Source of the DNA: Spiribacter halobius
Lineage (GTDB): Bacteria; Pseudomonadota; Gammaproteobacteria; Nitrococcales; Nitrococcaceae
NCBI RefSeq assembly: GCF_020883455.1
Contig: NZ_CP086615.1
Span: 1,178,001-1,242,000, forward strand
Direction of reading: 5' to 3'
DNA: 64,000 nt
The position numbers and the translations under genes are program-made. The first letter of the stretch is position 1. Every line of letters begins with the position of its first letter. Shown in pieces: positions 1 to 64,000 of the stretch. The notes under the pieces are model-generated. The model was not told the DNA's origin and did not search any database. It saw nothing but the letters and a program-made list of their open reading frames with translations.

Positions 1-135
1 CCGGTGGTGCTGGAGGACAAGACCGACGCCGGGCAGGCCTATGCCGATGCGGTGGCGCGGTTCCTCGGCGAGACCCGGGAGCATCGCTTCCTTACCGAGA
101 AGAAGGGCTTCCTCGGCCGGCTGTTCGGGAGCTAG
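1..135 (+). CDS. minD: Septum site-determining protein MinD, C-terminal fragment
   Basis: The gene is open at the left edge; only the last 44 codons are here, ending with TAG. The visible tail reads ...FLTEKKGFLGRLFGS, the short amphipathic membrane-targeting helix that ends MinD proteins. MinD is the membrane-associated ATPase that, with MinC, blocks division away from midcell. The next gene is minE, six bases downstream, which supports the call. The ATPase domain lies outside the window. Confidence 0.85.
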   Translation, partial: PVVLEDKTDAGQAYADAVARFLGETREHRFLTEKKGFLGRLFGS

Positions 136-140
136 CGCCC

Positions 141-422
141 ATGAGCTTTCTCAGCTACTTCCGCTCGCAGAAGAAGCGCTCCGCCGCGGTCGCGAAGGAG
201 CGGCTGCAGATCATCGTCGCCAGGGAGCGCAGCTATCGCGGTGGTCCGGACTACCTGCCGCGACTGCAGGAGGAGCTGCTGCAGGTGATCCGGCGCTACA
301 TCGCGGTGGACGACGACGCCGTGCGCATGCAGATCGACCGTGAGGGCGATTGCGAGGTGCTCGAGCTCAACGTCACCCTGCCGGAGGGCGCCGAGCAGAG
401 CCGGGCCGGGGCGGACTCCTAG
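141..422 (+). CDS. minE: Cell division topological specificity factor MinE
   Basis: This 93-residue protein has the usual MinE length and layout. The N-terminus MSFLSYFRSQKK is the membrane-binding segment, followed by the MinD-interacting helix (AKERLQIIVARERS) and the C-terminal dimerisation domain. MinE stimulates MinD ATPase and drives the pole-to-pole oscillation that places the division septum. It starts 6 bp after minD and is surely cotranscribed with it. Its TAG stop forms part of a CTAG that also begins a palindromic repeat. Confidence 0.95.
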   Translation: MSFLSYFRSQKKRSAAVAKERLQIIVARERSYRGGPDYLPRLQEELLQVIRRYIAVDDDAVRMQIDREGDCEVLELNVTLPEGAEQSRAGADS

Positions 423-472
423 CCCGCCGGATCCGCGCCCGCAACCGTGGACCGGTGAGATATCCGGGCTGG
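419..472. repeat. Mini copy of the CTAGCCCGC palindromic element
   Basis: The stretch starts CTAGCCCG and ends CCGGTGAGATATCCGGGCTGG, a diverged inverted-repeat pair matching the ends of the 184-bp element at 56501-56684. It lies between the convergent minE and mltD genes, and its first bases overlap the minE stop codon. The internal part of the full element is missing. Confidence 0.6.
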
Positions 473-496
473 TCCCGAGTGCGTGAGCCGGGCGCG

Positions 497-2125
497 TTAG
501 CGGCTGCTCTGGGCGGTCACGTCCACGCGCAGGCGCAGGGTCTGTCCCGGCTGCAGATAGCCGCCGGTGCCAAGACCGTTCCACTGCCTCAGCTGGCTGA
601 CCGTGACGTTGAAGCGCTGGGCGATGGCGTAGAGCGAATCGCCCTTGCGCACGGTGTAGCGCACTGACTGCAACCGCGCCTCCGGCGCCGCACGGGCGGT
701 GCGCACGGGCTGGGCATCCTCGGTCCAGATGGCGAGTTGCTGGCCGACGCGGAGGGTGTCGCCCGGCGCCATGTTGTTCCAGCCGGCGAGCTCGCGCACA
801 CCGACGCCGTGACGGCGGGCGATGCTCCAGAAGCTGTCCCCGGAGCGCACCACGTAGGACTGCCGCTCGCGCCCGGCACGCTGGCGATCCTGCTGAGCGC
901 GCAGGCGCTGGCCGGCGCTGAGTGCGTACTCGCCGCTCGGGCGGCTCGCCACCGGCACCAGCAGGTGGCTGCCGGCACGGATCAGCGAGCCGTTGAGGTC
1001 GTTGGCCTCGCGCAGGGCGTCCACGGTGACGTGATAGCGCCGGGCAATGGCGATGAGGCTCTCACCGGGCTGCACCCGATGCCGCTCCCAGCGCAGCCAC
1101 GACTCCGGCGGCCGCTCCGCCACTGCCGTGCGAAAGGCCTCCGCCAGCTCGAGTGGCAGCACCAGACGGTGCGGACCCTCCGGCGCCGTCGCCCAGCGGT
1201 TGTAACCCGGGTTGAGCTGGTAGAGCTGCTCTACCGTGATGCCGGCGAGCTCGGCGGCGAGCGCGAGGTCGATCTGGTGGTCGAGCTCAACGGTGGCGAT
1301 CTGCGGCTCGTTGGGAATTTCCGGGATGCTGAGGCCGTGGACCTCGGGGGCCTGCACCAGGTCCCGCAGGGCGAGCAGCCGCGGCACGTAGTGCCGCGTC
1401 TCCCGCGGCAGGTCAAGGGACCAGAAGTCGCCCGGTCGCCCGGCGGCGCGATTACGCTCGATCGCCCGCATGACCCGGCCCTCACCGGCGTTGTACGCCG
1501 CCACGGCCAGCAGCCAGTCGCCGTCGAACAGCTCCGAGAGGCGTTCCAGGTAGTCCAGGGCGGCGTCCGTGGCTGCGAGTACGTCACGGCGGCCGTCGTA
1601 CCACCAGTTCTGGGTCAGCCCGTAGTGCCGCCCGGTGGCCGGGACGAACTGCCAGATCCCGGCGGCGCGCCCGTGCGAGTAGGCAAAGGGCCGGAAGGCG
1701 CTCTCGACCACGGGCAGCAGCGCGAGCTCGGTGGGCAGGTCGCGCGCCTCGATCTGCTCGACGATATGGAAGAGGTAGGGCCTGGCGCGCTCCGCCACGC
1801 GGGCCATGTAGTCCGGCCGGGCGGCGAAGTAGCTGAGCTGCTGGCGGACCTTTGGGTCGTCCGCCTCGGGCAGCCGGAAGCCCTCGCGGATGCGCTGCCA
1901 GAGGTCGTCAGGGCGCGCCGGAGGGAGTGGGTCGGGCAGTGACGCGGGAGTCTCGAAGCTTACCAGGGCATCGGGCACCAGCGCCGCTGGCAGCTCTGGC
2001 GTGGCACCACGCTCGCTGGCGGCCGGGTGCCTCGGACCCGCCGTCTCGTCGGCCGTGTCGAGAATGGCGCAGCCGCCAGCGAGCAGCGCCAGCGCGATGG
2101 GAAGGCTCTGCAGAATCTTCTGCAC
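497..2125 (-). CDS. mltD: Membrane-bound lytic murein transglycosylase D with three LysM repeats
   Basis: This 542-residue lipoprotein has a lipobox (LLAGGC near residue 19), so it is probably anchored in the outer membrane. The central SLT domain carries ELALLPVVESAFRPFAYS, where the glutamate of the VES motif is catalytic, followed by AAGIWQFVPATGRHYGL and the AYNAGEGRV motif. Three LysM peptidoglycan-binding repeats follow (about residues 345-390, 425-470 and 490-535). It cleaves the glycan strand with formation of 1,6-anhydromuramic acid. Its position next to gloB, transcribed the same way, matches Escherichia coli gene order. Confidence 0.93.
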   Translation of the reverse strand: MQKILQSLPIALALLAGGCAILDTADETAGPRHPAASERGATPELPAALVPDALVSFETPASLPDPLPPARPDDLWQRIREGFRLPEADDPKVRQQLSYFAARPDYMARVAERARPYLFHIVEQIEARDLPTELALLPVVESAFRPFAYSHGRAAGIWQFVPATGRHYGLTQNWWYDGRRDVLAATDAALDYLERLSELFDGDWLLAVAAYNAGEGRVMRAIERNRAAGRPGDFWSLDLPRETRHYVPRLLALRDLVQAPEVHGLSIPEIPNEPQIATVELDHQIDLALAAELAGITVEQLYQLNPGYNRWATAPEGPHRLVLPLELAEAFRTAVAERPPESWLRWERHRVQPGESLIAIARRYHVTVDALREANDLNGSLIRAGSHLLVPVASRPSGEYALSAGQRLRAQQDRQRAGRERQSYVVRSGDSFWSIARRHGVGVRELAGWNNMAPGDTLRVGQQLAIWTEDAQPVRTARAAPEARLQSVRYTVRKGDSLYAIAQRFNVTVSQLRQWNGLGTGGYLQPGQTLRLRVDVTAQSSR

Positions 2126-2234
2126 GCCGGGTTCTCCTTGTTATCGGCCCCGGTGACGGGGCGCAGCGACTCCCGGCCGGCCCACCGGGCCGGTACGATC
2201 CGAGCCTCATTCCGGTGCGGCGCGCCCCCCGCTA

Positions 2235-3002
2235 TCAGAAGCGATCCTTCCAGGCGCGAATCGCGGCGAATACCTCTTCTGCGGAGGCTAGCCTGCGCCC
2301 GGTGTGGGCTTCCGCGCTCTCGATCACGCTTTGCCGGTCCCAGCGCAGGAACGGGTTGGTGGCGAACTCCTCGCCCAGGCGCGAGGGCAGTGTGATGCCG
2401 CCGCGACCGCGCTGCTCGCGAACCCGCTCGAGGCGCTCGGCCAGTGCCTGGTTGTCGGGCTCCACCGCCCGCGCGAACTCGAGATTGGCCAGCGTGTACT
2501 CATGGCCGCAGTAGAGGCGCGTGTCCTCCGGCAGCTCCCGCAGCGCGGCCAGTGATGCCAGCATCTGTGCGGGCGTGCCTTCGAACAGCCGTCCGCAGCC
2601 GCCGGCGAAGAGACTGTCACCGGAGAACAGGACGCCATCGCCGAGAAAGGCGATATGGCCGGCGGTGTGGCCGGGGACGGCCAGCACCTCGAGCTCGGTG
2701 GTCAGCCCGGGGGCGGCGAAGCGCTCGCCGGCCTGCAGACCGCGGGTACGCGCCGGAATGGTTTCGTCCGCGGGTCCGAGCACCGGCACATCGCCGCCCG
2801 CAAGCTCGGCGACACCGCCGACGTGATCGGGGTGATGATGCGTGATCAGGATGCCGGTGAGGGTGGCGCCCATGGCCTCCAGGGCGCGGCGCACCGGGGC
2901 CGCCTCACCCGGATCGACGACGACGGCGCTGGTGCCCTCGCTTTCGCGGAGCAGCCAGGCGTAGTTGTCCCTGAGCAGCGGTATGGGAGTGATTTCCAGC
3001 AT
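2235..3002 (-). CDS. gloB: Hydroxyacylglutathione hydrolase (glyoxalase II)
   Basis: This 255-residue metallo-beta-lactamase-fold enzyme hydrolyses S-D-lactoylglutathione to lactate and glutathione, the second step of methylglyoxal detoxification. The metal-binding signature THHHPDHVGG is seen near residue 54, with further ligands in VPGHTAGHI and CGHEYTL. The C-terminal glutathione-binding extension is present (NPFLRWDR). The start MLEITPIPLLRDNYAWLL is typical of the family. It is divergent from the methyltransferase gene. Confidence 0.95.
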   Translation of the reverse strand: MLEITPIPLLRDNYAWLLRESEGTSAVVVDPGEAAPVRRALEAMGATLTGILITHHHPDHVGGVAELAGGDVPVLGPADETIPARTRGLQAGERFAAPGLTTELEVLAVPGHTAGHIAFLGDGVLFSGDSLFAGGCGRLFEGTPAQMLASLAALRELPEDTRLYCGHEYTLANLEFARAVEPDNQALAERLERVREQRGRGGITLPSRLGEEFATNPFLRWDRQSVIESAEAHTGRRLASAEEVFAAIRAWKDRF

Positions 3003-3131
3003 GCTCGCATGCTAACCGCTCGCCGTAGGCGGCTCAATCGGACGGCTGACGCGGCCCTTCGGGTCGGGGTACTCTGTCCGGTGTTTGTCAGGGCACCGGC
3101 AGGGCCCCACAGAGGATCGATACGCACCACC

Positions 3132-3884
3132 ATGAAGCCGCTGCACGCCTGGTTCCGGACTCCCCTTGGCGAGGACCTCGCGCGCACGGAGTGCCGCATG
3201 CTCTCGCGGCGGCTGGCGGCGCTGCGTGCACGCCGCATCCTGCAGATCGGCGCCTACGGCACCGGCGAGTCGCCGGCGGTGTTCGGCGAGGCCCGCCAGT
3301 GGCTGCTGGACGATTGGCCCGGCGGCCCGGTGGATGTGGCCGGAGAACCGGAGCAGCTGCCCCTCCTCTCGGAGAGCGTGGACGTGGTGGTGGTCGTCCA
3401 CCAGCTCGAGTTCAGTCGCTGGCCGCATCAGATCCTGCGCGAGGCGGTGCGGGTGCTCGCGCCCGAAGGGCATCTGCTGGTGGTGAGCTTCAACCCGTTC
3501 AGCCTCTGGGGGCTCCGCCGCCTGCTCTACGGTCGCTATGGGCGGCCGCCGTGGACCGGGCGCTTCCTGCCGCCGCCGCGCGTCGCGGACTGGATGATGC
3601 TGCTTGGCCTGACCGTGGAGCGCCACGAAGGGCTCGTGCTGCGGCCGCCGCTGAATCATCGCTGGCTGCTCCGCCAGGGCGGCGGCCACCGGCGCCGCGA
3701 CGCCCGGCTGGGCCCCTGGCTGCGCTGGGTCGGCGGGGTGAATCTCGCCCTGGGGCAGAAGCGGGTGGCGGCGGTGCGGCCGCCGCCGATGGTGGCGAAG
3801 CCGCGACTGGAGGTGATCCCCGGCGGCCTTGCCCAGACGCGAGTGGCGCACGATGCCCGCCGGGTGCGGCATGACCCGCGTTGA
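3132..3884 (+). CDS. SAM-dependent methyltransferase (YafS-like, class I)
   Basis: This 250-residue protein begins [20 protein letters not shown] and has a class I methyltransferase fold: motif I region around [12 protein letters not shown], an acidic [16 protein letters not shown] segment and the post-motif [24 protein letters not shown]. That last signature is typical of the YafS-like family found between gloB and rnhA in gammaproteobacteria. The substrate is unknown. The start was placed at the ATG giving the family N-terminus. The 3' end overlaps rnhA by 14 bases. Confidence 0.85.
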
Positions 3885-4320
3885 GATCTTCACCGACGGC
3901 GCCTGCCGCGGCAATCCCGGGCCGGGTGGCTGGGGTGCGCTGCTGCGCGCCGGCGACAACGAGCGCGAGCTGCACGGCGGCGAGGCGCAGACCACGAACA
4001 ATCGCATGGAGCTGATGGCCGCGATCTGCGCCCTGGAGAGCCTGAAGCGGCCCTGCCGGGTGGACCTCACCACCGACTCCCAGTACCTGCGCAAGGGGAT
4101 CACCGAGTGGATGCCCGCCTGGAAACGCCGCGGCTGGCGTACCGCCGACCGCAAGCCGGTGAAGAACCGCGACCTCTGGGAGCGCCTGGACGAGCTGGTC
4201 AACCGCCACCAGGTGGCCTGGCACTGGGTCCGCGGTCACACCGGCCACGCGGAGAACGAGCGCGTGGACGCGCTGGCGAACCGGGGGATAGACGAGGTCA
4301 TCCGGACGGGGTCCGGATGA
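3871..4320 (+). CDS. rnhA: Ribonuclease HI
   Basis: This 149-residue enzyme degrades the RNA strand of RNA-DNA hybrids, for example at R-loops and Okazaki primers. All four acidic catalytic positions are visible: the Asp in [14 protein letters not shown], the Glu in [12 protein letters not shown], the Asp in [11 protein letters not shown] and the Asp in [12 protein letters not shown]. The ATG at 3871 gives the normal N-terminus; an in-frame upstream ATG at 3829 would add 14 unlikely residues. It overlaps the upstream methyltransferase, suggesting translational coupling. Confidence 0.96.
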
Positions 4321-4417
4321 CAGTTCAAAGTTCCCAGTTCAAGGTTCAAAGGCTGACGCCGTGCCGTAAAGGGGTCGCTCGCCCAGCTTTGAACCTTGAA
4401 CTTTGAACTTGAAACTG
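4321..4417. repeat. Inverted repeat built from GTTCAAAG-type units
   Basis: Left arm 4321-4351 and right arm 4387-4417 are near-perfect reverse complements made of reiterated TTCAAG/TTGAAC words, separated by 35 bases. The palindrome fills the rnhA-dnaQ spacer. Such reiterated-word palindromes are common in intergenic spacers of many proteobacteria; no function can be assigned. It ends just before the dnaQ ribosome binding site. Confidence 0.8.
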
Positions 4418-4431
4418 GCCGGAGGCCTCGC

Positions 4432-5157
4432 ATGCGACAGATCGTCCTGGACACCGAAACCACCGGTCTCGAGCCCGCCGACGGGCATCGGGTGATCGAG
4501 CTCGGGTGCTTCGAGCTGAGTCATCGGCGGCCCACGGGGCGGACGTTCCACGAGTACCTCAATCCGGAGCGGCCCGTGGATGCCGAGGCGGTGGAGGTGC
4601 ATGGCCTCGACGACGCCTTCCTCGCCGACAAGCCGCGCTTCGCCGAGGTGGCCCAGGCGTTCTTCGAGTTCATTGCCGGGGCCGAGCTGATCATCCATAA
4701 CGCGCCGTTCGACGTCGGCTTCCTCAATCACGAGCTCTCGCTGCTGGGCGAGGCCTGGGGCCGGATCGAGGACCACTGCGGGGTGACGGACACGCTCGCC
4801 CTCGCCCGGGAGATGCACCCGGGGCAGCGCAACAGCCTGGACGCGCTCTGCAGGCGCTACGGTGTCGACAACGGCGGCCGAACCCTGCACGGCGCGCTGC
4901 TGGACGCGGAGATCCTCGCCGAGGTCTACCTGGCGATGACCGGCGGCCAGGCCGCGCTCTTCCTCGGTGACGAGGCCGGAGCGGGCGAGGGCCCTGCACG
5001 GCGTGGCATCCGCCGGCTCGCAGCGGAGCGGCCACGCTTGCGGGTGGTCCAGCCCGATGCCGAGGCACAGGCGCGCCATGCGGCCTGGCTGGAGCGCCTC
5101 GACGAGGCCGCGGGCGGGCGCTGCGTGTGGCGCGCCCTCGAGGCGGAGGGCGAGTGA
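4432..5157 (+). CDS. dnaQ: DNA polymerase III epsilon subunit (3'-5' proofreading exonuclease)
   Basis: This 241-residue DEDDh exonuclease shows motif ExoI (VLDTETTGLEP), ExoII (HNAPFDVGFLNHEL) and ExoIII with the histidine and aspartate (HGALLDAEILAEVY). The C-terminal linker and tail end in a polymerase-binding-type segment. It proofreads within the replicative polymerase. The ATG at 4432 is preceded by GGAGG at good spacing. Its stop overlaps the start of the next gene (ATGA). Confidence 0.95.
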   Translation: MRQIVLDTETTGLEPADGHRVIELGCFELSHRRPTGRTFHEYLNPERPVDAEAVEVHGLDDAFLADKPRFAEVAQAFFEFIAGAELIIHNAPFDVGFLNHELSLLGEAWGRIEDHCGVTDTLALAREMHPGQRNSLDALCRRYGVDNGGRTLHGALLDAEILAEVYLAMTGGQAALFLGDEAGAGEGPARRGIRRLAAERPRLRVVQPDAEAQARHAAWLERLDEAAGGRCVWRALEAEGE

Positions 5158-5885
5158 TGGCGAACGCCCTCCTGCGCGGGCCGGTCAAGGCGATCACCTT
5201 CGATCTCGACTTTACCCTTTGGGATCTCACCGGCGTGCTCCACCACGCGGAGGCCGTGAGCCAGCAGCTGCTGGAACGGCGCTATCCGGACGTCGCGGAG
5301 CGTTACGACGCCGAGGGTCTGCGCCGGCTGCGGGATAGCATCGCCGAGCAGCGGCCGGACCTGCGCCACGATGTGACGGCCCTGCGCCGGGAGGCGCTGC
5401 GGCAGGCGGGCGCCGAGGCGGGCTACCGGGGCGAGGGGCTGGCGCGGCTGGTGGACGAGGCCTTCGAGACCTTTCTCGACGCCCGCCACGACGTCGCCTT
5501 CTACGATGACGCCTTGCCCGTGCTGGAGGCGCTGCACGGGCGGGTACGCCTCGGCGCGATCACCAATGGCAATGCCGAGGTGCAGCGGCTCGGAGTCGGA
5601 CGGTTCTTCGACTTCGCCCTCTCCGCCGTCGAGATCGGGGCCGCCAAGCCGGCACGGCTGGTGTTCGAGGCCGCCGCCCATCGCGCCGGCGCGGCGCCGG
5701 GCGAGATCGTGCACGTCGGCGACGATGTCCACAGTGACGTCACCGGCGCCGCCGCCTACGGCATGCAGGCGGTGTGGCTGAATCGCGCCGCCGAGCCCTG
5801 GCCGAAGGAAGCGCCCGCGGTCCCGCACGTCGAGCTGCCGGATCTGTGGCGGCTGCTGGAGCGGGTTGAGGACTGTCTTGAGTGA
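5157..5885 (+). CDS. HAD-superfamily hydrolase (YjjG-like phosphatase)
   Basis: This 242-residue protein carries the four HAD motifs: nucleophile FDLDFTLWD near residue 15, motif II ITNGN, the lysine in GAAKPARLVF and motif IV HVGDDVHSDVTGA. A helical cap lies between motifs I and II, as in the YjjG/phosphoglycolate phosphatase branch. It probably dephosphorylates a small phosphorylated metabolite or noncanonical nucleotide. The ATGA overlap with dnaQ indicates coupled translation. Exact substrate not known. Confidence 0.85.
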   Translation: MANALLRGPVKAITFDLDFTLWDLTGVLHHAEAVSQQLLERRYPDVAERYDAEGLRRLRDSIAEQRPDLRHDVTALRREALRQAGAEAGYRGEGLARLVDEAFETFLDARHDVAFYDDALPVLEALHGRVRLGAITNGNAEVQRLGVGRFFDFALSAVEIGAAKPARLVFEAAAHRAGAAPGEIVHVGDDVHSDVTGAAAYGMQAVWLNRAAEPWPKEAPAVPHVELPDLWRLLERVEDCLE

Positions 5886-6008
5886 GTGGCAAGTGGCAAG
5901 TAGCAAGCTGGAAGTGACGAGTGACGAGGTGGGTGTTGCCGGCAGGTGATATCGGACCTGCGTTTGTTTCGCTCTCGCTTGCAACTTGTTACTTGCAACT
6001 TGCTACTC
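5884..6008. repeat. Inverted repeat of AAGTGGC/AAGTAGC-type heptamers
   Basis: Left arm 5884-5914 is a run of imperfect heptamers (AAGTGGC, AAGTAGC, AAGCTGG); right arm 5978-6008 is largely its reverse complement (TTGCAAC, TTGTTAC, TTGCTAC). The left arm overlaps the last base pairs of the HAD gene stop. The centre includes TGACGAGTGACGAG. The structure is similar in style to that at 4321-4417 but uses different words. Confidence 0.75.
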
Positions 6009-6105
6009 AATGACTGGCCATTCGGCGCTCGGCGGAACCGACCGCCATCGGCCGCCAGTTGGCTCGTCCCGCGAGCCGCTCAACGAATCCATGGAGTTCC
6101 CGCCC

Positions 6106-6873
6106 ATGCCCCAGTTCGGCCTGATCGTCATCGGTGACGAGCTGCTCTCCGGCAAGCGCCGGGACAAACACTTTCCGCATCTGGTGGCGCTGCTGGCCGA
6201 GCGGGGGCTGGAGCTGCACTGGGTACGCTTCATCAGTGACGATGCCGGGCTGATCACACGCACCCTGAGCGAGACCTTCGCCAGTGGCGACGTCGTGTTC
6301 AGCTGCGGCGGCATCGGAGCCACACCGGACGACCGTACCCGTCAGTGCGCGGCTGAGGCCCTGGGCGTGCCGCTGGCCATTCACCCCGAGGGGCAGCGGG
6401 AGCTGGAGGCTCGCTTCGGGCGGCCGGTGGAGCCGGCGCGGCGGCTACGGCTGGTGGAATTTCCCGAGGGGGCGGAGCTGGTGCCGAACCCCGTGAACCG
6501 GGTGCCGGGCTTCGCCATCCGGGAGCATTATTTTCTGCCCGGGTTCCCGAACATGGCCTGGCCGATGATGGCCTGGGTGCTGGACACCCATTATCGTGAC
6601 ATCCAGGCGCCGGGCAGCCAGCTCGAGCAGGTGATCGCGGTGGACGGGGCAAGGGAGAGCGACGTCATTCCACTCATGGAGCGCTTCGTGGCGGCCCACC
6701 CGGAGCTGAGGCTGTCATGTCTGCCCAACACGCTGGAGTCCGGATTCCGGCTGGAGCTCGGGCTGCGCGGGGCGCCCGAGGCCGTGCGCAGCGGCATGGA
6801 CGAGCTGCGCCGGGAGGTGGAAGCGCTGGGCTTCCCGTGGCGGGACGTGGATCTGCGGAGCACGCCGGATTAG
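6106..6873 (+). CDS. CinA-like molybdopterin-binding domain protein
   Basis: This 255-residue protein matches the MoCF-biosynthesis/CinA N-terminal fold, with LIVIGDELLSGKRRDKH at the start and the conserved GGIGATPDDRTRQCAAEALG nucleotide/molybdopterin-binding segment near residue 65. It lacks the C-terminal amidase domain of full CinA, like the standalone YfaY/NMN-deamidase-related proteins. The ATG at 6106 has a GGAG eight or nine bases upstream; an ATG at 6091 would add five residues without one. Function beyond fold is unknown. Confidence 0.8.
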   Translation: MPQFGLIVIGDELLSGKRRDKHFPHLVALLAERGLELHWVRFISDDAGLITRTLSETFASGDVVFSCGGIGATPDDRTRQCAAEALGVPLAIHPEGQRELEARFGRPVEPARRLRLVEFPEGAELVPNPVNRVPGFAIREHYFLPGFPNMAWPMMAWVLDTHYRDIQAPGSQLEQVIAVDGARESDVIPLMERFVAAHPELRLSCLPNTLESGFRLELGLRGAPEAVRSGMDELRREVEALGFPWRDVDLRSTPD

Positions 6874-6883
6874 GCGCTGGGGA

Positions 6884-6910
6884 GGGACGGGGCGCAATGC
6901 GCCCCGTCCC
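6884..6910. terminator. GC stem-loop between convergent genes
   Basis: Twelve-base perfect arms GGGACGGGGCGC and GCGCCCCGTCCC are separated by three bases. The hairpin lies exactly between the convergent CinA-like gene and the periplasmic binding protein gene, and could terminate both directions. It lacks a U tract. Confidence 0.6.
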
Positions 6911-6920
6911 AGGGTCGGCC

Positions 6921-8249
6921 TTACTCCCGCGGGATGTTTTCGGCCTCGATGATGCGGACGGTTTCGATGCCGCCATCGGTGAACTGCCACACCGACATCG
7001 GCGTGATCACGTCCCCGTTCTCGTCGAAGTCCACCGGCCCGGCGGCGCCGCTGTAGTCGACGTCCTCGCCGTTCATGATGGCCTCGATGCCGGCCCGCAG
7101 GCTGTCCATGTCCGAGGCCAGGATCTGCTGCCCCGGCGGGTTGGAGACCTCACGCAGGCGATCCCGCAGGACCGTGCCGGTGATCTCCTCGGCATCGTGG
7201 CCGTCGGCGATGGCCTTCACCACGGCGAGGCTGATGGCCATGGCCGCGTCGTAGGCCGAATCCGTGAACGGCGGGATATTCTCCCGGCCGGTGGCCTCCC
7301 GATAGGCCGCCGCGAAGGAGCTGTAGCCCGCGCTGTCCGGATTCGCCGCTGGCGCCGTGCCGTAGAAGCCCTCCAGGTAGTCCGCGCCCATCGACTCGAT
7401 CACCTGCTGGGAACGATTGCCGTCCACGAACTGGATGGTGTCGATGTCGAAGATGTCGCGGGCCTCGCGCAGGAAGGTCGCGGTATGCGCCGGGTAGCTC
7501 GAGGCGAACAGCATGTCCGGGTCATCGCCCAGTGCCTCGTCCAGCTGCGAGGTGTAGGTGGGCTGGGTTTCCTCCGGATGCGGCACCTCGCCATGGATCG
7601 TTCCGCCCCGGCGTTCGAAGGCCGCGGCGAAGGCGTTGGAGAGGCCCTGACCGTAGGGGTTGTTGACGTAGATGGTCGCGGCCGAGTCGACGCTGTAGTC
7701 CTCGAAGATCTCGCCCCGGGCGAGCTGTGCGGCCACCACGCCCTGCAGCAGGTCGGAGGCGGTGGTGCGGAACAGCATGTCCGCCTCCTGATCCTCCGGG
7801 AGTGCCGAGAGCAGGGGGGAGGTGGCGCCGTTGGCGACCTGCAGCACCTCGGAGGGGATGGTCACCGAGGTGGCCACCGCCACGGCGACGCCACTGGACC
7901 AGCCACCGACGATGGCGGGTACGCCGTCCGCCTCCACCAGCTTGCGCGCGGCCTCGACGCCGGGGTTGGGCAGGGTGTTGGTGTCCTCGGCGATCAGCTC
8001 GGAGATCACCGGGCCGCCCATGACCTCCGAAGTCGCGGCGTTCACCTGGTCCACCGCGAGCTGGGCGGCGTCCTCGTAGTATTCGCCGAACTCGGCGCCG
8101 GAGCCGCTGAACGGGGCGATCTGCCCGAGCGGTACCGAGGGCGGCGTCTGTGCCTGGGCCGTGGCGGCCACCAGCCCGCCTGCGGCGAGGGTGCCGAGGG
8201 CCACGGGTAGCAGCGCGGCCGTGCCTAGACGATGCCTGACGTCTGTCAT
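6921..8249 (-). CDS. ABC transporter periplasmic substrate-binding protein, branched-chain amino acid type
   Basis: This 442-residue protein has a signal peptide ending near AATAQAQ and a type I periplasmic-binding fold (IAPFSGSGAEFGEYYEDAAQLAVDQVN, then AIVGGWSSGVAVAVA). It belongs to the LivK/Peripla_BP_6 group that captures amino acids, amides or urea. It is divergent from livGFHM at 8615, which lacks its own adjacent binding protein, so it very likely serves that transporter. The ligand is not evident from sequence. Confidence 0.88.
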   Translation of the reverse strand: MTDVRHRLGTAALLPVALGTLAAGGLVAATAQAQTPPSVPLGQIAPFSGSGAEFGEYYEDAAQLAVDQVNAATSEVMGGPVISELIAEDTNTLPNPGVEAARKLVEADGVPAIVGGWSSGVAVAVATSVTIPSEVLQVANGATSPLLSALPEDQEADMLFRTTASDLLQGVVAAQLARGEIFEDYSVDSAATIYVNNPYGQGLSNAFAAAFERRGGTIHGEVPHPEETQPTYTSQLDEALGDDPDMLFASSYPAHTATFLREARDIFDIDTIQFVDGNRSQQVIESMGADYLEGFYGTAPAANPDSAGYSSFAAAYREATGRENIPPFTDSAYDAAMAISLAVVKAIADGHDAEEITGTVLRDRLREVSNPPGQQILASDMDSLRAGIEAIMNGEDVDYSGAAGPVDFDENGDVITPMSVWQFTDGGIETVRIIEAENIPRE

Positions 8250-8364
8250 GAGCCAGTCTCCTTGTTGGTTCGCTTGGCTGCGAAGGTGTCCGCCCCGCCG
8301 GCTGGCGGGACGCGGGTCACACCTGCGGTAGAGTCTAGCCGCCCTGCAGCACTCTACAACGCCC

Positions 8365-8519
8365 CCAGGAGTCTGCGCCGTGGAACATCTCCCGGCTGCG
8401 GCGCCCCACTGCGGGCGCTTTGACCGCTCGCGCTCGGTACATAGTCACCGCTATGCGCCTCGCACGAGCGGCCAAATCGCCTCGCACGCTCGGAAGATTT
8501 CCACGGCGCAGACTCCTGG
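8365..8519. repeat. Palindromic element, family A, copy 1
   Basis: A 155-bp element with 21-bp perfect terminal inverted repeats beginning CCAGGAGTCTGCGCCGTGG. It sits in the divergent promoter region between the binding-protein gene and livG. A second copy with the same termini and much of the interior (including GACCGCTCGCGCTCG and TATGCGCCTCGCACGAGCGG) is at 20619-20786. No transposase is encoded, so it looks like a MITE-type or structural palindromic repeat. Confidence 0.88.
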
Positions 8520-8614
8520 CCGGCGGACTCGACAGTTACCGGGTGCGTTGCTAGCTTACTCGGCTGTTGCGTCGTCCCCGTGGCGGCGGCTTCCCGAGGG
8601 CACGTGAGGGGGTC

Positions 8615-9424
8615 ATGGCGGTAACAGGCGACCAGCCAGACGGTATGGCATTGCTCGACGTCACCGGACTGGCGAAGAACTTCGGCGGTCTGCGCGCCCT
8701 CGACGGCGCTGACCTGCAGGTGCGAGCGGGCACGATCACCGGGCTCATCGGCCCGAACGGGGCGGGCAAGACGACCCTGTTCAACGTGATCACCGGCTAC
8801 ATCCCGGCGGACGCCGGACGGGTGATCTTCGACGGCCACGACATCACCAATCTGCTGCCCCACCGCATTTTCCGCTACGGCCTCTGCCGCACCTTCCAGA
8901 TCCCTCGCGAGCACCAGAGCCTCTCGGTTCTGGAGAACCTCATGCTCGTGCCGGCGGGGCAGGTGGGTGAGGGCCTGTTCGGCTCCCTGTTCCGGGGCCG
9001 GGCGGTGCGCCATCAGGAGGCGCGGCTGCGCGACCACGCCCGCCAGGTGCTGGAGTTCGTGGAGCTGGCGCATGTCGAGCAGGAGTACGCCCGCAACCTC
9101 TCGGGCGGCCAGAAGAAGCTGCTCGAGCTCGCCCGCACCCTCATGACCAACCCCAAGCTGGTGCTCCTCGACGAGCCCGGCGCGGGCGTGAATCCCACGC
9201 TGATGCAGCGGCTGTCCGCCAACATCCGTCAGCTCAACGAGGAGCGCGGCATCACCTTTCTCGTCATCGAGCACGACATGGACATGATCATGACGCTGTG
9301 CAACCCGGTGGTGGTCATGAGCGAGGGCCGCCGCCTGATGGAAGGGCCGCCGGCGGAGGTCCAGCGCGACCCGCGCGTCCTCGAGGCCTATCTGGGGGGG
9401 CAGTATGCCGCTGCTGAAGGTTGA
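8615..9424 (+). CDS. livG: ABC transporter ATP-binding protein LivG
   Basis: This 269-residue ATPase has Walker A GPNGAGKTT, signature LSGGQKKLLELART and Walker B LVLLDEPGAGVNP. The sequence TFQIPREHQSLSVLENLM fits the LivG branch. With LivF it energises uptake through LivH-LivM. The ATG at 8615 is preceded by a purine-rich AGGGGG; an ATG at 8645 is an alternative. It overlaps livF by 20 bases. Confidence 0.9.
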   Translation: MAVTGDQPDGMALLDVTGLAKNFGGLRALDGADLQVRAGTITGLIGPNGAGKTTLFNVITGYIPADAGRVIFDGHDITNLLPHRIFRYGLCRTFQIPREHQSLSVLENLMLVPAGQVGEGLFGSLFRGRAVRHQEARLRDHARQVLEFVELAHVEQEYARNLSGGQKKLLELARTLMTNPKLVLLDEPGAGVNPTLMQRLSANIRQLNEERGITFLVIEHDMDMIMTLCNPVVVMSEGRRLMEGPPAEVQRDPRVLEAYLGGQYAAAEG

Positions 9425-10118
9425 GGGCGTCACCGCCGGCTACGGCGACACGGAGATCCTGAAGGACGTCCACCTGCACATCGAGGAGGGCGAGGTCGTC
9501 TCCATCATCGGCCCCAACGGCGCCGGCAAGTCGACGGTGATGAAGACCATCTTCGGCCTGCTGCGTCCACGCGAGGGCAGCATCCGCTTCCGCGAGACCG
9601 ATCTGGCGGGCCGCTCCCCTTACCACATCGTCCGCCAGGGGCTGTGCTACGTGCCCCAGGTGGCCAACGTCTTCACCACCCTGACGGTGGAAGAGAACCT
9701 CGAGATGGGGGGCTACCTGCTGCCCGAGTCCGCCCTGCCGGAGCGCAAGGAGCGGATCTACAGCTTCTTCCCGAAGCTGCGGGAGCGCCGCCGCCAGCGC
9801 GCGGGGCTCATGTCCGGCGGCGAGCGGCAGATGGTGGCCATCGGGAGCGCCCTTATGCTGGACCCGGAGCTGCTGATGCTCGACGAACCCTCGGCCGGGC
9901 TCTCGCCGAAGCTGGTGGATGAGATTTTCGAGAACATTCAGCGCATTAACCAGGCCGGGCTCGCCATCCTCATGGTCGAGCAGAACGCGAAGAAATCACT
10001 GGAGATGGCGCACCGGGGCTATGTCCTCGCCGGCGGCCAGAACCGGGTGGATGGCACCGGTGCGGAGCTGCTGGCGGATCCGGAAGTGGCTCGGCTGTAC
10101 CTGGGAGGTGGCGGATGA
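9405..10118 (+). CDS. livF: ABC transporter ATP-binding protein LivF
   Basis: This 237-residue ATPase has Walker A GPNGAGKST, the LivF-type sequence YVPQVANVFTTLTVEENLEMG, signature MSGGERQMVAIGSALM and Walker B LLMLDEPSAGLSP. It is the second ATPase of the branched-chain-type transporter. It overlaps both neighbours (20 bases with livG, ATGA with livH), a tight operon arrangement. Confidence 0.92.
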   Translation: MPLLKVEGVTAGYGDTEILKDVHLHIEEGEVVSIIGPNGAGKSTVMKTIFGLLRPREGSIRFRETDLAGRSPYHIVRQGLCYVPQVANVFTTLTVEENLEMGGYLLPESALPERKERIYSFFPKLRERRRQRAGLMSGGERQMVAIGSALMLDPELLMLDEPSAGLSPKLVDEIFENIQRINQAGLAILMVEQNAKKSLEMAHRGYVLAGGQNRVDGTGAELLADPEVARLYLGGGG

Positions 10119-11170
10119 GCGTGGTGGGTCAGGCAGCCTCGCGGCAGCAGCGCACGGGCGAGTGGCTGCGCGCCCGGATGCAGACCCGGGGCTTTCTCTG
10201 GAGCGTGCTCGGCGTGCTTCTGCTAGGGGTGCTGGTGCTCGCCGCATTCCAGGGCGTGAGCGCTCAGCGGCTGATCTCGCTGACCGCCTGGGGACTGATG
10301 CTCGGCGGCATCATCGGGCTCGGCAGCATCGGCCTGACGCTGGTCTACGGCGTGGTCAAGTTTCCGAACTTCTCCCATGGCGCGCTGGTGACCCTCGGCG
10401 CCTACCTGACCCTGGCGGTCATGGCGGTGCTGCCGCAGGGGCCGCGGCTGTTGCCGTTCTCGTTCGGCTGGGAGCTGATCGCAGGCCTGCTGATCGCCAT
10501 GCCGGTGGTCGGGCTGGTGTCCGTGGCGGTGGATAAGGTCGTCTACCGGCGTCTGCGCACCCAGGGGGCCCATCTGGTGCTGTTCGCGATGGCCTCCCTC
10601 GCCATGGAGTTCTTCCTGCGCAGCTGGATCTACCTGATCTGGGGCTCGGACTTCCACTTCTACTACAGTGGCCGTGACAATCCGGCGCTGGACCTCATCC
10701 TCGGCATCCGCGTGCGTGCGGATCAGCTATTCATTGTCGCGCTTGCCATCGTCCTGGTGGCCGCGGTCTATCTGCTGCTGGAGCGCACCAAGATCGGCAA
10801 GGCCATGCGGGCGACGGCGGACAATCCCGAGCTCGCCCAGGTGCGCGGCATCAATACCGAGCGCGTCATCGCCTGGACCTGGATGGTGGGCGGTGCGCTC
10901 GCCGCCGCCGGCGGCGTGATGTACGGCCTCTCCTCCCAGCTGCGCCCGGAGATGGGCTTCTGGCTGCTGCTGCCGATGTTCGCGGCGGTGATCATGGGCG
11001 GCATCGGCAACCCCTGGGGGGCGCTCGCCGCGGCCATGATCATCGGCATCGTGCACCAGGTATCCGGTGCCTTCATCAATCCCACCTACGGTCCGGGAGT
11101 GGCCTTCATCCTGATGGTCATCACCCTGCTGATCCGGCCGCAGGGCCTGTTCGGGAAAGGCGGAGGCTGA
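10115..11170 (+). CDS. livH: ABC transporter permease LivH
   Basis: This 351-residue inner-membrane permease has about eight hydrophobic segments and the family motifs GLTLVYGVVKFPNFSHGALVTLGAY near residue 75 and GKAMRATADNPELAQVRGIN near residue 230. The unusually long N-terminus may include a small cytoplasmic extension. It pairs with LivM to form the channel. The start overlaps the livF stop (ATGA). Confidence 0.92.
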   Translation: MSVVGQAASRQQRTGEWLRARMQTRGFLWSVLGVLLLGVLVLAAFQGVSAQRLISLTAWGLMLGGIIGLGSIGLTLVYGVVKFPNFSHGALVTLGAYLTLAVMAVLPQGPRLLPFSFGWELIAGLLIAMPVVGLVSVAVDKVVYRRLRTQGAHLVLFAMASLAMEFFLRSWIYLIWGSDFHFYYSGRDNPALDLILGIRVRADQLFIVALAIVLVAAVYLLLERTKIGKAMRATADNPELAQVRGINTERVIAWTWMVGGALAAAGGVMYGLSSQLRPEMGFWLLLPMFAAVIMGGIGNPWGALAAAMIIGIVHQVSGAFINPTYGPGVAFILMVITLLIRPQGLFGKGGG

Positions 11171-11171
11171 C

Positions 11172-12359
11172 ATGTCCGAGAACCTGATCAAGGGCCTGCT
11201 GCTGATCGTGCCGCTGGTGCTGCTGCTCGGCCTCGTGCTGCCGCGGCGGCCCTGGCGGGTACCGGTGGCGGTGGTCGGCGGTGCGCTGGTGGCGCTGACC
11301 CTGCCCTGGGTGGCGCCGGCGGGTCCGCTCTCCTACAGCGTCTCGTTCGCGGTGATGGGCAGTCTCTACGCGCTGCTCAGCCTCGGCCTGAACACGCAGT
11401 GGGGTTATACCGGGCATCTCAATTTCGGTATTGCGGCGTTCTTTGCCATCGGCGCCTTCACCAGCGCACTGGTGACCATGGAGGCGCCCACCGGGCTCGC
11501 CGCGCAGTACACGCAGATGGCCTTCGGCCTCAATCAGCCGTTCCTGGTGGGCGTTGTCGCCGCGGCGGTGGCCTCTGCCATCCTCGCCCTGATCGTTGCC
11601 GTGCCGGTGCTGCGCCTGCGCATGGACTTCCTCGCCATCGCCACCATCGGCATCGCCGAGGTGGTGCGGCTGATCTTCCAGAACGAGCGCTGGCTCGCCA
11701 ACGGCCCGCAGCCGCTGCGCGGCATTCCGCGCCCGGGCTACTGCCTGTTCCAGTCCGAGGGCTGCGAGGGGGCGCCCGCCTGGCTCAATGCCCTGTTCGA
11801 GCCGCTCGGCACGCGGGACTACTCGCTGCTGTACCTGCTGATTACGGTGGTGATCCTGGCCGTGCTGTACGTGTTCATCGAACGGGCCTGCCGCTCGCCG
11901 TGGGGCCGCGTTCTGCGTGCCGTGCGCGATGAGGAGGCCTCGGCGGCGATGAACGGCAAGAACGTCACCTACATGCGCATCCAGTCCTTCGTGGTAGGCG
12001 CGGTCATCATGGGGGTGGCCGGTGCGCTGTACGCCCACCACATGGCCACCATCGATTACAGCCACTTCCATGCCCTGTTCGCGACCTTCCTGGTGTGGGT
12101 GATGCTCATGCTCGGCGGCAGCGGCAACAATCGCGGCGCGATCATCGGCGGCTTCATCGTCTGGGGCGTCTGGAGCGGCACGGCGTTCCTGGCGGGCGCC
12201 ATGGAGCCGGCGCTCGCGCTGATCTCCGAGGACCTGCCCGGGCGGGCGCCGTACATTCGCTGGATGCTGGTGGCGCTGATGCTGGCGGTGATCGTGCTCT
12301 ACCGCCCGCAGGGCCTGTTCCGCGAGGAGAAGCGCGTCTCGCGCTATCTGGCGGATTGA
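11172..12359 (+). CDS. livM: ABC transporter permease LivM
   Basis: This 395-residue permease has the LivM signature LGLNTQWGYTGHLNFGIAAFFAIGAF near residue 75 and the cytoplasmic coupling segment SPWGRVLRAVRDEEASAAMNGKN. The stretch ERWLANGPQPLRGIPRPGYC is a periplasmic loop with two nearby cysteines (YCLFQSEGC). It follows livH by one base. The segment between it and the next gene carries a strong Shine-Dalgarno (GGAGGAGGGGAGA) for the TRAP binding protein, so readthrough is possible. Confidence 0.92.
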   Translation: MSENLIKGLLLIVPLVLLLGLVLPRRPWRVPVAVVGGALVALTLPWVAPAGPLSYSVSFAVMGSLYALLSLGLNTQWGYTGHLNFGIAAFFAIGAFTSALVTMEAPTGLAAQYTQMAFGLNQPFLVGVVAAAVASAILALIVAVPVLRLRMDFLAIATIGIAEVVRLIFQNERWLANGPQPLRGIPRPGYCLFQSEGCEGAPAWLNALFEPLGTRDYSLLYLLITVVILAVLYVFIERACRSPWGRVLRAVRDEEASAAMNGKNVTYMRIQSFVVGAVIMGVAGALYAHHMATIDYSHFHALFATFLVWVMLMLGGSGNNRGAIIGGFIVWGVWSGTAFLAGAMEPALALISEDLPGRAPYIRWMLVALMLAVIVLYRPQGLFREEKRVSRYLAD

Positions 12360-12427
12360 TCGCCGGCCACGGCGCCGATGGCGCCAGGGCCGCATGCCGA
12401 CAACAACACCGAAGGAGGAGGGGAGAC

Positions 12428-13444
12428 ATGGGTTTCCGCAGCCTTGCCGTGGCCGCCACCGCGGCCGTAATGCTGCTCGCGGCACCGTTCGCGGGCGCCC
12501 AGCTGAAGGACGAGTACACCGTCTCCACCGTGCTGCCGACGCCCTTCCCCTGGGGCGAGGCCGCCGAGCGCTGGGCCGAGCTGGTGGCCGAGCGCAGCGA
12601 TGGGCGCATCAATCTCAAGATCTATCCCAACGCCGAGCTGGTGGCGGGCAACCAGACGCGGGAATTCCCGGCGCTGCGCAGTGGCGTCATCGACTTCGCC
12701 ATCGGCTCGACCATCAACTGGTCGCCCCAGGTGCCGGAGCTCAACCTCTTCTCGCTGCCCTTCCTGATGCCGGACTACGCGGCCATCGATGCCCTCACCC
12801 AGGGCGAGGCCGGTGAGCGTATCTTCGAGGCGGTGCGCGGCAAGGGCGTGGTGCCGCTGGCCTGGGGCGAGAACGGCTTCCGGGAGCTCTCCAACTCCTC
12901 CCACGTGATCCGCACGCCTGCGGACCTCGAGGGGCTGAAGATCCGCGTCGTGGGCTCGCCGCTGTTCGAGGACACCTTCACCGCACTCGGTGCCAATCCC
13001 ACCCAGATGAGCTGGGCGGATGCCAAGCCAGCGCTCTCCACCGGGGCGGTGGACGGCCAGGAGAATCCGCTCTCGGTGTTCCAGATCGCCAATATCCACG
13101 AGGTGGGCCAGAAGTACCTCACCCGCTGGCACTACATGGCGGACCCGCTGATCTTCGCCGCCAACCGCAACATCTGGCAGAGCTTCAGCGAGGCCGATCG
13201 GGAGCTCATCCGGCAGGCGGCCATCGACGCCGGCGAATGGGAGATCGAGCGGTCCCGGGCGCAGGTGCCTGAGCGCCTGGAGGCGATTCGCGAGCAGGGT
13301 GTGACCATCACCGAGCTGTCCGACGAGGAGCTGGCCGCCTTCCGCGAGGCCACTGCCGAGGTCTACGAGGAATGGACACCGCGCATCGGCGAGGCGCTGG
13401 TGGAGCTCGCCCGCGAGGCGATCGCCGAGCGCGCGACGGAGTGA
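12428..13444 (+). CDS. TRAP transporter solute-binding protein (DctP family)
   Basis: This 338-residue periplasmic protein has a signal peptide ending near PFAGAQ and the DctP fold: ELVAERSDGRINLKIYPNAELVAGNQTREFPALRSGVIDF, then NGFRELSNSSHVIRTPADLEGLKIRVVGSPLF, the region holding the conserved arginine that pairs with an organic acid carboxylate. It captures an unknown organic acid for the DctQ/DctM proteins encoded next. Start chosen at the ATG preceding a normal signal peptide. Confidence 0.9.
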   Translation: MGFRSLAVAATAAVMLLAAPFAGAQLKDEYTVSTVLPTPFPWGEAAERWAELVAERSDGRINLKIYPNAELVAGNQTREFPALRSGVIDFAIGSTINWSPQVPELNLFSLPFLMPDYAAIDALTQGEAGERIFEAVRGKGVVPLAWGENGFRELSNSSHVIRTPADLEGLKIRVVGSPLFEDTFTALGANPTQMSWADAKPALSTGAVDGQENPLSVFQIANIHEVGQKYLTRWHYMADPLIFAANRNIWQSFSEADRELIRQAAIDAGEWEIERSRAQVPERLEAIREQGVTITELSDEELAAFREATAEVYEEWTPRIGEALVELAREAIAERATE

Positions 13445-13449
13445 TCGGG

Positions 13450-13478
13450 GCGGGCCCGGCAGTGGGTGCCGGGCCCGC
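13450..13478 (+). terminator. Intercistronic stem-loop after TRAP binding-protein gene
   Basis: Perfect 12-base arms GCGGGCCCGGCA and TGCCGGGCCCGC around five bases, starting six bases after the dctP-type stop. No U tract follows. In periplasmic-protein-first transport operons such hairpins can attenuate transcription or protect the upstream mRNA, giving excess binding protein. Confidence 0.65.
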
Positions 13479-13502
13479 GCCTGCAACGCTGCCAGAGAGG
13501 AC

Positions 13503-14006
13503 ATGAGCGAACCCGCCGATTCCCAGCCGGATGCACGGCCGCGGGTGCCGCTGGTCATCGAGGAGACCCTGGCCGCGGCGGCCATGGCGGTCATCTGCGT
13601 GATCAGCCTGGCCAACGTGATCGTGCGTTATCTCACCGACGCGTCGTTCGCGTTCACCGAGGAGATCTCGGTGTTCATGCTCGTGTTCCTCGCCTTCTTC
13701 GGCTCCGCCGTCGCCTTCGCCCGTGACGAGCAGATCCGTATACGCTTCTTCGCCGAGCGCCTGGCCCGGCCCTGGCGCTGGGCGGCCACCGTGATCACCC
13801 TCGCTGCCAACCTCGTGGTGTTCGCGCTGGTGATCTGGTACGGGGCGCAGTTCACCTACGAGGAGTGGCTGTTCGAGGCCACGACCCCGGGGCTCGGGGT
13901 ACCGGCCTGGCTCTACTCCATGTGGCTGCCGGTGGCGGCGGCGGTGATCATCGCCCGCATCCTCGGGCGGTTCCGGCGCCAGCTGCGCGCGCGAATGCCG
14001 GACTGA
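13503..14006 (+). CDS. TRAP transporter small membrane subunit (DctQ family)
   Basis: This 167-residue protein has four hydrophobic helices and the DctQ pattern VICVISLANVIVRYLTDASFAFTEEISVFMLVFLAFFGSAVAFARDEQIRIRFF. It forms the membrane complex with the large subunit, whose start overlaps its stop (ATGA). Gene order binding protein - small - large. Confidence 0.88.
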   Translation: MSEPADSQPDARPRVPLVIEETLAAAAMAVICVISLANVIVRYLTDASFAFTEEISVFMLVFLAFFGSAVAFARDEQIRIRFFAERLARPWRWAATVITLAANLVVFALVIWYGAQFTYEEWLFEATTPGLGVPAWLYSMWLPVAAAVIIARILGRFRRQLRARMPD

Positions 14007-15301
14007 TGGCGCCGGAGCTGCTGATCTTCCTCGTCCTCGGGGCGGCCATCGTCATCGGCACCCCCATCGCCACGGCGCTCGGCATCGCCGGCGTGGTGGG
14101 CATCGTCGCCGGGCTCTCGCCAGCGATGCTCGGCACCATGGGCATGAACACCTACAACGCCATCGCCAAGTATCCGCTGGTTGCCATCCCGCTGTTCATC
14201 CTCACCGGCATCATCTTCGAGCGCTCCGGCGTGGCCGGGGCGCTGGTGCGGTTCGCGCGGGCGCTGGTGGGGGCGCGCCGGGGCGGGCTCGCCACCGTGG
14301 CGGTGATCGTCTGCCTCATCATGGGCGGGATGTCGGGCTCCGGGCCGGCGGACGCCGCCGCCGTCGCCACGGTGATGATCCCGAGCATGCTCCGCGCGGG
14401 CTATCCGAAGCCGTTCTCGGCGGCGGTGATCGCGGCCTCGGCCTCCACTGCCATCCTTATTCCGCCCTCGGTGGCGCTCATCATCTACTCGGTGCTGGTC
14501 CCCCAGGTGGATATCCGGGCGCTGTTCGCCGCGGGGCTCTTCCCGGGGCTGCTGGCCGGGGCGGCGGTGATGGTGCCGGCGATCTGGCTGAGCCGCCGGC
14601 ACGGCTTCGAGGGCGAGGACTCCGAGCCGCGGCCGCCCCTGCGCGAGAGCTTCATCGGCGCGCTGCCGGCGCTGTTCGCCCCCGTGCTGATCCTCGGCGG
14701 GCTGCGCAGCGGGCTGTTCACCCCCACGGAGGCGGCGGTGGTGGCAGTGGGCTACGGCCTGTTCATCGGCCTGGTGGTGTACCGCAATCTCGCCCTCGCA
14801 ACGGTCTACCGGGCGCTGGTGGATGCGGCCACCATGTCGGGGGTGATACTGCTCATCATCTCCATGGCAGGCATCTTCGCCTGGGCGGGGAGCACCCTCG
14901 GTGCATTCGAGCAGGCGGCGGGCTGGGTGCTGTCGCTGTCCGACAGCCCGGCGGTGATCCTCGCCCTGGTGCTGGTCTTCCTGCTGCTGGTGGGCATGGT
15001 GCTGGACGGGGTGTCGATCTACATCATCCTGATTCCGCTGCTGATGCCCATCGTGCAGAGCTTCCAGTGGAATCCGGTCTGGTTCGGCATCGTGATGGCG
15101 ATGACCATCGCCATCGGCCAGTTCACGCCGCCGGTGGCGGTGAACCTGCTGGTCACCTCCCGCGTCGCCGGCATCCGCATCGAGTCGACCCTGGGCTGGG
15201 CCATGTGGATGGTGCTGGCGATGCTGGTGGCGATGACGCTGATCGTGCTCTTCCCGGCTATCTCGCTGTGGCTGCCGGAGGTGCTGGGGTACCGGGTCTA
15301 G
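14006..15301 (+). CDS. TRAP transporter large permease subunit (DctM family)
   Basis: This 431-residue ion-coupled permease has about 12 hydrophobic segments and the DctM signatures MGGMSGSGPADAAAVATVMIPSM, SASTAILIPPSVALIIYSVL and FTPTEAAVVAVGYGL. It moves the substrate delivered by the binding protein at 12428 using the sodium gradient. The ATG at 14006 overlaps the small-subunit stop. Substrate unknown, probably a carboxylate. Confidence 0.92.
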   Translation: MAPELLIFLVLGAAIVIGTPIATALGIAGVVGIVAGLSPAMLGTMGMNTYNAIAKYPLVAIPLFILTGIIFERSGVAGALVRFARALVGARRGGLATVAVIVCLIMGGMSGSGPADAAAVATVMIPSMLRAGYPKPFSAAVIAASASTAILIPPSVALIIYSVLVPQVDIRALFAAGLFPGLLAGAAVMVPAIWLSRRHGFEGEDSEPRPPLRESFIGALPALFAPVLILGGLRSGLFTPTEAAVVAVGYGLFIGLVVYRNLALATVYRALVDAATMSGVILLIISMAGIFAWAGSTLGAFEQAAGWVLSLSDSPAVILALVLVFLLLVGMVLDGVSIYIILIPLLMPIVQSFQWNPVWFGIVMAMTIAIGQFTPPVAVNLLVTSRVAGIRIESTLGWAMWMVLAMLVAMTLIVLFPAISLWLPEVLGYRV

Positions 15302-15379
15302 TGTCCCGTTTCGCAAGTTCCTTCTCGCTCTGAGGCCCGCAGCGGCGCCGGGAAGAATCAGCTTGGAGGGCCAAGGACA

Positions 15380-16507
15380 GTGGGGCACCATGGCCGCATG
15401 CATGTCTTCCCCGTCCGTGTCACCGCCATCCTGGCCGTCGTCCTCGTCATGGTGCTGGCGCCCCTGCTCGGGGTGGTGCTGAGCGGTGGTGACCCCGGGC
15501 TCTATCTGCGGTTTCCGCCGCGGCCGCTGGAGGCGGCCGAGGGGAGCTTCGTGCCGCTCGCCTTCGCAGCGTATGCGCTGGCGCTGCTGCTCATCGTCGG
15601 GCCCTTCGTGCGCCGCGTGTGGCGGAGTTCGGCGCCAGCGCCCCTGGCGAAACGGACCTTTCCCATCTGGGGCTGGGCGGGAGTGACGCTGCTGGTGATC
15701 TCCTGGGCGGTTGCCTGGTGGCCGGACCCGGCCTGGGAGGGGATCCGGCGGCAGAGCTTCACGCCGCTGTGGGTGGGCTACATCGTCGCCGTCAATGCGC
15801 TCACGCACGCCCGCGGCGGACGGGCGCTGCTGGTGGCCGAGCCGGGGCGGTTCCTCGCGCTGTTCCCGGCGAGCGCGCTGTTCTGGTATCTCTTCGAGTA
15901 TCTCAACCAGTTCACCGGCAACTGGATCTACGGCGGGGTGGGCGAGACCGCGGCGGATCCGGTGACCTGGTTCCTGCGCTCGGCGCTGCCGTTCAGCACC
16001 GTGCTGCCCGCCGTGATCGGGACGCGTGACCTGCTCGCCACCTGGCCGCGGCTGTGCGCGGGTCTGGACAACTTCTGGCGGCCGCCGGTGCCCCCGCGGC
16101 GTGCGGGTGCCCTGGGCGCGCTGGCTGCCGCCGCCCTGGGGCTTGTAGCGGTGGCGGTGTGGCCGCGGGGGCTGTACTCGATGCTGTGGCTCGCCCCGCC
16201 GGTGCTGATCGTTGCGCTGCAGGCGCTTGCGGGCGAGCGGCATATCGCGACACCGCTCGTGGGCGGGGACTGGCGCGGCCTCTGGCTGGCGGTACTCGCG
16301 GCGCTGCTGTGCGGGTTCCTCTGGGAGCTGTGGAATGTCTTCAGCCTGGCGCGGTGGACCTATCACATTCCCTTCGTGGAGGGGTTTCACGTCTTCGAGA
16401 TGCCGCTGCTGGGCTATGCCGGCTATCTGCCCTTCGGGCTGACCTGCATCGCCGCCGCGCAGCTGCTCACGGGCCTCGATCCACGCCCACGCTGCGCGAA
16501 TCGGTGA
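15380..16507 (+). CDS. Uncharacterised polytopic membrane protein
   Basis: This protein of about 375 residues has roughly nine hydrophobic segments. Conspicuous are FLALFPASALFWYLFEYLNQFTGNWIYGG and GFLWELWNVFSLARWTYHIPFVEGFHVFEMPLLGYAGYLPFG, rich in aromatic residues and repeating the W/F-E-x-x-N idea in two halves. I do not recognise the family. The GTG at 15380 has GGAGGG upstream; an ATG at 15398 (MHVFPVRV) is the alternative. The last codons and the TGA stop lie inside a truncated copy of the CTAG palindromic element, so the C-terminus is element-derived. Confidence 0.7.
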   Translation: MGHHGRMHVFPVRVTAILAVVLVMVLAPLLGVVLSGGDPGLYLRFPPRPLEAAEGSFVPLAFAAYALALLLIVGPFVRRVWRSSAPAPLAKRTFPIWGWAGVTLLVISWAVAWWPDPAWEGIRRQSFTPLWVGYIVAVNALTHARGGRALLVAEPGRFLALFPASALFWYLFEYLNQFTGNWIYGGVGETAADPVTWFLRSALPFSTVLPAVIGTRDLLATWPRLCAGLDNFWRPPVPPRRAGALGALAAAALGLVAVAVWPRGLYSMLWLAPPVLIVALQALAGERHIATPLVGGDWRGLWLAVLAALLCGFLWELWNVFSLARWTYHIPFVEGFHVFEMPLLGYAGYLPFGLTCIAAAQLLTGLDPRPRCANR

Positions 16508-16521
16508 GATATGCGGGCTAG
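16478..16521. repeat. Truncated copy of the 184-bp palindromic element (one end)
   Basis: The sequence GCGAATCGGTGAGATATGCG followed by GGCTAG matches the terminal repeat of the element at 56501-56684, with adjacent interior ending CCACGCCC. The opposite end is missing and is replaced by coding sequence of the membrane protein. A more degenerate end of the same type (GAATGGCTGAGATAGCCGGG) is at 16698-16721. Confidence 0.65.
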
Positions 16522-16798
16522 TTCGCTCCCGCGCGAGAAACGCCTGCGCCTCGCTCGGCTACCGTGGGTGCCATCCGCCGCGCCGATAAGGCGTGGCGAA
16601 GCTCGTCGATAATCAGCTCTCGCATGGTCGCCTCGGGCGATGCCGTTCATCGCCGCCGTTCGTCACCCGGCCTGCCTCGGTCCACAAGCCGTAGCCGCGA
16701 ATGGCTGAGATAGCCGGGCCAGAGATGATATGCTCCAATAGAGCACATGGTAGGGACCGCTACCGTCTTCCTTTCGTCCCAACCGGGAGATCGCTGAC
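16522..16798. other. Gene-free spacer with a small palindrome
   Basis: No credible gene was found here. It holds the degenerate element end near 16698-16721 and the palindrome TGCTC-CAATA-GAGCA at 16731-16745, about 55 bases before the small membrane gene, where an operator could lie. Confidence 0.4.
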
Positions 16799-16987
16799 GT
16801 GCCGAGCGCAAGGTCCAATGCGGGCGGCCTCTGGCTGCTTGCCGCCCTCATCGTCGCCGCCTTCGTGGTGCCCTACACGGTGCTGCGTGGCATGCCCGTG
16901 TGGCACGGGGCCTTTCTGTTCTGGAGCCTGTTCGGCTTGGCCGCGATCGCGGTCATTCTGGGCATCCTTGCGAGGTGGCGGCCGTGA
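16799..16987 (+). CDS. Small membrane protein, DUF3311-like partner of the SSS symporter
   Basis: This 62-residue protein has two hydrophobic helices (LWLLAALIVAAFVVPYTVL and FLFWSLFGLAAIAVILGIL). Two-helix proteins of this size are often encoded directly before sodium:solute symporters of the PanF-like type. The GTG start has GGGAGA eight bases upstream. The stop overlaps the symporter GTG start, indicating coupling. Confidence 0.7.
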   Translation: MPSARSNAGGLWLLAALIVAAFVVPYTVLRGMPVWHGAFLFWSLFGLAAIAVILGILARWRP

Positions 16988-18450
16988 CGGCGGCGGTGTC
17001 CTGGGCGCTTGCCGTCTATGCGCTGCTTGGGGCGCTGGTGGCCTGGGGGGCGCGGCGCGGGCTCGGTGCCGGCATCGAGGAGTACTACCTGGCGGGCCGC
17101 CGCGCCGGCGGTGTGCTCTCGGCGCTGAGCTACGGGGCGACCACCTACAGCGCCTTCATGATGGTGGGCCTGGCGGGGCTCACCTACGCGGGCGGCGTCG
17201 GCGCCCTCGGTTTCGAGCTCATCTACCTCTCCGGCTTGGGGCTGGTGGTCATTTTCGGGCCGCGTTTCTGGGTCGTCGGCCAGCGCTTCGGCTTCGTCAC
17301 GCCGGCGGAGATGCTCGGCTATCGCTATGGCAGCGGGCTATTGGCGGCGCTGGTGGCGATCGCCGCCTGCATCTTCCTGATCCCGTACAGCGCCGTGCAG
17401 CTCATGGGGATCGGCTATCTGCTCTCCGGCATCAGCGACGGCGCCATCGGCTTCACGCCCGGGGTGCTGGTCGGTGCAGCGCTCGCGCTGGTCTGGACGC
17501 TGGCGGCGGGGCTGCGCTCGGTGCTCTGGACCGACGCGCTGCAAGTGGTGCTGATGCTCGTGACGAGCCTGCTGGCGGTGGGCTTCGTGATCGCCGCCCT
17601 CGGGGGGCCGGGCGAGTTCTTGGCCCGGACCGAGGCCGAGTACGGAGACTGGCTGGCCGTGCCCGGCCCCGGGCTGTTCGATGTCGTGACCTTTCTCGGG
17701 CTGACGGTGCCCTGGTTCTTTTTCTCGCTAAGCAACCCGCAGGTGAGTCAGCGCCTGTTCACCACGGAGTCCCTCGGCGCCCTGCGCACCATGATCGCGG
17801 GCTTCCTGGTGCTCGGGTTCGTCTACACGCTGGTGTCCGTGCTCTGGGGCTTCTCGGCGCTGCATCTGCTGCCCGACCTGGAGCAGGCCGACCTGGCGAC
17901 GCCCCGGCTGCTCGCCACGGGGGCGATCCCGGACGCGGTGGCAGTGGTGCTGGTGGTGGGCATCGTGGCTGCTGCGGTATCGACGGTGGATTCGATTCTG
18001 CTGGCGCTGGCGGCGCTGGTGACACGCGATGTCTACCGCCCGCTGGCGCCAGAGGGCGGCCGCCAGATGCTCGCGGGGCAGATCGTCGTGCTGGTGGTCA
18101 CCGCCGTCGCCGTGCTGTTCGCACGTCTGCAGCTGGATCTGATCACGATCCTGTCGGTGGCCTCCTCGGCCGGGCTGCTGGTGACCGTGCCGGCCATCGT
18201 CGGCGCCTTCTTCTGGCGCCGGGGGACGGCGGCCGGCGCGATCGCCAGCATCGCCGTGGCCGGCGTCATCGTCACTGCGCTGCAGCTCACCGGAATGCGG
18301 CCGCTGGGGATACCGGCCTCCCTCTGGGGTGGCGCGCTGGCCGTGGCCATTTTTGTGGGCGTGAGCCTGGTTACCGAGCCGCCGCGGGAGCGGGCTGCGC
18401 GTTTCCTCGAGCCGATCCGCGAGGCGCTGCCGCGGCACAATATCTGGTGA
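16984..18450 (+). CDS. Sodium:solute symporter (SSS family)
   Basis: This 488-residue transporter has about 13 hydrophobic segments and SSS hallmarks: EEYYLAGRRAGGVLSALSYGATTYSAFMMVG at the first helices, FWVVGQRFGFVTPAEMLGYRYGS, and AAAVSTVDSILLALAALVTRDVYRP, the motif after helix 8 that forms the second sodium site. It resembles the pantothenate/carboxylate branch. The GTG at 16984 overlaps the preceding small gene. The substrate is not predictable. Confidence 0.88.
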   Translation: MTAAVSWALAVYALLGALVAWGARRGLGAGIEEYYLAGRRAGGVLSALSYGATTYSAFMMVGLAGLTYAGGVGALGFELIYLSGLGLVVIFGPRFWVVGQRFGFVTPAEMLGYRYGSGLLAALVAIAACIFLIPYSAVQLMGIGYLLSGISDGAIGFTPGVLVGAALALVWTLAAGLRSVLWTDALQVVLMLVTSLLAVGFVIAALGGPGEFLARTEAEYGDWLAVPGPGLFDVVTFLGLTVPWFFFSLSNPQVSQRLFTTESLGALRTMIAGFLVLGFVYTLVSVLWGFSALHLLPDLEQADLATPRLLATGAIPDAVAVVLVVGIVAAAVSTVDSILLALAALVTRDVYRPLAPEGGRQMLAGQIVVLVVTAVAVLFARLQLDLITILSVASSAGLLVTVPAIVGAFFWRRGTAAGAIASIAVAGVIVTALQLTGMRPLGIPASLWGGALAVAIFVGVSLVTEPPRERAARFLEPIREALPRHNIW

Positions 18451-18478
18451 CTCCGAACGACTGCTGCCGAGAGAGGGC

Positions 18479-19225
18479 TTACTCCGCAAGCCCTGCCAGC
18501 AGGTCATCGCGCAGGGTGTCGGACAGCGGATCGTCCGGATGCAGCCAGATGCCGTAGTACGCCTCCGCGAAGTCGGCGCCCTCGACGGTGCCGACGGGCT
18601 CGCCGTTGAAGCTGAGGGTGGTGCCCTCGCCGGGGACGTAGTCCATGCGGTAGCGGTCTCCGTCCTCCACCGCCTGGAACCAGCCCTGAAAACGGCGCAG
18701 ACGCTCCTCGATCGCCATCATGCCGTCGCTGCCGATCTGCCGCTCGAGGACCGTATTGGCGGCGCGGATAATGTCCTCGGGCGAGATCTCGTAGAAGTAC
18801 TCGATCTCCAGGCGGCGCGGGGTGTCGGCGGCCAGCACCTCGTCCGGCGGCGTGCCCTCGGGCACGTACAGGGCGGCAGCGTAGACGGTGAAGACGATGC
18901 GGTACTTGGCGACGCCGGTGCCGGCCAGGGTAAGGGTGCGGTCGGCAAGCTCGGCGGTCTCCTCGAAGCGGGCGCCACTCTGTTCCACCACGCCGAGGGC
19001 GGGTGCGGCGGCGAAGCCGAGGCCTAGCGCGCATATCGCACCGATTCGCGAGGCGAGGGCGCGGAGATGGCGGGCAGGACAAGGCGCGCGAGAGTCCGGG
19101 CGCGCAGGCGTACTCGACAGTACGTCGAGCACCCGGGCCGAGCGCAACGCCGGCCCGCCCGCCAGCTCTGCGGCCGCAGCCGTGAATCGGTGCGATATGC
19201 GCGCTAGCAGGACAGTGCGGATCAT
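18479..19225 (-). CDS. Chalcone-isomerase-like periplasmic protein with an in-frame palindromic element in the signal-peptide region
   Basis: The C-terminal 165 residues (from VVEQSGARFEETAELADRTL) match the bacterial chalcone-isomerase-like domain, including KYRIVFTVYAAALYVPEG and FEISPEDIIRAANTVLE-like sequence. The N-terminus is abnormal: MIRTVLLA is followed by about 60 residues of arginine/serine/proline-rich sequence (ISHRFTAAAA...ASRIGAIC) and only then LGLGFAAAPALG. The extra codons are exactly a 184-bp palindromic element at 19024-19207. Removing 180 bp and keeping one CTAG restores MIRTVLLGLGFAAAPALG, a normal signal peptide. Export may be impaired. The start overlaps the stop of the upstream lipoprotein gene. 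Confidence 0.8.
   Translation of the reverse strand: MIRTVLLARISHRFTAAAAELAGGPALRSARVLDVLSSTPARPDSRAPCPARHLRALASRIGAICALGLGFAAAPALGVVEQSGARFEETAELADRTLTLAGTGVAKYRIVFTVYAAALYVPEGTPPDEVLAADTPRRLEIEYFYEISPEDIIRAANTVLERQIGSDGMMAIEERLRRFQGWFQAVEDGDRYRMDYVPGEGTTLSFNGEPVGTVEGADFAEAYYGIWLHPDDPLSDTLRDDLLAGLAE
19024..19207. repeat. 184-bp palindromic element inside the chalcone-isomerase-like gene
   Basis: Ends are CTAGCGCGCATATCGCACC and its exact reverse complement. The length is 184 bp, the same as the copy at 56501-56684, and the interior is nearly identical when one copy is reverse-complemented. Both ends differ from the other copy at the same mirrored positions (CCCGCATATCTC becomes CGCGCATATCGC on both sides), so the arms stay complementary. 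It encodes no protein of its own but is open in the host frame. Confidence 0.92.
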
Positions 19226-19773
19226 GCGTCGCCTCCGGCGTCGGCCTTGCGGAAGAAGATCGTCACCTCGCCGACCTTGAATCCGAACTTGGTGACCTCG
19301 GCGGTGTTGATCAGCGTGCGCTCGTCGGTGAGGTACATCCAGTCGTTGAAGTGCAGGTTCCAGGTGCGCTCGCCGGTGTCGAGGGCGAGGGTGTACTGCC
19401 AGTTCAGCGCATTGCCGTAGCGCCGGCCCTCGGCGACGCCGACGACGTCGTCGGCGCGGCCCTCGTAGGTGTGCTCGTCGATGCGGCGGATGCGCCAGAC
19501 CCGGCGATCGGTCTCGCCGTCGGCGTACCGGAAGCGTTCATCGAGGATGATCTGGTCGCCCTCGACGCGGCCGTCGATGTCCACGGTGAAGCGTCGGCGG
19601 ACTTCGCCGCTACGGGACTGGAACATGCCCCAGGCGCGGACCTCGCCGTCGAAATACTCCTCCAGCCGGAATTCCGGGCTCTCGCCGGCGTAGTCCTCCG
19701 GTGCGACGCCGGCGCAGCCGGCGAGCAGCAGGACGGGCAGAAGCAGGGCACTCAAAAGGGGACGGCTTCGCAT
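19222..19773 (-). CDS. DUF3833-like lipoprotein
   Basis: This 183-residue protein has a lipoprotein signal (LLPVLLLAGCAG) and a beta-rich domain beginning YAGESPEFRLEEYFDGEVRAWGMFQSRSGEVRRRF, ending in WMYLTDERTLINTAEVTKFGFKVGEVTIFFRK. This matches the DUF3833 family as I remember it; homologues often sit with chalcone-isomerase-like and membrane-lipid genes. It precedes and overlaps the chalcone-isomerase-like gene on the minus strand, so the two form one operon. Function unknown. Confidence 0.8.
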   Translation of the reverse strand: MRSRPLLSALLLPVLLLAGCAGVAPEDYAGESPEFRLEEYFDGEVRAWGMFQSRSGEVRRRFTVDIDGRVEGDQIILDERFRYADGETDRRVWRIRRIDEHTYEGRADDVVGVAEGRRYGNALNWQYTLALDTGERTWNLHFNDWMYLTDERTLINTAEVTKFGFKVGEVTIFFRKADAGGDA

Positions 19774-19911
19774 GGACGACTCCCGATGGCTGGGCGACTG
19801 GGACCTGACAGGACTTCCGAAATCATCAGTAGTAGGCGCACGCGAGGGGTGCCAAGTTCCGTGCAGCCTGCGACGATAGCCCGGGCCGTGGCCGCTGGTA
19901 TCGGAGGAGTG

Positions 19912-20622
19912 ATGAGCGCCGATGGGGAAATCGTCGAGCTGGCCCGCAGCGCGCCGGTGGTGGTGTTCCACTCGCCGGTGACGGACCTCGCGGGCCTGGA
20001 TCAGCGTCTGGATCAGGCCGGCCTGCGCTGGCGCGCAGTGGAGCTCGGCATGGGCGACTCGGACAACCGCGCCCGCTTCCAGGCACTGAAGGCCCTCACC
20101 GGCAGCGGCACGCTGCCGCAGGTGTTCATGGACGGTCGCTACGTTGGCGGGCTGCGCGAGGCCATGGCGCGGCTGGATGCCGGTACGCCGCGCCGCGGTG
20201 CCCCGGCCGCTGCCGCATGGATGGGCTATCTCGGGCTGCTGCCGTTTGCCGCCGGCGCCCTCGGCGTCTGGTTCGGGCCGGCCTGGGTGGCGGGCTGGCT
20301 GGCGGCCTATGGCGCGGTCATCCTGTCTTTCGTCGGAGCGGTGCACTGGGGCCTGGCGGTGGCCGATGCCCGGCCTGCCCCGGAGACCTTCTACGCCTCG
20401 GTGGTGCCGGCGCTGGTGGGCTGGGCGGCGCTGCTGGTGCCCGTGATCGTGGCCCTGCCGGTGCTGGCGGCGGCATTCGTGCTCTGGCGCTACTGGGAGT
20501 ACCAGCACGCGCGCACCACCCTGCCACGCTGGTTCCGGCGCCTGCGCACCGCGCTTACGGTGGGCGCGGCCGCCAGCCTGGCGATCGCCTGGCCCGCGCT
20601 GCTGCCGCTCTCCGGCGGCTAG
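19912..20622 (+). CDS. Glutaredoxin-like domain fused to a DUF3429 membrane domain; redox cysteines absent
   Basis: Residues 1-85 have the glutaredoxin layout, with VVVFHSPVTD where the CPYC active site would be, and the later conserved GSGTLPQVFMDGRYVGGLREAM. No cysteine is present at the active site, so thiol redox activity is unlikely. Residues 100-235 form four to five hydrophobic helices containing GAVHWGLA and FVLWRYWEY, as in DUF3429 proteins. The ATG at 19912 follows GGAGGAG. The TAG stop lies within the CTAG end of a palindromic element. Confidence 0.75.
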   Translation: MSADGEIVELARSAPVVVFHSPVTDLAGLDQRLDQAGLRWRAVELGMGDSDNRARFQALKALTGSGTLPQVFMDGRYVGGLREAMARLDAGTPRRGAPAAAAWMGYLGLLPFAAGALGVWFGPAWVAGWLAAYGAVILSFVGAVHWGLAVADARPAPETFYASVVPALVGWAALLVPVIVALPVLAAAFVLWRYWEYQHARTTLPRWFRRLRTALTVGAAASLAIAWPALLPLSGG

Positions 20623-20786
20623 GAGTCTGCGCCGTAGAACGTCTCCCGGCTGCGGCGGCCCCACCGCGGCCGCATTGACCGCTCGCGCTCGTTACATAGC
20701 GACCACTATGCGCCTCGCACGAGCGGCCCAATCGCCTCGCAGTGGGACCGCCTCGCTCGGAAGATTTCTACGGCACAGACTCCTAG
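20619..20786. repeat. Palindromic element, family A, copy 2
   Basis: A 168-bp copy of the element at 8365-8519, with ends CTAGGAGTCTGCGCCGTAG and a one-mismatch reverse complement. Its two CTAG ends supply the TAG stop of the DUF3429 protein on one side and the TAG stop of the cardiolipin synthase on the other. Relative to copy 1, the second base and a base of the GTGG/GTAG word are changed on both arms together. Confidence 0.88.
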
Positions 20787-22189
20787 AGGTACGGAGTGAA
20801 CAGCCAGCACACGGCGTCGCGGATGCGCGGCAGCAGCGGTCGGTTGTCCAGCTCCTCCAGGGTCACGGGGGCGGCGCCCTGGCGGGCGTGTTCGATGTGG
20901 CTGGCGACGCTGGCGCCGAACGTCGTGTCGTAGATTTCCACCACGGCCTCGAAGTTGAGGCGCAGGCTGCGCGGATCGAGATTGGCGGAGCCCACCTGGG
21001 CATAGTGGCGATCCACCACGAACAGCTTGCTGTGGTCGAAGGGCCCCGGCTGGTAGTAGACCCGGACACCCCACTTCACGAGCTCCCAGAGCATGTTGCG
21101 TGTTGCCCAGTGCATGAACGGCAGGTTGTTGCGCGCCGGCAGTAGCACGTCGACGGTGACCCCCCGCACCGCGGCGGCCTGCAGGGCGGAGATCAGCTCC
21201 CGCGGAGGCAGGAAGTAGGGCGTCATGATGGCGACCTGCTCCCGCGCCGCGGCTACTGCGCCGACGAGCACCATCGTCAGGCGGTGCAGATCCTCGTTGG
21301 GGCCGTCGACGATGACCCGGCACAGGGCATCCCCATCGGCCGGCGGCTCCACGGCATTCGGAGCATCCCGCGCGCCGCTCGCGAATTCCCAGTCATCCAG
21401 GAACACGGTCTCGAGCTGACTGGTGATGGGGCCGTCGATCCGGAAGTGGACGTCGCGGATGCCTGGGGTGCCGTCGGGGCGCTCGCGCAGATGGCGGTCG
21501 CCGATGTTCATGCCGCCGGTGAAGGCAACGCCCCCGTCCACGAGCAGAAGCTTGCGGTGGTTGCGCAGATTGATGAGCAGGCTTGGTGGCAGCAGGCGTG
21601 GCGGCAGGAAGCGCGCCACATGAATGCCGCTGCGCCGGAGCCGATGGCGAATGCGCGGCCACGAGTACCATTCCCCGGCACCGTCCAGCAGCACCCGCAC
21701 GTCAACGCCCCGCTGGTGCGCCCGGGCAAGGGCGTCGGCAAAGCGCTCGCCACTGGTGTTGCTCTCGAAGATGTAGGTGGACAGGTAAACGCGCTCGTTC
21801 GCGGCGTCGATGGCTGCGAGCATCCGAGGATAGGCGCTATCGCCCCCGGGCAGTGCCTCGACGGTGTTGCCTGCTGTGAGCGGCAGCCCGGTCACCGCGG
21901 CCGATATGCGGGCCTGCTGGCGGAATGCCGTCGGGATCTCCACGGGTGGATGCGCGGGCGAGCCGTCGTCGCTGCTGCCGAGGCCGCCGACCAGCTTGCG
22001 GGCACGGGTACGAATGCGGTTGACGCCGAGGAAGAAATACAGGATCGGCCCAAGCACGGGGAAGAGCAGACATACCGCGATCCACGCGAACGCCGCAGGG
22101 GGCTCGCGCTTCTCGAGCAGGGCGTGGAGGGCGGTGCCGGTGGAGAGCAGAAACACCCCGACCAGCCCCAGCCACTGCAGGGTTGCCAT
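20783..22189 (-). CDS. cls: Cardiolipin synthase (phospholipase D family)
   Basis: This 468-residue protein has two N-terminal membrane helices and the GPILYFFLGVNRIR segment typical of ClsA-type enzymes. Both HKD motifs are present: NHRKLLLVDGGVAFTGGMN near residue 230 and DHSKLFVVDRHYAQVGSANLD near residue 405. It condenses phosphatidyl groups to make cardiolipin in the inner membrane. The start MATLQWLGL has GGGAG upstream; 22204 or 22255 would add residues without hydrophobic character. Confidence 0.92.
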   Translation of the reverse strand: MATLQWLGLVGVFLLSTGTALHALLEKREPPAAFAWIAVCLLFPVLGPILYFFLGVNRIRTRARKLVGGLGSSDDGSPAHPPVEIPTAFRQQARISAAVTGLPLTAGNTVEALPGGDSAYPRMLAAIDAANERVYLSTYIFESNTSGERFADALARAHQRGVDVRVLLDGAGEWYSWPRIRHRLRRSGIHVARFLPPRLLPPSLLINLRNHRKLLLVDGGVAFTGGMNIGDRHLRERPDGTPGIRDVHFRIDGPITSQLETVFLDDWEFASGARDAPNAVEPPADGDALCRVIVDGPNEDLHRLTMVLVGAVAAAREQVAIMTPYFLPPRELISALQAAAVRGVTVDVLLPARNNLPFMHWATRNMLWELVKWGVRVYYQPGPFDHSKLFVVDRHYAQVGSANLDPRSLRLNFEAVVEIYDTTFGASVASHIEHARQGAAPVTLEELDNRPLLPRIRDAVCWLFTPYL

Positions 22190-22374
22190 GGGCTCTCCCG
22201 GCATTGCCTCGGTGGCGGCGCCGCCAAGGGTACACTTCCAGCCGGCATGCGCCATGGTCGGCGCTCACCGGTCATAGGCGATGTACCTCCGCCCGGCGCC
22301 CGGGGCTTCCGCTGCGGGTCGGGCGCCCGCTACTATCGGCGGGTGGGGTTGGTCTGCCGGGTTGAGGGGGCGAG

Positions 22375-23895
22375 ATGCTTAACACAGGGCGCTGGCTACT
22401 GGCTGCCGCGTTGATGGCGATGGCCGGACTGGCCGTGGCGGGCGGCGAGCGGCTGCCGCGGCCGGAGCCGCTGGAGCCCGCGGTGGGCTTCTGGAAGCGG
22501 ATCTACACCGAGGTGCCGGACGACCGGGGCCTTATTCACGATGCCGAGGTCCTCTCGCGGGTATTCGGCGAGGTTGCCGTTGCGCCACCCGGCGAGTGGG
22601 TGGAGCGACGAGCCCGGGTGCGCGCGGCGCTTGATCGCTACCGTGCCGCCCTGGAGGCCCTTGCCGCGGAGGGCGAGGGGACGGCGAATCCGCTGGCCCG
22701 GCGGCTGGCGGGGGCATTTGCGCCGGATACGCCGGCCGAGGAAATCCTCGCCGCCGCGGAGCGCCTGCGTTTTCAGGGCGGGCTCGCGGATCGCTTCCGG
22801 GAGGGCATCGTGCGCTCCGGGCGCTGGCGCGACTACATCCGCGCGCAGCTGGCCGCGCGCGGGGTTCCCCCCGAGCTCGTGGCCCTGCCGCATGTGGAAT
22901 CCTCCTTCAACCCGGTTGCGGCCTCGCATGCCGGGGCATCCGGGCTATGGCAGTTCACCCGCGGCACCGGGCTGCATTACCTGCGCATCGATACCGCCGC
23001 GGACGAGCGCCTGGACCCCTGGCGGAGCACGGAGGCCGCCGCCGCTCTGCTCGCCGACAACTACGCCGAGCTCGGCCACTGGCCGCTCGCGATCACCGCC
23101 TACAACCACGGCGTCAACGGCATGCGGCGGGCAGTGGAGCGCACCGGGAGCACCGATCTCGGCCGCATCGTCCACGAATACGAGGGGCCGCGATTCGGTT
23201 TCGCCTCGCGCAACTTTTACGCGGCGCTGCTGGCTGCCGCGGACGTCGATGCCGAGCCGGAGCGCTACTTCGGGCCGGTGACGCGCGAGCCCGCGCTCGA
23301 GCATCCCGAGGTGACGCTCCGCCACTACCTGCCGGCCAGTACCCTCGCGCGGCATCTGGATGTACCGCTCGGGGATCTGCAGCGTCTCAACCCCGCCTTG
23401 CGGGCGACCGTCTGGGAAGGGAGCAAGTTCGTGCCGGCAGGCTACCGGCTGCGCCTGCCCGCCGGTGCCGGTGAGGCGCTGGTACAGGCGATCCAGGGCA
23501 TCCCTGCGGTGGAACGCTACGCCGTCCAGCGGCCCGACCGCGAGCACCGTATCGCAAGCGGTGAGACGCTGTCCGGCATCGCTGCCCGCTACGGCGTCAG
23601 CACCCGCGAGCTCGCGGCTGCCAACGGTCTCGGCAACGGCCATCTGATCCGCGCCGGACAGCGCCTGCGTCTGCCCGGCGCCGGTCCCGAGCCCACGCCC
23701 ATCGGCGGGCGCGTCTATCGGGTCCAGCGCGGGGACACGCTTGCCGGTATCGCCCGGCGGCACGGCATGGACGGTGCAGAAGTGGCGAGGATCAACGGTC
23801 TCGGCAACCCGGATCTCATCCGTGTCGGGCAGACCCTGCTGCTCAGTCAGCCGCACGAGGTCGCCGCCGCGGACGCCCTCCCTGGCGAGGGGTGA
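22375..23895 (+). CDS. MltD-like lytic transglycosylase with two LysM repeats (second paralogue)
   Basis: This 506-residue exported protein has a signal peptide (LLAAALMAMAGLAVAGG) and no lipobox, unlike the mltD at 497. The SLT domain shows ELVALPHVESSFNPVAASHAGASGLWQFTRGTGLHYL with the catalytic glutamate, followed by AITAYNHGVNGMRRAV. Two LysM repeats occupy roughly residues 390-435 and 445-490. It probably cleaves peptidoglycan in the periplasm. A GC hairpin follows the gene. Confidence 0.9.
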   Translation: MLNTGRWLLAAALMAMAGLAVAGGERLPRPEPLEPAVGFWKRIYTEVPDDRGLIHDAEVLSRVFGEVAVAPPGEWVERRARVRAALDRYRAALEALAAEGEGTANPLARRLAGAFAPDTPAEEILAAAERLRFQGGLADRFREGIVRSGRWRDYIRAQLAARGVPPELVALPHVESSFNPVAASHAGASGLWQFTRGTGLHYLRIDTAADERLDPWRSTEAAAALLADNYAELGHWPLAITAYNHGVNGMRRAVERTGSTDLGRIVHEYEGPRFGFASRNFYAALLAAADVDAEPERYFGPVTREPALEHPEVTLRHYLPASTLARHLDVPLGDLQRLNPALRATVWEGSKFVPAGYRLRLPAGAGEALVQAIQGIPAVERYAVQRPDREHRIASGETLSGIAARYGVSTRELAAANGLGNGHLIRAGQRLRLPGAGPEPTPIGGRVYRVQRGDTLAGIARRHGMDGAEVARINGLGNPDLIRVGQTLLLSQPHEVAAADALPGEG

Positions 23896-23900
23896 GGATG

Positions 23901-23930
23901 GCGCGCGCCGGGCTTGATCCCGGCGCGCGC
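23901..23930 (+). terminator. GC stem-loop after the MltD-like gene
   Basis: Perfect 12-base arms GCGCGCGCCGGG and CCCGGCGCGCGC around six bases, starting six bases after the stop. No U tract follows, so termination efficiency is uncertain. Confidence 0.6.
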
Positions 23931-24040
23931 ACCGCAGATAGTACGGGGTAGGCCTTACGGCGCTCGGGGCAGGCGCTGACTGACTGCCAGGACGCCGCCA
24001 GGCCGACTGAAAGCCGAGCCAGGGAGACCCCGGAGCCGAC

Positions 24041-24538
24041 ATGATCGAGGCCATCAAGCGCTTCTACGAGCAACGCATCAGCCCCGCGCAGACGCCCGCC
24101 GAAGATACCCTCCAGCATCGTCTCCAGCTCGCTACGGCGGCGCTGCTCATCGAGATGGCGCAGGAGGACAATCAGCGCCACAGCATGGAGTTTCAGGCCA
24201 TCCATGACGGCATCATGGAGGTCTTCGATCTTTCCCCGGAAGAGACCGCCGAGGTCATCGAGCTGGCCGACCGCGAGGCCCACGAGGCGACGGATCACTT
24301 CGAGTTCACCCGCATGATCAACGAGCAGTTCGACTACGAGCAGAAGTGCCGCGTGGTGGAGCTGCTCTGGCGCGTATGCCTGGCGGACGCGGAGATGGAC
24401 CGCTACGAGGAGCAGCTGGTCCGCAAGATCGCGGAGCTGCTGCACGTGGAGCACAAGGACTTCATCTCCGCCAAGCTCAAGGTCCAGCGTGCGTACAGCA
24501 CCAGCGGCCACCTGAGCGACTACGACGACTACGAGTAA
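24041..24538 (+). CDS. TerB-like (tellurite-resistance/co-chaperone type) protein
   Basis: This 165-residue, highly acidic, all-helical protein matches the TerB-like family: LATAALLIEMAQEDNQ near residue 30 and VVELLWRVCLADAEMDRYEEQLVRKIAELLHVEHKDFISAK near residue 110, which carries the acidic metal-binding helices. Members are cytoplasmic and poorly characterised. The ATG is preceded by AGGGAGA. Its stop overlaps the next start (ATG within TAATG). Confidence 0.85.
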   Translation: MIEAIKRFYEQRISPAQTPAEDTLQHRLQLATAALLIEMAQEDNQRHSMEFQAIHDGIMEVFDLSPEETAEVIELADREAHEATDHFEFTRMINEQFDYEQKCRVVELLWRVCLADAEMDRYEEQLVRKIAELLHVEHKDFISAKLKVQRAYSTSGHLSDYDDYE

Positions 24539-25017
24539 TGGCCGTCTTCCGGGCGCGGCAGGTGGCGCGGATCCGCGATGCCGTCGCTGCTGGCCGTGAG
24601 GCAGTGCGGCGCTCCGGCGAATTCGATCCGCTGCTGTTCGCGCGTGCCTTCGTTGCAGCCGGCGGCCCCCAGGTCCCCGACGGGCCGCCGGAAGCGGGCG
24701 AGGCCCTGGGCGAGCGGCTGTTGCGTGCGCTCGCCGCGGGCGAGCGGCACGCGACCGACGACCCCGACCTCGAGCGCGAGCTGCAGCGCGTGTACACCGA
24801 GGTGCGCTGGGCCGAAGCCCAGGGCGACGACCAGATTGTCGGTTTCCTGCTCCGCCTGCCATCGGGCGCCGAGGACAGCCCGACCGCGGAGGCACTCGCG
24901 CACCAGAGCCAGGGGCTCGGCCCCGGCGTCTTCCGCAAGGGCGATATCGTCGTGCTGCAACCGGAGTGCGATGGCGCGCGCTTCGTACCGGTGTCCGCGC
25001 ACGAGGTCGAGTGCTGA
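24538..25017 (+). CDS. Hypothetical protein coupled to the TerB-like gene
   Basis: This 159-residue protein is predicted soluble, with helical N-terminal two-thirds (MAVFRARQVARIRDAVAAGREAVRRSG) and a beta-like tail (GPGVFRKGDIVVLQPECDGARFVPVSAHEVEC). I recognise no domain. Its start overlaps the TerB-like stop, so it is cotranslated and may act with it. Codon usage resembles its neighbours, and it is the only long plus-strand frame here, which supports it as real. Confidence 0.6.
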   Translation: MAVFRARQVARIRDAVAAGREAVRRSGEFDPLLFARAFVAAGGPQVPDGPPEAGEALGERLLRALAAGERHATDDPDLERELQRVYTEVRWAEAQGDDQIVGFLLRLPSGAEDSPTAEALAHQSQGLGPGVFRKGDIVVLQPECDGARFVPVSAHEVEC

Positions 25018-25199
25018 GCCCTCCCGCCGCCTTCCCCAACCGCCTCCCGCAGCGCGTGCGAGTGCCGCGAAGCCGGCGGACTGATATGCTTTCGCCCTGA
25101 ATGCCCGTCTGGCCGGCCAGGGTTAAGCGCTCTCGCAATCGTGGGCCGGGAGGCATGCCCGCCGAGCGCCGGCAGGGGCGATGAGGGGAGAGCGCCAGT

Positions 25200-25988
25200 A
25201 TGGAAGGGCAAGGCCGCATGCGCATGGAAACCGAGGACGAACGCCTGGAGCTGTTCCGCAGACGGGCCGTCCAGCATGACGGCAAGCGCCCCCTGTACCG
25301 TGTCGTCGAGGACCACATCCGCGACCTCATCAACAGCGGCGAGCTCATCCCCGGCGACCTGATCCCTTCCGAGCCGCAGCTGGCCCGCACCCTTGGCGTC
25401 AGCCAGGGGACGGTGAAGAAGGCCATCGACAATCTGGTCTGGGAGGGGCTTCTCTACCGGCACCAGGGCAAGGGCACCTACATCTCCAAGGTGGATTTCG
25501 GCAAGAGTCTGTTCCGCTTCTTCACCTACGGAGACGCCCGCGGCCGCGCCGTACGCATCCACAAGGAGACCACGGCGCGTCGCCGTTGCGCCGGCCCGGC
25601 GAATGTCACCCGACGTCTGCAGGTACCGGACGGCACCGAGCTCATCTACATAGAGCGGCTCGGGCTCATCGGCGATGCGCCGATCCTGGTGGAGTACTCA
25701 TGGTGGCCCGCCGAGCTGGTGCCGGGGCTGGAGGACGAGGCCCTGCACATCCCCGACTACCTCTACGCGCTGGTGCTGGACCAGTTCGGCGTCCCCGTGC
25801 TGCGGGCCGAAGAGACGTTGACCGCGGACGCTGCCGACGCCCACACGGCCCGGGCACTGAATATTCCCGAGAAGACCCCCGTCGTGGTGCTCAAGCGCAC
25901 CACCTTCACCCGCGGCGACCGCATCGTCGAGGTGCGCACCACCAAGGGCCGCGCGGACCGCTTCAGCTACAAGACAGAGATCCGCTGA
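25200..25988 (+). CDS. GntR-family transcriptional regulator with UTRA ligand domain (HutC subfamily)
   Basis: This 262-residue regulator has a winged helix at about residues 28-95 (PLYRVVEDHIRDLINSGEL, SEPQLARTLGVSQGTVKKAIDNLVWEGLLYRHQGKGTYIS) and a UTRA ligand-binding domain to the end (VPDGTELIYIERLGLIGDAPILVEYSWWPAE). UTRA regulators bind small organic ligands. The TRAP operon 500 bp downstream on the same strand is the obvious target, with the palindrome at 26205 as candidate operator. Starts at 25200 or 25218 are both possible. Confidence 0.88.
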   Translation: MEGQGRMRMETEDERLELFRRRAVQHDGKRPLYRVVEDHIRDLINSGELIPGDLIPSEPQLARTLGVSQGTVKKAIDNLVWEGLLYRHQGKGTYISKVDFGKSLFRFFTYGDARGRAVRIHKETTARRRCAGPANVTRRLQVPDGTELIYIERLGLIGDAPILVEYSWWPAELVPGLEDEALHIPDYLYALVLDQFGVPVLRAEETLTADAADAHTARALNIPEKTPVVVLKRTTFTRGDRIVEVRTTKGRADRFSYKTEIR

Positions 25989-26056
25989 GCCCGCACCACC
26001 AGCCCCCTCTTGGCACCCGTGGCGCGGCGGTGTCTTTCGCCGGTTAACCCGAAGCC

Positions 26057-26115
26057 GGCCCGCATATCTCACGGATCCACGCCCTCGCTGCGCGAATCGG
26101 TGAGATGTGCGGGCC
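26057..26115. repeat. 59-bp mini copy of the CTAG palindromic element
   Basis: Reads GGCCCGCATATCTCAC at one end and GTGAGATGTGCGGGCC at the other, with only GGATCCACGCCCTCGCTGCGCGAATCG between them. The arms are those of the 184-bp element; the central ~125 bp are absent. Confidence 0.75.
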
Positions 26116-26488
26116 AGTGTCCCCGATGCCGGCCGTCGCCGGTCACTCACTCTGCCCGCAGATCTTGACACGCCGGTGCCGTCGACTAGCTTAAAAGCAG
26201 TCAACTACATGATGTAGGTGATCTGCGGGTTTGACCATCTGACTGATCGATCGCGCGGGAGAATCAGGCTTACATCTATAACCGGTAGCTAACCGGAAGA
26301 CCAGAAGAACGCGCCTCGCCCAGAGCAGGGAGGGTCACGGTGTCGGCGTTCTGCGGGGATAACCGCGCAGGGCGCGAGCAGCTGGGGCGCTGCGGAGGAA
26401 AGGCTGACTCGGTCCTGGCGGGGCCATTGGGTGCCCCGCGAATCCCCGCCGAAAGGCGGCTATGTGCGAAAGCGAGGAGCAGAAAGTG
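26116..26488. other. Long leader upstream of TRAP operon 2
   Basis: No credible gene was found in this stretch. It contains the palindrome at 26205 and a relatively A/T-rich patch at 26190-26285, where the promoter probably lies, followed by a leader of about 200 bases with GC-rich stem potential. Short frames here look like noise. Confidence 0.4.
26205..26217. promoter_or_regulatory. Candidate operator upstream of TRAP operon 2
   Basis: CTACAT-G-ATGTAG is a perfect 6+1+6 palindrome in the only A/T-rich patch upstream of the TRAP genes. It could bind the GntR/UTRA regulator encoded just upstream. This is inference from position and symmetry. Confidence 0.45.
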
Positions 26489-27616
26489 ATGCTTGAGCAA
26501 CACGTTGATCGTCAGCGGGCCCGGTGGGGGGTCGCGACCGCATTGTCGGCGGCCCTGTTCGTTTCCCTGCCCATGGGAGCAGCGGCGCAGGAAACCCACA
26601 CCATGCGGATCCAGTCCGCGGTGGCGTCGGGCGCCATGTCCTACGAAATGCTGGAGCGCTTCGCCGAGCGGCTGCATGCCATGTCCGGCGGGCAGCTAGA
26701 GGTTGAGCTCTACAGCGCCGGTGCCATCGTGCCGTCGCCACGCATCCTAGACGCAGTCGACAACGGCACCCTCGAAGCCGGCTTCGCCTGGCCGCAGTAC
26801 TGGGCGGGCAAGCACCCGGCAGCCTCTCTGTTCAGCAACACGCCGGTCTGGGCCATGTCCGGCATGGATTCGCTCACCCATCTTTCCTGGATGTACGAGG
26901 GTGGCGGACTGGAGATGTATCAGGAGCTGCTGTCAGAGGAGATCGGCGTCGACGTCGTGCCAATCTTCGTCACGCCTTCCGGCTGGCAGCCGCTTGGCTG
27001 GTTCAACACGCCGGTAGAGAGCTGGGAGCAGTTCAAGGAGCTGAGCTATCGCTCGCCGCCGGGGCTGGCCGGCGAGATCTACGAGGAGGCCGGCGCCAAC
27101 GTGACCTTCCTGACCGGCGAGGAAATCGTGCCCGCCGCCGAGCGGGGAGTCATCGACGGTGCTGAATGGCTGAATCCCCTCGAGGATATGTCCTTCGGGC
27201 TACAGGACGCCTTTGATCGGTACTACCTCACGACGGTGCACCAGTTCATGGACATCGGTGAGATCGTGATCAATGGCGACTTCTGGCGTGGGCTGTCCCC
27301 GCAGCTGCAGGCAATGGTGCGTACCGCCGCTATGGCCACCATTGTGGAGACCTATAACAACGACATTCTGCGCAATGCGCAGGCCCTCAACACCCTGCGC
27401 GACGAGCATGGGATCACCATTGAGCCGACACCGCAGAGCGTCCACAACGCCCTGATGGAGGCGGCCGGTCGCGTGCTAGAGCGCCGCAGCGAGGAGAACG
27501 AGTTCTTCCGCGAGGTGGTGGAGTCGCAGTCGGAGTTCGCCCGTACCACGCAGCCCTGGTGGGGTGAGGTGCTGCGCATGTACGACGGACTCTCCGAGAA
27601 CGCGGTGATCAAGTAA
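26489..27616 (+). CDS. TRAP transporter solute-binding protein (DctP family), operon 2
   Basis: This 375-residue periplasmic protein has a signal peptide ending PMGAAAQ. The body shows ILDAVDNGTLEAGFAWPQYWAGKH and QPLGWFNTPVESWEQFKELSYRSPPGLAGEIYEEAG, closely paralleling the binding protein at 49782, so the two are paralogues of the subgroup that binds 2-oxo or hydroxy acids. The ATG at 26489 has GAGGAG nine bases upstream; an ATG at 26462 would add nine residues. Ligand unknown. Confidence 0.9.
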   Translation: MLEQHVDRQRARWGVATALSAALFVSLPMGAAAQETHTMRIQSAVASGAMSYEMLERFAERLHAMSGGQLEVELYSAGAIVPSPRILDAVDNGTLEAGFAWPQYWAGKHPAASLFSNTPVWAMSGMDSLTHLSWMYEGGGLEMYQELLSEEIGVDVVPIFVTPSGWQPLGWFNTPVESWEQFKELSYRSPPGLAGEIYEEAGANVTFLTGEEIVPAAERGVIDGAEWLNPLEDMSFGLQDAFDRYYLTTVHQFMDIGEIVINGDFWRGLSPQLQAMVRTAAMATIVETYNNDILRNAQALNTLRDEHGITIEPTPQSVHNALMEAAGRVLERRSEENEFFREVVESQSEFARTTQPWWGEVLRMYDGLSENAVIK

Positions 27617-27625
27617 CCATCCGCC

Positions 27626-27667
27626 CGCCGCCTGCCCGGCCTCGCTCTCGGGGCCGGGCAGGCGGCG
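27626..27667 (+). terminator. Intercistronic stem-loop after TRAP binding-protein gene, operon 2
   Basis: Perfect 16-base arms CGCCGCCTGCCCGGCC and GGCCGGGCAGGCGGCG separated by ten bases, starting about ten bases after the dctP-type stop. No U tract follows. It resembles the hairpins at 13450, 38891 and 59732 in the same relative position. Confidence 0.65.
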
Positions 27668-27808
27668 CCGGTTCTGGCCCCATGGCGCGTCCTCGATCCT
27701 CGAGGGCAGTCCCGTGACGGATCTCACCGCATGGCGGGTCCGCCGGAGCGATCCGGTGCGCGGCCTGGCGGTGGGCAGTTGTCCCGGCAGCTAGGTGAGT
27801 CGCGCACG

Positions 27809-28366
27809 ATGAATGATCACGCAACGGCATCCACACCATTGGGCAGGCGGGGAGGCGGGCCACTGCTGGCCATCATTCGACGCATCGACCGATTCGCGGA
27901 AATCTCGGGCTGGGTGGTGTCCTGGCTGGTAGTGCCGCTGATCGCGATCATGGTGATCGAGGTGATTTCCCGGTATGCGCTGCGTTTTCCCACCCCCTGG
28001 ACCTATGATCTCACCTACATGCTCACCGGCACGCTGTTCATGCTGGGGGCAGCCTACACACTGCGCCGCGATGGCCACATACGCACCGATTTTCTCTACA
28101 AGAGCTTCCCGGTGCGCTGGCAGGGCCTGATCGATTCCATTGCCTATCTGTTCTTTTTCTTCCCCGGGATCGGGATCTTCATGTGGTTTGGCTGGGAGAC
28201 ATTCTTCGACGCCCTGCGAATGGGTGAGCGCTCCATCAGCCCCTGGAATCCGCCCCTGTATCCGTACCGGGCGGTGATCCCGCTGGCAGGCCTGTTCCTG
28301 CTTATTCAGGGGGTTTCCGAAGTGCTGAAGAGCCTGCACGCACTCTTTACGGGGAGATGGCCATGA
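27809..28366 (+). CDS. TRAP transporter small membrane subunit (DctQ family), operon 2
   Basis: This 185-residue protein has four hydrophobic helices with the motif WVVSWLVVPLIAIMVIEVISRYALRFPTPWTYDLTYMLTGTLFMLGAAYTLRRDGHIRTDF. It is clearly paralogous to the subunit at 47810. It overlaps the large subunit start (ATGA). Confidence 0.88.
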   Translation: MNDHATASTPLGRRGGGPLLAIIRRIDRFAEISGWVVSWLVVPLIAIMVIEVISRYALRFPTPWTYDLTYMLTGTLFMLGAAYTLRRDGHIRTDFLYKSFPVRWQGLIDSIAYLFFFFPGIGIFMWFGWETFFDALRMGERSISPWNPPLYPYRAVIPLAGLFLLIQGVSEVLKSLHALFTGRWP

Positions 28367-29682
28367 GCCCGGAGATACTGGGGCTGTTGCTGCTCGGCGC
28401 CCTTTTCGTGATGATTCTGGTCGGGTTTCCGATCGCCTTCACGCTGATTTTCGTGGCCCTGGTCACCGGCTATATCGGTATCGGGTTCAACGCCTTCAAC
28501 CTGATGATGGTTCAGGTAGAGCGCACCATGGAGATGACACTGCTGGCCGCCGTGCCGCTGTTCGTCTTCATGGGGCTGGTGCTCGAGCGTGCCGGGCTCA
28601 TGCAGCGGCTGTTCCTGGCGTTTCAGATGCTCTTCGCGCCGGTGCGAGGCTCGCTGTACATGGCGGTGATGGGGACAGCGACGCTGTTCTCGATGGCTAC
28701 CGGCATCGTCGGCGCCTCGGTCACGGTGATCGGCCTGATGGCCGGCAAAACCATGCAGAGAAGCGGGTACGACGTGCGCATGTCCGCCGGCGCCATTACC
28801 GCCGGCGGCACCCTCGGCATCCTCATCCCGCCAAGCATCATGCTGATCGTGATGGGGCCGATCCTCGAGGTCTCCATCCTGGCGTTGTTCGCAGCGGCCG
28901 TGGTGCCAGGGCTGATGCTCGCCGCCATCTTTCTCGCCTACTGCATGATCCGCTCCCATTTCCAGCCGTCGCTGGGCCCGGCGCTTCCGCCGGAGGACCG
29001 CGCGCCGTCCGCCGGCTACATCGTCAAGGAGCTGCTGCTGGGCGTGGTGCCCCTCGCGGTGATCATCGCGGCCGTGCTGGGGAGCATTCTGTCCGGTATT
29101 GCAACGCCGACCGAGGCGGCCGGCATGGGTGCGTTTGCCTCGCTGTGCCTGGCTGCGGCCTATCGTCGGCTGAATTGGGAGAAGTTCCGGGAGACGCTTC
29201 TCGGAACCCTGCAGACCTCGAGCATGGTGCTCCTGCTGATCGCCGCGGCGAATTTCTTCGGCGCCGTGTTCTCCATCCTGGGGACGCCACGAATGGTGAC
29301 CGAGTGGCTGATCGGCCTGGGACTGCCGCTGTTCGTGCTCCTGCTGCTGCTCCTGCTGCTGGTGTTCCTGATGGGGTGGGCGCTGGACTGGGCGCCGATC
29401 GTGTTGATCTTTCTGCCGGTGATCATGCCGGTGATGTCGGAGCTCGATGTCAACATGGTGTGGTTCGGCGCGCTGGTGGCAGTCTGCCTGCAGACGGCCT
29501 GGCTGACGCCGCCGGTGGCCCTGGCCGCCTATTTCCTCAAGGGAGTGATGCCGGACTGGGAGCTGAAGGACATCTATCTCGGGATGCTGCAGTTCATGGG
29601 GCTGCAGCTCATTGGCCTGCTGCTGGTGCTGACCTTTCCCGAGATCGCGCTCTGGCTGCCCGGCGTCCTGCTGGGCCGCTAG
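28363..29682 (+). CDS. TRAP transporter large permease subunit (DctM family), operon 2
   Basis: This 439-residue permease has about 12 hydrophobic segments and the signatures ATGIVGASVTVIGLMAG, GGTLGILIPPSIMLIVMGP and GIATPTEAAGMGAFASL. A late helix pair contains MGWALDWAPIVLIFLPVIMP. The ATG at 28363, not 28357, is supported by GGGGAG at ideal spacing and the ATGA overlap. Its TAG stop is part of a CTAG that begins a degenerate palindromic element. Confidence 0.92.
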   Translation: MSPEILGLLLLGALFVMILVGFPIAFTLIFVALVTGYIGIGFNAFNLMMVQVERTMEMTLLAAVPLFVFMGLVLERAGLMQRLFLAFQMLFAPVRGSLYMAVMGTATLFSMATGIVGASVTVIGLMAGKTMQRSGYDVRMSAGAITAGGTLGILIPPSIMLIVMGPILEVSILALFAAAVVPGLMLAAIFLAYCMIRSHFQPSLGPALPPEDRAPSAGYIVKELLLGVVPLAVIIAAVLGSILSGIATPTEAAGMGAFASLCLAAAYRRLNWEKFRETLLGTLQTSSMVLLLIAAANFFGAVFSILGTPRMVTEWLIGLGLPLFVLLLLLLLLVFLMGWALDWAPIVLIFLPVIMPVMSELDVNMVWFGALVAVCLQTAWLTPPVALAAYFLKGVMPDWELKDIYLGMLQFMGLQLIGLLLVLTFPEIALWLPGVLLGR

Positions 29683-29790
29683 CCCGCATTTCGCACCGAT
29701 TCACGGCTGCGGACGCGGATCTGGGGGGGCAGTCCGGCGTTGCGCTGCTTGACTGTACTCGCGGTACTGCGCTGCGCGGCGCGCCTTGTC
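29679..29790. repeat. Degenerate copy of the 184-bp palindromic element
   Basis: Begins CTAGCCCGCATTTCGCACC and continues with ACGGCTGCGG, GCAGTCC and GCGTTGCGCT as in the copy at 56501, then diverges. The second terminal repeat is not recognisable. It lies between the convergent TRAP and quinone oxidoreductase genes. Confidence 0.7.
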
Positions 29791-29890
29791 TGCACGCGCG
29801 CTGTGCGGCCAGAGGCCCGCGGGAAGGGTTCCGCGCTGCCCATCTCCTGCCCGCCCCTCGGGGGCGGGCAGGGGCGCTGTGGCAGGCAGG

Positions 29891-30886
29891 TCACTCGTCG
29901 CGGACCCGCAGCAGCAGTTTCCCGGTGGTTTTCCCCGCTTCCAGGTAGCGGTGCGCCTCAGCCGCCTCGGCCAGGGGAAACTCACGGTCGATCCGCAGCG
30001 TGAGCTCACCGGCCGCCAGCCAGGCGAAGAGGTCGTCGGCGCGGCCCTGGATCTCCTCCCGGCTTGCCATGTAATGCGCCATGTGCGGGCGGGTGAACCA
30101 GATCGACCCCGCCTCGGCGAGCTCCAGCGGATTCACCGACTCCACCGCGCCCGAGGCCGCGCCGAAGACCACCAGCGCACCCCGCCGGCGCAGGCACTGC
30201 AGGTCGCCCTCGTAGGTCGCCTGGCCGACACCGTCGTAGATGACGTCCACCCCTTCGCCGCCGGTGGCCTCCCGCACGGCCTCGGCGAAGTCCGTCTCGC
30301 GGTAGAGGATGGCGCGCTCGGCACCAAGCGCCTCGGCCATGGCCGCCTTCTCACGGGTGCCCACGGTCGTCAGCACGCGGGCGCCGCGCCGGCGTGCGAT
30401 CTGGATCAGCAGGCGGCCGACGCCGCCGGCGCCGGCGTGGACCAGGGCGACATGGCCCTGGCGCAGTGGGAACAGGGAGCTTGCCAGGTAGTGCGCGGTA
30501 CCGCCCTGCAGCATGAGGGTGGTGGCGCTCGCCCAGTCGACGCCCTCGGGGATGCGCACCAGCTGCCAGGCCGGCACCACCGCGAGCTCGGCGTAGCCGC
30601 CTGGCGCGAGGCACCAGGCGACGCGGTCGCCAGGGGCGAGGCCGGTGACCCCCTCGCCGACGGCGTCCACCGTGCCGGCGCCCTCGCGGCCGAGCACGAA
30701 CGGCGGCTGGCTGCCGTAGGTGCGCGACTTCCGGTAGCTGCCCATGCGGTTGTAGACGTCGATGAAGTTCACGCCGGCACGGACAACCCGGACGCGGACC
30801 TCCCCCGGGCCCGGCTCGGGATCGGGCACCTCGGTGTGACTGAGGACCTCCGGCCCTCCGAAATCGGTGGCAACGACTGCTTTCAT
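29891..30886 (-). CDS. Quinone oxidoreductase (zinc-independent MDR family)
   Basis: This 331-residue protein begins MKAVVATDFGGPEVLSHTEVPDPEPGPGEVRVRVVRAGVNFIDVYNRMG, typical of quinone oxidoreductases. The NADPH-binding Rossmann motif is HAGAGGVGRLLIQIARRRGARVLTTVGT. Zinc ligands of alcohol dehydrogenases are missing. It reduces quinones or enones with NADPH. It is the last gene of the minus-strand amidase operon, about 20 bp downstream of the amidase. Confidence 0.88.
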   Translation of the reverse strand: MKAVVATDFGGPEVLSHTEVPDPEPGPGEVRVRVVRAGVNFIDVYNRMGSYRKSRTYGSQPPFVLGREGAGTVDAVGEGVTGLAPGDRVAWCLAPGGYAELAVVPAWQLVRIPEGVDWASATTLMLQGGTAHYLASSLFPLRQGHVALVHAGAGGVGRLLIQIARRRGARVLTTVGTREKAAMAEALGAERAILYRETDFAEAVREATGGEGVDVIYDGVGQATYEGDLQCLRRRGALVVFGAASGAVESVNPLELAEAGSIWFTRPHMAHYMASREEIQGRADDLFAWLAAGELTLRIDREFPLAEAAEAHRYLEAGKTTGKLLLRVRDE

Positions 30887-30906
30887 GGCGCTTTCCTCTC
30901 GCTTGA

Positions 30907-32190
30907 TCAGACGGGTGACAGTCGGGCCTCGCACCAGCGCGCGTGCCGCAGCAAGGCGTCGTCGTCGTAGCGGCGGGCGACCAGCTGGACGCCCAGCGGC
31001 AGGTCGCGCTCGCCGGTCCCGGCGGGCAGATTCACTGCCGGCAGCTCGAGGGCGTGCCAGAGGGCGTTGTAGGTGGGGCTGCCGGTGTCTTGCAGGCCCT
31101 CGGGCGCCTCGCCGGGGGCGCTCGGCGCGAGCACTATATCCACACCCTCGAGCAGGCCGCCGATCTCGCGGCGGGCGGCCTCGAGGGTGGCGAGACTGCG
31201 CAGGTGGTCCGCCTGCGCGATGCCCGCGCCCTCGTCGAGAAGCTCGCGCATGGTGCGGGAGATGGCACGCTCCCCCGCGACACGCTCGGCTAGCAGGGCG
31301 TCGGCGGCCTCGTAGCGCACCGCCTGCCAGAGCGCGGGCACGATCTCCGCGAAGCCGGCGGGGAGCGTGAGCTCGGTGACTGCGGCGCCGGCATCCGCCA
31401 GACGGGCCGCAGCGGACTCTAGACACTCTCGGCCGCGCGGGCTCACCTCGTCCCAGTATGGCGTCCGGCAGAGCGCGATCCGTGGTGGGGCACCGGCGCC
31501 TTCGGCCGGCCCGCAGCGGCCCCCGGTGAGTGCGGCGCGGAATGCCTGCAGATCCTCTACCGAGCGGGCCATCAGGCCGAGCGTGTCGAAGGACTCGGCG
31601 AAGTGCTTAACGCCGACAAAGCTCAGCAGGCCGAAGGTCGGCTTGTAGGCCCGCACGCCACAGTAGGCGGCCGGCCGGATGACCGAGCCAAGGGTCTGGC
31701 TGCCTATGGCGAGCGGCACCATGCCGTCGGCCACGGCCGCCGCGGAGCCGCTGGAGGATCCCCCCGGGCTGTGACGGCGGTCGTGCGGGTTCGCCGTGCG
31801 CCCCGCGTAGCGGCCGGCGAACTCGGTGGTCACGGTCTTGCCGAGCACCACGGCCCCGGCCGCCCGGGCGCGGGCGACACAGGCGGCATCGGTGACCGGC
31901 TGGCGCCCGCGGTACAGAGGCGAGCCGCAGGCGGTGGGCAGGTCAGCGGTGTCGATGATGTCCTTGAAGGCCACCGGAATGCCGTGCAGAGGGCCCCGCG
32001 GCGCCTCGCGGTCACGCTCCCGGGCCTGGCGCAGGGCGTGCTCGGGGTCGAGGCAGGCCCAGGCGGCGACGTCCGGCTCGCGTGCCTCGATCCGCTCGAG
32101 GCAGGCCTCGACCAGTGCCTCGGATGTCAGCTCGCCGCGTGCAATTCGCGCCGCGGCCATCGTCGCCGTGAGGCGGTTGTGAGTGTTCAT
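30907..32190 (-). CDS. Amidase (amidase-signature family)
   Basis: This 427-residue enzyme shows the amidase signature: the lysine in PVAFKDIIDTADLPTACGSP and the GGSSSGSAAAVADGMVPLAIGSQTLGSVIRPAAYCGV block carrying the cis-Ser and nucleophile Ser of the Ser-Ser-Lys triad. It hydrolyses an amide of unknown identity. The ATG at 32190 has AAGGGGGA upstream, which argues against an ATG at 32262. It is cotranscribed with the quinone oxidoreductase and follows the TauE/SafE gene after a palindrome-bearing spacer. Confidence 0.9.
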   Translation of the reverse strand: MNTHNRLTATMAAARIARGELTSEALVEACLERIEAREPDVAAWACLDPEHALRQARERDREAPRGPLHGIPVAFKDIIDTADLPTACGSPLYRGRQPVTDAACVARARAAGAVVLGKTVTTEFAGRYAGRTANPHDRRHSPGGSSSGSAAAVADGMVPLAIGSQTLGSVIRPAAYCGVRAYKPTFGLLSFVGVKHFAESFDTLGLMARSVEDLQAFRAALTGGRCGPAEGAGAPPRIALCRTPYWDEVSPRGRECLESAAARLADAGAAVTELTLPAGFAEIVPALWQAVRYEAADALLAERVAGERAISRTMRELLDEGAGIAQADHLRSLATLEAARREIGGLLEGVDIVLAPSAPGEAPEGLQDTGSPTYNALWHALELPAVNLPAGTGERDLPLGVQLVARRYDDDALLRHARWCEARLSPV

Positions 32191-32257
32191 GCGGAGTGTC
32201 CCCCTTGGTGGTGGCCCGCGACCGGTGCCCTCCTGGGCGACACCGGCAGTTGACGAG

Positions 32258-32280
32258 CTCATATATGTAACCTATATGAG
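32258..32280. promoter_or_regulatory. Candidate operator upstream of the amidase operon
   Basis: Perfect eight-base arms CTCATATA and TATATGAG with a seven-base spacer lie about 70 bp before the amidase start in an A/T-rich island. The word TATATGAGATAT recurs in related form at 37673 and 62169. A GntR- or TetR-type regulator is plausible. Confidence 0.5.
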
Positions 32281-32316
32281 ATATCGACCCAATGGGCTGG
32301 CCGGCACGACGTCCGC

Positions 32317-33060
32317 TCAAGTCAGCCCCCGGCGCAGCATGTTGAGTCCAATCAGGAGGAGGAAGATCAGCACCACCCGGCGCAGGGTCGCCTGGGAGGC
32401 GAGCCGGGTCAGCCACGCCCCGCAGGCCATGCCGGCGGCGAGCGGCGGTATGCAGGCCAGCGACAGGCCGGCAAGAGGCCAGGTGAGGATGCCCACGGCC
32501 ACGTAGCTCGCCACCAGGAGGAGGCTCGCGTAGCTGTAGATCGCACCGATGGTGGCGACGAAGACCTCGTGGCGCAGGTGCAGGGCGAAGAGGTACATGA
32601 CCACCGGCGGGCCGAAGGCGGTGGACAGCCCCCCCATCACCCCGGCCACGAAGCCCGCGAGGGCGCCCACCGGACCCCGGTACCGCGGGGGTACCCTGAG
32701 GGCCGGCATTAAGGTGCTGGTGACCACGAACCCGAGCACGATCAGGCCCAGGGCGAGGAAGAAGAACCGCTCGTCGAGCCGCACAATGGCCGTGGCGCCC
32801 AGGGCGCAGCCGAGCGTCATCGTGACCAGCAGGCCGCGCAGCCGGGGCCGGCCGGCGCGCGCCGCGCCGCCCTGCCAGGCCTGCCAGCCGTTGCTGAAGA
32901 CGATGGGGAAGGTGAGCAGCGCGAGCGCGGTGCGCACGTCGATCACGACGGCGAGCAGTGGCAGGCTGACCAGTGGCACGCCGAAGCCGATCCCGCCCTT
33001 GGCGACGCCGCCGAGGAAGAAGGCGGCGGCGATGGCTGCAGCGGTGATTACGACATCCAT
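32317..33060 (-). CDS. TauE/SafE (TSUP) family anion exporter
   Basis: This 247-residue membrane protein has about seven hydrophobic segments with the internal duplication of TSUP proteins: FFLGGVAKGGIGFGVPLVSLPLL in the first half and ALAGFVAGVMGGLSTAFGPPVVMYLF in the second. Members export sulfite, sulfoacetate or related anions in sulfonate degraders. Its presence near the sulfonate genes suggests it may relieve sulfite toxicity, but the family has other roles. It is divergent from the enolase-superfamily gene. Confidence 0.85.
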   Translation of the reverse strand: MDVVITAAAIAAAFFLGGVAKGGIGFGVPLVSLPLLAVVIDVRTALALLTFPIVFSNGWQAWQGGAARAGRPRLRGLLVTMTLGCALGATAIVRLDERFFFLALGLIVLGFVVTSTLMPALRVPPRYRGPVGALAGFVAGVMGGLSTAFGPPVVMYLFALHLRHEVFVATIGAIYSYASLLLVASYVAVGILTWPLAGLSLACIPPLAAGMACGAWLTRLASQATLRRVVLIFLLLIGLNMLRRGLT

Positions 33061-33119
33061 GCACGCGTCCGCTCCGCCGCCCGCCGGCCGCGGAGGGGCG
33101 CGACCGGGAGGAGAGATCC

Positions 33120-34184
33120 ATGCGCATCGAGCAGGTGACCGTGCGCCATGTGGCGCTGCCGCTCAGCCAGCCCTACCGCCTCGCCATCGGCGTGGTGGAG
33201 CGTTTCGATACCCTGCTGGTGGAGATGCGCGACGATACCGGCAGGGTGGGCTATGGCGAGGCCACCGTGCTGCCCGGTTACACCGAGGAGACATTGGCGG
33301 GTGCCTGGCAGCGCATAACCGACGGGGCGGAGCGCCTGGTGGGGCTCGGGGCGGAGCCTGCACGGGCCATGCTCGCTCCGCTGCGCCGCACGGCGCCGTT
33401 CTCGGCCACCGCCCTCGCCACCGCCGTGGAGATGCTCGCCGGTCATCCGGCACTGGATGCCGCCGCCGGCGGGCGCATGCCGCTGCTGGCCCTGCTCCAC
33501 GCGGACGCCGGCGAGGCGTTGGCCGCCGAGGTGGAGGGGCATCTTGCCGAGGGCTACGACACCCTCAAGGTCAAGGTGGGCTTCGACGTCGGCACCGATC
33601 TGGCCCGGGTGGCGCGGATCCGTGCCGCGGTGGCGGGGCGGGCGCGCCTGCGACTGGATGCGAACCAGGGCTACGACCGCGAGCAGGCCTGCCGCTTCGT
33701 CGGCGAGCTCGATCCGGACGGTATCGAGCTCGTGGAGCAGACCTGCGCGGCGGGGGACTGGGAGGCGGCGGTGGCCGTGGCGCGGGTGGCTCCGGTACCG
33801 CTCATGCTGGACGAGTCCATCTACGGCCACGCCGATATCGAGCGCGCCGCCGAGCTCGGCTGCGCGGGGCTGATCAAGTTCAAGCTGATGAAGGCGGGCG
33901 GCCTCGACGCCCTGGAGGGGGCGCTGCAGCGCATCCGTGAGCTCGGCATGACGCCGGTGCTCGGCAATGGCGTGGCCGGCGAGATCGGCTGCTGGCTGGA
34001 GGCCTGTGTCGGCGTGCGCTGGATCGACAACGCCGGGGAGATGAACGGCTTTCTCAAGCCCCGCTTCTCCCTGCTGCGGGAGCCGCTCCAGGTCGAGGGC
34101 GGCGCCCTGCGCCTGCCCGCCGGCCCGCCGGTGCCGGACCCCGACGCCCTCGCGGCAGCGACGGTGGCGAGCCACACCGTCTGA
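33120..34184 (+). CDS. Enolase-superfamily enzyme, muconate-lactonising/mandelate-racemase type
   Basis: This 354-residue protein has the N-terminal capping domain and a barrel with the catalytic set: YDTLKVKVGFD (KxK), LRLDANQGY (first metal Asp), VEQTCAAGDW (Glu), PLMLDESIYG (Asp-Glu) and IKFKLMKAGG (opposite lysine). This is the MLE-subgroup pattern, including cycloisomerases, epimerases and dehydratases. It is not the 3-methylaspartate ammonia-lyase type despite lying next to glutamate mutase. The substrate is unknown. GGAGGAG precedes the ATG. It converges on glmE. Confidence 0.85.
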   Translation: MRIEQVTVRHVALPLSQPYRLAIGVVERFDTLLVEMRDDTGRVGYGEATVLPGYTEETLAGAWQRITDGAERLVGLGAEPARAMLAPLRRTAPFSATALATAVEMLAGHPALDAAAGGRMPLLALLHADAGEALAAEVEGHLAEGYDTLKVKVGFDVGTDLARVARIRAAVAGRARLRLDANQGYDREQACRFVGELDPDGIELVEQTCAAGDWEAAVAVARVAPVPLMLDESIYGHADIERAAELGCAGLIKFKLMKAGGLDALEGALQRIRELGMTPVLGNGVAGEIGCWLEACVGVRWIDNAGEMNGFLKPRFSLLREPLQVEGGALRLPAGPPVPDPDALAAATVASHTV

Positions 34185-34282
34185 GCCGGGGCCGACGGCC
34201 GGCGGCGCCCGTCCTTTTCCCCACTCCCTGGGCGCGCAGGGCAGCCGTAGCCGGCGCGCGCAGGCCGGCGCGCAGGGGAACA

Positions 34283-35764
34283 CTAGGCTGACCGCGCGTC
34301 GGGCAGCAGCCGCCGGAGCTCCTCGGAGATCTCGTAGACGCTCGCGATGGCGAGCTCGGGGCTGTCGAAATCGACACCCTCGTGGGCGGCCCGGTCGCGC
34401 AGGCGCTCCGCGTGGTACTCGCGCACCTCGGCCGGAAAGGGCATGTCGCCCGGGTCCAGGATGCGCAGATAGCCCGCATCGTCCCGGGCGGGGAGCAGGC
34501 GGCCTCGGACATGGCGGTTGGGCGACCAGGGGATGTCCAGCACCCCGGCCTCGAAGGCACGCACCGTGCCGCGGGCGACGTCGCCGTCCCCGAGCTCCAG
34601 CACCCGGTCGATGATCGGCCGCACCTCGGCATGGATCTGCGCCTTCTCCCGCTCGTACTCCGGCAGCCCGTCGAGGCGCAGCGAGCGGGCGAGGTAGATC
34701 GCCATGCGCGTCATCCGCAGGCCCTCCGCATTCGCCTCCGCGGTCGGGATGCCGTAGGCCTCGTGCACCGACTTGGTGGTCACCGAGGCGGCCCCGCCGA
34801 GGGCCGCCAGCGCCCCGCCCCAGCTCACCAGCGCCGCCGACTGGGCGTCGTCGTAGGGCCAGGCGCCCATCCAGTGCAGCGAAGTCACCGGGGTGAAGAC
34901 ATCCGTGTAGCCGAGCCGCCCCAGGTACTCCTGCACCAGCTCCCGGCAGGCGGCGATGGCCGCGGCGTCCTGCACCACGTGCAGGCACTGCCCGAGCTCG
35001 AGGCCGTAGTTGCGCACCCCCTGGGCGGCGGCGAGCAGCGCGTCGAGGACGCAGGTCATGATGGCGATGCAGGGCGGGATGTTGGTGCCGGTGAGAAACC
35101 CCGGCTGACGCCGATGCAGCTCGACGCCGTGCTCCTGGTACAGCGCCGCGAGCCGGTCCAGGTACTGATAGTTGCGGATGCCGTCCTCGATGGAGAGCTC
35201 CTTGATGTAGGAGACGGTGTAGGCGATGCCGGAGCCCAGGTAGCCGCTGAAGCCGCCGGCGAAGCCGATCTCGCCGGTGAGCTTCGGCATCGAGGTGCCG
35301 GTGAGCAGGATGGTGGGCTTCTCCACCTCGGCGACCAGCTCCCGGGCTGCGGCCACGCCATAGTTGACGATGGGGAAGCCGTTCAGCATCGAGCGCCCCT
35401 GGCGCTCGGATTCGGCGACCCCGGCCTCGGCCTCCGCGAAGCGCTCGTTGCGCGTGTAGCTGTCGGTGGTGAGCGGCACGATATCCGCCATGCCGTCGCG
35501 GTCCAGGGTGCGCATCAGCGCCTTCTGCCCCTCGAGGGTGCCGACGCCGCCACGCGGCTGGGTGAGGCAGCGCCCCTCGGCCACCGCCCGGCGCATCACC
35601 GGGGCGAGTCGCTTGTGCTCGGGCAGCGCCTGGTGGAAGGCCACCGCCTCCGCGAGGTCGACCGCCGCTCCGGTGGGCCAGCGCGCGAGATTGTCCCGGC
35701 GCATGGCGGCGAAGGCGTCATCGGGGATGCGCTCCTGGGTGAGCGCGGTATCGGATCGGGTCAT
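34283..35764 (-). CDS. glmE: Glutamate mutase epsilon (catalytic) subunit
   Basis: This 493-residue protein matches the E component of coenzyme B12-dependent glutamate mutase (EC 5.4.99.1), which interconverts L-glutamate and threo-3-methylaspartate. Family stretches are visible: QPRGGVGTLEGQKALMRTL, PLTTDSYTRNERF, LNGFPIVNYG, TNIPPCIAIMTCVLDALLAAAQGVRNYGLELGQ and TSLHWMGAWPYDDAQSAALVSWG. It overlaps glmL by four bases and is the last gene of the glmS-glmL-glmE operon. Confidence 0.93.
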   Translation of the reverse strand: MTRSDTALTQERIPDDAFAAMRRDNLARWPTGAAVDLAEAVAFHQALPEHKRLAPVMRRAVAEGRCLTQPRGGVGTLEGQKALMRTLDRDGMADIVPLTTDSYTRNERFAEAEAGVAESERQGRSMLNGFPIVNYGVAAARELVAEVEKPTILLTGTSMPKLTGEIGFAGGFSGYLGSGIAYTVSYIKELSIEDGIRNYQYLDRLAALYQEHGVELHRRQPGFLTGTNIPPCIAIMTCVLDALLAAAQGVRNYGLELGQCLHVVQDAAAIAACRELVQEYLGRLGYTDVFTPVTSLHWMGAWPYDDAQSAALVSWGGALAALGGAASVTTKSVHEAYGIPTAEANAEGLRMTRMAIYLARSLRLDGLPEYEREKAQIHAEVRPIIDRVLELGDGDVARGTVRAFEAGVLDIPWSPNRHVRGRLLPARDDAGYLRILDPGDMPFPAEVREYHAERLRDRAAHEGVDFDSPELAIASVYEISEELRRLLPDARSA

Positions 35765-37164
35765 GGCGGCTCTCCTCCGGCCAGGGGCTCGAGGCTGGCG
35801 AGCGCGAGGTCGTAGGCCGTCTCCGGGGCGACGCTCGCCAGCAGCCCGCAGGCGTAAAGCAGGTACTCGCGGTCGAGCAGGAAGCGCGGCGCCCGGGGGC
35901 GCAGCGAGGTGGGATCGTGCGGGTCGGCGGCGGTGGCCGCCAGGATGCTCCCGGCATCGCGCGCATGGGCGAGGGCGCCGCCGGTGCCGATGACGGTGCT
36001 GACGCCGCTGAGGTTCTTGCCGTGCTGGACCGTGGCCGCCCCCGCGGCGGTGTAGACGGTCTCCAGGGTGCCGGCGTGGCGTGCCACGGCGCGGCCCACC
36101 GCCAGGCGGGCGAGGGCGGCATCCACCGCGTGCTCCGCGTCGGTCTGCGGCAGCCGCTCCACCGCCCCCGCGAAGCCCGCGCAGATGGCCTCGGCGGTGT
36201 CCTCGGGCACGCCCGCCTCCCGGGCAATGGCGGCGATGCCCACCGTCTCCACGAGGGTCGCGGCGTTGTGGCGCATGCCGAGGTCGCCCTCCACCGTGCG
36301 CTTGACCCGCGGCTCCGGGAGCCCCCGGGGGATCACCCCCTCCGCCGGCAGCCCGGCGCAGACCGAGTGCACATCGGTGGTGGCGCCTCCCGGGTCCACC
36401 ACCAGCACGTCGCCGAGACCCGGGCGGTCGGTGCCGGCACCGTCGGCGAGCAGCCGTGCCGCCTCGAGCACCGCCGCGGGCGTGGGCATGAGCACGGCGT
36501 CGAGGCGCTCGCGGGCACGCTCGATGCCCTTCGCCTCGACGATGCGATCGATGAACACCTGCCGGATGGCGGCGCGGGCGGGCTCGATGTTGAGCTCGTT
36601 GTGCCGCGGCATGACGTTCTCGGCCGTCCGCACCTCCAGCGCGCCGAGCCGCTCCCGGGCCTCGTCCGCCGCGCTGCGGTTGCCGGCGAGCACCACGGGG
36701 CAGCGCAGTCCGGCGCTGCCCAGGGCGGCGGCATTGTGCAGGATGACCTCGCGGTTGCCGCCGTCGGTGCCCCCGGCGAGCAGCACCACGTCGGGCTGCC
36801 AGTCGGTGATGGTGGCGATGTCGGCGCGCGTGAGGTGATGGGTGAAGGTGCCGATGACCCGGGCGCCGGCACCGAGGGCGGCACGGCGGGCGGCCTCGGC
36901 GGTGAGGTCGCGCACGAGGCCGATGGTGACCATGCGCAGCCCCCCGGCGGCACTGCTGCTGGCGAGCCGGTGGCGGAATGCGGGAAGCGCGCCGAGCCGC
37001 GCCTCGAGGGCGTTCAGGGCCTGCTGCAGGCCCTCGGTGATGTCCGTGGCGATGGTGGATGGGCCCTGCGCGCTGCCGGCGAGCCGCCGCGCCTCGAGGT
37101 CCACGGCACGCAGCTTGGTGTAGGTGCTGCCGAAGTCGATCAGCAGGGCGTGCCCGGCCTGCAT
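35761..37164 (-). CDS. glmL: Glutamate mutase reactivase GlmL/MutL (ASKHA ATPase)
   Basis: This 467-residue protein begins ALLIDFGSTYTKLRAVDLE, the phosphate-1 loop of the actin/Hsp70-like ATPase fold, and contains LAGGTDGGN and DVLVVDPGGATTDVHSV (phosphate-2). It is the GlmL/MutL family, thought to reactivate the B12 mutase by exchanging damaged cofactor. It lies between glmS (3-bp gap) and glmE (overlap), the usual operon order. Confidence 0.92.
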   Translation of the reverse strand: MQAGHALLIDFGSTYTKLRAVDLEARRLAGSAQGPSTIATDITEGLQQALNALEARLGALPAFRHRLASSSAAGGLRMVTIGLVRDLTAEAARRAALGAGARVIGTFTHHLTRADIATITDWQPDVVLLAGGTDGGNREVILHNAAALGSAGLRCPVVLAGNRSAADEARERLGALEVRTAENVMPRHNELNIEPARAAIRQVFIDRIVEAKGIERARERLDAVLMPTPAAVLEAARLLADGAGTDRPGLGDVLVVDPGGATTDVHSVCAGLPAEGVIPRGLPEPRVKRTVEGDLGMRHNAATLVETVGIAAIAREAGVPEDTAEAICAGFAGAVERLPQTDAEHAVDAALARLAVGRAVARHAGTLETVYTAAGAATVQHGKNLSGVSTVIGTGGALAHARDAGSILAATAADPHDPTSLRPRAPRFLLDREYLLYACGLLASVAPETAYDLALASLEPLAGGEPP

Positions 37165-37167
37165 CGC

Positions 37168-37602
37168 TCAGTCCCCGCGGCCGCCGGCGCCGCGTCGCGC
37201 GAAATCCGCCTCGAGGGCGGCCACCACGTCCTCCGGCCGCGTGCCCGGCGGGAAGGCGCGGTCGAAGCCCATGTCGAGGAAGCGCTGCTCCACCGATTCC
37301 CAGGACTGCTTGCCCACCACCAGATTGCCGCCGATGTAGAGCAGGATGTCGCCGATGCCGGCCTCCACGCAGAGGTCGCGGAAGCCGCGGCAGTCGAGCT
37401 CGCCCTGACCGTAGAGCGAGGAGACGAGGATGGCGTCCGCGGCGGTCTCGATGGCGGCGTCGACAAACTCCTCCGCCGGAGTCAGCGCGCCGAGCGCCAC
37501 GATCTGATAGCCGGCCTTTTCCAGGCCGATGTTCAGGATGCGGTTGCCGACGATGTGGGTGTCCGAGCCGATGACGCCGGTCACCAGGGTCTGCCCGCCC
37601 AT
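37168..37602 (-). CDS. glmS: Glutamate mutase sigma subunit (cobalamin-binding)
   Basis: This 144-residue protein is the B12-binding component. The signature is [15 protein letters not shown]: aspartate, histidine (the lower cobalt ligand) and glycine of the DxHxxG motif are intact. Further conserved parts are [15 protein letters not shown] and [11 protein letters not shown]. The ATG at 37602 follows GGAGGAGGG; a longer frame to 37698 would add unrelated residues. It is the first gene of the operon, divergent from the tct-type transporter. Confidence 0.92.
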
Positions 37603-37660
37603 ATGGTCCCTCCTCCCCGGAATGAAGATCGGCGGCTGTCCCTGATCGATCCGACCTTGC

Positions 37661-37683
37661 GTATACACATGTATATGATATAC
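37661..37683. promoter_or_regulatory. Candidate operator in the glmS / tctC divergent promoter
   Basis: Nested palindrome: outer arms GTATA...TATAC and inner TATACA-CA-TGTATA, in the 264-bp A/T-rich region between glmS and the transporter genes. The word ACATGTATATGATATAC is repeated with three changes at 43083-43100 before the sauS-like gene, suggesting a shared regulator. Confidence 0.5.
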
Positions 37684-37866
37684 GTGACAGAGACGCAAAT
37701 GATCGATATACGGAATTTACGATCTTTCCGCACTACGCTGACAGGAGGCCCGAGCGCCCCCCGGCGGACTGCGGATGCGTCTCCGCTGCCGCCGGCAGCC
37801 CACTCCAGGGACGGCACGAAAATACGATACACGACTGATTCACAAGCAGTCCTGGAGGAGAGCAAC

Positions 37867-38877
37867 ATGTCGCGCGCAATGCGATTCACCGGTTTCGTGG
37901 CAGGGGCGGCGATCGCCCTGTGTCCCCTCGCCAGCGGCGCCCAGGAGGCGCCCGAGCCCCCGGAGGGCTTTCCCGAGCGGCCGCTGGAGATCCTCGTCCC
38001 CTACGGCACCGGCGGTGGCTCGGACCAGCTGAGCCGGGCCATGGCGAATGCCATCGAGGAAGTGTCGGGTACCTCGGTACAGGTGACCAACGCCCCCGGT
38101 GGCGGTGGCCTGGCGGCCATTCCCGACTTCATGGCGGCCCCGAAGGATGGCTACACGATGCTCGAGAGCATCGACGCCGTGGCCACCAACTACGTCTCCG
38201 GGCGCATGGAGCAGCATCCCACCGAGGACATCGAGCCGCTCGCCATCGCGCAGATCACCTTCAACCAGCTCTACATCCGGCCCGATGAGGACCGATTCAC
38301 CAACTTCGAGGAATTCGTTGAGTACGCCCAGGAGAACCCGGGTGTGCTGACGGTGGCCAATGTCGGCAACCAGGGCTCGATGGAGCGGATCAACATGCAT
38401 CTGCTCGAGCAGGATCTGGACTTCGAGACCAAGCAGATCGCATTCGATGAGCCGAGCGAGCGCTATGCCTCGGTCATCGGCGGGCACATCGACGTGCTCT
38501 TCGAGCAGCCGGGCGATGTGCGGCAGTTCCTCGAGGCCGGTCAGCTCAAGCCCATCGTGACCTTCTTCGAGTCGCGGCCGGATGCCTTCTCGGAGGTGCC
38601 GACGCATCGCCAGGTGGGTGGCGACTTCACCGCGCTCAACCGCTTCCGCGGCTTCTGGACCCATCCGGACGTGCCCGAGGAGCGCAAGCGCTATCTCGAG
38701 GCGCTGATCGGCGCCGCCTGGGAGACGGATTCCTTCCAGGAGTTCAACCGCACCAAGTACATGCACCTGGTGAACAGCTACCGCGATACCGAGGGGGCCA
38801 CCGAGCTCATCAACAACGCCATCGAGACGTACACCAACGTGTACGAGCAGATCGGCATCGAGACGCGGGGCGACTGA
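37867..38877 (+). CDS. tctC: Tripartite tricarboxylate transporter substrate-binding protein (TctC/Bug family)
   Basis: This 336-residue periplasmic protein has a signal peptide ending PLASGAQ and the Bug fold: PERPLEILVPYGTGGGSDQLSRAMANAIEE near residue 40, VTNAPGGGGLAAIPDFMAAPKDGYTM and VANVGNQGSMERINM. Bug proteins bind small carboxylates. The ATG at 37867 is preceded by GGAGGAG. Given the downstream CoA ligase and sulfoacetaldehyde-type dehydrogenase, sulfoacetate is a candidate ligand (inference). Confidence 0.9.
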   Translation: MSRAMRFTGFVAGAAIALCPLASGAQEAPEPPEGFPERPLEILVPYGTGGGSDQLSRAMANAIEEVSGTSVQVTNAPGGGGLAAIPDFMAAPKDGYTMLESIDAVATNYVSGRMEQHPTEDIEPLAIAQITFNQLYIRPDEDRFTNFEEFVEYAQENPGVLTVANVGNQGSMERINMHLLEQDLDFETKQIAFDEPSERYASVIGGHIDVLFEQPGDVRQFLEAGQLKPIVTFFESRPDAFSEVPTHRQVGGDFTALNRFRGFWTHPDVPEERKRYLEALIGAAWETDSFQEFNRTKYMHLVNSYRDTEGATELINNAIETYTNVYEQIGIETRGD

Positions 38878-38890
38878 GTCCGCCGCAGCC

Positions 38891-38914
38891 GGCCGGGGGC
38901 TTCGGCCCCCGGCC
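38891..38914 (+). terminator. Intercistronic stem-loop after tctC
   Basis: Perfect ten-base arms GGCCGGGGGC and GCCCCCGGCC closed by a stable TTCG tetraloop, 13 bases after the tctC stop. No U tract. It may limit readthrough or protect tctC mRNA so that binding protein exceeds permease. Confidence 0.65.
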
Positions 38915-38950
38915 CGTCTCCCGGTACCCCGGCCACTAGAGTGAGTCGCT

Positions 38951-39463
38951 ATGAGCTCGTCCATCCGGGTGAGGCTGGAGCTGATCGTCTGGCTGCTGAT
39001 CGCCGGCGTCTTCTACGGCCTGACCTTCCGCTTCTCGGATACCACCGGCGTCACCTTCGAGTGGGGACCCGCCGCCTGGCCCCGCGCCGCGCTGATCATC
39101 ATGGCCGTGGTGGCGGTGGCCAACTACCTCACCCACCGGCCGGTGGGCGCGGCGGCGTCCGAGCGCCAGGGCGGTGCCCGCTCCGGGCAGGAGATCGTCA
39201 ATCTGATCGGGTTGTTCGCGATCCCCCTGGTCTATATCTGGCTGCTGCCGCGCATCGGCTTCTACATCGCGACCCTGATCTTCCTGCCGGTGTACATGCG
39301 CTATCTCGGCGAGCGGCGCTGGAAGCTCATCGCCGGCGTCACGCTGCTGCTGTTCGCCCTCGTGAACCTGGTGTTCACGCACATCTTCTATGCAGGGCTG
39401 CCCACGGGTAACTGGCCGGGCTTCTACGAGGCCTCGAGCTGGTTCGTCACCCTGATCCGCTGA
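38951..39463 (+). CDS. tctB: Tripartite tricarboxylate transporter TctB-like small membrane subunit
   Basis: This 170-residue protein has four hydrophobic helices (LIVWLLIAGVFYGLTF, AALIIMAVVAVANYLT, LIGLFAIPLVYIWLLPRIGFYIATLIFLPVYM, LIAGVTLLLFALVNLVF), the TctB layout. It pairs with TctA encoded 20 bp downstream. Confidence 0.85.
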   Translation: MSSSIRVRLELIVWLLIAGVFYGLTFRFSDTTGVTFEWGPAAWPRAALIIMAVVAVANYLTHRPVGAAASERQGGARSGQEIVNLIGLFAIPLVYIWLLPRIGFYIATLIFLPVYMRYLGERRWKLIAGVTLLLFALVNLVFTHIFYAGLPTGNWPGFYEASSWFVTLIR

Positions 39464-39483
39464 CCGAGAGGAGCGCACTGGCG

Positions 39484-41001
39484 ATGGAGAACTTTCTGGG
39501 TGGCAGCGCGGCGCTGTTTTCGGACCCCGTGGCGCTCACCATATTCTTCGGCGGCCTGCTCGGCGGGCTGCTGTTCGGTGCGATCCCGGGCATCAACATG
39601 CTCACCCTGGGGGCGGTGATCCTGCCGTTCACGGTAAGCATGGATCCCACCAACGCGATCATGCTCTATTCGGTGATCTACACCTCCGGCGTGTTCGGCG
39701 GGGCGATCACCGCCATCCTGTTCAATATCCCGGGGTCGCCGGAGAACGCACCGACGGCCCTGGACGGCTACCCCATGACCCAGCAGGGCCTCGCGGCGAA
39801 GGCGATCGGGGCTGCCGTGCTCTGTTCCTCGGCCGGGGGTCTGTGCTCGGTGCTGCTGATGATGGCCGCGACGCCGGCAATCGCCGGCTGGGCGATCTCG
39901 GCATTCGGCCCGCCCGAGATCTTTGGCCTGGTGTGCCTCGGACTGGCGATGTCCGCCTCGGTGGGGGCCAGGGATCTCTGGCACGGCCTGCTCTCGGTGA
40001 CGCTTGGCATGCTCATCGCCTCCATCGGCACGGATCCGGCCGACGGCGTGCCGCGCTTCGCGTTCGGCTTCCAGTTCCTGCTCGCGGGGATCAGCTTCAT
40101 CCCGCTCGTGCTTGGGCTGTTCGCCGTCTCGGAGATCTTCAACCAGGCCGAGGAGCGCATCAATCTGGGCGGCGAGCGCCCGAAGGTGAGCATGGAGCTG
40201 CCGAGCCTGCTCGAGTTCTGGCGCATGAAGGTCACCGTGATCCGCTCGGTGATCATCGGCTTCTTCGCCGGCATCCTTCCGGGCATCGGTGCCGTGCTGG
40301 CGGCGTTCCTCAGCTACAACGAGGCGGTGCGCTGGGGCGGCAAGAACAGCCGCTTCGGCAAGGGGGAGCTCAAGGGCGTGGTGGCGTCGGAGACCGCGAA
40401 CAACGCCGCCACCGGCGCGGCCATGATTCCGCTGCTCGCCCTCGGCCTGCCCGGCGGTGCACTGACAGCCATGATGCTGGCGGTCTTCCAGCTCCACGGC
40501 ATGGAGCCGGGGCCCCTGGTGTTCATCACCTCGAGCGACCTGGTGTGGACCGTGTTCGCGGCGATGTTCTTCGCCAACCTGCTGATCCTGGCGCTGGGCT
40601 ATTTCCAGACCAAGGTGGTGGTGCACGTGCTGCGGATCCCGTTTCCGCTGCTGGGGCCAGGGATACTACTGGTGGCCACGGTGGGTGCCTACGCCCTGCG
40701 CCACCTCTCGCTGGACGTCTGGGTGATGTTCATCGCGGGTGCAGCCGGCTTCCTGCTGCGCCGCTCGGGCTACTCCGTGGCCGGCGTCATCCTCGGGGTG
40801 ATTCTCGGCGGCATCGGTGAGTCGAGCTTCACCAAGTCCATGCAGATGCTCGACTACAACCCGCTGCTGCTGTTCACGCGGCCGATCACGGCCCTGCTGG
40901 TGGGCGTCGCGCTGCTGACCATCGGCCTGCGGCTCGTGGAGGCGGTGCGCTCCTCGCGCCGGCATCGGGTCGCCCTCGCCAACGGCTCCCAGAGCGACTG
41001 A
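39484..41001 (+). CDS. tctA: Tripartite tricarboxylate transporter TctA-like large membrane subunit
   Basis: This 505-residue permease has about 12 helices and both family signatures: LFGAIPGINMLTLGAVILPFT near residue 30 and FFAGILPGIGAVLAAFLSYNEAVR near residue 260, followed by GVVASETANNAATGAAMIPLLALGLPGG. It transports the anion bound by TctC, driven by an ion gradient. It is followed 44 bp later by the SucC-like gene, suggesting one operon for uptake and CoA activation. Confidence 0.92.
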   Translation: MENFLGGSAALFSDPVALTIFFGGLLGGLLFGAIPGINMLTLGAVILPFTVSMDPTNAIMLYSVIYTSGVFGGAITAILFNIPGSPENAPTALDGYPMTQQGLAAKAIGAAVLCSSAGGLCSVLLMMAATPAIAGWAISAFGPPEIFGLVCLGLAMSASVGARDLWHGLLSVTLGMLIASIGTDPADGVPRFAFGFQFLLAGISFIPLVLGLFAVSEIFNQAEERINLGGERPKVSMELPSLLEFWRMKVTVIRSVIIGFFAGILPGIGAVLAAFLSYNEAVRWGGKNSRFGKGELKGVVASETANNAATGAAMIPLLALGLPGGALTAMMLAVFQLHGMEPGPLVFITSSDLVWTVFAAMFFANLLILALGYFQTKVVVHVLRIPFPLLGPGILLVATVGAYALRHLSLDVWVMFIAGAAGFLLRRSGYSVAGVILGVILGGIGESSFTKSMQMLDYNPLLLFTRPITALLVGVALLTIGLRLVEAVRSSRRHRVALANGSQSD

Positions 41002-41045
41002 CGCACCGGGAGTCACGACCCTCACGCACTGATGGAGGTGCCAAA

Positions 41046-42170
41046 GTGAACTTCGAGGAACACACGGGCAAGGCGGTCCTGCGCGCCGCCGGCGTCGCCA
41101 CGCCGGAAGGCCGGCTCTGCGACACGCCGGCCACGGCGCGCTCGGCGGCCGAGGCCTTCGGCACCTGCGCGGTCAAGGCGCAGGTGGCCACCGGCAAGCG
41201 CGGCAAGGCGGGGGGCATCCGCATCGCCCGCAGCCCCGAGGAGGCGGAGCAGGCCGCGGCGGACATCCTCGGCATGGAGATCGGCGGCTACACGGTGCAC
41301 CGGGTGCTGGTGGAGCAGGGCGTCGACATCCGCCAGGAGCTCTATGCGGCGGTGCTCAACGACCCCGCCACCAAGGGCCCGCTGGTGCTGGTCTCCGCCG
41401 AGGGCGGCATGGAGATCGAGGAGCTCGCGGCAGAGAAGCCGGAGAGCCTGATCCGCGTGCCGGTGGACATCCGTCACGGGGTGAGCCGCACGGCGCTCGA
41501 GCAGGCCCTGGCGGGGACCTTCACTGGCGACCAGCTGCCCGCGCTGCTGGATACCCTGGAGCGGCTGTATGCCGCCTACGCGGGGAGCGACGCCGACCTG
41601 CTGGAGATCAACCCGCTGGTGGTCACCGGCGAGGGCGGCATGCTGGCGCTCGACTGCAAGCTCTCCATCGACGACGGTGCCGTGCCGCGACAGCCGGACC
41701 TGGCCGCCGAGGCGCCCGAGGTGCCGATGACAGAGCTCGAGCGCCGGGCGCGGGAGCTGTCGCTGCCCTACATCCAGCTCGACGGCTCGGTGGGGATTCT
41801 CGCCAACGGCGCCGGGCTGACCATGACCACCATGGACGTCGTGAGCCACTACGGCGGCGCGCCGGCGAACTTCCTCGAGATCGGCGGCGAGGCCTACACC
41901 AAGGGCCGGGATGCGCTGCGGCTGGTGCTCGACAACCCCAATGTGCGCAGCCTCGTGATCAACTTCTGCGGAGCCTTCGCCCGCACCGACGTGATGACCG
42001 AGGGCGTGCTCGCGGCCTGGGACGAGGTCCGGCCGCAGGTGCCGGTGCACTTCTGCATCAACGGCACCGGCGAGGACGAGGCGCTCGCCATGGTCCGGGA
42101 CAAGCTCGGGGTAACGCCCACCCAGGTGATGGACGAGGCCGTGCAGGCGGCCGTGGAGGCGGCACGATGA
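41046..42170 (+). CDS. SucC-like CoA ligase (NDP-forming), beta subunit; proposed sulfoacetate activation
   Basis: This 374-residue ATP-grasp protein follows the succinyl-CoA synthetase beta pattern: MNFEEHTGKAVLRAAGVATPEG, AVKAQVATGKRGKAGGI, LLEINPLVVTGEGGMLALDCKLSIDD, and the C-terminal domain NGAGLTMTTMDVVSHYGGAPANFLEIGGEA. It is diverged from housekeeping SucC (shorter linkers, MEI/E-rich segment). With the SucD-like partner it would form an acyl-CoA from a carboxylate, CoA and ATP. Neighbours point to sulfoacetate, but malate or another C2-C4 acid cannot be excluded. Confidence 0.82.
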   Translation: MNFEEHTGKAVLRAAGVATPEGRLCDTPATARSAAEAFGTCAVKAQVATGKRGKAGGIRIARSPEEAEQAAADILGMEIGGYTVHRVLVEQGVDIRQELYAAVLNDPATKGPLVLVSAEGGMEIEELAAEKPESLIRVPVDIRHGVSRTALEQALAGTFTGDQLPALLDTLERLYAAYAGSDADLLEINPLVVTGEGGMLALDCKLSIDDGAVPRQPDLAAEAPEVPMTELERRARELSLPYIQLDGSVGILANGAGLTMTTMDVVSHYGGAPANFLEIGGEAYTKGRDALRLVLDNPNVRSLVINFCGAFARTDVMTEGVLAAWDEVRPQVPVHFCINGTGEDEALAMVRDKLGVTPTQVMDEAVQAAVEAAR

Positions 42171-43042
42171 TCGTAGGCGGTAACGAGACGGTGCTCGTGC
42201 AGGGCATCACCGGCAAGCAGGGGACGTTCTGGGCCGAGCGCATGCGCGATTACGGCACGCGCATCGTCGGCGGGGTGAATCCGAAGAAGGCGGGTAGCGA
42301 GCACATCGGCCTGCCGGTCTGGGGCTCGGCAAAGGAGGCCGCTGCGAGCCAGCCCATCGACGTGAGCGTGCTCTTCATCCCGCCGATGGCGGTCAAGGCT
42401 GCAGTGCTGGATGCCGTCGAGGCCGGCGTGGGCACCGTGGTGGTGCTCACCGAGCACATCCCCTCCCACGACGTGATGCACTTCCTCGCCGCCGCGCGGG
42501 AGGCAGGCACCTGCGTGATCGGGCCCAACACCGCCGGCCTGGTGACGCCGGGGCAGAGCTTCGTCGGGTTCATGCCCGCGTTCAACGAGCGCATCTTCCG
42601 GCCGGGCCGGGTGGGCGTTATCTCGCGTTCCGGCAGCCTCGGTACGCTGATTGCCCTGAACCTGGTGCAGGGCGGCCACGGCATCTCCGCGTTCATCGGC
42701 ATCGGCGGAGACCCGATCCTCGGTACCACCACCCGCGATGCCCTCGTGCGGCTGGACCAGGATCCGAACACCGATGCCGTGGTGATCGTCGGCGAGATCG
42801 GCGGTGCCATGGAGGAGGAGGCCGCGGATTACGCGCACGGCATGAGCAAGCCGATGGCCGCGTTCATCGCCGGGGCGGCCTCGCCACCGGGCAAGAAGAT
42901 GGGTCATGCCGGCGCCATCGTCATGGGTGACAAGGGGACCTACGGGGCCAAGCGTGAGGCGCTGGAGGCTGCCGGGGTGCGTGTCGTGCCCTCGCCCTCG
43001 ATGATCGCTGACGCCCTCGGCGAGGCGATGGGCGCGGTGTGA
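42167..43042 (+). CDS. SucD-like CoA ligase (NDP-forming), alpha subunit; proposed sulfoacetate activation
   Basis: This 291-residue protein has the CoA-binding domain (VLVQGITGKQGTFWAERMRDYGTRIVGGVNPKKAG) and the ligase domain with GVISRSGSLGTLIALNLVQGG and the active-site histidine in KKMGHAGAIVMGDKGTYGAK. It overlaps the SucC-like stop (ATGA), so the subunits are coupled. The known sulfoacetate route in Cupriavidus uses a different ligase, SauT; a SucCD-type substitute here is inference. Confidence 0.82.
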   Translation: MIVGGNETVLVQGITGKQGTFWAERMRDYGTRIVGGVNPKKAGSEHIGLPVWGSAKEAAASQPIDVSVLFIPPMAVKAAVLDAVEAGVGTVVVLTEHIPSHDVMHFLAAAREAGTCVIGPNTAGLVTPGQSFVGFMPAFNERIFRPGRVGVISRSGSLGTLIALNLVQGGHGISAFIGIGGDPILGTTTRDALVRLDQDPNTDAVVIVGEIGGAMEEEAADYAHGMSKPMAAFIAGAASPPGKKMGHAGAIVMGDKGTYGAKREALEAAGVRVVPSPSMIADALGEAMGAV

Positions 43043-43082
43043 CGAACCAGGCCGGCAGCGCCAGTTGGCGTTGTCGGGCAAG

Positions 43083-43100
43083 ACATGTAAATGACATATT
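43083..43100. promoter_or_regulatory. Candidate regulatory site upstream of the sauS-like gene
   Basis: ACATGTAAATGACATATT lies 48 bases before the ATG and matches the sequence starting at 37667 (ACATGTATATGATATACG) at about 14 of 18 positions. An internal promoter here would allow separate control of the dehydrogenase. Confidence 0.4.
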
Positions 43101-43147
43101 GGACTTAGCCGTGTGAGCGCACGGCCGAATGAGCAGCAGGTGATGCG

Positions 43148-44575
43148 ATGAGTGACAAGGCAGCAACCCGTGACGGTGATGACGCCGACGCCGTGGTGGC
43201 GGAGCAGGTCGCCCGGGCGCGGCGGGCGCAGGCGGTCTACGAGGAGTACGATCAGGCCGCCGTCGATGAGGTCGTGACCGCCGTCGGCTGGGCGGTGGTG
43301 GAGCCGGAGCGCAACCGGGAGCTCTCCGAGCTCGCGGTCGCGACGACGGGCATCGGCGATATCGAGGACAAGGTCACCAAGAACCGGCGCAAGACCATGG
43401 GCCTGCTGCGGGATCTGCAGGGGGCGCGCACGGTGGGCGTGGTGGCCGAGTATCCCGAGCTCGGTCTGGTGGAGATCGCCCGTCCCGTGGGAGTGGTCGG
43501 CGCGGTTACGCCGTCGACCAACCCGGTGGCAACGCCTACCAACAAGGCGATCAACGCGCTCAAGGGCCGCAATGCGGTGATCATCGCGCCGTCGCCCAAG
43601 GGCCAGGCCGCCTGTGAGCGGCTGCTGCACTACATCCACACCGAGCTGGATCGTGTCGGTGCCCCGCGGGACCTCGTGCAGCAGCTGGCCGCGCCGGTGA
43701 GCAAGGCGCGTACCCAGGCGCTCATGAAGCAGGTGGATCTGCTGGTGGTGACCGGCTCACAGAACAACGTGCGCTCGGCCTACTCCAGCGGCACGCCGGC
43801 GATTGGTGTCGGTGCCGGCAATGTGCCGGTGATCATCGACGAGACGGCGGATCTCGACGATGCCGCCGCCAAGATCACCGCCTCCAAGACCTTCGACCAC
43901 GCCACGAGCTGCTCCTCGGAGAACAGCGCGGTCATACTCGACGCCGTCTACGACGGTGCGATCGCCGCCCTAGAGCGCGCCGGCGGCGTCATGCTCGACG
44001 AGGGCGGCAAGCGTAGACTCCAGGAAGCGCTCTGGGTCGATGGCAAGCTCAATCGCGACGCCATCGCTCAGTCCGCGGTTACGATTGCAAAGCTCGCCGG
44101 CCTGGACGATATCGCGGCCCAGGCGCCCAGGTTCCTCATGGTGGAGGAGAGCGGCGTGGGCGGGGAGTACCCCTTTTCCGGGGAGAAGCTTTCGCCCGTG
44201 CTCGCCGTCTACCGGGCGCGGGATTTCGATGCGGCCTTCGAGCAGACCCGCGCGATCCTCGAACACCAGGGCAAGGGGCACTCCGTCGGCATCCACACGG
44301 CGAACGACGACCACGTCCTGCGGCTCGGGCTAGAGATGCCGGTGTGCCGGGTCATCGTCAATCAGGCCCACGCCTTCGGCAACGGCGGCAACTTCGACAA
44401 CGGGCTGCCGTTCTCGCTGTCCATGGGCTGCGGCACCTGGGGCCAGAACAGCATCTCGGAGAACCTCAACTACCGCCACTACCTGAACACGACCCGGATC
44501 GCGCGCACCATCCCGCCCCGGGAGCCAAGCATGGACGACCTCTTCGGCGACTACCGCTCGCGCTACGGGCTATAG
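43148..44575 (+). CDS. sauS: CoA-acylating aldehyde dehydrogenase, sulfoacetaldehyde dehydrogenase (SauS) type
   Basis: This 475-residue enzyme belongs to the CoA-dependent aldehyde dehydrogenases. The catalytic cysteine lies in KTFDHATSCSSENSAVILD, a form I associate with SauS; nearby are VGVVGAVTPSTNPVATPTNKAINALKGRNAVI and GTPAIGVGAGNVPVIID for nucleotide binding. SauS interconverts sulfoacetyl-CoA and sulfoacetaldehyde. Following a SucCD-like ligase and a carboxylate transporter, it would reduce sulfoacetyl-CoA toward Xsc. It could instead act on acetaldehyde or a related aldehyde, but the xsc context makes that less likely. Confidence 0.78.
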   Translation: MSDKAATRDGDDADAVVAEQVARARRAQAVYEEYDQAAVDEVVTAVGWAVVEPERNRELSELAVATTGIGDIEDKVTKNRRKTMGLLRDLQGARTVGVVAEYPELGLVEIARPVGVVGAVTPSTNPVATPTNKAINALKGRNAVIIAPSPKGQAACERLLHYIHTELDRVGAPRDLVQQLAAPVSKARTQALMKQVDLLVVTGSQNNVRSAYSSGTPAIGVGAGNVPVIIDETADLDDAAAKITASKTFDHATSCSSENSAVILDAVYDGAIAALERAGGVMLDEGGKRRLQEALWVDGKLNRDAIAQSAVTIAKLAGLDDIAAQAPRFLMVEESGVGGEYPFSGEKLSPVLAVYRARDFDAAFEQTRAILEHQGKGHSVGIHTANDDHVLRLGLEMPVCRVIVNQAHAFGNGGNFDNGLPFSLSMGCGTWGQNSISENLNYRHYLNTTRIARTIPPREPSMDDLFGDYRSRYGL

Positions 44576-44647
44576 CGCCGCTTCGTCGTCGATTCGGCGC
44601 TCGGTTTTCAACACAACGACTCGACGGACACATCGGGAGGGAAGACA

Positions 44648-44730
44648 AACCGCAAAGGCGCAAAGGACGCGAAGAGCGGCGCGAAGTCATTAGGTTTTTT
44701 GCGCTTCGCGAACTTTGCGCCTTTGCGGTT
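44648..44730. repeat. Inverted repeat of CGCAAAGG-type words
   Basis: Left arm 44648-44674 (AACCGCAAAGGCGCAAAG...GCGAAG) pairs with right arm 44704-44730 (CTTCGC...CTTTGCGCCTTTGCGG). It fills the spacer between the convergent sauS-like and pta genes. The same word family reappears at 53908-53944 and 54431-54455. Confidence 0.8.
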
Positions 44731-44803
44731 GCTCTTCGATCTTCGTTCTGGACGTCGTGTCGTTGTGTTCAGTGTCCCGCCGCCGACCGCAGCACGGCCC
44801 GGG

Positions 44804-45808
44804 TCAATCCTGGCTCAGGGTGAGGGCGATGCGGGCGGTGGCGGCGATTTCGGCGGGGGCGGCGCCGCGGGAGAGGTCGACGATGGGGCGCGCGAAGCCC
44901 TGAAGGATCGGGCCGATGGCGGTAGCCCCCGCCAGGTGCTGCACCAGCTTGTAGGCGATGTTGCCGGCGTTGAGGTCGGGGAACACGAGGACGTTGGCAT
45001 TGCCCGCGACGCCGCTCTGGTGCCGCTGCTTGCGGGCGGCGATGGTCCCGACCAGGGCGGCGTCCGCCTGCAGCTCGCCATCCACGGCAAGGTCCGGCGC
45101 GCGCTCGCGGATACGGGCACAGGCCTCGCGGATCGAGGTCAACGCCGGGTCCGGCGCGCTGCCATGGGTGGAAAAGGCGAGCAGGGCGACCCGGGGCGGC
45201 TCCTGCAGCAGCCGGTGGGCATTGCGGGCGGTGGCGAGCGCAATGCTGGCGAGCGCCTCGGCGTCCGGATGGGGATTGACTGCGCAGTCGGCGAACAGCA
45301 GGGGCGCGACGGCCTGCCCACGGAAGCCCGGCACCAGCATCAGGAAGCAGCTCGAGGGCATGCTCACCCCCGGCGCGAGCCCGACCGTTAGCTGCCCGGC
45401 CTCGATCACCCGCCGGGTGGGGGCAGTGACGCCGGCCGCCAGTGCGTCCGCCTCGCCGGCCTGCAGCATCATGGCCGCCAGGTACAGCGGCCGGCGCAGC
45501 AGGCGCCGCGCCATGCCCGGCGTCGCCCGGGGCCGGCTGGCGCAGTAGGCGAGGGCGTAGCGCTCGATGCGCGCGGGCTCCTGCGGGTCGAGGGTCTCGA
45601 TGCCGTCGAGGGAAAGCCCCTGGGTGGCGGCGGCCTGCTGCAGCGCCTCCGCCGCGCCAAGGACCACCGGCTGTGCCCGGCCCTCGTCCGCCAGCAGGCG
45701 TGCGGCCTCGAGGACGCGCGGGTCTTCGCCCTCGGGCAGCACGACCCGGCCGGCCGGGCAGGGGAGCCCTGCCAGATAGTCCGCTGCCGCATCGCGCGCC
45801 GCCTGCAT
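44804..45808 (-). CDS. pta: Phosphate acetyltransferase
   Basis: This 334-residue protein is the short single-domain Pta type (PTA_PTB fold): [74 protein letters not shown] and [44 protein letters not shown]. It converts acetyl phosphate and CoA to acetyl-CoA, precisely the step needed after Xsc. It is the next gene after the GMC oxidoreductase on the minus strand (88 bp), probably one operon. Confidence 0.92.
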
Positions 45809-45896
45809 GGGTGCCTCTCCGCGCCGTCCCCGCGACAGGGTAGCGCGGCAGGCGGCCTGGTGGAGAGCCCCGCGCCTGCCTGCTCCGCGCCCGGGG

Positions 45897-47534
45897 CTAC
45901 GCGGCGGCCGTCTGCCCGGTCTGGTTCTGCCGGGCGTCCTCGCGAATCATGTCCGCCGCCTTCTCGCCGATCATGATGGCTGCGGCATTGGTGTTGCCCG
46001 AGACCAGCCGCGGCATGATCGAGCAGTCCGCCACGCGCAGCCCGGTGATGCCATGGACGCGCAGTCGGGCATCCACCACCGCCTCGCGGTCGCTGCCCAT
46101 GCGGCAGGTGCCCACCGGATGGAAGATCGTGGTGGCGTCGCGGCGGACGAAATCGAGCAGCGCGGCCTCGTCGTCGTCGCGGACCTCGGGGCCGGGCGAA
46201 TACTCGCCGGCGACATAGGGCTGCATCGCGGGCGCGGCCACCAGCCGCCGGGAGAGCCTGACGCCGTCCACGGCCACGCGGCGGTCCTCCTCGGTGGCGA
46301 GGTAGTTGGGCTGGATGCTCGGGTGCTCGGCGGGATCTGTCGAGCGCAGATGAACCGTGCCGGTGCTGGTCGGGCGCAGCTGGCAGGTGGACAGGGTGAA
46401 GCCGGGGAACTCGTGCACCGCCGAGCCGGGCGTGTCGGAGCTCAGCGTGCCGAAGTGGAACTGGATATCCGGCCGCTCCACATCCGGGCGGCTGCGGGCG
46501 AAGCCCCCGGCCTGATTGATGCCGACCGCCAGGGGGCCGCGGCGGCGCAGCACGTAGCGCAGACCGATGCGCATCTTCCGCGGGAGGCTCTTCAGGTCGT
46601 CGTTGGTGGTGATGGGGCGCGTGCAGCGCAGGATCACCCGGGCCTGCAGATGGTCCTGCAGATTGCGGCCGACCCCGGGCAGCGCCTGGTTCACGCGGAT
46701 GCCGTGCTCGCCAAGCAGCCCCGGATCGCCGATGCCTGAGAGCTCTAGGATCTGCGGCGTGTTGATGGCCCCGGCGGCAAGCACGACCTCCCCCCGGGCG
46801 CGTGCCTCGACGCTGCGGCCGTCCTGGCGGTAGCGCACGCCCACGGCGCGTCCGTCCTCCAGCAGCACCCGCTCGCAGAGCGCGCCGGTTTCCACCTGGA
46901 CGTTGGAGCGTTTCATCGCCGGGCGCAGGAACGCCACCGCCGCGCTGCAACGGCGGCCGTTGCGGATCGTGAGCTGGAAGTAGCCCACCCCTTCCTGGTC
47001 CGCGCCGTTGAAGTCGTCGTTGCGCGGGATGCCGATTTCCTGACCGGCGGCGATGAAGGCCTCGCACAGCTCGTTGCGCTCGGGCACATCCGAGACGGCG
47101 AGCCCGCCCTCGCTGCCGTGATAGGCGTCCGCGCCCCGCTGCTGGCGCTCCGAGCGGCGGAAGTAGGGCAGCACGTCCTGCCAGGACCAGCCGGGGTTGC
47201 CGAGCCGCGCCCAGTCGTCGAAATCCTCATGCTGCCCGCGGATGTAGATCAGGCCGTTGATGGAGCTGGAGCCGCCGAGCACCTTGCCCCGCGGCCAGTA
47301 CATCGAGCGGTCGGCGATGCCGGGATCGGGGTCGGTCCAGTAACCCCAGTTTACCCCCTTGTGGAACATGGTCTTGCCATAGCCGATGGGGATGTGGATC
47401 CAGGGGTAACGGTCCCGCGGTCCTGCTTCCAGCACCAGCACGCGGTAGCGGCCGTCGGCGCTCAGCCGGTCGGCCAGCACGCAGCCGGCGGATCCGGCGC
47501 CGACGATGATGTAATCGAACTCGCGCTCGCTCAT
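45897..47534 (-). CDS. GMC-family FAD oxidoreductase, candidate isethionate dehydrogenase (IseJ-like)
   Basis: This 545-residue flavoprotein has the FAD motif [19 protein letters not shown], the GMC signature [19 protein letters not shown] and the C-terminal catalytic region [11 protein letters not shown]...[33 protein letters not shown]. It resembles choline dehydrogenase. Isethionate dehydrogenase IseJ belongs to this family and oxidises isethionate to sulfoacetaldehyde. Being divergent from a TRAP operon, cotranscribed with pta and near xsc, isethionate is the best guess; choline or another alcohol remains possible. GGAGGAG precedes the start. Confidence 0.8.
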
Positions 47535-47809
47535 GGCTCTCTCCTCCGCCCCGCCAGTGCCTGGTGCGCCACGGTGGCGGCTCGTCGTGTCGTCGTTGTT
47601 GTCCCTTGCATATCGTATGATAGCTTCCATAATGAAACGTACAGTATCAATATAAGAAAAATTTGCGAATTGCTGCCGCCGGCGCACCGAGAACGCCGCC
47701 GCAGCCACTGGGAGGAGGAGCAGGCCATGCGTTGCACCCGACGGGTGGCGCGTACCGCAGCACCGGTACGCGCGGCGATCAGCCGACTGGCCGCGGGCCG
47801 GGAGGCGTC
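47535..47809. promoter_or_regulatory. Divergent promoter region, GMC oxidoreductase / TRAP operon 3
   Basis: A 275-bp spacer with a strongly A/T-rich core at 47606-47680 in otherwise GC-rich DNA. It contains TATC-GTAT-GATA (47611-47622) and TTCCATAATGAAA (47625-47637). The IclR-type regulator encoded at 51051 is a candidate for binding here. No gene is seen within it. Confidence 0.5.
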
Positions 47810-48358
47810 ATGGTGATGACCGAGGTCTGGGAACGGCGCCTGCGCACCGCGACCGCCTGGCTTGATCTGCCCGGGCGCTGGGTCGGCAAGGCTGCAGCCT
47901 GGCTCATCGTTCCGCTGATCGGGGCGCTGGTCTACGAGGTGGTCGCCCGGTACGGGTTCAACAACCCGACCATGTGGGCCTACGACATCACCTACATGCT
48001 CTACGGCGCGATGTTCATGCTCGGCGCCGCCTACACGCTGGGCCGAGATGCCCACGTGCGCGCCGACTTCCTGTTCAACGTCCTCTCGCCGCGGACCCAG
48101 GGTCTGATCGATGGCGCCTTCACGGTGCTGCTGTTCTTCCCGGCGATGCTGTTCTTCACCATCGCCACCTACGACTACGCCGCGACCTCGTGGATGCGCG
48201 GCGAGCGCATCGTCACCAGCCCCATGATGCCGATCATCTACCCTCTGAAGACGGTGATGCCGGTCACCGGCGTGCTGCTCATGATCCAGGGCGTCTCGGA
48301 GCTGCTCAAGAACATCTATGCGGTGCTGACCAATCGCCGGTTCCGGGAGGCCTCCTGA
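47810..48358 (+). CDS. TRAP transporter small membrane subunit (DctQ family), operon 3; candidate isethionate uptake
   Basis: This 182-residue protein has four hydrophobic helices with ALVYEVVARYGFNNPTMWAYDITYMLYGAMFMLGAAYTLGRDAHVRADFLF, paralogous to the subunit at 27809. ATG 47810, GTG 47813 and ATG 47816 are all possible starts after GGAGG. The gene order small - large - binding protein differs from operon 2. It overlaps the large subunit (TGATG). Confidence 0.87.
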   Translation: MVMTEVWERRLRTATAWLDLPGRWVGKAAAWLIVPLIGALVYEVVARYGFNNPTMWAYDITYMLYGAMFMLGAAYTLGRDAHVRADFLFNVLSPRTQGLIDGAFTVLLFFPAMLFFTIATYDYAATSWMRGERIVTSPMMPIIYPLKTVMPVTGVLLMIQGVSELLKNIYAVLTNRRFREAS

Positions 48359-49674
48359 TGACTGAACCCGTTCTCGGCCTGGTATCCCTGGCGGTGCTGT
48401 TCATCGGCATCCTCACCGGCTACCCGATGGCGTTCACCTTCATCTTCATCGCGCTGGTGTTTGGCTTCGTCGGCATGGGCGAGGTGGTGTTCAAGCTGAT
48501 GCAGGCGCAGTTCTTCGCCCTCATGCGCAACACCACGCTGGCCGCAGTGCCGCTGTTTCTGTTCATGGGCTTCGTGCTCGAGCAGTCGGGGCTGATGGAC
48601 CGGGTCTTCCGGGCGCTGCGACTGCTGCTTGGCGGCCTGCGCGGCTCGCTTTATCTGGTGGTGCTGCTGGTGGCGACGGTGTTCGCCGCAGCCACCGGCA
48701 TTGTCGGCGCCTCGGTGACGGTGCTTGGCGTGATGGCCGCCCCCATCATGCAGTCCAGCGGCTACAGCGACCGCCTTTCCGCGGGCGCCATCGGCGCCGG
48801 TGGCACGCTCGGGATCCTCATTCCGCCAAGCATCATGCTGATCGTGATGGGGCCGGTGGTGGGCGTGCCGGTCACCGACCTGTTCACCGCCGCCATTATC
48901 CCGGGCCTTCTGCTGGCAGCGATCTACATCGTCTACACGCTGGTGCGCAGCTATATCAATCCGGAGCTGGGGCCGCCGGTGCTGTCCGCCGAGCTTGCGG
49001 AGACGAGCCTTGCCGACAAGCTCAAGGAGCTGCTGCTGGGCGTGCTGCCGGTCACGGTGGTCATCGCCTGCACCCTCGGCGTGATCATCGCCGGTATCGC
49101 CACGCCGACGGACGCCGCCGGCACGGGCGCCCTGGCGGCCTTCGTGCTCGCGCTGCTCTATCGGCGCATGACCTGGGCCAAGGTCAAGCGGTGCGTGTTC
49201 AACACGCTCGAGACCACGGCCATGATCATGTTCCTGCTGGGCTCGGCGAACTTCTTCGGCGCCGTGTTCTCGCGCCTCGGCTCGGCCGATCTGCTCACCG
49301 AGTGGCTGCTCGGCCTGAACTTCGCGCCGACGCTGATGCTGCTGATCATGCTCGGCATCGTCTTCGTGCTCGGCTCGCCCCTGGAGTGGATCCCGATCGT
49401 GCTGGTGATCGTGCCGATCTTCCTGCCGACGGTGGCCGAGCTCGGGTTCGACCCGCTCTGGTTCACCATCCTGGTGGCCGTGACCCTGCAGACCTCCTGG
49501 CTGACGCCGCCGATGGCACTGTCCGCCTACTTCCTGAAAGGCGTGGTCCCGAGCTGGCGAATGGGTGACATCTATCTCGGCATGACGCAGTTCGTGGCGC
49601 TGCAGCTCTTCGTGGTGCTGCTGCTGGTCATGTTCCCGGAAATCATCCTCTGGCTGCCCTCGGTGCTCGACTGA
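48358..49674 (+). CDS. TRAP transporter large permease subunit (DctM family), operon 3; candidate isethionate uptake
   Basis: This 438-residue permease has about 12 helices with ATGIVGASVTVLGVMAAPIM, GGTLGILIPPSIMLIVMGPVVGVP and GIATPTDAAGTGALAAF. It parallels the permease at 28363. It carries the ligand supplied by the binding protein at 49782. The genes IseKLM of some isethionate degraders are of this class, which supports but does not prove the substrate. Confidence 0.9.
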   Translation: MTEPVLGLVSLAVLFIGILTGYPMAFTFIFIALVFGFVGMGEVVFKLMQAQFFALMRNTTLAAVPLFLFMGFVLEQSGLMDRVFRALRLLLGGLRGSLYLVVLLVATVFAAATGIVGASVTVLGVMAAPIMQSSGYSDRLSAGAIGAGGTLGILIPPSIMLIVMGPVVGVPVTDLFTAAIIPGLLLAAIYIVYTLVRSYINPELGPPVLSAELAETSLADKLKELLLGVLPVTVVIACTLGVIIAGIATPTDAAGTGALAAFVLALLYRRMTWAKVKRCVFNTLETTAMIMFLLGSANFFGAVFSRLGSADLLTEWLLGLNFAPTLMLLIMLGIVFVLGSPLEWIPIVLVIVPIFLPTVAELGFDPLWFTILVAVTLQTSWLTPPMALSAYFLKGVVPSWRMGDIYLGMTQFVALQLFVVLLLVMFPEIILWLPSVLD

Positions 49675-49781
49675 GCGCCCTGGGTCCGGAGCTTCAAGGG
49701 CGATAGGGAGGACAGCAGAATCCGGCGTATTTCGAGGTGTTTCCGAACTAGCAGTCTACCGAGTGACTGGAGGAGAGAATC

Positions 49782-50897
49782 ATGAGAAGGCAATTGCATC
49801 GCCTGGCCGTCTCCGGCCTGGCCGCCGCCGTGCTGGGGCTGGTCAGTGCCGGCAGCGTGCAGGCACAGGAAGAGACCTATGAGTTCAGCATCCAGACCGC
49901 GGTGCCGAACTCCAGCATCTATTTCGGCCTCGTGCAGGATTTCGCCGACCGCCTGGAGCGTATGTCCGGCGGGCGTCTGCAGGCTCGGGTGCTGCCCGAC
50001 GGCGCCGAGGTGCAGGCGTTCGAGATCCTAGACGCCGTCAGCGACGGCATCGTGGAGGCCGGCTTCGCCTGGCCGCATTACTGGTCCGGTCAGCATTCGT
50101 CCTACGTCCTGTTCTCCAACGTGCCGGCGAGCACGGGCATGGATCAGGACACACTCATGTCCTGGTACTACGAGGGCGAGGGCCATGAGCTCTACACGGA
50201 GCTCACCGAGGAGATCATGGGGTACAACACCGTGCCCTTCCTGGTGCAGCCCATGGGCCCGGACCCGCTCGGCTGGTTCTCGCAGCCGTTCGAGAGCATG
50301 GAGCAGTTCCGGCAGCTGAAGTACCGGGCGCCGCCGGGGATCGCCGGGCGCACCTATAACGAGATGGGCGTGCCGGCGGTGGCCATGCCGGGCGGCGAGA
50401 TCGTGCCCTCCGCCGAGCGCGGCACCATCGACGCGGCCGAGTGGATCGGCCCGGCGGACGACCGTGCCCTGGGGCTGAGCAACATCTGGGACTACTACTA
50501 TCTCCAGGGTCTGCACCAGCAGACGGACGTCGGCGAGATCCAGTTCAACAAGGACTTCTGGGAGAGCCTCCCCGACGACCTGCAGGCCATCGTCGAGACC
50601 GCAGTGCTTGCCTCCACGGCGAAGACGCAGAACGTCAATCTGCGGGAGAACTCGATTGCGGTTCAGCAGTACCAGGAGGAGGGCATCGAGGTCCGCGATA
50701 CGCCACAGGAGTACTACCGCGCATTCATCGAGGCGCAGAACACCATCATCCAGGACTACCTGGAGGCAGACGAGTTCTTCGCCCGCGTGTACCAGTCCCA
50801 GGCGGACTTCGCGGAGATGGTGTACCCCTACCACTCGCGCAACATGACGCTGTGGAACAACCTCATCCAGGAGGCAGCGGAAGCCCGCGGCGAGTAA
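49782..50897 (+). CDS. TRAP transporter solute-binding protein (DctP family), operon 3; candidate isethionate binding
   Basis: This 371-residue periplasmic protein has a signal peptide ending SAGSVQAQ. Motifs FEILDAVSDGIVEAGFAWPHYWSGQH and DPLGWFSQPFESMEQFRQLKYRAPPGIAGRTYNEMG match the paralogue at 26489, with the likely carboxylate/sulfonate-binding arginine in KYRAPPG. A classic terminator follows. It sits between the permease and the IclR gene. Confidence 0.9.
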   Translation: MRRQLHRLAVSGLAAAVLGLVSAGSVQAQEETYEFSIQTAVPNSSIYFGLVQDFADRLERMSGGRLQARVLPDGAEVQAFEILDAVSDGIVEAGFAWPHYWSGQHSSYVLFSNVPASTGMDQDTLMSWYYEGEGHELYTELTEEIMGYNTVPFLVQPMGPDPLGWFSQPFESMEQFRQLKYRAPPGIAGRTYNEMGVPAVAMPGGEIVPSAERGTIDAAEWIGPADDRALGLSNIWDYYYLQGLHQQTDVGEIQFNKDFWESLPDDLQAIVETAVLASTAKTQNVNLRENSIAVQQYQEEGIEVRDTPQEYYRAFIEAQNTIIQDYLEADEFFARVYQSQADFAEMVYPYHSRNMTLWNNLIQEAAEARGE

Positions 50898-50925
50898 ACG
50901 GGTCGCTGTGAACGACCCCCGTAGC

Positions 50926-50966
50926 CACGGAGGCGGGCCGGTTGGCGGCCCGCCTCCGTGCTTTTT
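50926..50966 (+). terminator. Rho-independent terminator of TRAP operon 3
   Basis: Fourteen-base perfect arms CACGGAGGCGGGCC and GGCCCGCCTCCGTG around seven bases, followed by CTTTTTG. It lies 29 bases after the binding-protein stop. Confidence 0.9.
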
Positions 50967-51050
50967 GATGCGACAATGCCGGCGCCGCGTGCCGCGGAGT
51001 GCGCTCCGGTGACGTGGGGTCACGCGCCAAGGCTTGGAAACGGAAACTCC

Positions 51051-51839
51051 ATGGGCCGCACGAGACAGACGGGCTCCACCGGGGAGCGCCTGCTGAAGCT
51101 GATGCATACGGTGACGGAGGCGGGCCGCCCGCTGTCCCTCCCTGAGATCACCGAGGCCGTCGGGCTGCCCAAGCCCACGGTGCACCGCCTGGTGTCGCTG
51201 CTCGAGGACAGCGGCCATCTCATCAAGGAAGCGGACGCGCGGCGCTACGCGCCCGGTCCCGCCCTGCACCGGATGGCGCTCGCCGTGCTGCAGAGCCAGC
51301 CACGCAGGGCCGCGCGCCATGCCGTCCTGCGCCGACTCGCCGAGAAGGTGGGCGAGGCCTGCAATATCGTGCTGCTCGACGGTGACCAGCTCACCTATAT
51401 CGATCGCGTGGATACCCAGTGGCCGCTGCGGATTCGGCTCGAGGTGGGTTCCCATGTCCCGGTGCACTGCACGGCCACCGGCAAGCTGCTGCTCGCACTG
51501 CAGCCAAAGCGTGTCCGGGACCGGCTTATCCGCAGCGCTCCACTGGCGTCGATGACGCCGCACACCTTGACGGACCCCGAGCGCCTGCAATCGGTCCTGC
51601 GCCAGATTCGGCGTGCCCGGGTAGGGACGGATGATCAGGAATTCCTGCCGGAGATGGTGGCCATCGCCGTTCCGGTGACGCCGCCGGCGGGGCCGCCGGT
51701 GGTTGCCGTATCCATACACGCCCCCGTCTTCAGGCGAAGTCTGGCGGCGCTGCGCGGCTTCCTGCCGGATCTGCGTGCCGCGGCGCGGGAGCTGGAGGAC
51801 GTCCTCTATGAAGGCACCGACGCCGGTGCCCTTGCCTGA
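51051..51839 (+). CDS. IclR-family transcriptional regulator
   Basis: This 262-residue regulator has the N-terminal winged helix (PLSLPEITEAVGLPKPTVHRLVSLLEDSGHL) and the IclR effector domain (EKVGEACNIVLLDGDQLTYIDRVD, HVPVHCTATGKLLLALQPKRV). IclR regulators control aromatic and small-acid catabolism; an IclR gene (IseR) regulates isethionate use in known clusters. It lies between the TRAP operon and xsc and could control both. The ATG at 51051 is chosen because upstream codons lack family similarity. Confidence 0.88.
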   Translation: MGRTRQTGSTGERLLKLMHTVTEAGRPLSLPEITEAVGLPKPTVHRLVSLLEDSGHLIKEADARRYAPGPALHRMALAVLQSQPRRAARHAVLRRLAEKVGEACNIVLLDGDQLTYIDRVDTQWPLRIRLEVGSHVPVHCTATGKLLLALQPKRVRDRLIRSAPLASMTPHTLTDPERLQSVLRQIRRARVGTDDQEFLPEMVAIAVPVTPPAGPPVVAVSIHAPVFRRSLAALRGFLPDLRAAARELEDVLYEGTDAGALA

Positions 51840-51883
51840 CGGCGGGTGAAGCTGTCGTGCCGCATGTCGGATTCTCAATTTAC

Positions 51884-51898
51884 GAGATGAATTATCTC
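51884..51898. promoter_or_regulatory. Palindrome upstream of xsc (distal)
   Basis: GAGAT-GAATT-ATCTC, five-base perfect arms in the A/T-rich stretch 51870-51920 between the IclR gene and xsc. A possible operator. Confidence 0.35.
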
Positions 51899-51920
51899 AT
51901 TATTGATGTATACTTTCGGA

Positions 51921-51936
51921 AAGTGAGCATTCACTT
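51921..51936. promoter_or_regulatory. Palindrome upstream of xsc (proximal)
   Basis: AAGTGA-GCAT-TCACTT, perfect six-base arms, overlapping a second palindrome ACTTTC-G-GAAAGT at 51912-51924. Located about 100 bases before the xsc start, a suitable place for an operator. The half-site AGTGA also occurs in the palindrome before soeA at 62262. Confidence 0.45.
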
Positions 51937-52038
51937 GTAGGCAAGAGTCGTGTCAACCGCGCGATGTCCGCGAGGACCGAGCGCCGGGTATCTGGCCGGG
52001 CCGGGCGCCGGACTACGCAAAGCAAGAGGGGAGAAGCA

Positions 52039-53790
52039 ATGACCCGCATGACCTCAAGCGAGGCCTTCGTTGAAACGATGGTGGCCCACGGCGTCCGCGA
52101 TGTCTTCGGCATCGTCGGCTCCGCCTTCATGGACGCGCTCGATATCTTCGAGCCGGCCGGAATCCGCTTCATTCCCACCGTGCACGAGCAGGGTGCGGCC
52201 CACATGGCCGACGGCTACTCTCGCGTGAGCGGCCGCCACGGCGTGTGCATCGGCCAGAACGGCCCCGGCGTGACCAACTTCGTCACCGGCATCGCGGCGG
52301 CCTACTGGGCCCATTCCCCGGTGGTGGCGATCACCCCGGAGACCGGCTCCAACTCCATCGGCCTGGGTGGCTTCCAGGAGACCGAGCAGCTGCCGATCTT
52401 CTCCAAGATCACCAAGTACCAGGGCCACGTGGTGCGCCCCGACCGCATGGCGGAGTTCACCGGGCGCTGCTTCAACCGCGCGATCAACGAGCGCGGCCCG
52501 ACGCAGCTCAACATCCCGCGTGACTACTTCTACGGCGATGCGGACTACGACATCCCGGGGCCGAAGGTCATCGAGCGTGGACCCGGTGGCGAGAAGAGCC
52601 TGGCCGAGGCGGCGGAGCTGCTCTCCCGTGCCGAATTCCCGGTGATCATCTCCGGTGGCGGCGTGATCATGGCCGGCGGCGTGGATGCCGCGGTGAAGCT
52701 CGCCGAGCGCATCGGCGCTCCGGTGGTGAACTCCTACCTGCACAACGACTCCTTCCCGGCTTCGCATGAGCTCTGGGCCGGGCCCCTTGGCTATCAGGGC
52801 TCCAAGGCCGGCATGAAGCTGCTCAGCCAGGCGGATGTCGTGCTGGCTCTGGGCACCCGCCTTGGTCCATTCGGCACGCTGCCGCAGCACGGCATCGACT
52901 ACTGGCCGAAGCAGGCGAAGCTCATCCAGGTGGACGCCGACGAGCGCATGCTCGGGCTGGTGAAGCCGAGCGACGTCGACATCTTCGGCGACGCCCGCGC
53001 CGCTGCCGAGGCCCTGCTGCGCCATCTCGAGGGCCGCGAGCTCGCTGCCGACCGCAACCGCGATCAGCGCGCCGAGACCATTCGCCGGGAGAAGGAGGCC
53101 TGGGAGGCGGAGCTGAACGAGTGGACCCACGAGCGGGACGAGTGGAGCGTGAAGATCGCCCAGGAGGAGGGCGGCGGCATGCATCCCCGCGAGGCCCTGC
53201 GGGCGCTGGAGAAGGCCATGCCGAAGGACGCCATGGTCTCCACCGACATCGGCAACATCTGCTCGGTGGCCAACTCCTACCTGCGCTTCGAGCGGCCCAA
53301 CAGTTTCCTCGCCGCCATGAGCTTCGGCAACTGCGGCTACGCCCTGCCCACCGTCATGGGCGCCAAGGTGGCCGAGCCCGACCGCCCGGCCGTGGCCTAC
53401 GTCGGTGACGGTGCCTGGGGGCTGAGCATGATGGAGACGCTCACCTGCGTGCGCGAGGGCATCGCGGTGACGCCGGTGGTCTTCAACAACCGCCAGTGGG
53501 GCGCGGAGAAGAAGAACCAGGTGGACTTCTACGGCACCCGGTTCGTTGGCTCCAACATCGAGCACACCGACTGGACCGCGATCGCCAAGGCCATGGGCGC
53601 CGACGCGGTGCGCGTGGACAAGCCCGAGGAGCTGGGCGAGGCCTTCGAGAAGGCCTGCGACGCTCAGAAGCAGGGCAAGACCACGGTGGTGGAGGTCATG
53701 GTGACCCGCGAGCTGGGTGACCCCTTCCGCCGCGACGCCCTGAAGAAGCCGACGCGGTTCCTGGACAAGTACAAGCCGTACACGGCGTAA
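52039..53790 (+). CDS. xsc: Sulfoacetaldehyde acetyltransferase
   Basis: This 583-residue thiamine-diphosphate enzyme (EC 2.3.3.15) converts sulfoacetaldehyde and phosphate to acetyl phosphate and sulfite. The cofactor-activating glutamate lies in FIPTVHEQGAAHMADGYSRVSG and the ThDP/magnesium motif is YVGDGAWGLSMMETLTCVREGIAVTPVVFNN. Length and the internal sequence GGFQETEQLPIFSKITKYQGHV fit Xsc rather than acetolactate synthase. It is the convergence point of the three proposed branches here. It has its own promoter region and is followed by a strong terminator, so it is monocistronic. Confidence 0.95.
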   Translation: MTRMTSSEAFVETMVAHGVRDVFGIVGSAFMDALDIFEPAGIRFIPTVHEQGAAHMADGYSRVSGRHGVCIGQNGPGVTNFVTGIAAAYWAHSPVVAITPETGSNSIGLGGFQETEQLPIFSKITKYQGHVVRPDRMAEFTGRCFNRAINERGPTQLNIPRDYFYGDADYDIPGPKVIERGPGGEKSLAEAAELLSRAEFPVIISGGGVIMAGGVDAAVKLAERIGAPVVNSYLHNDSFPASHELWAGPLGYQGSKAGMKLLSQADVVLALGTRLGPFGTLPQHGIDYWPKQAKLIQVDADERMLGLVKPSDVDIFGDARAAAEALLRHLEGRELAADRNRDQRAETIRREKEAWEAELNEWTHERDEWSVKIAQEEGGGMHPREALRALEKAMPKDAMVSTDIGNICSVANSYLRFERPNSFLAAMSFGNCGYALPTVMGAKVAEPDRPAVAYVGDGAWGLSMMETLTCVREGIAVTPVVFNNRQWGAEKKNQVDFYGTRFVGSNIEHTDWTAIAKAMGADAVRVDKPEELGEAFEKACDAQKQGKTTVVEVMVTRELGDPFRRDALKKPTRFLDKYKPYTA

Positions 53791-53829
53791 CGCGAAGCGC
53801 CGCTTAGAGAAGCGATTTCAGCCGTGCCT

Positions 53830-53869
53830 ACCCCGGCCGGGCGGTTCGCCGCCTTGCCGGGGTTTTTTT
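53830..53869 (+). terminator. Rho-independent terminator of xsc
   Basis: Stem ACCCCGGC / GCCGGGGT with an inner GGCGG-TTCG-CCGCC hairpin, followed by seven thymines, 39 bases after the xsc stop. Confidence 0.9.
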
Positions 53870-54477
53870 GCTTGTCGCCGCGTCATGGGGTGTGGGAGAA
53901 GGGATTACCGCCAAGGCGCAAAGGGCGCAAAGGGGAATTCGCGGTAGCAAAGGTAGGTCGGCAAGCGCGCAGCGCTCGCCGACAGCCGTGCGCAGCGCGA
54001 CCTCTGGGTGCGATGGGGAATTCGCGCGCCGGTGTGTCGGTTAGCGCCGGAGGGCGCTAACCGACCTACGTCCGGACGCCCGGAGCGGCAACCATTGCAA
54101 CAATCGGCATCGCGCGGGAAGCATCGTAGGTCGTGCACGGCGTAGCCGTGTGCGACGTCGACCTCCGGAGCGCCCGCCTCCGCGAGCCCGCACTAGGCGC
54201 AGGCCGCGGTGCGGGGCAGAGCGGCGTACCTCCCGCCGGGACACGCGGTGAATACGTCCGTGTACGCTCCACTGCGGCATCCCTGCCGCAGAGGGTCCCG
54301 GCGGGAGGCACACCACTCTGCCCCCTCGGGCCCGGGTAGCGATTCCGCGATGGGGCGCTGCGCGGGAGACGTCGCACACGGCTAAGCCGTGCACGACCTA
54401 CCCCGGAATACCCGGATCCCCCTTCGCGCCACCTTTGCGCCCTTGCGGTGAATTCCCGCGCGGCGCCGGTGACAGCC
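53870..54477. repeat. Gene-free region of nested inverted repeats
   Basis: No real gene is supported. Outermost are GCGCAAAGG-type arms (53908-53944 and about 54431-54455). Inside lie a palindrome of GTAGGTCGG...CCGACCTAC type (53951-54067, with inner GGTTAGCGCC/GGCGCTAACC), and a large one with 34-base arms at 54126-54159 and 54368-54401 (GTAGGTCGTGCACGG...). Within the large one are arms GGGGCAGAG/CTCTGCCCC and CCTCCCGCCGGGAC/GTCCCGGCGGGAGG. The architecture resembles palindrome-into-palindrome insertion. Confidence 0.8.
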
Positions 54478-55893
54478 TCAAAGCATCTCGTCGCGGAGGT
54501 AGTACCAGTGGTAGAGCAGGCGCTGGCCGAGGCGTCGGAATGGGGCCAGCGGATGGCCGGGCAGGGGGTTGTCGAAGATCGGCAGGTCGCGCTTCTGCGG
54601 CCTGCCGGCGATGCGCTCGGCCATGCGGCGGCCAGCCTGGCAGGAGTACATCACGCCGTTGCCGCCGTAGCCGAGGGCGTAGAACACCGGCAGTGACGAG
54701 TCCGGCTGGCAGACGCGGGGCATCATGTCGTGGCTGACGTCCACCCAGCCCCACCAGGAGTAGTCCACCTCGATTCCGGCGATCGGCGGGAACTTGCGGG
54801 CGATGGCGTCGGTGAGCAGCTTCTCGTGTTTCGGGTTCGGCGCCTCCGCGCCGGTGACCGCGCTGCGGCTGCCGATCTGCACGCGGTCGTCGGGGAGCTT
54901 GCGGTAGTAGAAGCGCAGCGTCCGGGTGTCCGTGATCACCTCGTTGGTGACGAAGTTGCACGCGGCCTTCTCGTCCGCAGTCAGCGGCCGGGTCACCAGA
55001 GAGTTGGAGAGCACGGGGAAGGTCCGGTTGCGCAGCGTCGGGTGCAGGCCCGGCATGGTATAGCCGCCGGTGGCGATGCCGACGGCCCGGGCGCGCACGG
55101 TGCCGCCGGGGGTGCGCAGATGCTGGGCGCCGTCGCGGGTCTCCCAGCCGAGCACCGGGCTCGCCGGGTGAACCTTCACGCCGAGCTGGCGCGCGTAGGC
55201 GAGGTAACCATAGGCGAGCTTGAGCGGGTGCACGCCGATGCCGTCCGGCTCGTGCAGCGCGCCCACCGCCTCGGCCTCCTCCACGTAATGCCGGTGCAGG
55301 CCCTGGCGGTCCAGCAGCTCGGTCTCGTAGCCGAACTGCTCGGCGAGCACCCGCGCCTCGGCCTCGAGCTTGCGCATGGCCTTGTCGCGGTGGGCGATGT
55401 AGAGATGGCCGCCGGGCTGCGGCTCGCAGTCGACGGGCAGCTCGCCGAGCAGGGCCTCGAACGTGCCAAAGCCCTCGCGGATCTCCTCGTGCAGTCGGCG
55501 CGCGGTGTCCAGCCCCCAGCGCCGGATCCACTGCGAGCGGCTGAGGCGGCCCGAGGCATTCTGCGCCTGGCCGCCGTTGCGGCTGCTGCAGCCCCAGGCG
55601 ACACGGTTGGCCTCAAGTACCGTGGCGCGGATGCCGTGCTCGCGGGCGAGGAAGATCGCAGTGCAGAGGCCCGTGTAGCCGGAACCGACGATGACCACGT
55701 CCGCGTCCGTGTCCGCGCGGATGGGGCCGTCGTCATCCGGGGGCGTGCCGGCGGTGGCGGCCCAGTAGGTCGGCGCGTAGTCCTGACCGGTGCCGGGCTG
55801 CGGGGTGACCAGCGGGTCATGGGTGGGGTCGTAGGCCGCCGGACGCTCGTTGGGGTGCGTCGGGGGCGTTGGACGGCTGGCGGCATGGCCCAT
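54478..55893 (-). CDS. tauY: FAD-dependent amine oxidoreductase, probable taurine dehydrogenase large subunit (TauY)
   Basis: This 471-residue DadA-type flavoprotein has an N-terminal extension then DADVVIVGSGYTGLCTAIFLAREHGIRATVLEANRVAWGCSSRNGGQ, the FAD motif and flavin-proximal segment. Later come VRARAVGIATGGYT and YALGYGGNGVMYSCQAGRRMAERIAG. Such enzymes oxidise amines to aldehydes. Directly downstream of a SnoaL-like TauX candidate and near a TauR-type regulator, taurine to sulfoacetaldehyde is the expected reaction. GAGGAG precedes the ATG. Gamma-glutamylputrescine oxidase is the main alternative. Confidence 0.78.
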   Translation of the reverse strand: MGHAASRPTPPTHPNERPAAYDPTHDPLVTPQPGTGQDYAPTYWAATAGTPPDDDGPIRADTDADVVIVGSGYTGLCTAIFLAREHGIRATVLEANRVAWGCSSRNGGQAQNASGRLSRSQWIRRWGLDTARRLHEEIREGFGTFEALLGELPVDCEPQPGGHLYIAHRDKAMRKLEAEARVLAEQFGYETELLDRQGLHRHYVEEAEAVGALHEPDGIGVHPLKLAYGYLAYARQLGVKVHPASPVLGWETRDGAQHLRTPGGTVRARAVGIATGGYTMPGLHPTLRNRTFPVLSNSLVTRPLTADEKAACNFVTNEVITDTRTLRFYYRKLPDDRVQIGSRSAVTGAEAPNPKHEKLLTDAIARKFPPIAGIEVDYSWWGWVDVSHDMMPRVCQPDSSLPVFYALGYGGNGVMYSCQAGRRMAERIAGRPQKRDLPIFDNPLPGHPLAPFRRLGQRLLYHWYYLRDEML

Positions 55894-55964
55894 GGCGCGT
55901 CTCCTCAGGCGGTCCGCAGTGGCCGCATCGGGTGGGCGGGATCCGTGTCGGTGCCGGCCGCGGC

Positions 55965-56363
55965 CTACGGGGCGACAGGCGCCAGCGGCGGGCGGTCCTT
56001 GCGGAACGCCTTCTTCTCGCAGATCAGCCCGTCGCGGAAGCGGAACAGATCGCAGCCCTCGGCCTCGATCCGGTAACCGTCCGGTCGCGTTGCGACGAAG
56101 GTCCACTCGGAGACGCCGCGCTCGCCGGCGGCGAAATGCCGGGTGTCCCGCCACTGGACGTCGGGCAGGCCCTCCCAGACCTTGGCGAAGGCGGCGCGCA
56201 CGGCCTCGCGGCCTGCGATACGCTGGCCATGGGCCTCGGGACCCGCCGCGGTCTCGAACACGCAGTCCTCGGTCATGTGCGCGACCACCGCGTCGGCGTC
56301 GTGGCGGTTGAAGGCGTCGAAAACCGCCTGCAGCACCTCGGTGCGTGCCTGCTCATCGCTCAT
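55965..56363 (-). CDS. tauX: SnoaL-like protein, probable taurine dehydrogenase small subunit (TauX)
   Basis: This 132-residue NTF2/SnoaL-fold protein reads RTEVLQAVFDAFNRHDADAVVAHMTEDCVFETAAGPEAHGQRIAGREAVRAAFAKVWEGLPDVQW, then FVATRPDGYRIEAEGCDLFRFRDGLICEKKAF. Taurine dehydrogenase small subunits, as I recall, belong to this fold. It is 71 bp upstream of tauY on the same strand with a strong GGAGGAG. Paired direct repeats of TauR type lie upstream at 56444-56476. Confidence 0.75.
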   Translation of the reverse strand: MSDEQARTEVLQAVFDAFNRHDADAVVAHMTEDCVFETAAGPEAHGQRIAGREAVRAAFAKVWEGLPDVQWRDTRHFAAGERGVSEWTFVATRPDGYRIEAEGCDLFRFRDGLICEKKAFRKDRPPLAPVAP

Positions 56364-56443
56364 CGGGATTCTCCTCCATTGGCTTCGACTGCGCGCCCCG
56401 GGGCGGCGATTCGCTTACGGTAGGGGGCCACGCGCAGGCGAAG

Positions 56444-56476
56444 CTAGAGCCAGTGTCCCGGCGCGGCTTGGACCAG
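56444..56476 (-). promoter_or_regulatory. Candidate TauR-type direct repeats upstream of tauX
   Basis: On the minus strand two boxes, CTGGTCCAAG and CTGGCTCTAG, have a start-to-start distance of 23 bp. MocR regulators such as TauR typically bind direct repeats about two helical turns apart. The same box type with the same period occurs upstream of the tauLKM genes at 61585-61619. No experiment is implied. Confidence 0.6.
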
Positions 56477-56500
56477 CGCGACCCCCTGCCTCGGAAACGC

Positions 56501-56684
56501 CTAGCCCGCATATCTCACCGATTCACGGCTGCGGGCGCGGATCTGGCGGGCAGTCCTGCGTTGCGCTCGGCCCGGGTGCTCGACGTACTGTCGAGTACGC
56601 CTGCGCGCCCGGACTCTCCCGCGCCTTGTCCTGCCCGCCATCTCCACGCCCTCGCCTCGCGAATCGGTGAGATATGCGGGCTAG
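56501..56684. repeat. 184-bp palindromic element, reference copy
   Basis: Ends CTAGCCCGCATATCTCACC and its exact reverse complement. The middle contains GTACTGTCGAGTAC-like palindromic core. It lies between the tauR stop and the tauX promoter repeats; the right CTAG supplies the tauR TAG stop. It is nearly identical to the inverted copy at 19024-19207. Confidence 0.92.
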
Positions 56685-58192
56685 TAGCCGCCGAGCTGCT
56701 CGGCGATGAGTCCGGCGAGCCGGCGGATGCCGGGTTCGATCCGCTCCACCGGGATGGACGAGAAGCCGAGGCGGAAGCAGTGCTGGGGTGGGCGCTCGGA
56801 GAGGAAGTTGACGTCGCCCGGCTCGAAGAAGATGCCGGCCTCCGCTGCCCGCGCCGCCAGTCGCCGGGCATCCAGCGCGGACGGCCCGCGGATCCAGTAG
56901 GAGGTGCCGCCGAAGGTCGGCATGCGGAAGGTGTCCGGAAGGTGCTCGTTGAGGGCCTCGCCCATGGCCTGCCAGCGCTCCCGATAGACGTTGCCGAGGC
57001 GCTGGGTGAGGGCGTCGTGGTGGCCCAGGGCCAGGAATTGCGCGGCAGCGTGCTGATTGTTCGTGGGCGGGTGGCGCAGCATCAGCCGGCGCAGGGCGCG
57101 GGCCTCGCGGATCAGATCCGGCGGGCCGACGAGGTAGCCGATGCGCAGGCCCGGGTCCAGCGTCTTCGAGAGGCTGCCGACGTAGAGCACGCGCCCCTGA
57201 CGGTCGTAGCTCTTGAGGGCGGGCGTGGGGCTGCCGAGGAAGTTGATCTCGCTCTCGTAGTCGTCCTCGATGATCACGAAGCCGGCCTGGGCGGCACGCT
57301 CCAGCAGCGCCTTGCGGCGCCCGGCGGGCAGCGTGACCGTGGTCGGCGACTGGTGGCTGGGGGTGACGAAGACATAGTCGCAGGCGTCCAGGTGCTCGCC
57401 GATCACCAGGCCCTGCTCGTCCAGGGGCAGCGGCACCACGGCGTCGGACATCATCTGCAGGATGTTGCGGGCGTCCGGGTAGCCGGGGTCCTCGATGCCC
57501 ACGCGGGTGTGCCGGGACACCAGCAGGCCCGCCAGCAGATAGAGCGCGTTCTGCGTGCCCAGGGTGACCAGGATCTCCTCCGGGGCGGCCCAGACGCCGC
57601 GCTTCGGCAGCACGCGGGTGCGGATCTGCTCCACCAGCAGCGGGTCGTCGGCGTCCAGCCGGTCGCGCACCAGGTCGCGCACGCCCTGCACGCTCAGCGC
57701 CTGGCGGTAGCACTCCCGCCAGTCGTTCAGCGGGAACATCGCCGGGTCCATCTGGCCGTAGATGAACGGGTACTCGTAGCGCTCCCAGTCGATGGGCTTG
57801 ACGATGTTGCGCTGGGCCGACGGGCGGGCCATCAGCCGTGCGTCCCAGCGCACGCAGCCCTCCACGGCGGCCGCGGCGGCGTCCGGCTCGCCGGGGGCGA
57901 GATTGCGCCGGTGCATCTCCGGGTTGACGTAGAAGCCGCTGCGCTCACGGGCGAGCAGATAGCCCTCGTCCACCAGATGCTGGTAGGCGAGCATGACGGT
58001 GTTGCGGGCGACGCCGAGCTGGCGCGCCAGCTCGCGGCTGGAGGGCAGGGGCACGTCCACCGGGATGTGCCCGTCAAGGATTGCACCCACGAGCGTCTCG
58101 CGGATCTGCTGCTGCAGGCTGATCCCGCACTGGGTATCCAGCTCGAACAGGCGCGACCACATCGCGCCGTCCGAACGCGTCGGCATTGGCAT
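56681..58192 (-). CDS. tauR: MocR-family (GntR/aminotransferase) regulator, TauR-like
   Basis: This 503-residue protein joins a GntR winged helix (residues 20-95: SLQQQIRETLVGAILDGHIPVDVPLPSSRELARQLGVARNTVMLAYQHLVDEGYL) to a fold-type I aminotransferase domain with the PLP lysine in YVGSLSKTLDPGLRIGYLVG. TauR regulators activate taurine genes. It sits between the TRAP genes and tauXY, all on the minus strand. Paired direct repeats at both tau promoters agree with MocR binding. The stop is provided by the adjacent palindromic element. Confidence 0.85.
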   Translation of the reverse strand: MPMPTRSDGAMWSRLFELDTQCGISLQQQIRETLVGAILDGHIPVDVPLPSSRELARQLGVARNTVMLAYQHLVDEGYLLARERSGFYVNPEMHRRNLAPGEPDAAAAAVEGCVRWDARLMARPSAQRNIVKPIDWERYEYPFIYGQMDPAMFPLNDWRECYRQALSVQGVRDLVRDRLDADDPLLVEQIRTRVLPKRGVWAAPEEILVTLGTQNALYLLAGLLVSRHTRVGIEDPGYPDARNILQMMSDAVVPLPLDEQGLVIGEHLDACDYVFVTPSHQSPTTVTLPAGRRKALLERAAQAGFVIIEDDYESEINFLGSPTPALKSYDRQGRVLYVGSLSKTLDPGLRIGYLVGPPDLIREARALRRLMLRHPPTNNQHAAAQFLALGHHDALTQRLGNVYRERWQAMGEALNEHLPDTFRMPTFGGTSYWIRGPSALDARRLAARAAEAGIFFEPGDVNFLSERPPQHCFRLGFSSIPVERIEPGIRRLAGLIAEQLGGY

Positions 58193-58309
58193 GGGAACCC
58201 TCTCACCGGGCGGCGACGGCCCGGACCCCGGTTGCCGAATCCAGGGATAACGCGGCGGCCGTGCGCACGCAAGCCTCGCGGAGGCGCCGGCCAGGCGCCG
58301 TCCAACGGC

Positions 58310-59617
58310 TCAATCCATCAGATTCGGCAGCCACAGCGCGATCTCCGGGAAGATGAAGACCAGCGAGAGCCCTAGCAGCTGCAGCGCGACGAACGGCCAG
58401 ATGGAGCCGTAGACGTCCCCCATGGTGACGTCCCTGGGCAGGATGCTCTTGATCCAGAAGAGGACAAAGCCGAAGGGCGGCGTGAGGTAAGCCACCTGGA
58501 TGTTGACGATGAACAGCACGCCGAACCAGATACGATCCACGCCGAGCGCATCGACGATGGGCATGAAGATGGGCGTGCACAGCATGATGATCGCCCAGTC
58601 GTCCATGACCATGCCGAGTACCAGGATGACCAGCATCATCATCAGCAGCACGCCCGTGGTGCCGCCGGGCATGGCGAGCACGAGCTCCGTGATCAGCCGC
58701 TGGCTGCCGAGGGTGTTGAAGACGTTGAGAAAGGCGTTGGCGCCAATCAGGATCCACAGCCCCATGCCGGCAAGCTTGACGGTGGTCACCAGGGAATCCT
58801 TCAGCACCGCCCACGTGAGCCGGCCGTAGGCGAGGTTGATCAGGAAGGCCCCGGTGGCGCCGAAGGCCGCTGCCTCGGCGGGCGTGGCGATACCGCCCCA
58901 GATGACCCCGAGCACGATGGTGATCAGCACCACGAAGGGCCAGATCCGCCAGACCGAGCCGATCTTCTCGCGCCGGCTGAACTTCATGTCCGGCGGCAGC
59001 GGCGGGCCGATGTGGGGCTGGAAGTAGCAGCGCACCGTGATATAGAGCGCGTAGAAGAACGCCAGCATCAGCCCCGGTACGACCCCTGCCAGGAACAGGT
59101 CGCCGATGGAGGCATTGGCGAGCAGGCCGTAGAAGATGAACGGGACGCTCGGCGGGATCAGGGCGCCGAGGGCACCGCCCGCCGCGATCGAGCCGATGGC
59201 GATGCTGCGGTCATAGTTGTAGCGCATCATCGAGGGGTAGGCGATCTGCCCCATGGTGATGGTGGCCGGCGGGGTAATGCCGGTCACCGCCGCGAAGATC
59301 GTGCACACCCCGACGGTGCCCGCGGCGAGCCCTCCCGCGATGTGGCCGATGAGCTTGTAGACGGCGTCATAGGCGGCGTCCGCGATCCCGGAGTAGCGGA
59401 TCAGATTCCCCATGAACAGGAACAGGGGGATGGTGACCAGGATGGAGTTCCAGGGCGTTGAGTAGAAGGCGCTCGGCACCACCATCAGCGAGCGCGGGGA
59501 GAAGATGGCGGCGAACAGCACGGCCGTCCCGCCCAGCCCGAAGGCCACTGGCAGGCCCAGGAACAGCGAGACGAAGAGACAGCCGAAGAAAAGCAGCGTG
59601 ATCAGTTCTACGCTCAT
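58310..59617 (-). CDS. tauM: TRAP transporter large permease subunit, TauM-like
   Basis: This 435-residue permease shows DctM signatures VTGITPPATITMGQIAYPSMM, IAAGGALGALIPPSVPFIFYGLL and GIATPAEAAAFGATGAF, with about 12 helices. It belongs to a subgroup distinct from the permeases at 14006, 28363 and 48358. Within the tau gene set it probably imports taurine, as TauKLM does in other proteobacteria. It is the third gene after the small subunit and binding protein. Confidence 0.85.
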   Translation of the reverse strand: MSVELITLLFFGCLFVSLFLGLPVAFGLGGTAVLFAAIFSPRSLMVVPSAFYSTPWNSILVTIPLFLFMGNLIRYSGIADAAYDAVYKLIGHIAGGLAAGTVGVCTIFAAVTGITPPATITMGQIAYPSMMRYNYDRSIAIGSIAAGGALGALIPPSVPFIFYGLLANASIGDLFLAGVVPGLMLAFFYALYITVRCYFQPHIGPPLPPDMKFSRREKIGSVWRIWPFVVLITIVLGVIWGGIATPAEAAAFGATGAFLINLAYGRLTWAVLKDSLVTTVKLAGMGLWILIGANAFLNVFNTLGSQRLITELVLAMPGGTTGVLLMMMLVILVLGMVMDDWAIIMLCTPIFMPIVDALGVDRIWFGVLFIVNIQVAYLTPPFGFVLFWIKSILPRDVTMGDVYGSIWPFVALQLLGLSLVFIFPEIALWLPNLMD

Positions 59618-59731
59618 GTGCTTACCCGTGCCGGAAAACCGCCCGGGCTTCGATCAGGCCTGTGCCTGCCTCGCCCGGTGGGTGGCGTCCCGCCGTAGCG
59701 ACGGGGCGCCGCGAATGTGGTCGACATGAGA

Positions 59732-59763
59732 ATGCCCGCCCGGGCGCTGCCCCGGGCGGGCAT
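59732..59763 (-). terminator. Intercistronic stem-loop after TauK-like gene
   Basis: Perfect 13-base arms ATGCCCGCCCGGG and CCCGGGCGGGCAT around six bases, located 40 bases after the binding-protein stop in the sense of transcription. As in the other transport operons, it separates the binding protein from a permease gene. Confidence 0.65.
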
Positions 59764-59802
59764 CCTCAGTCGTGGCTGCCTGGCCTCCTGCCGGGCAGGG
59801 TT

Positions 59803-60855
59803 TCAGTCGACCTTGCCCTTGTCCTCGAGGAAGCGCTGGTAGATCGCCACACCTTCCGCGGCGAGCTCCGACTGTTCCGCGATCTGGGGCCAGACCTCGT
59901 TGATGGCGATCTCACGCATGCGCTCGACCTCCTCCGGGGGCAGCTCCACGACCTGGCCGCCCGCGTCGCGCACGGCCTGGAGCGCGGCCTCCACGCCATC
60001 GGCGTGCATCCGGCTGGTCTCGAAGTAGGTCTCCTCGAAGATGCCCATGATCTGGTCCCGCTGCCACTGGGTCAGCGCGTTCCAGGAGTCCAGGTTGATG
60101 TAGGTGGACTGATGCTGGGCGGGATTCCAGCCAGGCATGATCGCGTAGTCGATCACCTCGTGGAACGACATGTCATCGATGCCGCCGGTATCCCAGTAGG
60201 TGCCGTCCACGGTACCGAGACGGATGGCGGTGTAGATGTCGCCCGGGCCCATGGACACCGGGGAGCCGCCGATCGCCTCGTGGAACATGGCCTGCGGGCC
60301 GCCGGCGCGCATCTTCCGGCCCTCGAAGTCATCCAGGGTTTTCACCTCGAAGGTGGTGAACATGGCGTTCGGGCCCTGGTTGGTCCAGCCGGCGAACTGC
60401 AGGCCGATCTCGTTGGCCGCCTTCTGGACCACATGGCCGGCGCCGTAGTCCTCGCCCCACATGACCTCCCAGGCCTCCTCGGGGCTCTCGGCACCCATGG
60501 GCAGGCCGAAGGCCAGCATGCCCTCGGGCATGTCGCCGCCGTAGACCGTCGCCCAGCAGGCGGTGCCGTCGGTGACGCCGGCGACGGCCGCACCGAAGGC
60601 TTCACCGGAGCTGGTGATGGCGCCGGCGGGTTCCACCGTGATCTGGACGGTGCCCTCGGTGGCCTCTTCAACGGCCCTGGCCCAGGGAATGATGCCGCTG
60701 GCCCAGCCGGCGTCGCCGGAGTCGAAGCACGGCTGGATCACCCATTCGGTGGTCTCGTCCGGTGGGCCGTCCTGCGCCGATGCGATGGAGGCGCTGAGGC
60801 CGAGGGCGGTTACGCCGAGTAGTGCGACACCGGTACTTGTTGCGAGCTTGCGCAT
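59803..60855 (-). CDS. tauK: TRAP transporter solute-binding protein, TauK-like
   Basis: This 350-residue periplasmic protein has a signal peptide ending SASIASAQ and a DctP fold: GIIPWARAVEEATEGTVQITVEPAGAI, FTTFEVKTLDDFEGRKMRAGGPQAMFHEAIGGSPVSM and GTVDGTYWDTGGIDDMSFHEVIDY. It contains two cysteines near the mature N-terminus (QPCFDSG, GTACWAT). Taurine is the likely ligand from context. The ATG at 60855 with AGGAG upstream is preferred over 60915. Confidence 0.83.
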   Translation of the reverse strand: MRKLATSTGVALLGVTALGLSASIASAQDGPPDETTEWVIQPCFDSGDAGWASGIIPWARAVEEATEGTVQITVEPAGAITSSGEAFGAAVAGVTDGTACWATVYGGDMPEGMLAFGLPMGAESPEEAWEVMWGEDYGAGHVVQKAANEIGLQFAGWTNQGPNAMFTTFEVKTLDDFEGRKMRAGGPQAMFHEAIGGSPVSMGPGDIYTAIRLGTVDGTYWDTGGIDDMSFHEVIDYAIMPGWNPAQHQSTYINLDSWNALTQWQRDQIMGIFEETYFETSRMHADGVEAALQAVRDAGGQVVELPPEEVERMREIAINEVWPQIAEQSELAAEGVAIYQRFLEDKGKVD

Positions 60856-60924
60856 GGTTCCACTCCTGCTCCGTCGATGGGACGCGTCGAAACGCGAGGT
60901 TGTTGCCGGTCGCACCGGCTATCG

Positions 60925-61455
60925 TTATGCCCGTTGTGGGTCGTCCTCGTCGGTCACCCGACCGGCGATGACGCCGATATCCACGATCAGCTGCTTGAGC
61001 ACCACGAGCAGTACCACCACCCCGGTGATCGGGATGAAGATCTTGATCGGATAGATCGGGATCGGAATCGCGGTCGGCGTGTGCTGATCGAGCATCACCG
61101 ACAGCATGGCCGCGTCCCAGCCCTTCCAGATCAGCGCCCAGAGAAAGAGGAACGTGAATACCGAGGTGATCAGGTCGCAGATGGCGCGCCCGCGCCGGGA
61201 GAGGGCCGCATAGAACACGTCCAGCCGTACGAAGCTGTCCTGCTTCAGGGCATAGATGCCGCCGACGCAGGCGAGCAGGACCATGGCGGCCTGGATGGTG
61301 GTGCTGATCCAGAGGGAGGCGCTGTTGAGGACATAGCGGAGGAAGACGTCGGTCACGCCGAGGATCATGCAGTAGAGGATCAGCACCCAGCCGATCACAC
61401 CCATGATCTCGGCCAGGGCATCGATCCCCCTTCCGAGCTGCCTCCAGACCTTCAT
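60925..61455 (-). CDS. tauL: TRAP transporter small membrane subunit, TauL-like
   Basis: This 176-residue protein has four hydrophobic helices (IMGVIGWVLILYCMILGVTDVFLRYVLNSASLWISTTIQAAMVLLACVGGIYALKQDSFVRLDVF), the DctQ pattern. It is first in the tauLKM order. The ATG at 61455 is used; a TTG one codon upstream is less likely. Direct repeats for a MocR regulator lie about 130-165 bp upstream. Confidence 0.82.
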   Translation of the reverse strand: MKVWRQLGRGIDALAEIMGVIGWVLILYCMILGVTDVFLRYVLNSASLWISTTIQAAMVLLACVGGIYALKQDSFVRLDVFYAALSRRGRAICDLITSVFTFLFLWALIWKGWDAAMLSVMLDQHTPTAIPIPIYPIKIFIPITGVVVLLVVLKQLIVDIGVIAGRVTDEDDPQRA

Positions 61456-61584
61456 CAAGGAGGGTCCTCCGTCGGCTGTCTGTCGTTATTGCCGGCTCCG
61501 GGTATCGGTCCCGGTTCCTCGTGCCGCGTCGGGCGCGGCCTCTCCTGCCTCTGCCTATCGACGCTAAGCACCCCTGTCCGCGCT

Positions 61585-61619
61585 ATATAGACCCAGATGC
61601 GGCCGGAATATAGAGCCAG
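61585..61619 (-). promoter_or_regulatory. Candidate TauR-type direct repeats upstream of tauLKM
   Basis: On the minus strand CTGGCTCTATAT and CTGGGTCTATAT are 11/12 identical with a 23-bp start-to-start distance. They match the pair upstream of tauX in box sequence (CTGGNTCYA) and period. This is the strongest regulatory signal in the tau gene set. Confidence 0.65.
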
Positions 61620-61730
61620 CCCGGAGGCGGTCCGTGTCAACAGTGAGGTGGGTGCGGGAGGTTGGGGGAGCTGGCAGCACACGCCGCGGGCTGGACATGC
61701 GCAGTGGCGCCCTGGCCCGCGGCGCCACCA

Positions 61731-61772
61731 ACCCGCGGCCGCAGCCGTGAATCGGTGAGATAGGCGGGCTAG
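61731..61772. repeat. One-ended copy of the 184-bp palindromic element
   Basis: CGCAGCCGTGAATCGGTGAG followed by ATAGGCGGGCTAG matches the terminus of the element at 56501. The other terminal repeat is not recognisable upstream. Its CTAG provides the stop of the short minus-strand gene at 61769. Confidence 0.65.
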
Positions 61773-61990
61773 CCCGCGGCGATGGGCAGCGGCGTTTCGG
61801 CGCCGTCTGTGCGCGGGGGCTCGCGACGCATCGGGCCCGCGGCGACGGGTTCGGCGGCGCAGGCCGTGCGAAAGTGTACCTGCGGCGAGGGCCGCGCCAC
61901 GCGCTGGTGCTCAAGCGTCCGCAATTCAGCGCGCAGACGTGCGATCCTCTCCTCGAGTGCCCGTTCGGTCCCGGCGGATGGCATCTGCAT
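61769..61990 (-). CDS. Small hypothetical protein with a coiled-coil N-terminus
   Basis: A 73-residue frame begins MQMPSAGTERALEERIARLRAELRTLEHQRVARPSP, with regular leucine/arginine heptads, and ends in a proline/glycine-rich tail. GAGGAAGGG lies 8-10 bases before the ATG. It is divergent from soeA. A longer overlapping frame to 63676 runs antisense to soeA and is rejected. I do not recognise the protein; the TAG stop comes from the palindromic element, so the original C-terminus may be lost. Confidence 0.45.
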   Translation of the reverse strand: MQMPSAGTERALEERIARLRAELRTLEHQRVARPSPQVHFRTACAAEPVAAGPMRREPPRTDGAETPLPIAAG

Positions 61991-62320
61991 GGTCGGACCC
62001 TTCCTCAGCCTGACGGGGCCGCACGGATTGCGCAGGCCCTGTTTGGAAGACTGTACGCATGCGCGCGCGTGAGGGAAGGAATGGTTGGCGCTACATTCAT
62101 TCCAGCCGGTTATAGCGGCGCCGGTTCCGGGGTGCCCGGGTAAAGCCCGCTGGGATTTCAGGTCATTTATATGAGATGTTAGACAGTAGAATCGAACAGC
62201 CATCAGACAGCCGGGTCGGTCATGAGAACCGGTTAGTTTGCTATATTGTGAGACGTAAAGTTTCACTATAAGTGAATACGCCGCCAGGGCCGCGGCCGAA
62301 GGCATGCGCGAGGAGGTAAG
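61991..62320. promoter_or_regulatory. Divergent promoter region upstream of soeA
   Basis: Gene-free 330-bp stretch with an A/T-rich core at 62155-62285. It contains TTTATATGAGATG (62166-62178) and the perfect palindrome TTCACT-ATA-AGTGAA (62262-62276), itself inside a GTGA-N11-TCAC pair. These are candidate operators for induction of sulfite oxidation. No gene is seen. Confidence 0.5.
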
Positions 62321-62338
62321 GTGGAGCGAAAGGTGAGC

Positions 62339-64000
62339 ATGGATTCGGCCTCCGAGGAAGGCACCGGCGGGACCCGCGGGCGCTCCAGCATCTCCGCGCC
62401 GGAGATCGCGGCCGCGCTGCCCCGCTTCGAGGATCATGCGCGGCAGGAGCGCAAGTTCACGACCTGCTACATGTGCGCCTGCCGCTGCGGCATCGAGGTC
62501 ACGCTGGAGAACGGTCAGCCGCGGTACATCCGGGGCAACCCCAACCACCCGATCAACCGCGGCGTGCTCTGTGCCAAGGGCAACGCCGGGATCATGAAGC
62601 AGCTCTCCCCGGCGAAGCTGCGCAACCCGCTGATGCGCAAGCCCGGCAGCGAGCGCGGCAGCGGTGAGTTCGTGGAGGTCTCCTGGGAGGAGGCGCTGGA
62701 TACGCTCACCGAGCGCCTGCGCGAGATCCGCGCCACCGATCCCAACCGGCTGGCCTACTTCACCGGTCGTGACCAGATGCAGGCGCTGACCGGGCTCTGG
62801 GCGCAGCAGTTCGGCACGCTGAACTGGGCCGCCCACGGCGGCTTCTGCTCGGTGAACATGGCCGCCGCCGGCCTCTACACCATCGGGCAGTCGTTCTGGG
62901 AGTTCGCCGACCCGGACTGGGACCGCACCCGCTATTTCCTGCTCTGGGGGGTGGCCGAGGATCACGCCTCCAACCCGATCAAGCTGGGCATTGAGAAGCT
63001 CAAGCGTCGCGGCGCCAAGTTCGTCGCCATCAACCCGGTGCGGACCGGCTACCAGGCGGTAGCGGACGAATGGGTGCCGATCCGCCCCGGTACCGACGCC
63101 ATGCTGGCGCTTGCCATGTGCCACGTGCTGCTGGCCCGGGACCTGGTGGACTGGGAGTTCGTCGGCCGCTACACCAACGCCCCTTACCTGGTGATTCAGA
63201 ATCCCGGACAGTCCGACGATGGCCTCATCGCCCGCGATGGCGATGGCAACCCGCTGGCGTGGGATCCGGAGCAGGGCGGGCCCGTGAACGGCGCCGAGGC
63301 GGGTGCGACCCGGGCGCTCTTCGGCGAGTACACCCTGCCGGACGGCCGTCGCACCAAGACGGCGATGACGCTGATCGCCGAGCGCTATCTGGATGAGCGC
63401 TACAGCCCCGAGCAGGCCGCCGAGGTCTGCGGCGTGCCGGCGGAGACCATCGAGCGCCTGGCCCTGGAGATGGGCCATGTGGCCTTCAACGAGACCGTGG
63501 AGATCCCCTGCGCCTGGACGGACTGGGCGGGCCGCGAGCATGACAGCTTCGTCGGCCGGCCGGTGTCCATGCACGCCATGCGCGGCATCTCCGCGCACTC
63601 CAACGGCTTCCAGAGCTGCCGGGCGATCCATCTGCTGCAGGTGCTGCTGGGGACCATCGACGTCCCGGGCGGCCATCGCGCCAAGCCGCCGTTCCCGCGG
63701 CCCACGCCGCCCGCGATCAAGCCGGCGAAGGAGACCGCACCCAACACGCCGCTCGCCGGTCCGCCGCTCGGCTTTCCAACCGCGCCGGAGGACCTGGTGG
63801 TGGATGCCGAGGGCCGGCCGCTGCGAATCGACAAGGCCTACTCATGGGAGGCCCCGCTCGCCAACCACGGCCTGATGCACATGGTCATCAACAATGCCGT
63901 CAACGGCGACCCGTACCCCATCGACACGCTCATCCTGTTCATGGCCAACATGGCCTGGAACTCGAGCATGAACGCGGGCAGCACCCGTGCGCTGCTGCAG
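62339..64000 (+). CDS. soeA: Cytoplasmic sulfite dehydrogenase molybdopterin subunit SoeA (partial, runs off right edge)
   Basis: Only the first 554 codons are here. The N-terminus lacks a Tat signal, so the enzyme faces the cytoplasm. The [4Fe-4S] motif is CYMCACRCGIEV...GVLCAKGN (residues about 41-83), followed by molybdopterin-guanine-dinucleotide-binding segments (YFLLWGVAEDHASNPIKLGIEKLKRRGAKFVAINPVRT). TTCYMCACRCGI and GIMKQLSPAKLRNPL are as I recall from SoeA of purple sulfur bacteria. It would oxidise sulfite released by Xsc. Other DMSO-reductase-family reductases are the alternative. GTG 62321 or 62333 are alternative starts; AGGAGG is at 62311. Confidence 0.82.
   Translation, partial: MDSASEEGTGGTRGRSSISAPEIAAALPRFEDHARQERKFTTCYMCACRCGIEVTLENGQPRYIRGNPNHPINRGVLCAKGNAGIMKQLSPAKLRNPLMRKPGSERGSGEFVEVSWEEALDTLTERLREIRATDPNRLAYFTGRDQMQALTGLWAQQFGTLNWAAHGGFCSVNMAAAGLYTIGQSFWEFADPDWDRTRYFLLWGVAEDHASNPIKLGIEKLKRRGAKFVAINPVRTGYQAVADEWVPIRPGTDAMLALAMCHVLLARDLVDWEFVGRYTNAPYLVIQNPGQSDDGLIARDGDGNPLAWDPEQGGPVNGAEAGATRALFGEYTLPDGRRTKTAMTLIAERYLDERYSPEQAAEVCGVPAETIERLALEMGHVAFNETVEIPCAWTDWAGREHDSFVGRPVSMHAMRGISAHSNGFQSCRAIHLLQVLLGTIDVPGGHRAKPPFPRPTPPAIKPAKETAPNTPLAGPPLGFPTAPEDLVVDAEGRPLRIDKAYSWEAPLANHGLMHMVINNAVNGDPYPIDTLILFMANMAWNSSMNAGSTRALLQ

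Follow-up and report, generated by a model that had tools for sequence, protein, structure and literature searches.

The closest described systems are the TauR regulons, for which PMC5320631 gives a consensus box, the direct repeat CTGGACYTAA, and a membership that includes tauXY and tauMLK; in S. meliloti, PtauA is dependent on both TauR and taurine (PMC4254191). A sequence-only reading of the DNA considered here had stated that MocR regulators bind direct repeats and that published TauR boxes begin CTGG, and both statements agree with PMC5320631. Our window is the whole stretch analysed, 64,000 nucleotides from Spiribacter halobius (contig NZ_CP086615.1, positions 1,178,001 to 1,242,000), and it contains the following genes:

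50958-51839: gene for an IclR-type protein, adjoining xsc
51964-53790, plus strand: xsc, sulfoacetaldehyde acetyltransferase (TIGR03457, 939 bits against a cut-off of 676)
54478-55791, minus strand: tauY, FAD-dependent large subunit of taurine dehydrogenase (named by homology and context; start approximate)
55965-56363, minus strand: tauX, SnoaL/NTF2-like small subunit of taurine dehydrogenase (named by homology and context)
56681-58192, minus strand: tauR, MocR-type regulator of 503 aa with a GntR winged helix-turn-helix and an aminotransferase-like domain (assigned by domains and tree)
58310-59617, minus strand: tauM, TRAP large permease (DctM)
59803-60855, minus strand: tauK, TRAP substrate-binding protein (DctP; start codon chosen by eye)
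60925-61458, minus strand: tauL, TRAP small permease (DctQ), the first gene after the putative operator at 61587-61619

The regulator and its candidate boxes

The window regulator carries PF00392 and PF00155 above cut-off, that is, the GntR and aminotransferase I/II domains of the MocR architecture. NCBIfam model NF052282 (PdxR) matches it with 352 bits against a cut-off of 320, and no TauR model stands among the 25 families listed of the 58 in that search; the name TauR therefore rests on context and on a tree, which holds 108 of 110 regulators (the fragments L017 and L158 fell out) and groups the window regulator (100, starred) with those of G017 and G042, two relatives that have tauXY at their loci. 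Despite the PdxR score, both the context and the operators indicate taurine. Two box pairs sit 5' of taurine genes near tauR, spanning 56444-56476 (5' of tauX) and 61587-61619 (5' of tauL); the boxes were located by sequence, pattern scan and matrix, and the -10-like hexamers by eye:

56467-56476, minus strand: TauR box 1 of the tauX promoter, CTGGTCCAAG
56444-56453, minus strand: TauR box 2 of the tauX promoter, CTGGCTCTAG, starting 23 bp from box 1
56417-56422, minus strand: -10-like TACCGT of the tauX promoter, starting 31 bp after the box 2 start
61610-61619, minus strand: TauR box 1 of the tauL promoter, CTGGCTCTAT
61587-61596, minus strand: TauR box 2 of the tauL promoter, CTGGGTCTAT, starting 23 bp from box 1
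61561-61566, minus strand: -10-like TAGCGT of the tauL promoter, starting 30 bp after the box 2 start

The paired direct repeats with a 23-bp period that the earlier reading had claimed on the minus strand, 5' of tauX and of tauL, are thus confirmed in the sequence at both promoters. The first tauX box (CTGGTCCAA) departs from the scan pattern proposed with them, CTGGNTCYA; we used CTGGNYYWA instead, which fits all four boxes, each pair being two direct repeats that begin CTGG. Joined as CTGGNYYWA-N14-CTGGNYYWA, it has two exact matches in the window, compared with a mean of 0.00 in 100 shuffles, and the tauX and tauL pairs are its only two exact matches in the whole genome of 4,172,350 bases; the genome scan that the reading had called for turned up no further exact pair, and equally good pairs at random positions were absent. 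Because the pattern was written after the pairs had been seen, a more independent test is a matrix built from 80 further TauR loci, with the window left out and a threshold of 16 bits for sites. The matrix gives the tauX pair 24.9 bits and the tauL pair 20.2 bits, the next best at period 23 in the window scoring 14.1; in simulated sequence with the window's dinucleotide make-up, sites of at least 20 bits arise about 0.27 times per 4.17 Mb (1 in 15.36 Mb). By the same matrix, neither xsc nor a molybdopterin oxidoreductase gene at 62321 has a good box pair directly upstream.

Conservation and promoter register

The 80 loci were chosen solely for encoding TauR, and the pair is kept at such loci across Proteobacteria; the lack of conservation in relatives with the same genes that would have spoken against the reading did not turn up. 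At these loci CTGGNYYNA pairs occur 28 times at period 23, and no other period between 9 and 60 has more than 3 of them; CTGG-N19-CTGGNNNTA occurs 107 times at period 23, in 71 of the 80 loci, and no more than 12 times at each of the other periods between 14 and 40. The matrix finds 170 sites in 78 of the 80. When the downstream genes were assigned by tblastn with the window proteins, the gene placed downstream was tauX for 28 of the 170 sites, xsc for 18 and tauY for 3, and among the 120 with no window homologue downstream the largest ORF clusters had 38 members (representative, an omega-aminotransferase) and 20 members (alanine dehydrogenase). Closer to S. halobius, G042 (same family) has tauR, tauX, tauY, tauLKM and xsc in a different gene order, with a strong site of 27.4 bits 5' of tauL and a weak one of 15.0 bits, under the 16-bit threshold, 5' of tauX; G017 (same order) has a site of 22.3 bits 5' of tauX. 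Two further order relatives have no 16-bit site near tauR, namely G046 (best 12.1 bits) and G018, a 3.3-kb contig. Among 15 more distant loci, scanned over 1.5 kb on each side, a matrix site of at least 14 bits was found at 3 and not at 12; some of these 15 carry CTGG pairs at 23 with other letters.

The position of a -10-like hexamer is shared as well. Counted from the box 2 start, TAnnnT stands at offset 30 in 63 of the 107 period-23 sites and at offset 31 in 12, and both window promoters share this 30-31 bp register; box 2 thereby stands in the place of a -35 element.

Genome uniqueness, matrix scores, conservation and the MocR architecture all support the earlier interpretation of the pairs as real TauR operators, and very probably the tauX and tauL pairs are activator operators of the TauR encoded at 56681-58192. 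Dimer binding, sensing of taurine with PLP, activation and operon extents we infer from known TauR and MocR biology: both direct repeats, whose starts are separated by 23 bp or roughly two turns of the helix, would be occupied by a TauR dimer, which in the presence of taurine would activate transcription with box 2 at the -35 position. The tauL operator would drive tauLKM for taurine uptake by the TRAP transporter, probably reading on into tauR, and the tauX operator would drive tauXY for taurine dehydrogenase.

Other explanations for the pairs

One could envision that the sites are bound mainly by a second TauR-like protein of the same genome, or by both regulators. This paralogue, TauR_B (genome positions 1377931-1379445), is 49% identical to the window TauR and lies beside tauABC, a taurine ABC transporter (TIGR01729, 352 bits against 304), and the promoter of its cluster has its own unique CTGG pair with the same 23-bp period. 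However, the boxes there read CTGGACTG rather than CTGGNYCTA, and the TauR matrix finds no pair of at least 12 bits in the 19-kb stretch around TauR_B; moreover, its recognition helix has S where 83 of 83 compared relatives have N, and the window sites resemble the sites of those relatives. We consider binding by TauR_B unlikely. Close orthologues of TauR_B at E 1e-150 are confined to its own genome among 274, and at 1e-120 relatives occur in 15 genomes besides its own among 398; because none of these 15 loci matches TauR_B better than the window TauR, they give no basis for a phylogenetic footprint of the TauR_B box. Of the 398 genomes, 27 others encode relatives of the DegT-type aminotransferase that precedes tauABC, and none of the 19 loci inspected had a match to tau proteins within 1.5 kb.

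A TauR that binds the pairs but represses, and is released by taurine, is more doubtful still. A protein bound with box 2 at the -35 position could block polymerase, and auto-repression is described for MocR regulators (PMC5320631); against this, S. meliloti TauR is required for induction of PtauA (PMC4254191), R. capsulatus TauR upregulates taurine dissimilation according to PMC5320631, and a conserved -10 with box 2 replacing the -35 suits an activator. That the pairs serve a different regulator, for instance the IclR-type protein whose gene adjoins xsc, or are simply promoter sequence that has been conserved, we hold to be very improbable, since they are present in 78 of 80 loci chosen solely for TauR and their period, 22 or 23, tracks the TauR tree. 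A chance likeness of two promoters is scarcely credible: CTGG is common in a GC-rich genome, matches with two mismatches are at background level and three order relatives each have an exact pair, but uniqueness in the genome, matrix scores and conservation at TauR loci contradict it. With up to two mismatches allowed the genome has 15 matches, compared with 28 for the pattern read backwards, so that the 13 imperfect ones are chance-like. The exact pairs in relatives, one each in G038, G047 and G053, all without a TauR match at E 1e-60, are likewise taken as chance because the reversed control gave 5 matches over 54 genomes; as operators they were rejected, G038 scoring 16.7 bits and G047 and G053 being absent from the matches of at least 12 bits.

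Activator operators of TauR thus remain our reading of the two pairs. What began as a guess by eye is now a well-supported operator prediction, with a matrix and a period that can be used for TauR sites outside the model alphaproteobacteria.

Site spacing and comparison with known systems

The operator finding is sound and mostly ordinary, with one small new twist: site spacing varies between bacterial groups. The period follows the TauR tree (hand-set labels: 23 for L014, L015, B, L150, L160 and the window, 22 for twelve loci), and one alphaproteobacterial TauR clade, which includes S. meliloti, has a 22-bp period and, in the recognition helix, I, L or M in place of N. Domain-linker length was considered as a possible cause and set aside; it is 46-48 residues in the 22-bp group and 47-80 in the 23-bp group, ranges that overlap and are confounded with clade. 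Six loci were looked at with a looser pattern: L155 and L157, both counted among the loci without a site, show CTGG pairs, L155 at 22 and L157 at 23, the latter with further pairs at 21 and 22; in L149 and L156, loose pairs at 22 lie on the downstream side of the regulator. The pairs of L149 and L156 and those of L157 at 21 and 22 are taken as chance.

We tentatively propose, at somewhat less than even confidence, that there are at least two TauR operator geometries, one with period 23, box 2 CTGGNNCTA and N in the recognition helix (RNTV), the other with period 22, mostly CTGGNNATA, in the clade with I, L or M; the -10 would be fixed to box 2 and therefore box 1 alone would move, by one base pair, and the two paralogues of this genome, each with boxes of its own (CTGGNYYWA and CTGGACTG), would insulate the TRAP-TauXY cluster from the tauABC cluster. 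Such a split, with a covarying helix residue and a fixed register of -10 and box 2, offers a simple system for how a head-to-tail MocR dimer reads direct repeats, and the paralogues make regulatory insulation testable within one genome.

Like the TauR operators of R. capsulatus and of the TauR regulogs of Suvorova and Rodionov 2016, the window sites are direct repeats beginning CTGG. They read CTGGNYYWA where the published consensus is CTGGACYTAA, as 23-bp relatives also depart from it; because that consensus comes from an alphaproteobacterium, the mismatch in letters is a lineage difference and no bar to membership. In S. meliloti, a CTGG pair lies 5' of tauR on the side away from it, where PMC4254191 places tauA, and it resembles the window pairs in having a -10-like TA 30 bp after the box 2 start; it differs in its 22-bp period, in box 2 (CTGGATATA) and in serving, according to the same source, an ABC rather than a TRAP transporter. 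The pB taurine cluster of Cereibacter sphaeroides 2.4.1 joins the regulator with TRAP genes, tauXY-like genes and xsc, as in the window, but in another gene order and with one pair found, in the tauK-tauR gap, at a 22-bp period. Among MocR operators more widely, those of GabR and PdxR are, like the window pairs, direct repeats, and their spacing often equals an integral number of turns of the helix (PMC5320631), whereas their box sequences and targets are others than those of the window (PMC4494728).

Box pairs and their conservation

The sequence-only reading had proposed two pairs of CTGG-type direct repeats as operators of TauR, the MocR-type regulator encoded in the window, and we found their letters, strand and 23-bp period to agree with the sequence.

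Box pairs in the window
56476-56467, minus strand: tauX box 1, CTGGTCCAAG, 5' of tauX
56453-56444, minus strand: tauX box 2, CTGGCTCTAG, starting 23 bp from the start of box 1
61619-61610, minus strand: tauL box 1, CTGGCTCTAT, 5' of tauL
61596-61587, minus strand: tauL box 2, CTGGGTCTAT, starting 23 bp from the start of box 1

The pattern CTGGNYYWA-N14-CTGGNYYWA matched twice in the window (0.00 expected), and genome-wide (4.17 Mb) no equally good pair was found, the only two exact matches being the tauX and tauL pairs themselves; with up to two mismatches, the whole genome gave 15 pairs versus 28 for a reversed control, i.e., no above-chance excess of near matches. Scored with a weight matrix built from other TauR loci (the best 80 of 272 relatives in a TauR scan; 1.36 Mb in total, window excluded), the pairs reach 24.9 and 20.2 bits, the next-best window pair at period 23 reaches 14.1, and simulated sequence yields ∼0.27 sites of at least 20 bits and ∼3.5 of at least 16 bits per 4.17 Mb.

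In these 80 loci, which are not independent because Burkholderiaceae are numerous among them, CTGGNYYNA pairs number 28 at period 23 and at most 3 at each other period from 9 to 60. The proposed arrangement is conserved in relatives: CTGG-N19-CTGGNNNTA occurs 107 times at period 23, in 71 of the 80 loci (at most 12 at each other period, 14–40), and the iterated matrix finds 170 sites of at least 16 bits in 78 (all but L045 and L103). The final matrix, itself trained at period 23, gives 171 sites there versus at most 12 at each other period from 13 to 40.

Among 54 genomes of the order, 7 match TauR with an E value of at most 1e-60, own genome counted; of these relatives, the matrix scan covered G042, G017, G046 and G018, and G014 and G016 match TauR at 32% identity. 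A genome of the same family, G042, has tauR, tauX, tauY, tauL, tauK, tauM and xsc, with tauLKM oriented opposite to tauR, in contrast to the window. Even so, tauL there is preceded by a strong site (27.4 bits) and tauX by a weak one (15.0 bits; box 2, GTGGCGCTA), so in this genome the boxes accompany their genes through rearrangement. In genome G017, of the same order, tauX is preceded by a site of 22.3 bits, and a second site, of 26.4 bits (position 10343 of stretch L014, minus strand), lies 5' of a gene resembling gamma-glutamyltransferase (341.6 bits, slightly under the cut-off of 357.85). By eye, apparent tripartite tricarboxylate transporter genes follow that gene, an arrangement that may point to use of gamma-glutamyltaurine. 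No site of 16 bits was found in G046 (46% identity; best, 12.1) or on the 3.3-kb contig of G018. We conclude that both the observation of the pairs and their reading as predicted TauR operators hold.

A repeat element also lies near the operators, at 56501-56684 and 61749-61772. The 24-bp GAATCGGTGAGATANGCGGGCTAG has 166 genome copies at up to two mismatches (reversed control, 0), several times in facing pairs whose starts are separated by 160 bp, and is thus of MITE- or REP-like type. By eye, tauR takes its stop codon from the copy at 56501-56684, which ends 24 bp from tauX box 1.

Promoter layout and the taurine cluster

Counted from the start of box 2, a TAnnnT begins at offset 30 bp in 63 of the 107 period-23 sites and at 31 bp in 12; other offsets from 12 to 45 have at most 5 each, except 14 at offset 43. 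Both window pairs share this layout, counted by eye.

61566-61561, minus strand: tauL -10-like TAGCGT, offset 30
56422-56417, minus strand: tauX -10-like TACCGT, offset 31

At this spacing a -35 hexamer would overlap the end of box 2 and the bases just beyond it, which suggests that TauR probably substitutes for the -35 element. According to PMC5320631, the MocR regulators that have been characterised bind PLP, head-to-tail dimers are suited to direct repeats, and TauR raises expression of taurine dissimilation; PMC4254191 shows that S. meliloti PtauA depends on both TauR and taurine. The window TauR would, by homology, activate tauLKM and tauXY, and probably also tauR itself, by read-through from tauLKM.

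Genes of the cluster
Minus strand, in order: tauL (DctQ), tauK (DctP), tauM (DctM), tauR, then tauX and tauY
tauX, minus strand: SnoaL-like, named from homology and context
tauY, minus strand: FAD oxidoreductase, named from homology and context
51964-53790, plus strand: xsc, 939 bits to TIGR03457

The window TauR combines a GntR domain with an aminotransferase I/II domain and is labelled PdxR by NCBIfam (352 bits; cut-off 320). Its closest neighbours in the tree are the regulators of G017 and G042, from taurine clusters, and these, together with its gene context, point to taurine.

In the matrix scan of the window, neither xsc nor the oxidoreductase gene at 62321 had a pair of at least 9 bits directly upstream at periods 22–24, nor the latter one of at least 12 bits directly at the gene; both may be under other control. 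The plus-strand stretch immediately upstream of xsc (49782-51839) encodes another TRAP substrate-binding protein and a regulator of IclR type; IclR control of xsc may be envisioned. The taurine cluster itself extends over 62321-64000 and positions 321-7852 of stretch L023.

Genes of the extension
From 62321: molybdopterin oxidoreductase, first gene
FeS protein, scoring under NCBIfam cut-offs
Membrane-subunit-like protein, by eye, no NCBIfam match
SulP permease and phosphotransacetylase

The extension looks like a SoeABC-type sulfite dehydrogenase plus sulfate and acetyl-phosphate handling.

Spacing classes and a second regulator

We hand-picked 24 more TauR-like loci (L141–L164) among 156 matching plasmid records. 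With a single pattern, 12 had a pair at period 22 near the regulator gene (S. meliloti, S. medicae, two Ensifer, Shinella, two Aminobacter, Ochrobactrum, C. sphaeroides, Gemmobacter, Pseudorhodobacter and Paracoccus), 2 had one at 23, 9 had none, and one of the 24, Polaromonas, had a poor TTGG pair at 22. A looser pattern also gave a pair at 22 for Limimaricola and one at 23 for Variovorax; other pairs it returned were taken as chance.

In a quick TauR tree that carried long-branch warnings, all 12 period-22 regulators fall in one 13-row branch (SH-aLRT 100%), the 13th being Limimaricola. Their recognition-helix residue is I (8), L (2) or M (2), and M in Limimaricola; it is N in 76 of the 77 rows labelled 23 (S in one, paralogue B) and in all of the 18 remaining, unlabelled rows. 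At base 6 of box 2, left free by the pattern, period-23 sites have C (107/107) and period-22 sites A (11/13) or C (2/13); a -10-like TA lies at offset 30 or 31 in 9 of those 13. In these loci, period 22 is the spacing of one clade of Rhizobiaceae, Phyllobacteriaceae, Brucellaceae and Rhodobacterales relatives, period 23 is that of the window's group, and the helix residue covaries, residue, box letter and spacing being inseparable because all 22-bp cases form one clade.

Paralogue B, the second TauR-like regulator of the genome (1377931-1379445; 504 aa, 49% identity to the window TauR), sits in a second taurine cluster.

Second taurine cluster
L018:7929-14531 (genome 1376928-1383530): DegT-type aminotransferase, tauABC, TauR-like regulator, TauE-like gene
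tauA: TIGR01729 above cut-off
TauB-like ATPase: below cut-off
tauC: by eye
TauE-like gene: by eye, no NCBIfam match

The matrix found no pair of at least 12 bits at periods 21–25 in the 19-kb stretch around it. The cluster's first gene is preceded by CTGGACTG twice at period 23, with TAGCCT at offset 30 bp from the box 2 start (by eye), and an exact CTGGACTG-N15-CTGGACTG occurs only once in the whole genome. The recognition helix of paralogue B has S where 83 of 83 compared relatives have N. Box and helix suggest that the two regulators may read different boxes.

Comparison with known TauR systems

Downstream of the 170 matrix sites, tblastn with window proteins placed tauX (28), xsc (18), tauY (3) and tauR (1). 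The other 120 precede ORF clusters, the largest of 38, 20, 9, 8 and 5; representatives matched omega-aminotransferase AptA and alanine dehydrogenase above cut-off and a TauC-like permease and molybdopterin oxidoreductase below it, the cluster of 8 being aldehyde dehydrogenase by eye. The rest are small clusters and single or unclear ORFs, with 11 sites lacking an ORF. These genes fit the TauR regulons of PMC5320631 (section 14). Section 9 allows that box distances may differ slightly even inside one regulog, and its Figure 1 prints such distances; in the available portions of the open-access literature we found no statement of the 22/23 split. Cereibacter sphaeroides 2.4.1 pB groups xsc, FAD oxidoreductase, an NTF2-like protein, TRAP genes and a regulator, the kinds of genes present in the window, in line with the names given to tauX and tauY. 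The window pairs would add to the known TauR operators, with a modest newness that lies in the spacing and the paralogue boxes.
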